A stretch of DNA of 25,871 nt from a virus. Each line of letters opens with the position of its first letter. The stretch's first letter is position 1. Below, in pieces: positions 1 to 25,871 of this stretch. The notes under the pieces were generated by a model. The model saw nothing but the letters and a program-made list of their open reading frames with translations, did no database searches and was not told the origin of the DNA. A program made the translations under genes and the position numbers. The DNA lies in IMG/VR virus record IMGVR_UViG_3300007276_000260, positions 1-25,871 of that record; one strand, written 5' to 3'.

Positions 1-1
1 A

Positions 2-1204
2 TTTGAGGGTCCAATAAGTGCTGCAATAGGTGGGGAAACGGCACAAAGTACACGAGATTTGTTGTGTGATCGATTGTTAGGTGGTCTTCAGGAAAGAGGG
101 AATGGGTATATCCCTGAACATTGTTTTGACCCTGAAAAGGATATTGTCAGGTTGAGTGGGGGAATCGCCAACCAGATTGATTATTTCATGGTTAAGCATT
201 TTGACGAGGATGGTCGATTTGACGGTATGAGTAAATGCATGGTTTTCTCGTATTCGACGGGTTGGCAAAGATTGCAGGGATATACCCTAAATTGGATTGG
301 TATTGACGAAGAGCCGCCATTTCCGGTTTATGACGAGTTTTCAGCTCGATTAAATGCGACTAAAGGGCGAATGGATATTTCAATGACTCCACTCCAGGGA
401 GAGACGGAGTTGTACATATTATTTGAAGAAGACAAGAGTGGTGTGAGGGAGTTGGTGAATTATGTCATTACTGACGCAATTCACATGGACGAAGATCATA
501 GAGCGAGTTTGATTGAGAAGTATAGGAATCATCCATTAGCAGAGGCTCGGCTACATGGAAGGCCAGTAAGAGGAGCGGGCATTATTTACACAATGCCAAA
601 TGAGTTATTAGTGATAGATGATTTCATAGTACCTCAAGAGTGGCCTCAAATAATTGGATTAGATTTTCCGCACGGAGTGGGTTTTTTCGCATTAGTGAAA
701 ATGGCTTATGACGAAGCGAATGATGTGTTGTACATCACAGGTGAATACAAAGATCATGGTCGCGAGACGGTGCATTATGCTCATCGTGCATTAGGGATGG
801 GAGCTGAATCCATACCGTGTGCTTGGCCGCACGATGCGGGTCGTGGATTTATTGACGGAGGAACGATTAAGCAAAAGTATGACGAGTATGGATTAAAAAT
901 GCTAAATACGAGTAGCCACATGATCGGTCCGGACGGTAAAAAAACATTTGCAATAATGACGGTTATTGAAGAAGTTATCGACAGAATGCAAATGGGTAGT
1001 TTTAGAATTTTCAATAGTTGTCAAGAGTTGCTAAGAGAGAAAAGAACGTACAGGCATGATTCTGGAAGAGTGAAAGCAAAACAGGACGACCATTTAATAG
1101 ACGCGATGCATAAAGGTGTAATGATGTTGAGAGAGGCAAAGCCACCGAAGTCGGATGGTTACAGATTGCCGTTTAAGTTGCCCGAGTTTGATTTTTTTAG
1201 TTAG
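2..1204 (+). CDS. terL: Terminase large subunit (partial, N-terminus outside window)
   Basis: The large terminase subunit is the ATP-driven motor and nuclease that packages phage DNA through the portal. The reading frame is open from base 2, so the real start and the Walker A loop lie upstream; about 400 codons are visible. Seen here: a Walker B-like segment IGIDEEPP (near 299-322), typical of T7/P22-like terminases; an ATPase coupling motif SMTPLQG (near 379-399); and a C-terminal RNase H-fold nuclease with a first acidic strand IIGLDFPHG (about 650-676) and a late acidic residue in HLIDAMHKG (about 1090-1116). A TTG at 59 would make a shorter protein, but the conserved-looking stretch GGETAQSTRDLL before it shows the frame begins earlier. 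The portal gene follows after 8 nt. Family call is secure; only the 5' end is missing. Confidence 0.93.
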   Translation, partial: FEGPISAAIGGETAQSTRDLLCDRLLGGLQERGNGYIPEHCFDPEKDIVRLSGGIANQIDYFMVKHFDEDGRFDGMSKCMVFSYSTGWQRLQGYTLNWIGIDEEPPFPVYDEFSARLNATKGRMDISMTPLQGETELYILFEEDKSGVRELVNYVITDAIHMDEDHRASLIEKYRNHPLAEARLHGRPVRGAGIIYTMPNELLVIDDFIVPQEWPQIIGLDFPHGVGFFALVKMAYDEANDVLYITGEYKDHGRETVHYAHRALGMGAESIPCAWPHDAGRGFIDGGTIKQKYDEYGLKMLNTSSHMIGPDGKKTFAIMTVIEEVIDRMQMGSFRIFNSCQELLREKRTYRHDSGRVKAKQDDHLIDAMHKGVMMLREAKPPKSDGYRLPFKLPEFDFFS

Positions 1205-1212
1205 GCGATAAT

Positions 1213-2889
1213 ATGAGTTTAGATCAAGAACTAAACAACAGGCTGGGTTACTTAAAAGGTAGAAGAAATAACCATGAAAACACATGGCAAGAAATTAATG
1301 ATTTAATGCAGCCATTTCGTGGTGACATTACGACAAAGAAAAGTCCTGGAGGAAAAAGGATTGGTGCAGTCTTTGATACGACAGCAATGACGGCGGCAGA
1401 CTCATTTGTGAATTTCTTAAAAAGTGCAGTGTTGCCGAGTTCGTCGGATTGGTTGCGTCTAAAGCTGAGAGACGCAGATTCTGACGTAGCAGTTAGAACG
1501 TATTTAGATCGTGCATCTATGAAAATCATGGAAGCCCTAACTGATTCTAATTTTTACATTCAAGCGACAAGTGCCTTGAGAGATTTTGCTATTTTAGGAA
1601 ATAGCACATTGTATGTAGAAGAAGACACTCCAATGTTAAAACCAGATCAGTCTACATTTGGTGGATTGATTTTTGAGGCGGTGCCGGTAGAGAAAATGTG
1701 GTGGTTGATGGGTAAAGGCCAAAAAGTAGTAATGGCGTGCAGGGAAATGGAATTACCTGCGGCAGACGCTATGAAGTACTTTGAAGGCAATGCTGGTTCT
1801 GCTGCTGAAGAAATGATGACGCGTGGTAATACAATGGAAATGATACAGTATTACCATTTTGTTTTTCCAACAGGAAAATATAGTCCAGTCAACTCTAAGG
1901 TAAATACAAAAAAAGAGTTTGCTAGTGTGTATTTGTGTAGTGCTAGTGGATCGATTGTGCGTGAGGGTGGCTATGACTTTATGCCTTATACGATTAGTAG
2001 GTTTATGGTCGTTGACGGCGAAGAGTATGGACGCGGCAAAGGTCACTTGGCTCGCCCGGACGCTGCTGGAATTAATGAGTTAAGAAGACAAGTATTGATT
2101 GCGGCTGGTAGAGACATGAATCCGCCTTTAATGGTGGAACATGACACTATGGTGGAGTTGGATATTGCACCTAACGGAATAATGGTAACTAGACCGCCTC
2201 AGAAGTTGACTCCTCAGTTCTTAAAAAGTGGTACTGATTATGGGGTAGCAGATCTTATTGCAAGGCAAGACAGAGAGCAGATTCAAAAAGTGTTTTTGGG
2301 AGACGTTTTGCAAGAGCCAGAAGCTCAGCCACGATCTGCTGAAGAGTCTAGGCAAAGACAAATGAGAGCGATACAAAGGTTGGCGGCTCCGGCTGAAGTA
2401 GTCAATTATGAATTTTTGCAACCGGTCATTGGGACAATCATCAGAATCATGCAACGTGGCGGTGCATTGCCTGAGCTGAATGAGGTTTCTGAAATTCTAG
2501 GAGAAGACGTGACTATTGATGTGGAGTTTGCCAGCCCCTTCTTTACAGCGGCAAAAGCGGCTTCAGCTTTAAGGGTGCAAGCGTTCTTAGAGAGAAGGTT
2601 GGCATTGTTTCAGGCTACGCAAGACTCTGCGTTTATTGACGACTTAGATCCAGATCGAATAGCGGAATACGATAGCCGCATGAGCGATGTTCCTGCTGAT
2701 ATTTTCAGAACAGAAGAAGAAGTTGAGCAGAGAAGAGTCGCCAAAGCAGAAAAGGCGGCTCGAAAAGAAATGATGGAAATGATGGCTTCGGCTCAAGGCG
2801 GAACTCCAGCGAGTGGTCCAAGTCCAATGCCAGTAAGTGCCGGAAACCTTCCGGGCACAAGTGTTCCTTCAGAAGTTGGGGGGCAGTAG
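1213..2889 (+). CDS. Portal (head-tail connector) protein, T7 gp8-like
   Basis: The 558-aa product is the dodecameric portal ring at one capsid vertex, through which DNA enters and leaves and to which the tail attaches. Length is close to T7 gp8 (536 aa). The N-terminus fits the podovirus head-tail connector family: a helical start with ENTWQEINDLMQPFRGD (residues about 22-38), then a TAADSFVNFLKSAVLPSS stretch before WLRLKL. The segment GEEYGRGKGHLARPDA with a helical NELRRQVLIAA (about 270-297) also fits. The tail is Ala/Glu-rich, then low-complexity Pro/Gly/Ser, likely disordered. The ATG at 1213 has only a weak upstream AGG. The stop TAG shares its last base with the GTG of the next gene, suggesting translational coupling. 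Confidence 0.92.
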   Translation: MSLDQELNNRLGYLKGRRNNHENTWQEINDLMQPFRGDITTKKSPGGKRIGAVFDTTAMTAADSFVNFLKSAVLPSSSDWLRLKLRDADSDVAVRTYLDRASMKIMEALTDSNFYIQATSALRDFAILGNSTLYVEEDTPMLKPDQSTFGGLIFEAVPVEKMWWLMGKGQKVVMACREMELPAADAMKYFEGNAGSAAEEMMTRGNTMEMIQYYHFVFPTGKYSPVNSKVNTKKEFASVYLCSASGSIVREGGYDFMPYTISRFMVVDGEEYGRGKGHLARPDAAGINELRRQVLIAAGRDMNPPLMVEHDTMVELDIAPNGIMVTRPPQKLTPQFLKSGTDYGVADLIARQDREQIQKVFLGDVLQEPEAQPRSAEESRQRQMRAIQRLAAPAEVVNYEFLQPVIGTIIRIMQRGGALPELNEVSEILGEDVTIDVEFASPFFTAAKAASALRVQAFLERRLALFQATQDSAFIDDLDPDRIAEYDSRMSDVPADIFRTEEEVEQRRVAKAEKAARKEMMEMMASAQGGTPASGPSPMPVSAGNLPGTSVPSEVGGQ

Positions 2890-3110
2890 TGGCAAAGAAA
2901 AGAGATTATAAAAAAGAATACCAAGACTTTCATGGAAAGCCTGACCAAATAAAAAAGAGAAGTATGAGGAATCAGGCACGTAGAAAAATGAATGCAAAGC
3001 CTGGTCAAGAAGTAGACCACAAGAAACCGTTATCAAAAGGCGGAACAAATAGCAGAAAGAATTTAAGGTTAGTGTCACGGAAAGTAAACAGAAGAAAGGG
3101 CAGCAAGTAA
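2889..3110 (+). CDS. Small HNH-motif protein
   Basis: A 73-aa, strongly basic protein starting with GTG that overlaps the portal stop by one base. Residues 41-69 carry a compact HNH nuclease signature: VDHKKPLSKGGTN with the DH pair at 43-44, Asn58 in RKNLRLVS and Asn67 in KVNRR. Small proteins of this type lie beside packaging genes in many phages, and HNH proteins next to terminases have been shown in other phages to assist end-cutting during packaging. Here the role is inferred from motif and position only. The first 40 residues are Lys/Arg-rich helix that could bind DNA. It lacks the extra zinc cysteines of larger HNH enzymes, so activity is uncertain. Its stop overlaps the next ATG by one base. 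Confidence 0.85.
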   Translation: MAKKRDYKKEYQDFHGKPDQIKKRSMRNQARRKMNAKPGQEVDHKKPLSKGGTNSRKNLRLVSRKVNRRKGSK

Positions 3111-3409
3111 TGGGCAATATGTACACAGATAAAGATAACCAAATATTTGGTGATTTTAATCAAGTGTTTGGTACAGATGCTGGGAAAAGAGTTTTACAGT
3201 GGATGGAATTTCATTTTAAAGTTCGTTTAACTTTAGAGCCTGAAGAAGCCGTAAATAACTCGATTGAGTTTAATGGTAGCGAACCGAATGTTTTTCCAAT
3301 CGACCCGATAGCCTTAGCAAAACGTAGAGGGTTACAGGTTGCATATTGGAAATTAATTACAATGGTAGAAGAGTCTGAAAGACTAAAAGAAAGGAAATCC
3401 GTTGAGTGA
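3110..3409 (+). CDS. Bbp19-like small phage protein
   Basis: A 99-aa protein whose pattern FGTDAGKRVLQWMEF near the N-terminus, followed by PNVFPIDPIALAKRRGLQVAYWKLITMV, resembles the small proteins found between portal and scaffold genes in Bordetella phage BPP-1-type and related podoviruses (Bbp19-like). In that family a short helix containing VLxxL is followed by a conserved acidic/Arg-Arg-Gly helix. Its function is not established; the fixed position suggests head assembly or packaging. The start ATG at 3110 overlaps the HNH stop by one base, and the end overlaps the TTG start of the scaffold gene by 8 nt, so all three genes are probably translated as a coupled set. The gene itself is well supported; the family name is less certain. 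Confidence 0.75.
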   Translation: MGNMYTDKDNQIFGDFNQVFGTDAGKRVLQWMEFHFKVRLTLEPEEAVNNSIEFNGSEPNVFPIDPIALAKRRGLQVAYWKLITMVEESERLKERKSVE

Positions 3410-4175
3410 AGAAGTCAATGAACCTGAAAATGTAGAGCCTCGTAAGTTTGCAAAAAAATACGATACGGTAGAGGGTTTAGAATCTGCGTATGAAGGTTTG
3501 CAGAAGAAGTTATCGAGTGAATTGAGGGTGCCTGATTCTGGAGCAAGTCCAGAAGATTGGGCTTCATTTTATAGCAAGTTGGGGCGGCCAGAAACTCCTC
3601 ACGGTTATCTAATGCCAGAGAACACTCGCGAAAGAGAAGCTCTAGACCCTATGAGTAAAGTTGCTCATGAGCAAGGTTTGACTAAAGAACAGTGGGAAGC
3701 GTTATCTGGCGTAGCTAAAAGTCAGTTAGTGAAAGATACTGAAAAAGATGCTGCTAAAATTGAAAAGATGAGAGAAGAGTGGCAAACAAGTGCAAAATTA
3801 AGATATGGGGAAAACTTAGACGAGAAGCTTGCTCAAGCAAAGAGAACCTTAGACGGCTTAGTGCATGAAAATCCTGATATCAATTCAGTGTTAACGAAAA
3901 CAGGCTTAGTCGATCATCCGGCTATTTTAGATTTAATGATTCAGACTGGAGAAACAATGTCAGACGATAAAAGCCCAGATCAGGCTGTAAGCACACCTGG
4001 AGGCGACAACATTGAAGCAATAGTAAATGAAGGGCTTAAATTAGTGGCTAAAGGAAGTCCTCTAAATCCTCGTCACGAAGATTACAGGCCGGATTACAAG
4101 AGGTTTATGGAGATTCAACAGATTCTCATGGACAACGGCTACGAGGGGTTAACAGATCCAAGATTTAGAGTTTAG
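3402..4175 (+). CDS. Capsid scaffolding protein
   Basis: A 257-aa acidic, helical, hydrophilic protein placed directly before the capsid gene. The motif KYDTVEGLESAYEGLQKKL (about residues 19-37) followed by PEDWASFYSKLGRPETPHGY (about 50-69) is the usual N-terminal signature of podovirus scaffold/capsid assembly proteins. Such proteins template the procapsid from inside and leave before or during packaging. The middle is Lys/Glu-rich coiled coil (about 90-150). The C-terminus is a short basic and aromatic tail (NPRHEDYRPDYKRFME) that plausibly contacts coat protein, though this is inferred. The start is TTG at 3402, with AAAGGAAA as ribosome binding site inside the previous gene, which it overlaps by 8 nt. 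No ATG lies near the N-terminal motif, so TTG is preferred. Confidence 0.85.
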   Translation: MSEEVNEPENVEPRKFAKKYDTVEGLESAYEGLQKKLSSELRVPDSGASPEDWASFYSKLGRPETPHGYLMPENTREREALDPMSKVAHEQGLTKEQWEALSGVAKSQLVKDTEKDAAKIEKMREEWQTSAKLRYGENLDEKLAQAKRTLDGLVHENPDINSVLTKTGLVDHPAILDLMIQTGETMSDDKSPDQAVSTPGGDNIEAIVNEGLKLVAKGSPLNPRHEDYRPDYKRFMEIQQILMDNGYEGLTDPRFRV

Positions 4176-4186
4176 GTGGCCAATAA

Positions 4187-4405
4187 ATGAAGATACGTCA
4201 TACCTTTCTAGTGGACAGAGAAGCTGTCAATAGAGCAAGAAATGCAGTTGCTTGTGAACGTGAATTAACTCTTTCAGAACTTATTTCTCAAGCAGTACAT
4301 GAAAAGGTGGATCGTTTAGAAAACTCTAAAGGTCAGACGTTTCCTCAGAGAGATTCAGAATTAAAGGGTGGTCGGCCCAGGAAAAAAGTTGTTGACAAAA
4401 AGTAA
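4187..4405 (+). CDS. Ribbon-helix-helix-like DNA-binding protein with AT-hook-like tail
   Basis: A 72-aa protein. Residues 1-10 (KIRHTFLVD) look like a beta strand, followed by two helices, REAVNRARNAVACERE and TLSELISQAVHEKVDRLEN, matching the Arc/MetJ ribbon-helix-helix pattern of small dimeric repressors. The tail has FPQRDSELKGGRPRKK, where GRPRKK resembles an AT-hook. Very similar architectures occur in small proteins of phages and mobile elements whose targets are mostly unknown. It sits between scaffold and capsid, directly before a 165-bp non-coding leader containing a perfect palindrome, so autoregulation or control of capsid expression is an attractive but unproven idea. The start ATG has AGGTGG upstream, overlapping the scaffold stop. 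An alternative is a minor DNA-binding virion protein. Confidence 0.8.
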   Translation: MKIRHTFLVDREAVNRARNAVACERELTLSELISQAVHEKVDRLENSKGQTFPQRDSELKGGRPRKKVVDKK

Positions 4406-4421
4406 AATTTATGTATTCAAT
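4392..4421 (+). promoter_or_regulatory. Candidate sigma-70 promoter before capsid leader
   Basis: A perfect -35 hexamer TTGACA lies at 4392-4397, within the last codons of the ribbon-helix-helix gene. A partial -10, TTCAAT at 4416-4421 (4 of 6 matches), follows at 18-bp spacing. Transcription would begin around 4427-4431, just where the GC-rich leader starts. The -10 is weak and the region is AT-rich, so chance is possible. It would allow separate, strong expression of the capsid gene. Confidence 0.35.
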
Positions 4422-4570
4422 ATCCTTGGAGCCGACACCCTCTACAGAGGCCGGTCCCTGACGCTGTGAAAGAACAGCGGCAAGGCACCCGATAGCCCAC
4501 GGCGAGGCCCGAATGCGGATACCCTCTCGGACAAGTTTTTTTTTCTAACTTTTCTTGAGAGGAGTATGCC
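4422..4570 (+). ncRNA. Structured 5' leader of the major capsid gene (class unknown)
   Basis: This non-coding stretch (whole gap 4406-4570) is much richer in G+C than its flanks up to about 4530 and carries several possible stems. A 6-bp hairpin CGCTGT/ACAGCG closes a GAAAGA loop at 4462-4479. CCTC/GAGG can pair around TACA at 4440-4450. GAGG at 4504-4507 can pair with CCTC at 4523-4526. CCTCTC at 4523-4528 can pair with the ribosome binding site GAGAGG at 4557-4562, extended by AAG/CTT. The motif GCNGAYACCCTCT occurs twice (4431-4443 and 4515-4527). A T9 tract at 4536-4544 lies between the leader stems and the ribosome binding site. I could not match it to a known riboswitch or ribozyme. Competing pairings suggest translational control of coat synthesis. 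Confidence 0.45.
4523..4562 (+). promoter_or_regulatory. Possible hairpin hiding the capsid ribosome binding site
   Basis: CCTCTC (4523-4528) is complementary to GAGAGG (4557-4562), which forms the core of the capsid Shine-Dalgarno sequence GAGAGGAG. AAG (4533-4535) pairs with CTT (4554-4556), leaving a GGAC bulge and a T-rich loop of about 18 nt. GAGG at 4504-4507 could compete for the same CCTC and free the site. Pairing is seen by eye; no energy was calculated. Confidence 0.4.
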
Positions 4571-4579
4571 ATGGCATAC
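4564..4579. repeat. Perfect 16-bp palindrome centred on the capsid start codon
   Basis: GTATGCCATGGCATAC reads the same on both strands. Its centre lies inside the ATG at 4571, and the ribosome binding site abuts its left arm. It could be a dimeric-repressor operator or an RNA stem at the initiation site. The putative ribbon-helix-helix regulator is encoded directly upstream. It also contains a second, out-of-frame ATG at 4566. Confidence 0.6.
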
Positions 4580-5680
4580 CCAACAACCACTGCGGCTAAT
4601 TGGCCGGGATCAGATGGCAACAATGCTAACTACGTTGCTCTTTTTAAACAGGCTTACGCCGACACCATCCGTCTTAAAGCACAGACCATGGAAAGTCGCC
4701 TTTCCGACACCTGTACTTTTGAGGAACTTCGTGGCGATCCGCTAAACCTAGACGCTTACAAGCCTGTTGCGACAACTACTCGTGATCGCGGCCAGCTTTT
4801 TGGTGCTGCGACCAACGACCAGAATTACTCTGAGACTCTAACCGAGCGTAGGACCGTGGTTCCTGAGTTTCACGAGTTTGCAGAACTCTTTGATCCTCGT
4901 GACGAGCCTGCACTTCTTCGTGCGATTCGCCCGGATTCCAACTACCTGATGAACGTGGCAGCGGCTTTCGGTCGTAAAAAAGACACTGTTATCATCAATG
5001 CCCTTAAGGGAACAGCTGGCGTGGTGGGTTCAACTGGTGGCCACACCTTCATCGAGGATATCTCGGTTGCTCAAAATGGAGTTGAGGGTGGATCTGCATC
5101 TTCTGCTACTGGTGTTTCTGCTGCTCCGGCAGGTTCAATCAGTTTTGGCATGACCAACACCAATTTCACCTTGCAAGCCAACACTGTTGACGTAGGATCC
5201 GCTACTTCCACTTTGTCAGTGGCCGATTTGGTGAAGGGTCGTCAGATTCTAGAGCAACAGGGTGCTATAAACCCTGGTGATCCAGTCTACGTTGCCATGA
5301 ACCCGGCAGTGGCTCGCTACCTTCTGGCTGATACCAACCTGACCAGCTACGACTTTAACGCGATTCGTCCGTTGATGAGTGGTGAGATCGCCAATTTCTT
5401 GGGTTGTGAGTTCCGCATTTGCAATGAGATTCCGACTGGAATCACCACTGCAATGACTGGAACTGGTGCTAATACCGTCACCAGCACTGCAACTCCAGTG
5501 GGTTCGTATGTGTATATGTACACCCGTAGTTCCATGGTGTTCGGAATGGCCCAAGACATGAGCATTCGCTTCGACGAGCTTCCTCAGCGTGGTTACTCTC
5601 TCCAGGCTTACCACAGTCTTGGATTAGGTGCTGTGCGGATGGACCCGAAGAAGGTTGTTCGTATCGGTACTTTGGCCTAA
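4571..5680 (+). CDS. Major capsid protein
   Basis: The 369-aa coat protein forms the icosahedral shell. Its N-terminal part matches the phage capsid family seen in BPP-1-like podoviruses: YVALFKQAYADTIRLKAQTMESRL (residues about 17-40), then TTRDRGQLFGAATNDQ, PEFHEFAELFDPRDEPALL, and MNVAAAFGRKKDTVIINALKGTAG (about 137-160). The family has the HK97 fold. A Gly/Ser/Ala-rich stretch at about 155-215 may be an extended loop or insertion. The start at 4571 follows GAGAGGAG at 7-nt spacing. Codon choice is visibly more GC-rich than in the neighbouring genes (many ACC, GCC, TTC, AAC codons), as expected for the most highly expressed protein. It follows scaffold and a structured leader and precedes the small virion proteins. 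Confidence 0.92.
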   Translation: MAYPTTTAANWPGSDGNNANYVALFKQAYADTIRLKAQTMESRLSDTCTFEELRGDPLNLDAYKPVATTTRDRGQLFGAATNDQNYSETLTERRTVVPEFHEFAELFDPRDEPALLRAIRPDSNYLMNVAAAFGRKKDTVIINALKGTAGVVGSTGGHTFIEDISVAQNGVEGGSASSATGVSAAPAGSISFGMTNTNFTLQANTVDVGSATSTLSVADLVKGRQILEQQGAINPGDPVYVAMNPAVARYLLADTNLTSYDFNAIRPLMSGEIANFLGCEFRICNEIPTGITTAMTGTGANTVTSTATPVGSYVYMYTRSSMVFGMAQDMSIRFDELPQRGYSLQAYHSLGLGAVRMDPKKVVRIGTLA

Positions 5681-5702
5681 TCGCTAAATAGGAGTTAAAC
5701 CC

Positions 5703-6170
5703 ATGTCTGGCAAAACAAATCCGATATCGGCTGCTGTTTTAGGACTTTTTACAGGTTCTCAACCAGCGTTGTTTAGCGAGACATGGGTTAGCCTATTTAC
5801 GACTAACCCTACAACAGATGGCTCTAGTGCGATTTCATACCCGATACCAGGAACAGACTACGTTGAATGGGGTGGAGGCAGAGTACAAGTTTTGACGGGT
5901 TCTAACCCTCAAAATAATCCTCATTGGGACGGTCCTGAAATTGACGACATAAATACAAATCGTTGTCGAATTAAGAATAGTACAATTTTTGGTTGGACGA
6001 GTATCTCAGGTCTTTCAGTTGCTGGAGATACTGTATTAGGTGTTGGTGTATGGAGTGCTGCCTCAGCTGGAAATTTGTTGTATTGGGATGTTTTAGACAA
6101 TCCAAGATTCATACAAAACGATGACACTTTCCAGTTTTTGGCTGGAAGTTTAGTTATCCGGGAGGATTAA
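5703..6170 (+). CDS. Small virion protein, tail-fibre/decoration-like (paralogue 1)
   Basis: A 155-aa beta-rich protein. WVSLFTTNPTTDGSS near residues 28-42 recalls the common phage pattern VSLHTADP found in short structural proteins often labelled tail fibre or decoration. The C-terminal half GVGVWSAASAGNLLYWDVLD...DDTFQFLAGSLVI follows the same plan as the family's GIYDAATGGNLL and GDTLKF repeats. It probably coats the head or tail surface; this is inferred from family resemblance and from its place immediately after the capsid gene. The ribosome binding site AGGAG lies 10 nt before the ATG. The gene ends in GGAGGATTAA, which doubles as the ribosome binding site for the next gene, whose ATG follows the stop without a gap. 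Confidence 0.75.
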   Translation: MSGKTNPISAAVLGLFTGSQPALFSETWVSLFTTNPTTDGSSAISYPIPGTDYVEWGGGRVQVLTGSNPQNNPHWDGPEIDDINTNRCRIKNSTIFGWTSISGLSVAGDTVLGVGVWSAASAGNLLYWDVLDNPRFIQNDDTFQFLAGSLVIRED

Positions 6171-6716
6171 ATGCTAACACTTAAAGAAGAAGGAGTATTT
6201 ACCTTCAAAGTGTATAAGCCAAATGGTGAATTAAGAACTGAACGCAAAGCACATAATACAATGACAAATGAAGGTGCAAATCGCATTTTGCGTTTATCGT
6301 TTGATACTGGTGCAACGGCGGCAGTAGATACAATTTACACTGGATTAATTTCTTCTACGGTTCCGAGTTCAAACATACAAGTAGCGTCTACCAATACCGC
6401 TACAAACATAAAATTAGATACAGCCAGTTCTCCCTTTAATAATAATTGGACTGAGTTGGTGAATGCTGGGATTACCTCTAGGCCAACTTCCACATTGGGA
6501 TTTAGTTCAGCGGCTAATAAAGTCACATTTACAGATGCGACTTTTAATATAACTACTAATACAGAAACTACTGCTGGGGCTTTCATAGTTAGCAACTCAA
6601 CTAATGGTTCTACCGCTGGAAGTCTTTTTGCTTGTGCCTTATTTTCTGGTGGAAATTTAACTATTGAAACTGGAGAAACCGTTAAAGTAACTTTTGAAAT
6701 GACCCTTAACCCGTAA
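6171..6716 (+). CDS. Small virion protein, beta-rich (paralogue 2)
   Basis: A 181-aa Ser/Thr/Asn-rich protein with no signal peptide or membrane segment. The N-terminus EEGVFTFKVYKPNGELRTE...NTMTNEGANRIL fits a recurrent phage pattern in which xVTNEGLNxIL precedes a beta-sandwich. The end, SNSTNGSTAGSLFACALFSGG...ETGETVKVTFEMTL, is related to the ends of the genes on both sides. It is probably a surface-exposed head or tail protein, but its role is unproven. Translation is likely coupled: the ATG directly follows the upstream TAA, and the GGGAGGA ribosome binding site lies inside the previous gene. Confidence 0.72.
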   Translation: MLTLKEEGVFTFKVYKPNGELRTERKAHNTMTNEGANRILRLSFDTGATAAVDTIYTGLISSTVPSSNIQVASTNTATNIKLDTASSPFNNNWTELVNAGITSRPTSTLGFSSAANKVTFTDATFNITTNTETTAGAFIVSNSTNGSTAGSLFACALFSGGNLTIETGETVKVTFEMTLNP

Positions 6717-6728
6717 AGGAGAAGCAAA

Positions 6729-7400
6729 ATGAAAGCTTCTGGAAACATGAGTTGCAACGCAACTCCAGAAATTATTAGATCCAGAGATGCGAGTGCTTCT
6801 TTGGGTAGTCCAAAAGCCGCATTTGAAACTGGCTATTTCGACATTGAGCATCTCGATAAAGATGGAAATGTAAAAGCCAAGTTTCGTGCGTACAACGGAA
6901 CGACTCGCGAGTTGGCTGATGGTATTTTTGATTCAATAGACCCTAATGCTACCTCTATATTAGGTGCTTCAGGTCGTGCCGCAAAAATTCTTTTGTATAG
7001 AAACTCATCGGCAAATGTCGGGCCGGCCTTGCTCACTACAGATACTTACGCCAATTCTATATTAGCATCTGGCTCAGGTGGTGGTAGTTTTCATACAAGT
7101 ACTTTTGAACCTGTAGACGGTTGGACTGGCGATGATGCTAATGGCGGTCTTAGCTGGGGCGGGACAGGGCACAATTTTACTAAAGTAATAGCGGCCACCT
7201 CCACAATGGCGAATACAACTGCCGTGGCTTTTACTGGTTTTGGCACCACAAATGTAGTTGGTGCAGCAGTGTATTCTGAAAATTCCGCAGGAAACGCTGG
7301 AGTCCTTATTGCAAGTGCTAACTTCACTGCTGGAATCGCAAGTGTACTCGCTGCGGATACTGTTAACGTGACTTTTACCATTCAGTTAGCGGTAGCCTAA
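6729..7400 (+). CDS. Small virion protein, beta-rich (paralogue 3)
   Basis: A 223-aa protein that lines up with the preceding gene at both ends. Its segment ETGYFDIEHLDKDGNVKAKF parallels EEGVFTFKVYKPNGELRTE. Its end GAAVYSENSAGNAGVLIASANF...AADTVNVTFTIQL parallels GAFIVSNSTNGSTAGSLFACALF...ETGETVKVTFEMTL. The centre is Gly/Ser/Thr-rich and differs, as expected if the middle is the exposed variable part. The ribosome binding site AAGGAG lies 8 nt upstream of the ATG. The first 30 residues (KASGNMSCNATPEIIRSRDASASLG) extend beyond the paralogue and may be an anchoring arm. Its stop overlaps the ATG of the 38-aa gene. A structural role is inferred, not shown. Confidence 0.72.
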   Translation: MKASGNMSCNATPEIIRSRDASASLGSPKAAFETGYFDIEHLDKDGNVKAKFRAYNGTTRELADGIFDSIDPNATSILGASGRAAKILLYRNSSANVGPALLTTDTYANSILASGSGGGSFHTSTFEPVDGWTGDDANGGLSWGGTGHNFTKVIAATSTMANTTAVAFTGFGTTNVVGAAVYSENSAGNAGVLIASANFTAGIASVLAADTVNVTFTIQLAVA

Positions 7401-7516
7401 TGCCAAAAGTAGGAAAAAAAAGATTCACTTACAGTAAGTCCGGAGTTGCAGCGGCAAAAAAGTACGCTAAGAAATCCGGCAAGAAGGTCGTTAAAAGATC
7501 TACTCGTAAAAAATAA
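7400..7516 (+). CDS. 38-aa basic phage protein (MPKVGKKRF family)
   Basis: A very small gene whose ATG overlaps the previous TAA (TAATG). The product starts MPKVGKKRFTYSKSGVAAAK and continues with Lys-rich sequence ending in KKVVKRSTRKK; nearly half the residues are Lys or Arg. Short proteins beginning MPKVG with an F-x-Y-x-x-x-G core recur among tailed-phage structural genes, which supports a real gene here, though no function is established for them. The charge suggests binding to packaged DNA or to acidic virion proteins. The stop is followed immediately by the ATG of a 19-codon ORF that I do not regard as a gene. Confidence 0.7.
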   Translation: MPKVGKKRFTYSKSGVAAAKKYAKKSGKKVVKRSTRKK

Positions 7517-7529
7517 ATGACACACCTCT

Positions 7530-7538
7530 GGGGGGGGG
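7530..7538 (+). repeat. G9 homopolymer tract in the intergenic gap
   Basis: Nine consecutive G residues lie in the 67-bp gap before the LamG-like fibre gene and are followed by the near-palindrome GGTGACTCACC. A pyrimidine-rich CCTCTCCCC at about 7557-7565 can pair with the G tract, giving a possible hairpin over the junction. Such tracts are slippage-prone, so length variation between genomes is plausible. It lies outside the fibre reading frame, so any effect would be on RNA structure or transcription. Confidence 0.55.
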
Positions 7539-7583
7539 TGACTCACCGGGCTGTTGCCTCTCCCCTATTAGATTAGGATCAAA

Positions 7584-8729
7584 ATGCCGATAGTAAAATT
7601 CGAGTTTGATCCGAAATCAGACCCTACATTTCAAGAGGGTGGATTTAATTTCCCTGGTGCAACATTTCCTTTTGATGCAACCATCTCATCCATACAAGCT
7701 AAATGCACGAACTCTGGTAAAATTTGCAAGATTCGGGTTGGTAAAAAACTTGTCGATGACTTTATTGCGGAAAACGAACTTGAGCAAGAGCCAGCAATGG
7801 TGTGGACTGCTGAGTATGGTGGATACACCGATAAGACAAGTACTGGATTATTAACTAATTGGCATAGATTAGATGATTACGATGAAGGATCTACTCAAAC
7901 AACGGGTAGTTATAAACCGTTATGGCAAGATAACCAAGTTAACGGTTTTCCTGCTATAAGATGTGTCGTTTTAGATCATGTCATATTTGATACTCCTATA
8001 TCATTACGTAGCAATCATGCCTGGACTATATTCATTAATTTTGGAAACTACACCCCGTCACTGTATGGGTGTTGTTTAGGATCCCGTAATAATTCAGGAA
8101 CAAGTATATTATCTGCATATCACTGGGCAGGTATTTGGGCAAAACTGAGACATGATGCTGGTGGAGAGTTTCAAGTAAACGCTAATACAGGCACTTCTGG
8201 TCAATATTTTGGAGGTGTAAATTCTACACATATCCTAAGATGCGACGGGAGTAATGTTGTATCAATTAGGGTAAATGGTCAATACACAGGAAGTTCTACA
8301 GTAACGAGCGGCAGCCAATATAACTTTGACCGCATAGCGTATTACAAAACAACTTCAACACAGAGATATGGAAACTTTAATCTTACCGACATAATGGTTT
8401 GGGACGATTATGAGTTTACAGATTCTGAATGTGAAGATTTAGAAGGTGGATTTACTTCTAAATATAATAGTAGAAGTAAGCTTTCATCTTCGCATCCTTG
8501 GGCAAGCGGTAGTTCTAAGACTTCTTCAGATGCGTACAACACTCCTAAAACCGCGTCTTCAACTGCAAAAACAAGTTCGTTATTAAATAGCCTAACAACT
8601 TCAGATCAAAACCTAACATTAATTTCTGGCGAGTCTTCGATATCAGCAGGTGATCATATTTGTGTTTTCTTAGACGACTATAATGACTGTGGAACAATTG
8701 TAGTCACAGTGAATTATACGGAGGATTAA
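7584..8729 (+). CDS. Fibre or receptor-binding protein with ConA/LamG-like lectin domain
   Basis: A 381-aa protein. Residues about 70-295 look like a concanavalin-A-like (LamG-type) beta sandwich: a tryptophan-led strand near AMVWTAEYGGY, the NHAWTIFINFGNY strand in the middle, the VVSIRVNGQYTGSS strand, and the closing IMVWDDYEFTDSECEDLEGGFTSKY, a common end of phage lectin domains. The N-terminal 70 residues differ and may attach to the virion. The Ser/Thr-rich linker (about 300-345) leads to a short beta region GDHICVFLDDYNDCGTIVVTVNY. The likely role is glycan binding at the host surface or virion decoration. The ribosome binding site is weak (AGGA). The gene ends in GGAGGATTAA followed directly by the next ATG, the same junction as at 6161. 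Confidence 0.72.
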   Translation: MPIVKFEFDPKSDPTFQEGGFNFPGATFPFDATISSIQAKCTNSGKICKIRVGKKLVDDFIAENELEQEPAMVWTAEYGGYTDKTSTGLLTNWHRLDDYDEGSTQTTGSYKPLWQDNQVNGFPAIRCVVLDHVIFDTPISLRSNHAWTIFINFGNYTPSLYGCCLGSRNNSGTSILSAYHWAGIWAKLRHDAGGEFQVNANTGTSGQYFGGVNSTHILRCDGSNVVSIRVNGQYTGSSTVTSGSQYNFDRIAYYKTTSTQRYGNFNLTDIMVWDDYEFTDSECEDLEGGFTSKYNSRSKLSSSHPWASGSSKTSSDAYNTPKTASSTAKTSSLLNSLTTSDQNLTLISGESSISAGDHICVFLDDYNDCGTIVVTVNYTED

Positions 8730-9038
8730 ATGAGCTACTTGTCAGAAGATAATTTACCAGCCGTATTTCCTGAAACTATGGTTATCGATGGCGATACATA
8801 CACAAAAACATCTACTGAATCTTTAGCAGATTCTTCAGGGACTCTTCAATTTCAATGGTGTCAATATGAAGGTCCACCTGGAAAGTATGTGGCTCGTTTT
8901 TGTCGGCCAGATAATACAGCATCTCCTGTTTTATATTATTACGACGAGTTTGATCAAACTTCAGGAAGTGGAATGAGTCCTGAACAATGCCAATTGGCTG
9001 CTTTATCTAAAGTCGCTTCTATCTGGAATGCTATCTAG
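8730..9038 (+). CDS. Hypothetical protein, 102 aa
   Basis: I do not recognise this family. The product is acidic, without a signal peptide or membrane segment. It has an aromatic centre (LQFQWCQYEGPPGKYVARF) that suggests a small beta domain and a C-terminal helix SPEQCQLAALSKVASIWNAI. Its ATG abuts the stop of the lectin gene and uses the strong site GGAGGA inside that gene, so the two are probably made together; it could be a partner or chaperone of the fibre, which is inference. It ends 2 nt before the next gene, which has no clear ribosome binding site of its own and may depend on translation of this one. Confidence 0.65.
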   Translation: MSYLSEDNLPAVFPETMVIDGDTYTKTSTESLADSSGTLQFQWCQYEGPPGKYVARFCRPDNTASPVLYYYDEFDQTSGSGMSPEQCQLAALSKVASIWNAI

Positions 9039-9040
9039 TT

Positions 9041-11962
9041 ATGGCAATTACTCTTGTATCCAGAGGGGTTGCATTATCTGGTGTCACTTCAGATCAAACA
9101 TCCGCAATTCCTAATGGAGTTCAAGCGGGAGATTTGTTTGTCGGCTTTTTAGCAATTGAACGAGAAAATACCGCTGACCCAAGAATCCGATTTGGAGGTA
9201 CGTCAAATTTTCCAAGTAGGCAAGGAGTTGCTTCTACTCAAGGAAGAAGTTCGACATACCTTTATTTGAAAACCGTTCTTTCTGCTGATATTACTAACGG
9301 AACTATTGGTGTTACAAATTCAGGTGATGAAATTGCTAGGAACGGCTGGCACTTTCATCATAGTTATTTTACTGGAGATATACCGACTAACTTAAACAAT
9401 ATCGACATAAATAACTTTTCAGCTCCCCCTCAAGACATCGGTACGGATGCTACAAATAGCTTAACCTCTAGCGATATTACGGCTTCAGGTACTACAATAC
9501 CTACCACTTGGAATACTGAAAATTATTCATTAGGCAGTGTTTTTATAGGTGCTTGGCATCATCGACGCATAAACGGTGGTGAATATTCATTAAGTCCCTC
9601 AACGGGTTGGACTCTTACGGAAGTAGAAAGATCCAATAAATGTTCTTCAGGAGTGATTGCGTTTATTGCACCATCTTCAGGTTCATTAGGTTCCTACACT
9701 GCTTCTATTACTCAGAATAATCCTGATCAAAATAGTTCACTTGTATTTGGTATTCCGTTATCTGCTGCCCAACCAATAACATACACAAAAACAGTAACAG
9801 CGACGGCAGCAAGTTTTACAGCCCAAGATCCAATAGTTGCTACTGAATATATTAAAAATCCTCATCTTAGTGTCGTGACGCAACTATTCCTAATGGCTCA
9901 AACGCCGGCGGTGCAGGTAGACCCTGGCAAGTCGGTGACGGCGACAGCGGCCTCGGCGACAGCCGGAACCCCAGTGGTGCAGATAGACCCTAGCAGGTCG
10001 GTGACGGCGACAGCGGTCTCGGCGACAGCCGGAACCCCAGCGGTACAGGTAGACCCTGGCAGGTCGGTGACGGCGACAGCGGCAACGGCGACAGCCGGAA
10101 CTCCAGTGGTGCAGGTGGACCTTAGCAGGTCGGTGACGGCGACAGCGGCCTCGGCGACAGCCGGAACCCCAGCGGTGCAGGTAGACCCTGGCAAAGTCCC
10201 AATTGCTACGGCAGCAACATTTACGGCTTCTGCAATCGGCTCTATATCAAGTCAGGTAATTTCAAAGAATTTAACGGCGACAGCGGCGACGGCGGCAGCC
10301 CAAACGCCGACGGTGCAGATAGACCCTAGCAGGTCGGTGACGGCGACAGCGGCAACGGCGACAGCCGGAACCCCAGCGGTACAGGTAGACCTTAGCAGGT
10401 CGGTGACGGCGACAGCGGCCTCGGCGACAGCCGGAACCCCAGCGGTACAGGTAGACCCTAGCAGGTCGGTGACGGCGACAGCGGTCTCGGCGACAGCCGG
10501 GATCCCAGCAGTGCAGGTAGACCCTGGCAGGTCGGTGACGGCGACAGCGGCAACGGTCGAGGCATTTGTAGGATTGACTTACAATGTAGACGTTACGTCA
10601 GCGTCTATATCAGCAATTGCATTAGACGTAACAATTGTAAAAACTCAGTTTATCGATGTTTCAAATGGGAATACTTTCTCAGCAACCTCTTCTACTGAAT
10701 ATGGTTACGGCTATACCGTTGCTGACTTATCTTCTTCTGCTGAATTCCCAAGTAGACTAATTAGCACTACGTTTACAGCTGAGAGATTTCCAGAAGTAAC
10801 TGCTACTGTTTCGGCTGGGATTATTAATCCAAATGTAGTTACAGATGCACCCGAAATAAACGTATCTCTAAACGTATCTATTTCAGCATCTCCTAAAAAA
10901 GAAATTAGTCGATCAGTTACTGTTGCGGCAATGACGACAGACGCATATACGTCTTACCCTTCAAGTCAAACAATTCAAATTTCTTTGACCGCTAATACAG
11001 ATACTCAAACTCAAATACCTATAAATAATTCACTGAATTCACAAGTAAGTATAAGTCGAGAAATAACAAAGATTATTTCTATAACAAGTAGCGGTTTTGC
11101 CGGAGCTGAAATAACTGGCGGAAATATTCGTCGTGATATTGAAGCATTGTTTTCTATATCGTCAAATGTCGATCAAAGTTCCGGATCAAGTTTTGAAGTT
11201 TCAGCGGACATCGACGGAATTGGTTCAATCGGAGCAAAGCTTTCCCAAAGATTAATTACGGAGGCAGATATCGATGGTGTAGCAACCATAGATGGGCCGC
11301 TTATTAGAGGAGTAGATGTTGTGACAATTACAGAAATTTGGAATGTGGCATTAGTTGAATTGGGGATATCTACTGTTACTGAAGTAGACACTTCTCCTCA
11401 AGCCCAACTGTTAAGCACTGTTTGGAATGGTGGATTCCGGCAGCAGTTCTTGGCGGACCATGCTTTCCACGGAGCAAAGACTACGAAAGATTTATCTTTG
11501 TATAAAGATTCTTCTGGGAATGCGATTAGTCCTTCAGGGTCTCGTTGGAAGAGTGCATACGAGTTGCCAAGTGACTATATCAGAGCTTTAACTATTAACG
11601 GATTAGCAATGCAGCCAAATAGTTCAATGGGCAAAAACGCTTGGGAAATAGAGATTGTTAGCGACGGTGCTACTGTTCCTGTTTTGAAAAGATGTCTTCT
11701 TTCCAACGAAGGTTCAATAAGCCTGGAGTACATTATGGATATTGGAAATAACAATATATCTTTAATTTCTCCACTTGTAGCCCACGCTTGTGGATTATCT
11801 CTTGCGGCTCACGTTGCTACTAACTTTGGTAAAAACCCGAACGAGCAAGCCCAGCTAAATCAAAAAGCAGCGGACGCGTTATTAGCGGCTAAGGGAGTGG
11901 ATGGGCAAGAATCGAGTCCTAGATACTTTAGCACTACGTCACTGTTAGATGTGAGGCGATAA
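9041..11962 (+). CDS. Adhesin-like repeat protein fused to tail tubular protein A domain
   Basis: A 973-aa protein with three parts. Residues 1-245 form a beta-rich adhesin-like domain (GVQAGDLFVGFLAIERENTA, RSSTYLYLKTVL). Residues about 245-755 are Ser/Thr/Ala-rich and repetitive, containing the GC-rich 22-residue repeats at about 286-507 and more diverged, AT-rich versions on both sides; a beta-solenoid or stalk is likely. Residues about 761-973 match T7 gp11-type tail tubular protein A: TEIWNVALVELGI, WKSAYELPSDYIRAL, and the end PLVAHACGLSLAAHVA...LLAAKGVDGQES. T7 gp11 is 196 aa, so the whole domain is present. Tail tubular B follows with no gap, the expected order. An in-frame GTG at 11321 with a strong ribosome binding site could also yield this domain alone. 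Fusion of a long fibre-like stalk to a tail gatekeeper is unusual. Confidence 0.88.
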   Translation: MAITLVSRGVALSGVTSDQTSAIPNGVQAGDLFVGFLAIERENTADPRIRFGGTSNFPSRQGVASTQGRSSTYLYLKTVLSADITNGTIGVTNSGDEIARNGWHFHHSYFTGDIPTNLNNIDINNFSAPPQDIGTDATNSLTSSDITASGTTIPTTWNTENYSLGSVFIGAWHHRRINGGEYSLSPSTGWTLTEVERSNKCSSGVIAFIAPSSGSLGSYTASITQNNPDQNSSLVFGIPLSAAQPITYTKTVTATAASFTAQDPIVATEYIKNPHLSVVTQLFLMAQTPAVQVDPGKSVTATAASATAGTPVVQIDPSRSVTATAVSATAGTPAVQVDPGRSVTATAATATAGTPVVQVDLSRSVTATAASATAGTPAVQVDPGKVPIATAATFTASAIGSISSQVISKNLTATAATAAAQTPTVQIDPSRSVTATAATATAGTPAVQVDLSRSVTATAASATAGTPAVQVDPSRSVTATAVSATAGIPAVQVDPGRSVTATAATVEAFVGLTYNVDVTSASISAIALDVTIVKTQFIDVSNGNTFSATSSTEYGYGYTVADLSSSAEFPSRLISTTFTAERFPEVTATVSAGIINPNVVTDAPEINVSLNVSISASPKKEISRSVTVAAMTTDAYTSYPSSQTIQISLTANTDTQTQIPINNSLNSQVSISREITKIISITSSGFAGAEITGGNIRRDIEALFSISSNVDQSSGSSFEVSADIDGIGSIGAKLSQRLITEADIDGVATIDGPLIRGVDVVTITEIWNVALVELGISTVTEVDTSPQAQLLSTVWNGGFRQQFLADHAFHGAKTTKDLSLYKDSSGNAISPSGSRWKSAYELPSDYIRALTINGLAMQPNSSMGKNAWEIEIVSDGATVPVLKRCLLSNEGSISLEYIMDIGNNNISLISPLVAHACGLSLAAHVATNFGKNPNEQAQLNQKAADALLAAKGVDGQESSPRYFSTTSLLDVRR
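9899..10560 (+). repeat. GC-rich tandem array of 66-bp coding repeats
   Basis: Eight near-identical 66-bp units start at 9932, 9998, 10064, 10130, 10268, 10334, 10400 and 10466, with a partial unit before (9899-9931) and after (10532 to about 10557). They encode the 22-residue repeat SVTATAASATAGTPAVQVDPG plus Lys or Arg. A diverged, AT-rich 24-residue unit (10196-10267) splits the array into two blocks of four. Exact 66-bp spacing keeps the frame. Codons are GC-rich (GCG, ACG, GCC, CCC) against AT-rich flanks, pointing to recent local duplication or homogenisation. Confidence 0.95.
11306..11323 (+). promoter_or_regulatory. Internal ribosome binding site and in-frame GTG start
   Basis: AGAGGAG at 11306-11312 is followed after 8 nt by GTG at 11321, in the same frame as the 973-aa protein. 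Starting here gives a 213-aa product beginning MTITEIWNVALVELG, almost exactly the tail tubular protein A domain. The spacing and strength equal those of the best start sites in this window, so a second, short product is plausible. Confidence 0.55.
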
Positions 11963-14647
11963 ATGGTTTGGATTCCACAAGAGCGTTTTAGTTATGGAGA
12001 ACTGAGTCCTCGTCTATTAGGCATGGGGTCGTCAGAACAGGTAAAGCAAGGTTGCAAAACCTTAGATAATGCGATTGTTACACGCACAGGTGGAGTCAGA
12101 AGAAGACCCGGAACAAAGTATGTGGCTGATTTGCCAACAGATGTGACAGACGCATATCTAATTCCGTACCAGTCAGCAGATCAAAATTATATTTTAGTGT
12201 TTGGGTATTCGTCCTCTGCTCAAAAACTGTATGTGTATGACGAATCTGGTCAACAAGTTTCTTGGAATGACGGATTATTTCACGGACCCTTTGCAGCCGA
12301 TCCTATCGACTCTCAGGGAAATCACGGATTTGGATCGGATGCTGGACCTCTCTATCACGTTCAACATGAAAACAGAGTTTATGTGTTTTCTCAGTCAGAC
12401 CCTCCGGTCTACTTTGAAAAGATTTATGGAGCAACTCCAACATTTAAGTTTAATTTGCTTCCAGCAAATGCAGGATCTCCAAAAATTAAAAGTTACAATC
12501 CGACAATCGCCATAACTATGCCAGGTGGAAAAGACAGCAGCATAGAGCAAGATATTATTATAGAGTCTGACGTAGACTTATTTAGAGCTTCAGACGCAGA
12601 TAATACAAGTCCAAGTCACAGTAACCAAAACGGTATTTGGAGGCTTGGTGGAGGATCAGCGAAAGTTAGTCCAACATTTACAGCAAATAGAAATCAAGGT
12701 TATTTATCGTGTTGGTATGAATCGTTTTCCTATGGCGGTCCTAAGAAACTTTCAGGTCGCAGAATTACAAATGGTATGGGTGATGATCTCAATGACTGGA
12801 CTGGCCCATATATAGAAGACAGAACATTCACGGCTACTATTAGTGGCGGAACGATTTACACGTTTCAAACAATTACTACATCAAGTGACAATGATATTAC
12901 CGAATCTGATATAGGAAAAGTTTTTACAATTCAGGCAACTCCAAATAATGGAACTGAAATAAAAACTATGCTGTTCCTTATTCATAGAGTTGACTCTGTT
13001 ACGCAAAGCATAGCGTTTTGTTTAGGATTTTCTGACGCAAACAATAACGAAGTTCCCAATGTTACTGGGATAACTTGTTCTTTGAAAAAATTAGACAAAA
13101 GAGAAGGTGTACCAAAAGTCGTTGGATTTGCTCGTACAAGTCCAAACTCAAATACCGTAATCTCTGGTGATTTTAGTTTATTTTTAGATTCTAACGATTT
13201 CTTGCCAGAAGGTCACGCAACACCATTTGACGGATCAGGATCTGCGACACTTGGAGGAACAGTATTTGTTACGGGGGGAGCCGGAAGAGCCACCGCTCAT
13301 ACTGCTGGAACTAGGTTGTATACCTGCACTGGTTCTCAGGATCGGGCATACTATGGACCAGGTAACATTGGTTTAGGCTATTCTTATGGAACAGGATTTC
13401 CTTCTTTAGGAGCTTCTCACCAAGGTCGTTTATTCCTGAGTGGATTTGATAAAGAATTTCAAACGGCCATTGTTTCTTCAAGAAGTGGAGAACCAGACGA
13501 TTTTTCTCAAGGAGCAAATGACGACGATGGACTAGCGTTCAAGATCAGCAACCAAGTGGGAAATGGAATCCGCTGGATGATTAGCCAGCAGGATTTACTT
13601 ATTGGAACAGATCTCGCAGAGTTCCGTCTTTCAGGTGCCCCCTTAACGCCCACAAGCGTCTCTGTAGACCTCCAAAGTTCCTATGGTGCAGAAGTGGCAA
13701 TGCCCGCCCATCTTGGCTCTGCGACAATCTTTATCACTCGTGGGGGTAAAGGTCTCAGGGAGTTCGCTTACAACGAGTCAACTAACCGTTACCAAAGTGC
13801 AGATTTGACTGATTTGGCTGATCATTTATGGGCGGGGCATACTAGAGGAGAGGCTTACTTTTCTGAAAAATCTCTCGATAAAGTTTTGCTGCTGAATACT
13901 CCAGACCAGTTAGTTGTTGCGAAAAGTGGATTTTCTTTAGATATCCTAAGTTACCGTAGAGAGAACGGTATTTTAGGTTGGTCCCCGTTTCAAAGTGGAG
14001 ATTTGATTACTTCTAGCTTGGGATCTAGATACGACCGTATTGACGACATTGCGATGGTCCCTGGTCGTACTGGAGATAAATACGACCGAGTGTGGATGAT
14101 TGCTCGTCGGTTTAGCAACGGTGGGGAAACAAAAACAATTGAATACCTAGAAGAGGAATCAGTATTAGATTCTCAATCTTCAGCAGTACCTAGTAATAGT
14201 GTAATTAGTGGATTGGATCGTTTTGAAGGCGATACCGTACAAGCCATAAACGGTGTTTTTTACTTAGGGGAATTTACTGTAAATAATGGCTCAATTACTC
14301 TTCCTCTAGATCCAGGTTCATCGGTAACTGTAGGTAAGGGTTTTCAATTTAAACTTTCCCCTGCTGTGCAAGAAATTCAAGGAAGAAACGGATTTACTCA
14401 CGGCCATAAAAGAAGCTATGACCGATCTTTGATTTACTTTAACAAAACCAGAGGTCCGGTAATTGCTGGTTACGATTTGCAAACACTTCCGGCAGCAGGT
14501 TATGCCCTTCCAAGTGAAATTAATGGTTGGCAAGACGTACCTGTAATAGGTCTTTACGGAAAAAATCCGATTTTAGACATAACTCATAATAATCCATACA
14601 CAATCGAGGTTCAGAGTCTCTCGGTTGAAGTGACATACTCAGACTAG
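11963..14647 (+). CDS. Tail tubular protein B (T7 gp12-like)
   Basis: An 894-aa tail nozzle protein. The N-terminus carries the family signature: FSYGELSPRLLGMGSSEQVKQGCKTLDNAI (with residues from about 8) followed by TRTGGVRRRPGTKYVADL. Further family-like regions are HQGRLFLSGF (about 480), the FKISNQVGNGIRWMISQQDLLIGTDLAEFRL stretch (about 525-560) and DRVWMIARRF near 710. T7 gp12 is 794 aa; the extra length lies mainly in Ser/Thr-rich insertions around residues 260-440. Together with tail tubular A it forms the short tail through which DNA and internal proteins leave. The ATG follows the upstream TAA without a gap, and GAGG inside the previous gene serves as ribosome binding site. Confidence 0.9.
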   Translation: MVWIPQERFSYGELSPRLLGMGSSEQVKQGCKTLDNAIVTRTGGVRRRPGTKYVADLPTDVTDAYLIPYQSADQNYILVFGYSSSAQKLYVYDESGQQVSWNDGLFHGPFAADPIDSQGNHGFGSDAGPLYHVQHENRVYVFSQSDPPVYFEKIYGATPTFKFNLLPANAGSPKIKSYNPTIAITMPGGKDSSIEQDIIIESDVDLFRASDADNTSPSHSNQNGIWRLGGGSAKVSPTFTANRNQGYLSCWYESFSYGGPKKLSGRRITNGMGDDLNDWTGPYIEDRTFTATISGGTIYTFQTITTSSDNDITESDIGKVFTIQATPNNGTEIKTMLFLIHRVDSVTQSIAFCLGFSDANNNEVPNVTGITCSLKKLDKREGVPKVVGFARTSPNSNTVISGDFSLFLDSNDFLPEGHATPFDGSGSATLGGTVFVTGGAGRATAHTAGTRLYTCTGSQDRAYYGPGNIGLGYSYGTGFPSLGASHQGRLFLSGFDKEFQTAIVSSRSGEPDDFSQGANDDDGLAFKISNQVGNGIRWMISQQDLLIGTDLAEFRLSGAPLTPTSVSVDLQSSYGAEVAMPAHLGSATIFITRGGKGLREFAYNESTNRYQSADLTDLADHLWAGHTRGEAYFSEKSLDKVLLLNTPDQLVVAKSGFSLDILSYRRENGILGWSPFQSGDLITSSLGSRYDRIDDIAMVPGRTGDKYDRVWMIARRFSNGGETKTIEYLEEESVLDSQSSAVPSNSVISGLDRFEGDTVQAINGVFYLGEFTVNNGSITLPLDPGSSVTVGKGFQFKLSPAVQEIQGRNGFTHGHKRSYDRSLIYFNKTRGPVIAGYDLQTLPAAGYALPSEINGWQDVPVIGLYGKNPILDITHNNPYTIEVQSLSVEVTYSD

Positions 14648-14655
14648 GGGGACTC

Positions 14656-15051
14656 ATGGACCCATTCACATGGATGGCAATATTATCGACGATCAGTGCT
14701 GGTAGTTCAGTCTACGCAGGCCAGCAAGAATCAGAGGCTAATAAGGCTCAGGCAAGAGAATCTGAGCGTGTAGGTGCTGAAAAGTTGAAAGTCGAAAAAG
14801 AACGCGGAAAAAGAATGCGAAGCACTCAGAAGACCGCCGCTCAAGCTGGGGGATTATCTTCTGATTACGGTACTCCGCAACAAGTCATGCTAGAAACTTT
14901 AGTAAATTCAGTGCGAGAGCAAGAAGCTATTATTGCTAGTGCTAAAGCTGAATCTAGTGCGTACAGAAAAAGAGCAAAAATAGCAAAGATATCTGCTATA
15001 GGAGAAGCAGGAAGCAGCTTTACTCCATTGGCTGGAAGGTGGAGTGATTAA
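14656..15051 (+). CDS. Internal virion protein, T7 gp14-like
   Basis: A 131-aa protein. It opens with a short hydrophobic stretch (DPFTWMAILSTISAGSSVYAG) and continues with an Ala/Glu/Arg-rich helix typical of gp14-like ejection proteins. The segment KRMRSTQKTAAQAGGLSSDYGTPQQVMLET fits their usual pattern, with a small-residue turn followed by GTP or GSP and a second helix. In T7, gp14 leaves the particle first and forms a pore in the outer membrane. At 131 aa it is shorter than T7 gp14 (196 aa) but similar to many relatives. The ribosome binding site AGGGGG overlaps the tail tubular B stop. The next gene starts 2 nt after its stop. Confidence 0.8.
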   Translation: MDPFTWMAILSTISAGSSVYAGQQESEANKAQARESERVGAEKLKVEKERGKRMRSTQKTAAQAGGLSSDYGTPQQVMLETLVNSVREQEAIIASAKAESSAYRKRAKIAKISAIGEAGSSFTPLAGRWSD

Positions 15052-15053
15052 CG

Positions 15054-18000
15054 ATGGCAATTAATATACCCCGAAGCCCAATTAGCCAAGCCGCAACTCA
15101 AAGAAGGTCGTTACTGCCTGCTCAAGAAGCAAGCCGTATTGCAAAGTCTTTTAAATCAGTTGTAGACACTGCTCAAGAAATATCGATGGATTATTATGAT
15201 AAAAAAGCTCAAGTAGAAGCGGGTAATTTTAACAGTAATCTAAAGACGTTTTCGGAACAGCAGGAGAAGAGTTTTCAAGATTCTGCTCGCAGTATTGGCA
15301 TGAGTGAACAAGAAGACCCTATGGACAGAGAGGCTCAGTTATTTGAGTTGGGTCAGACCTATATCGACAATTTGAAAACCTTTGTCGATACGGAAACAGA
15401 AAATATGGGGCCACTTGCTAAAAAAAGACTGGCTCCACAAATGCAAAAAGCCCTTACTAATTTAAGAAAAGATCCGTCTGGTTTGATGCTCGATCTGACT
15501 TCTAGCATGGAAAAAGGTCAAATAGATTCAATTAAACAACGTGCTTTAGGTGACTACCAAGAATACCCAACAGATGATTTACCAAACCAAATTATAAAAG
15601 ACTTTAATGAGTTAAAAGCATTTGAAGATTTAGGCCGGATTTCTACAGAAGAAGTTAAGAATCTTGAGAAATATACGGTTAACAATATTTCAAACGCATA
15701 CGGTTTGGGAGCCAAAGCCCAGACTCAATTAGCTGTAGACATAATGAGCGGAAAGTTTAATCAACTTCCAAAACCAATGGTCACAGACTTAAATTCTTTT
15801 GTACTTTCAAATCTTCCAACATTTGTTAAAAAAGCAGACGTACACATTAACACCCAGGTTCCGGGCCAGTTTGAAATCAATCCTCAGACTGGAAATATTG
15901 AATACAAATCACCAGACAAGTCTACGTCAGAAGACCTAATTTTTGAGTTTATTAACGGATTAAATAAACTAAATTTTACTAATGAATCTAATGAACTAAC
16001 AGTAAGTGTAGCTACCGGACAAGCAAGTCAAGCATTCGTAAATAGTGTGGGTCAGTCGGCGGCTAGTTTGCAAAACTGGCTAATGGGTAACGGCCTCAAT
16101 CCAATGATTAGCCCCAAGATGTCTACTCATATTTCCTCTTTGTATGCAGAAAATCCCGAGTTCCAAATGGGGCAAGAATACTCTGCGGAAGATCTTTTAA
16201 AATATGACCAAGCTGCTGGCGGTCTCCCTGGATTTGTCATCGATCAAATCAACAATCGCATAAAACAAAATGACATACAGATGTTTGAAACGATGTATGA
16301 GTTTATGGGGGATGCGAAAGCATTTAAAGCAGCAGATAGCACAAGCGAAGATTTCGCCATCGAACCTAGCGTGATGAAAAGAATTGTAGAATACAATACT
16401 CTTCGGAAAAGCGTACCTGACCCTGTTTCGGCTTTTAATGCTCATAACTCTGAAGAACCCAAGGGAAGCGGCGGTGGAGGAGCGAGTGGTCCCGGCGGTG
16501 TATCAGGTTCATCCGCAGACGAAAGAGCTGAAGAATTAGTTGACATTATAGGAGAAAATCCAGAATTTACTTTAAATCAGCAGACGTATTTGGTTAACAC
16601 AATTATTACCGGCGACCAACTCTCATTCATGCAGGCGGACTATAATCCATTCATAACCTTGGATAAAAAAATGCCTATAGGGGCACTACTGGCATGGGGA
16701 AATTTAAAAGCAACTACAAAGTTTGTTGAAAATGGAAATATCCTTGTGAATGGACTTTTAGACCCAGAAAAAACAGATTCACAAGGCACTCTGGCGTGGG
16801 TGCAAGATGAGATTATTCGTCAGCTTGACGCTAACCCCTCGAAGATTTCTAACTGGGAAACAATGCCTAAAGACACTAAAAAAACGTTTATTTCAGGAGC
16901 AGTGCTAGAAAGAACAGAAGAAGGTTTCTATAAAATTGCTCTAGATCCAGAACAAACTCAGGAAATATACCCTACTTTTATTGAAGAATTTTACTTGGAT
17001 TTAAATTACAAAAATTCAATGGCATTTCGCATAAGTAAGCACGGAAGTGGATTCGGATCTATTGAGCTTCAAAACGGAGTACCTCTTCATCAAGGCAAAA
17101 AGCTTAGTGAGTTAACTGCGGAGCAAGCGGCAGATGTCGTAGTTCAAGGAGCAACTGGCGGCATGAATGAACCTTATTTCGATCCTCAAAACGCAGCAGG
17201 AAGAGTTGCAGAAACTGCGTTAGGTGCTGTTGTAAAAGTAGCGTCTGTAGCAGGAACAGAAGTCTGGGAGGAAATTGAGTACGGGGTTGGAAACCTTTGG
17301 AATTTAGTTATTGCTAACATTTCTGATGATCCTACTGAAACTTGGAAGAACCTTAGATCTCGCGATTTCGAACAGGGCAAACTTGGATCTGTGGACAGAG
17401 TTCCAGAAGTAACTGTTCCGCAAGATCCAATTCCTCCGTTTTTAATGGTTCCAAGATTTAGAAATATGTACCATGAAATAATCCATACGGTTGTCAACGA
17501 CTTTCAAAATCCTGGTTCTTATGAAATAACTAATGGAGTTCAATTAAATCCAACTCTTAGCCGTGCTCTTGACCGTTTAAAAAATGTATTTACTACTGCT
17601 AGTCCAACTGGTCAAGAAAACTTCTTACAACTGATTCTTCAAAACGCAAAATTGTCAGACGATTTCCAGACAGTAGTAATGGATGTAGCTAACAAAAGAT
17701 TTCAAGAACGCCTGAAGCAAGTAATTATCGACGATCCTACAGTTATAAATGAATTTACAGCACCCCCAAATGTTCAAGCTCAATTTCGGGAAACTTTTAC
17801 TACGAATTTTTCCCTAGAAGATTACGCCAAAGGACGTATTTCTTTAATTACAAGTATAACTGACACACAAACCATTCCTGAAATTGTAAAAGACGTTCTA
17901 GATCTTGCAGACGAGGGTGCAGCAGTTCTGGCTTCTTTTGTCAATGAAAAAACTGATCAAGTCTATGAAGCGTTGCCAGATCGAATCATTAAAGATCCAT

Positions 18001-19619
18001 TGATACAAGAGCCACTAGTAAAACAAATTTTAGATGATCGTGGTGTGCAATCTGTTTTTAAGAGGGTTGAACAATTAATAGAAGAGCTTTCGGAAACCGG
18101 AAACACCTTCGTGCAAATGCTTACGGGCCGTGGTCCTAAAGGCCAAAAGTTTAGAAAAACACTGGAAGACTCTGCTGTAGGACAACTAGCTGATTTGCCA
18201 GTAGATTTTGCCACAGCGGCCAAGGATTCATTTGACAGTACCGATTTTGATTCTTTTTGGCCTGACACAATGAAAGTCGTTGAAGACGTTACCGTTGGAT
18301 ACGGAGAACTTGCCGGAAGTACCATTAAAGTTCTTGCTTACGATCTGTGGAAACAGATTATCGAACAATCACCAAAAGGATCTCTGCCGGTTGACGAAAA
18401 TGCACCTTTTTATAAAGCTATTGGAGAAATAGTCGGAGGAGCCGCCGAAGGAGCCTGGTCCACAGTAAGAACCTTGTACTACGATGCACCCAAGGCAATG
18501 GGTAAAGCGTTTATGGACTCACAAATGGGTAAAGAACTTAAACCAGTTTTTGACGTTGCAGAAGAAGTTTTTGACGCTGGATCAGAAATTGCTGGCGGTG
18601 CCGCTGGTTTAGCTGGGGAGACTTTAAAGTTTCCGTTTGCTTTGATTGAAGATCTTTCAGAAGCAACAGCAAAGCAACCACCTGTTGACACAAAAGATAA
18701 AATGAAATCTTTAACAGAATCTGCTTTTGGTCGAATTGTAATTGATACTTCTAAAGGCTTTATTGATCTCTATACAGAAACTTTAAAAGTTCCGTATATG
18801 ATTCTAGAGCAATGGCCAAAAACTAAATCTCCAGAAAAAGTTACCGGAGCGGTAAAACCTGTAAACCCATTCCCAAGTTTAGAAAATAGATTTATGGGAC
18901 AGTTGCGTATGAACGTAGATGTTCGTATGGAGAACGGGGTAGAAATATCTATTCCAGGTCAGGCTCAAATAAACAACGGTATGTTGCGAGTCGTTCCTGA
19001 TAATCCTCGCTACTCTAACCTTCTTAATGGCCAGAACATAGAAATCAAAATAAACCCTATTACTCCTATTCAAGATGCTTTGGGTCAAAGTATCCAGTTC
19101 GGCTCTGACGCTCTGCCTTCAATTCCAACAACTAAATTCGGCAAGCCGTATGTACCAGAGGATTTAGAGAGCAATGTTGAGCAGTGGAAAAAAGACAATG
19201 CTGATTTCAACACTATGCCTAGAAAAGATGGATCTTATTATCCATCTAATTATGACATGGATGTTAGAAATGTGCAGCGTTTTGTATCTTCTAATGAACC
19301 TAAAGCAATCCGTGAAATTTCCAAAATGCTATATGCATCTATTGATTCTGAAGACAAAGATTTTTTATTCGTAAGCGGCCTAATTAAGAAACCTAAAGGA
19401 GCTAGAAAAGGCTGGTACGGAAAATATTACACAACGGAAAGCCAGAAAATGTTGGAATCTTACGGTCAAAATCCAAACGCGGCATTAAAGACTATGCAGA
19501 CTGGATTATCTCAAGTGATGCCTGGTAACTCTACCGTGTTTATTCTAGGTCTCACAAACCAACAATTTTTCTCTTTGGTAGAAGATTTACATAACTTGTA
19601 TGAAATGGAATCCAAATGA
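15054..19619 (+). CDS. Internal virion (ejection) protein, gp15-position, 1521 aa
   Basis: A very large, mostly helical protein in the place of T7 gp15. The N-terminal 450 residues (QAATQRRSLLPAQEASRIAKSF, then long Lys/Glu/Gln-rich helices with QVEAGNFNSNLKTF) look like the start of gp15-like internal core proteins. A Gly/Ser linker GSGGGGASGPGGVSGSS at about 470-486 divides the protein. The C-terminal two-thirds is of unknown fold, with amphipathic Gly/Ala helices such as GEIVGGAAEGAW and GSEIAGGAAGLAGETLKF (about 1125-1205). I see no lytic transglycosylase or peptidase motif. It is about twice T7 gp15 (747 aa), so it may combine functions. The role is inferred from order: after gp14-like, before gp16-like, with a 4-nt ATGA overlap to the next gene. 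Confidence 0.75.
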   Translation: MAINIPRSPISQAATQRRSLLPAQEASRIAKSFKSVVDTAQEISMDYYDKKAQVEAGNFNSNLKTFSEQQEKSFQDSARSIGMSEQEDPMDREAQLFELGQTYIDNLKTFVDTETENMGPLAKKRLAPQMQKALTNLRKDPSGLMLDLTSSMEKGQIDSIKQRALGDYQEYPTDDLPNQIIKDFNELKAFEDLGRISTEEVKNLEKYTVNNISNAYGLGAKAQTQLAVDIMSGKFNQLPKPMVTDLNSFVLSNLPTFVKKADVHINTQVPGQFEINPQTGNIEYKSPDKSTSEDLIFEFINGLNKLNFTNESNELTVSVATGQASQAFVNSVGQSAASLQNWLMGNGLNPMISPKMSTHISSLYAENPEFQMGQEYSAEDLLKYDQAAGGLPGFVIDQINNRIKQNDIQMFETMYEFMGDAKAFKAADSTSEDFAIEPSVMKRIVEYNTLRKSVPDPVSAFNAHNSEEPKGSGGGGASGPGGVSGSSADERAEELVDIIGENPEFTLNQQTYLVNTIITGDQLSFMQADYNPFITLDKKMPIGALLAWGNLKATTKFVENGNILVNGLLDPEKTDSQGTLAWVQDEIIRQLDANPSKISNWETMPKDTKKTFISGAVLERTEEGFYKIALDPEQTQEIYPTFIEEFYLDLNYKNSMAFRISKHGSGFGSIELQNGVPLHQGKKLSELTAEQAADVVVQGATGGMNEPYFDPQNAAGRVAETALGAVVKVASVAGTEVWEEIEYGVGNLWNLVIANISDDPTETWKNLRSRDFEQGKLGSVDRVPEVTVPQDPIPPFLMVPRFRNMYHEIIHTVVNDFQNPGSYEITNGVQLNPTLSRALDRLKNVFTTASPTGQENFLQLILQNAKLSDDFQTVVMDVANKRFQERLKQVIIDDPTVINEFTAPPNVQAQFRETFTTNFSLEDYAKGRISLITSITDTQTIPEIVKDVLDLADEGAAVLASFVNEKTDQVYEALPDRIIKDPLIQEPLVKQILDDRGVQSVFKRVEQLIEELSETGNTFVQMLTGRGPKGQKFRKTLEDSAVGQLADLPVDFATAAKDSFDSTDFDSFWPDTMKVVEDVTVGYGELAGSTIKVLAYDLWKQIIEQSPKGSLPVDENAPFYKAIGEIVGGAAEGAWSTVRTLYYDAPKAMGKAFMDSQMGKELKPVFDVAEEVFDAGSEIAGGAAGLAGETLKFPFALIEDLSEATAKQPPVDTKDKMKSLTESAFGRIVIDTSKGFIDLYTETLKVPYMILEQWPKTKSPEKVTGAVKPVNPFPSLENRFMGQLRMNVDVRMENGVEISIPGQAQINNGMLRVVPDNPRYSNLLNGQNIEIKINPITPIQDALGQSIQFGSDALPSIPTTKFGKPYVPEDLESNVEQWKKDNADFNTMPRKDGSYYPSNYDMDVRNVQRFVSSNEPKAIREISKMLYASIDSEDKDFLFVSGLIKKPKGARKGWYGKYYTTESQKMLESYGQNPNAALKTMQTGLSQVMPGNSTVFILGLTNQQFFSLVEDLHNLYEMESK

Positions 19620-22600
19620 ACCAACAAGAAATCTTTAACCAACACCTGAAAAACAAAAGCAGTTATGACCAATTGACCATGTTGTCAAATTTAAGTAACG
19701 AAACCAGAGCCAGATTTTTAATGCAGCCGACTCGTGTCAGTGGATTTATGGAAACAGCCGGTGCTTTTTTTCGACAGACAAACACAGTAAAGAACTTCGC
19801 AACAGGACTTTGGGATCGTGACTATGCTAAAGACTCTAATTACAATGCTATTGAAGACGTAGATATTAAAAACAATGCTTGGATAAAAGAACTTTATCCC
19901 GATGCCTATGCTTCAATTATAAACTCCAATAATCGTCTTGAAACCGTACATAAATTAGAGCAGGTAAAAAGAGAACACCATGACCGGCAAATTATAGAGC
20001 AAGCGGGAATAGGGACTGGTTTAGCAGCAGGTCTTGGAGCTGGTCTTTTAGATCCGATTAATTACATTGCTCTAGGTGGGGCCATGAGAACCGCCAAGGC
20101 TGTTGGGTTAGCCACGAGGCCACTGGCCGTCGGAGCGGTCGGAGCGACTGAGAACGTCATTGGCTTATCCGTAGCGGAGCCTTTTCTTAGAGCCGCACAA
20201 ATGACTCGTACAGACGAAGAGTTTCATCGTGACCTCTTTGGTGGCGTGGCACTTGGAGGGCTATTTGGGGGCATTTCTGGTTCTATAAGTTCGGCATCTA
20301 CTGCGACAAGCCGAGCATTATTAGGAACAGACAATCCAGAGAGTTTAATTTCTCAACAGGGAATAAACGATTATTTGCAAAACAATCCTGAACAAGCTCA
20401 GAGATTAGATGATCTTCTCGACGGAGATCAAGGTTTTGCTGTTTATGGAGAAACAAGAGAAGAACTTTCTGGAATTTTATTAGAAGCAACTAGGGGCACA
20501 AATCCTGAGTTAGCTAGAATTTTAGGCCAAGATACTTTCTTTGGAAAAATGCTAGTAAAATTCTTATTCTTGAATCCGGCAATGAATCTTTCTAGGTCTA
20601 ATTCGCAGTTTGCCAGGGCGGCCTTGGATATCATGACCAAGCCAGCAATTCTAAGAGAGAATACTTTAGATACGCAGAGCATTGAAGCGGTTTTAGGAGT
20701 CGCTGAAGTAGCCGCTGGCCGTATAGAAGTACGCATGGATACGGAAATATCAAGTTATATAGCTAATGGTGGCAGACTTTCAAAACAAGAAGTCCTAGAT
20801 TTAGCAGGAAGAGCGGCAGTAAGGACTGATATTGTAGATCCACAAAATGCTGCTAACGATTTCGTCATTGACGAGATCACAGGTGAACTAATAGAAGTCA
20901 ATCCTTTTGCTGGTTTAGGCCAAGCTGAGATTGATGTTATTCAAAAAGTAGCGGGAATTAATCGTCAATTTTCTGACGCAATGAGAAAGACAGCCGTTAC
21001 AGCAGGAGCATTTACAGAACAACAAATCGATGCTGTATTTGCCAGCAACTATTTGCAGAGAAGATATAAAAGAGACAAAATTGATATGCACCCTGAACAG
21101 TTACGTGCAGTATTGATAAAGGCTTTTGAACATAAGAGATTGACAGAATTACCTGGATTGATAAGTGAAAGAGACGCAGTTAAACAACAATTAGACGATA
21201 TCAATAACCGTTTGCGTAATATGGCTCCAGATAATCCTGACCGAAGAGCGTTGGAATATGATAGTGAGCAATTAAATGATAGTTTAAATCAATACCAAAG
21301 AAGTATTGATGATCTTGGAAATCCTGATAACTGGGAAAATTTAGCAAATGCTGTTGAACTTCGTTTGAGAGATCAAATAGAAGATGACAGCGGCGGCCAA
21401 GTCAGAAGCACTAACAGTTTAAATAATCGTGTATTGGATATTGAAGACCGTTTCCTGTCTCCTTTTATAGAACATAATGTTTCCACTCTCCAAAAACAAC
21501 AGGTTCGAGTTCTTCTGCCTCAGCTAATGGCTGCGAATGCAATGGGGAATCACATGGACGGATTTCGTCTTAGCCCTGCATTGCAGACTAGATATACAAA
21601 TGTAGTAAACAGACTTGAGGAAATGAACACAAATCCTGATCGTTTTGGTTTTGAAGAGATCAATGAAACTAGGCTAGAATTAGAAGAAATCCTTGACGAT
21701 GCGTCTCACTTGGAATTGCAATCTAACTTACGAGTCAATCTAGATTTAGAAAGATTAGGCCACACGAGTCAGCAGGATTTGCAAGAAACGCTAAACAGTT
21801 TAGTTACAAATCTTAAAGAAGCTAGAAAAGGCTACCGAAGAACCCAACTGGAAATTAGAAATATATCTGAAAAGTTACGACTCGCAAGAGCTACTAATTT
21901 AGGCAGATCATTAATTCAAGATCTTGAAAATCAACTTACAGAGTTAAACGCTAACGCTCTTGAGTTTAAAAACACGATGGGTAACCAAAGAACTCAAATA
22001 AATAAGTACGCAGACAATGCAGTTGTAAGCGGAACAAACGAATTAAATATTGATTTTAATACTAGCAAGTTTGGTTTAAACGAGATCAATTTTGAAGGGG
22101 CTGTAACTCCCGCTCAAATGTTGCAGAGACTTATTGTTACTAACAAATCTAGAGTATTAGCCTCTGTAGCCAACTCTCGCCGTAAATCATATATGGTCAA
22201 CAACAACTCCCAACAACTTCAAGTTCAATTGCAACTAGACTTCCAGAGAATGCAACGAGATATTGACGCGGATTCTAGTTTGTCGTTTAAAAGAAAGACT
22301 AGAGAAAAAGAAAAGTTACGCAAAAAAATGGATCGAGATTTACAGGACTTAAAGGTTGTTTTTGACAGGTTACGCGGAAGAGATACTCCTGGAGATGCTT
22401 TGGGAAGAATCGGAAAAACTGTTAGGGATTTAAACTACTCTCGATTGGGTGGTGGATTTTTAATTTCCAGTATGCCCGACGCACTGGTTGGCGTTGCTCA
22501 AGTTGGATTACCTAATTATTTGCGAGCCTTTGCAACGCGATTAAATCCATTTATTAGTAAAGCTGAGTATCGCAGGGATATAGCAGAATATTTATATGCA

Positions 22601-23779
22601 AATGAAGCAGTCCTTGGCGGAGATCGTAACAGAAGAATTCATGGACTCGACCCGCTTGACCCTGACCGGCAAAATATTGTCGAGCGAGCTGGAGAAAGCG
22701 TTGCTAATACAATGGGTCGATGGTTAGGGCTAAATAGTTGGAATGGCATGATGAAAGAAATTAATGCTATTGCTATTCAAAACAAAACGATGTCGATTGC
22801 GAAAAAGATTCAGCAGGGAAAAAGACTTTCTAGAAGCGACAAAGGTTTTATTCAGGGGACTGGTATCGGAGAAGACCAGTTTCGTCGGTGGGCTTCATAC
22901 CAAGATTCGTTTGGTCAAAACAAAAAAACATTTATAGGCGGAGACTTTTATCATCCTCAAACTGGGATGTGGAACACGCTTCCTGGAGTTGACGAAAACT
23001 TAGTTCGTCAAGATCGCTTGGCTTTTGAGCGGTTTATTTTTCAGAGAGTAAATCAAACAATTGTTACTCCAGGTGCCGCTGATTTGCCGAGATGGATGAC
23101 AAATACCGAACTAGGAAGAATTGCAGGCCAGTTTGGTTCTTTCTCTATGGCTGCAACTTCTCAAGCAACAATTCCTATGATTCAGAAAATGGCTATGGGA
23201 GATATGAACCAAGTTATTATGTTTATTGGAACAGCCTCCCTTGGAGCCGCATCGTACTGGATACGACAAGCATTGAATGGGAAAGATCCTTTTGAAGACG
23301 AAGAAAAAAGAGATAGAAAAGGCCGACTCATTGCACGAGTGCCTTGGTGGAAAAAGTCTATTGTTGAAGGTATAGACCGAGGAGGTACGTTAGGTTGGCT
23401 TTCTCAAGGAAATGCAATGTCGGAAAGACTGACAGGATTCGGAGTTTCAACTCTGACAGGCACAGGAGCTTTAACTCGTATGCAAGCAAGGTCGAGAGTC
23501 GATACTTTATTCGGGCCTACCGCCGGCCTAATAAACGATTTTACAGGAGTAATCGGAGCGGGTTTCGATAAAGCGATTAAAGGTGAGGATTTTAGTGAAG
23601 GCGATTACAACGCAAGCCGTCGTATGATTCCGTTGCAAAATTTATTTCAACTTAGACTAGGACTTGACGTACTACCAAGTTTGAACCGGCAACGGCAGAA
23701 CCCATTAAAGTATAGAAATTATCAAGACGCATATTTACCAGCCCAGCAAAAGTTAAGAAATTTAATGCAAGGACTCTAA
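19616..23779 (+). CDS. Internal virion (ejection) protein, gp16-like, 1387 aa
   Basis: A 1387-aa protein close in length to T7 gp16 (1318 aa). In T7, gp15 and gp16 build the conduit across the periplasm and inner membrane. The N-terminal part has Gly/Ala-rich hydrophobic stretches (GIGTGLAAGLGAGLLDPINYIALGG, about 137-160; VALGGLFGGISGSI, about 205-220) able to insert in a membrane. The middle (about 500-900) is long coiled coil with periodic Leu. The C-terminus resembles gp16-type ends: a TPGAADLPRWMTNTELGRIAGQFGSF segment (about 1147-1175), PWWKKSIVEGIDRGGTLGWLS (about 1243-1263) and FGPTAGLINDF. Unlike T7 gp16, no transglycosylase motif is visible at the N-terminus. The ATG overlaps the upstream stop by 4 nt (ATGA). 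Confidence 0.82.
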   Translation: MNQQEIFNQHLKNKSSYDQLTMLSNLSNETRARFLMQPTRVSGFMETAGAFFRQTNTVKNFATGLWDRDYAKDSNYNAIEDVDIKNNAWIKELYPDAYASIINSNNRLETVHKLEQVKREHHDRQIIEQAGIGTGLAAGLGAGLLDPINYIALGGAMRTAKAVGLATRPLAVGAVGATENVIGLSVAEPFLRAAQMTRTDEEFHRDLFGGVALGGLFGGISGSISSASTATSRALLGTDNPESLISQQGINDYLQNNPEQAQRLDDLLDGDQGFAVYGETREELSGILLEATRGTNPELARILGQDTFFGKMLVKFLFLNPAMNLSRSNSQFARAALDIMTKPAILRENTLDTQSIEAVLGVAEVAAGRIEVRMDTEISSYIANGGRLSKQEVLDLAGRAAVRTDIVDPQNAANDFVIDEITGELIEVNPFAGLGQAEIDVIQKVAGINRQFSDAMRKTAVTAGAFTEQQIDAVFASNYLQRRYKRDKIDMHPEQLRAVLIKAFEHKRLTELPGLISERDAVKQQLDDINNRLRNMAPDNPDRRALEYDSEQLNDSLNQYQRSIDDLGNPDNWENLANAVELRLRDQIEDDSGGQVRSTNSLNNRVLDIEDRFLSPFIEHNVSTLQKQQVRVLLPQLMAANAMGNHMDGFRLSPALQTRYTNVVNRLEEMNTNPDRFGFEEINETRLELEEILDDASHLELQSNLRVNLDLERLGHTSQQDLQETLNSLVTNLKEARKGYRRTQLEIRNISEKLRLARATNLGRSLIQDLENQLTELNANALEFKNTMGNQRTQINKYADNAVVSGTNELNIDFNTSKFGLNEINFEGAVTPAQMLQRLIVTNKSRVLASVANSRRKSYMVNNNSQQLQVQLQLDFQRMQRDIDADSSLSFKRKTREKEKLRKKMDRDLQDLKVVFDRLRGRDTPGDALGRIGKTVRDLNYSRLGGGFLISSMPDALVGVAQVGLPNYLRAFATRLNPFISKAEYRRDIAEYLYANEAVLGGDRNRRIHGLDPLDPDRQNIVERAGESVANTMGRWLGLNSWNGMMKEINAIAIQNKTMSIAKKIQQGKRLSRSDKGFIQGTGIGEDQFRRWASYQDSFGQNKKTFIGGDFYHPQTGMWNTLPGVDENLVRQDRLAFERFIFQRVNQTIVTPGAADLPRWMTNTELGRIAGQFGSFSMAATSQATIPMIQKMAMGDMNQVIMFIGTASLGAASYWIRQALNGKDPFEDEEKRDRKGRLIARVPWWKKSIVEGIDRGGTLGWLSQGNAMSERLTGFGVSTLTGTGALTRMQARSRVDTLFGPTAGLINDFTGVIGAGFDKAIKGEDFSEGDYNASRRMIPLQNLFQLRLGLDVLPSLNRQRQNPLKYRNYQDAYLPAQQKLRNLMQGL

Positions 23780-23783
23780 TGAC

Positions 23784-24074
23784 ATGGAAAACATTGAATG
23801 GACTGGCGGTCTTGGTGCGATTGCCCTGACAATACTCATACTTAGGGAAGTTTTTTCTTTCTTGTCTAAATCAAAAAATGGCAATGGTCATGTGGCAATG
23901 GATACAAACAAAACAATGGCTCGGTTAGAAACCGAAATTAGAAAAGTAAGTCATGCAATTAACAATCTGAATCAAGTTTTAACTTTGATGCATCATGAGT
24001 TAAAAGAAAACAGAAAAGAATCTGAGGAAATTTTAAATGAAGTCAGAAGACTTCGAGAGGAAATTAGAAAATGA
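23784..24074 (+). CDS. Small membrane protein with coiled coil
   Basis: A 96-aa protein with one membrane segment (GLGAIALTILILREVFSFL, about residues 9-27), a short polar linker SKSKNGNG and a long charged coiled coil from about 44 to 96. The size and location after the gp16-like gene would suit a lysis protein (inner-membrane spanin or holin). However, acidic residues come before the membrane segment and lysines after it, so the positive-inside rule places the coiled coil in the cytoplasm, which argues against a classical inner-membrane spanin. The ribosome binding site AAGGA is 10 nt upstream. The end overlaps the lipoprotein ATG by 4 nt (ATGA), implying a functional pair. The specific role is unknown. 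Confidence 0.7.
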   Translation: MENIEWTGGLGAIALTILILREVFSFLSKSKNGNGHVAMDTNKTMARLETEIRKVSHAINNLNQVLTLMHHELKENRKESEEILNEVRRLREEIRK

Positions 24075-24307
24075 AATATTTAGTTCTGATAATGTTACTG
24101 CTAGTCGGCTGCGAAACTGTAACTGACATTTCTGATACTCTTTTTTACAGAGGAGAGGACGCGTCTAGCACAGCTGAAGACGCTCTTTCGGTTGCAAGAC
24201 CTCTGATACCTTCTCCCTGGAGCGAAGCCCTTGTAGCAACAGTTACGGCTGTAGCAACATGGTGGACTGCAAAAAGAAAATTGTTATCCCAACCTACTGC
24301 AAAATAA
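24071..24307 (+). CDS. Small lipoprotein (possible outer-membrane spanin)
   Basis: A 78-aa protein with a typical lipoprotein signal: MKYLVLIMLLLVGC, lipobox LVGC with the lipid-bearing Cys at 14, then Glu. A second hydrophobic stretch (EALVATVTAVATWW, about 53-66) is followed by basic KRK near the C-terminus, so the protein may be tethered at both ends. Lipoproteins overlapping a small one-helix membrane protein gene often form spanin pairs that disrupt the outer membrane at lysis. The second hydrophobic stretch and the predicted topology of the partner are not typical, so this is only one possibility; another is a small envelope protein for superinfection exclusion. The ribosome binding site GAGGAAA lies inside the preceding gene. 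Confidence 0.7.
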   Translation: MKYLVLIMLLLVGCETVTDISDTLFYRGEDASSTAEDALSVARPLIPSPWSEALVATVTAVATWWTAKRKLLSQPTAK

Positions 24308-24349
24308 GGTATGTTGTTTTTTGTGTTAGAAAAATAAGGAGTAAGAAAA

Positions 24350-24766
24350 ATGAAATCCGTAAAAGTTTTTGATAATAAAACGTCTACTGGGGCTTCAGAT
24401 TCCGTAGATGTTTTTATTGCTGACACGGGAATTAGTCCACCAAAAGCCCCACCATATGTAATGGTCAATGTTGTAAATGCAGGAAGTAATAATGCAAGTA
24501 TTAACGTAGAGTGGTCTCCTGATAACTTAACTTGGTTTTCAGGAACTACGTATACCGGACCTGTTACTACTACAACTGGCCAAGTACGTCTAGACAGGAT
24601 TGAAAATGTAGCTTCAGCATCGTCACCAGGTGTTGTAGCAAGTGACGGTGATTTAGATACGGGCAATTCTGCAATGCAGTTTGCTGTAAAAGGTCGTTAT
24701 TGCCGTCTCAATATAGTTCTAAAAGGAACTACAATTGATATAGATGCTTGGATTAGTGCTGGTTAA
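24350..24766 (+). CDS. Hypothetical beta-rich protein, 138 aa
   Basis: No firm family match. The product has alternating hydrophobic strands and a pattern VEWSPDNLTWFSGTTYTG (about 53-70) resembling beta-sandwich virion proteins with a W-S-x-D-x-x-T-W turn. It ends with strands around YCRLNIVLKGTTIDIDAWI. There is no signal peptide. A good ribosome binding site AAGGAG sits 9 nt before the ATG. It follows a 42-bp gap holding no visible regulatory element. A minor structural or decoration protein is the best guess, from fold type and neighbourhood only. Confidence 0.7.
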   Translation: MKSVKVFDNKTSTGASDSVDVFIADTGISPPKAPPYVMVNVVNAGSNNASINVEWSPDNLTWFSGTTYTGPVTTTTGQVRLDRIENVASASSPGVVASDGDLDTGNSAMQFAVKGRYCRLNIVLKGTTIDIDAWISAG

Positions 24767-24804
24767 AAATCTTAGATCCAAAAATACCCACTAATTTAAA
24801 GCGT

Positions 24805-25158
24805 TTGGTTGTAGTCGTTTGGAGAGATATTACAGCCAGAGCAGATTGGGTAGGTAGCATCGAGGAAGTCGTTGAGGAGATTCAGCCAATTCTGTGCGTA
24901 ACAGTAGGCTGGATTCTCCTTGACAACAAAGACACGCTAATAGTTGCGGATTCTGCAACAAAAGATAAAACTTTTGGAGGCACGACGGCAATTCCTAAAG
25001 GCGTAGTCGTAAGCATTGAAGATTTGAGAAAAGAAAGTGCAGCAGACATTCTCAAAAAAGCAACATTGAGAGAGTCTGTGAAAAAAAGAAAGGTGAAAAA
25101 TGAGACCAAGAGAATTCTCACTGAGAGAGATGACGAGAGCAATTCGAGTCCTAAGTGA
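24805..25158 (+). CDS. Hypothetical phage protein, 117 aa
   Basis: The product starts VVVVWRDITARADWVGSIEEV and has CVTVGWILLDNKDTLIVADSAT followed by AIPKGVVVSIEDLRK. This layout (short strands, TVGWLL-like strand, then IPKG and a final strand) recurs in small phage proteins of unknown function, supporting a real gene. The start is uncertain: TTG at 24805 is used here, but there is no clear ribosome binding site, and the frame stays open upstream through ILDPKIPTNLKR into the end of the previous gene, so a non-standard start such as ATC at 24769 or coupling to the previous stop is possible. The basic tail overlaps the next gene by 59 nt in a different frame. Confidence 0.6.
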   Translation: MVVVVWRDITARADWVGSIEEVVEEIQPILCVTVGWILLDNKDTLIVADSATKDKTFGGTTAIPKGVVVSIEDLRKESAADILKKATLRESVKKRKVKNETKRILTERDDESNSSPK

Positions 25159-25393
25159 AACGGCAAAGAAGAAACTGATATTAAGCGAGAGGCCGACGCG
25201 TTTCTATTTTCTAGAAGAAGACGGAAGTCAGACCCTGATTGGTCGTCACACGAGCGAAGCTTATAATAAAGTTCGAGCCGAAGCCGCCGAGACTATAGAT
25301 GACCCTAAAGATAAAAAGAAGTTTTTTGAAATCTCTTATCGTATAAGAAAAAATGCTCAATTCGGAGTAACCGGAATGGCCCAAGTCTTTTAG
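25100..25393 (+). CDS. Hypothetical protein, 97 aa
   Basis: Unrecognised. It is a highly charged, mainly helical soluble protein (SLREMTRAIRVLSETAKKKLIL, then FYFLEEDGSQTLIGRHTSEAYNKVRAEAAETI). A strong ribosome binding site AAAGGTG precedes the ATG, so this start is well supported even though it overlaps the end of the previous gene by 59 nt. The next gene starts 8 nt after its stop, with AGGGGG overlapping the stop codon, so the pair probably belongs to one operon. The charge and size would allow a DNA- or protein-binding accessory role, but nothing in the sequence decides this. Confidence 0.65.
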   Translation: MRPREFSLREMTRAIRVLSETAKKKLILSERPTRFYFLEEDGSQTLIGRHTSEAYNKVRAEAAETIDDPKDKKKFFEISYRIRKNAQFGVTGMAQVF

Positions 25394-25401
25394 GGGGACC
25401 A

Positions 25402-25512
25402 ATGAAAACTACGATAGAAAATTTCTGGAACAAGATAGAGTTTATCTTGCTAGTAATTAGTGGCCTGTTTTTTATCAGCGTTATTTTGTATCTAGGGGGG
25501 TGCTTTGAATGA
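25402..25512 (+). CDS. 36-aa single-span membrane protein
   Basis: A tiny gene: MKTTIENFWNKIEF, then one hydrophobic helix ILLVISGLFFISVILYLGG (residues 15-33), then CFE. The ribosome binding site AGGGGGAC lies at the stop of the previous gene, with good spacing. The size and single helix resemble small phage membrane proteins, including some pinholin-like or antiholin-like proteins, but no motif fixes the role. Its last 8 nt overlap the TTG start of the methyltransferase, whose own ribosome binding site AGGGGGG lies within this gene, a sign of coupled translation. Confidence 0.55.
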   Translation: MKTTIENFWNKIEFILLVISGLFFISVILYLGGCFE

Positions 25513-25871
25513 GTTGGCATTGTTCGCTGGAGTTGGTGGAGGCATTCTCGCAAGCAAAAGTCTGGGTCACCGGGTCGTGTGTGCGGTGGAAAAAGATCCG
25601 TATTGCAGAGAGATCCTTATGCGGAGGCAAGAAGACAACTGCCTCCCAGTCTTCCCAATCTGGGACGACGTTGACAGCTTCGACGGGTACTCCTGGCATG
25701 GCGTTGTCGATGTCATTTCTGCTGGATTTCCATGCCAAGGATTCTCCATTGCAGGAAAGCAAAAAGGAGCAGACGACCCCAGAAATAAATGGCCAGCGAC
25801 TGCCAGAATCATCGGAGAAGTACGCCCAAGCAGAGTTATTCTCGAAAACGTTCCAGGAATCAGAAAGTACG
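25505..25871 (+). CDS. DNA cytosine-5 methyltransferase (partial, C-terminus outside window)
   Basis: The first 122 codons of a C5-cytosine DNA methyltransferase, cut by the window end. Visible motifs: AdoMet-binding motif I LFAGVGGG (residues 6-13), motif II VEKDP (28-32), catalytic motif IV AGFPCQGFS with nucleophile Cys77, and motif VI ENV at 114-116. It transfers a methyl group from AdoMet to carbon 5 of cytosine in a target that cannot be read from this part. The start is TTG at 25505 after AGGGGGG; an in-frame TAG at 25493-25495 excludes an earlier start. No restriction enzyme gene is visible beside it, so it is likely a stand-alone phage enzyme that protects DNA from host restriction or marks it. 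The base composition is more GC-rich than the adjacent small genes, compatible with acquisition. Confidence 0.9.
   Translation, partial: MNELALFAGVGGGILASKSLGHRVVCAVEKDPYCREILMRRQEDNCLPVFPIWDDVDSFDGYSWHGVVDVISAGFPCQGFSIAGKQKGADDPRNKWPATARIIGEVRPSRVILENVPGIRKY

Follow-up and report, generated by a model that had tools for sequence, protein, structure and literature searches.

In bacteriophage T7 the tail adaptor gp11 forms a ring of 12 subunits, with the tail fibre attached at the junction of adaptor and nozzle (PMC6702177). An adaptor can carry further domains: roseophage R4C has a 12-subunit adaptor on which an N-terminal Ig-like attachment domain, 106 residues long, makes contact with the capsid (PMC10276861). 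In a Vibrio phage, tail tubular protein A (TTPA) has also been reported as a host receptor binder (PMC7241545). Another type of comparison is provided by the two-polypeptide endolysins CTP1L (PMC4777826) and LysP7951 (PMC9430671), for which one gene has two in-frame starts and a common stop codon, and the short C-terminal product joins the full-length product in a multimer (1:5 in LysP7951, PMC9430671).

The locus considered here lies in a stretch of DNA of 25,871 nucleotides from an uncultured virus (IMG/VR record IMGVR_UViG_3300007276_000260), hereafter the window. It shares features with each of these systems. As for T7 gp11 and KP32 TTPA (PHROG 394), the last 213 aa align with the family along its length and the gene is directly 5' of the nozzle gene; here, however, the adaptor is the C-terminus of a protein of 847 to 1026 aa in complete members. 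The fibre of T7 and its kin is a separate docked protein, whereas a covalent fusion of ring and fibre is proposed here. With the dual-start endolysins the gene has in common two in-frame starts, the second being predicted, and a shared stop codon, but it encodes a structural ring protein of the virion and not a lytic enzyme, and we infer co-assembly of its products. A repeat-rich stalk and an exchangeable tip recall the tail fibres and receptor-binding proteins of podophages. The polarity is reversed compared to ordinary tail fibres: the tip is N-terminal, the anchor (TTPA) is C-terminal, and this anchor is the ring protein itself. Because of the C-terminal anchor we do not class the fusion with the standard tail fibre families, and the likeness concerns fibre-like working only. 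Finally, an extra N-terminal domain on the adaptor is also found in R4C, whose adaptor belongs to a different family and bears a short domain; the available text of that report mentions no second start (PMC10276861).

Organization of the locus

The window has the gene order of a short-tailed phage: terminase (5' part cut), portal, a protease-like gene, major capsid protein, small genes, the fusion gene, nozzle and internal virion proteins. An open reading frame check of the window showed that the fusion gene is a single uninterrupted frame. Its parts are listed in Table 1.

Table 1. Coordinates of the fusion gene, its parts and its neighbour in the window
Feature	Position	Strand	Description
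Long fusion gene	9041..11962	+	N-terminal tip domain, repeat stalk, neck and C-terminal tail adaptor; 973 aa
Tip domain	9041..9790	+	N-terminal, about residues 1-250; differs by exchange among relatives; without known family
Stalk repeat	9901..10551	+	66-bp tandem repeat, 9.8 copies, giving 22-aa repeats (SVTATAASATAGTPAVQVDPGR)
Neck region	10841..11320	+	Residues 601-760; unique to these fusion genes, always immediately 5' of TTPA
Internal Shine-Dalgarno sequence	11306..11312	+	AGAGGAG
Internal start codon	11321..11323	+	GTG, Val761; identical codon in all relatives
Tail adaptor (TTPA)	11321..11962	+	gp11-type, 213 aa; separate production also predicted
Nozzle protein	11963..14647	+	Tail tubular B; neighbour marking the locus

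Two very large genes are present 3' of the nozzle gene (15054-19619 and 19616-23779, 1521 and 1387 aa). The product of the second matches PHROG 342, an endolysin domain-bearing internal virion protein. That of the first is without family, and its length varies strongly among relatives, from 1095 to 1521 aa.

The C-terminal domain is a tail adaptor

The long frame ends in a complete gp11-type tail adaptor. Residues 762-972 match PHROG 394 (tail protein, TTPA family) over profile positions 3-188 of 190 with an E-value of 5.8e-22, and the piece from the GTG onward matches positions 2-188 with an E-value of 1.2e-23; Pfam gave no match for the TTPA part. The product of the following gene matches the nozzle family PHROG 376 (E = 4e-79) and, slightly short of the cut-off, Pfam Phage_nozzle (E = 1.6e-5), and its best named relatives are the nozzles of HTVC010P-type pelagiphages. 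The first-pass annotation had recognized by eye a whole T7 gp11-type TTPA at about residues 761-973, immediately before tail tubular B; the profile searches bear out both the identity and the position. The internal GTG is aligned with Met1 of standalone TTPAs from pelagiphage HTVC010P, phage ctVRi840 and MD07 (23-28% identity). The solved connector/adaptor 8ck1_E is matched with an E-value of 0.0025 by a profile of close relatives only, and of 9e-31 when standalone TTPAs are included. The gp11-type fold combines a four-helix bundle with a jelly-roll dock for the fibre. The structural model of the C-terminal domain is weak (pLDDT only 43.8) and predicts four main helices; a Foldseek search with it placed 8ck1, T7 gp11 and KP32 TTPA near the top, with E-values of only 0.005 to 0.06, and was counted as support only.

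Searches of IMG/VR with the TTPA and nozzle identified six relatives, which form two clades. In addition to the window, the first clade contains L002 and L003, with a TTPA 88-90% identical to that of the window. In the second clade (L007 to L010) identity is 74% for TTPA and 45% for the nozzle. A seventh record, L001, is a fragment whose TTPA and nozzle are identical to those of the window, and it is not among the six; its frame and that of L009 are cut by the contig end. In every IMG/VR relative a long frame terminates in TTPA directly 5' of the nozzle gene. A separate TTPA gene elsewhere would have spoken against the fusion; each record contains one TTPA, and no second one was found in the window or in its relatives, the longest of which reach 37 kb. 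The 35.8-kb contig of L007 looks like a complete permuted genome, since its terminase, portal and capsid genes occupy one end and the genes that follow them the opposite end; no further tail fibre gene could be recognised in the large frames of this near-complete contig. The genome contigs scanned for relatives yielded none. The 80 best more distant TTPAs are all standalone, lack any fused part upstream and begin with a start codon where one is expected. The literature covered, itself an incomplete set, contained no account of a fused TTPA that also has an internal start.

Conservation of the internal start

In the window the internal Shine-Dalgarno (SD) sequence is separated by an 8-nt spacer from the in-frame GTG at codon 761. 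The first-pass annotation had noticed this pair exactly at the domain boundary and had taken its loss in close relatives, combined with peptides of the long form only, as a possible objection; the GTG turns out to occupy the position of the standalone Met1, and both elements are kept in all relatives despite an altered surrounding peptide. The GTG is present in 7 of the 7 rows (window and six relatives), as is an SD of 5-6 nt located 8 or 5 nt 5' of it. In the clade of the window the SD reads A-GGA-G plus 8 nt, over R-G-V, Q-G-A or L-G-A. In the second clade it reads GAAGGAG plus 5 nt over E-G-E, one codon closer to the GTG. Different residues and a shifted codon register under the SD indicate that peptide and register changed while the signal stayed. 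L002 and L003 are similar over most of TTPA, and although they have diverged across its first 30 codons, the signal persists in both.

Over the fusion gene and nozzle, no aligned column other than 761 combines a start codon with an SD of 5 nt or more in all rows. The same criterion was applied to 4,595 aligned codon columns of nine genes, with three or four representatives, and the internal start was again the only internal column retained. Invariant Val columns of the fusion gene and nozzle use a single codon in all rows in 2 cases out of 27, columns 761 and 971. The codon of Val971 is fixed in all relatives because this GTG, together with the following AGG, makes up the SD of the nozzle gene (11951-11956).

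That the SD is improbable in the window taken alone was considered and rejected: synonymous resampling given the peptide yields an equally good SD and start codon in 15% of trials. For five lineages the chances are 0.15, 0.03, 0.13 (L003), 0.11 and 0.06, with a product of about 4e-6 that is to be read loosely since the lineages share ancestry and are not fully independent. It is because they recur in every relative that SD and GTG exceed chance. On these comparative grounds initiation at GTG 11321 is very probable.

The two starts differ in context. The long start at 9041 has little SD and lies 2 nt 3' of the preceding gene's stop codon; start and stop also touch or nearly touch in L002, L003, L007 and L010, which suggests translational coupling. 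In the six records with both starts the SD is stronger at the internal one (only slightly so in L010), and the RNA around it is less folded than around the long start. As a fold the RNA at the internal start is unremarkable (z = 0.21), and no promoter-like site for a separate internal promoter was found in 8500-12200.

The upstream part and the exchange of its tip

The N-terminal domain is swapped among relatives in the manner of receptor-binding modules or of a fibre tip. L008 and L010 are near-identical from the stalk on, with a neck 100% identical, but their first 230 residues (the tip) share 22% identity. The window and L003 are 84% identical in DNA over 7397-9676, which covers the tip and two upstream genes; their stalks are unrelated, and the match resumes at 11308, at the SD itself. 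The tips of the window and five relatives match no PHROG or Pfam family worth naming, and tblastn of two of them (window and L007) retrieved nothing among phage records. An AlphaFold2 model of the full-length protein built from 7 sequences (pLDDT 31.5) gave no structural support for tip or stalk. The stalk repeat has a visibly higher G+C content than its surroundings, and its copy number is likely variable.

The neck, when sought elsewhere, was found in these fusions only. It continues in frame into the adaptor in every relative and is constrained as a protein (dN/dS of 0.16-0.20 for L007 against L008 or L010). The adaptor domain is under strong constraint in all relatives (dN/dS of 0.04).

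The 381-aa gene 5' of the fusion (7584-8729) travels with the tip domain between relatives. By eye it is lectin-like (LamG/ConA), as are the different genes found at the equivalent place in L002 and L007; no Pfam model confirmed this look. L116, the record of the near-complete relative, carries genes for RecE/RecT-like recombination proteins and for a DNA methyltransferase (4960-7046 and 1852-2787), and the RecE/RecT-like proteins may help explain module swapping.

Proposed mechanism and alternatives

Taken together, the sequences show a conserved fusion, a conserved internal SD and GTG, the lack of a second TTPA, and tip exchange. In line with the suggestion of the first-pass annotation, we propose an in-frame dual-start gene whose two products, a long adaptor bearing a fibre and a short plain one, would occupy the same ring of 12 subunits, a reading to which we give roughly even confidence. 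Translation from 9041 would produce the long adaptor with its stalk and exchangeable N-terminal tip, and translation from GTG 11321, with its own strong SD, the plain 213-aa adaptor. Both products would accumulate, and since the same ring-forming domain is present at both C-termini they should co-assemble between portal and nozzle. Plain subunits would fill most places of the ring, while the long ones would present adhesive fibres whose tips would bind the host. A ring of short and some long subunits would carry covalent fibres and avoid the crowding of twelve stalks.

The internal start may be real and the two products unmixed: the ring would contain the short adaptor only, and the long protein would be attached elsewhere or act as an assembly or neck-collar protein. 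We consider this unlikely, although the Ig-like domain of R4C, on an adaptor of a different family, contacts the capsid (PMC10276861), so that host binding does not follow from an N-terminal position close to the neck. The exchange of tips, however, resembles host-range evolution, and the long form keeps the entire adaptor domain in all relatives under the constraint given above; this domain is shared with the short form, and its constraint is not decisive.

Production of the long protein only, with twelve stalked subunits and an SD-like stretch that is a translational pause at the domain boundary or a by-product of the peptide, seems distinctly improbable. In each genome alone the SD could indeed arise from the peptide (15% in the window, 13% in L003). 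Neither pause nor peptide accounts for an SD in shifted register over different residues, and the GTG fixed in all rows is left unexplained when other invariant Val codons vary.

Could SD and GTG be a disused relic, left from an event that joined a standalone adaptor gene to a fibre gene 5' of it? The position of the GTG coincides exactly with the standalone start, and the best 80 more distant TTPAs are all standalone. Synonymous divergence is however near saturation (pS of 0.67-0.87 for most pairs), both inside the two fused clades and across them; a start without use would by now have been lost, which argues for selection and makes a relic very doubtful. It is hardly credible that the long frame is rarely or never translated whole, upstream part and adaptor being separate genes without an intervening stop by chance: the internal start is the better one in every record with both, but a separate upstream gene would need a stop, and the neck 5' of the GTG is constrained as protein and shares the frame of the adaptor in every relative.

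Implications

Our reading of a dual-start gene feeding a mixed ring leads to a tentative picture, held with slightly less than even confidence, in which a lineage of short-tailed phages has merged a host-binding fibre with the tail ring, tip first from the N-terminus, and the two starts set the ratio of fibre-bearing to plain subunits. The number of fibres on such a mixed ring of 12 subunits may thus be determined at translation, by the two starts of one gene. Gene callers give only the long form, and the plain ring protein would be missed. If the proposal is true, dual-start genes would be found not only among endolysins but also in a ring of the virion, and the fusion would represent another way to build an adhesion device, with the number of fibres set by translation.
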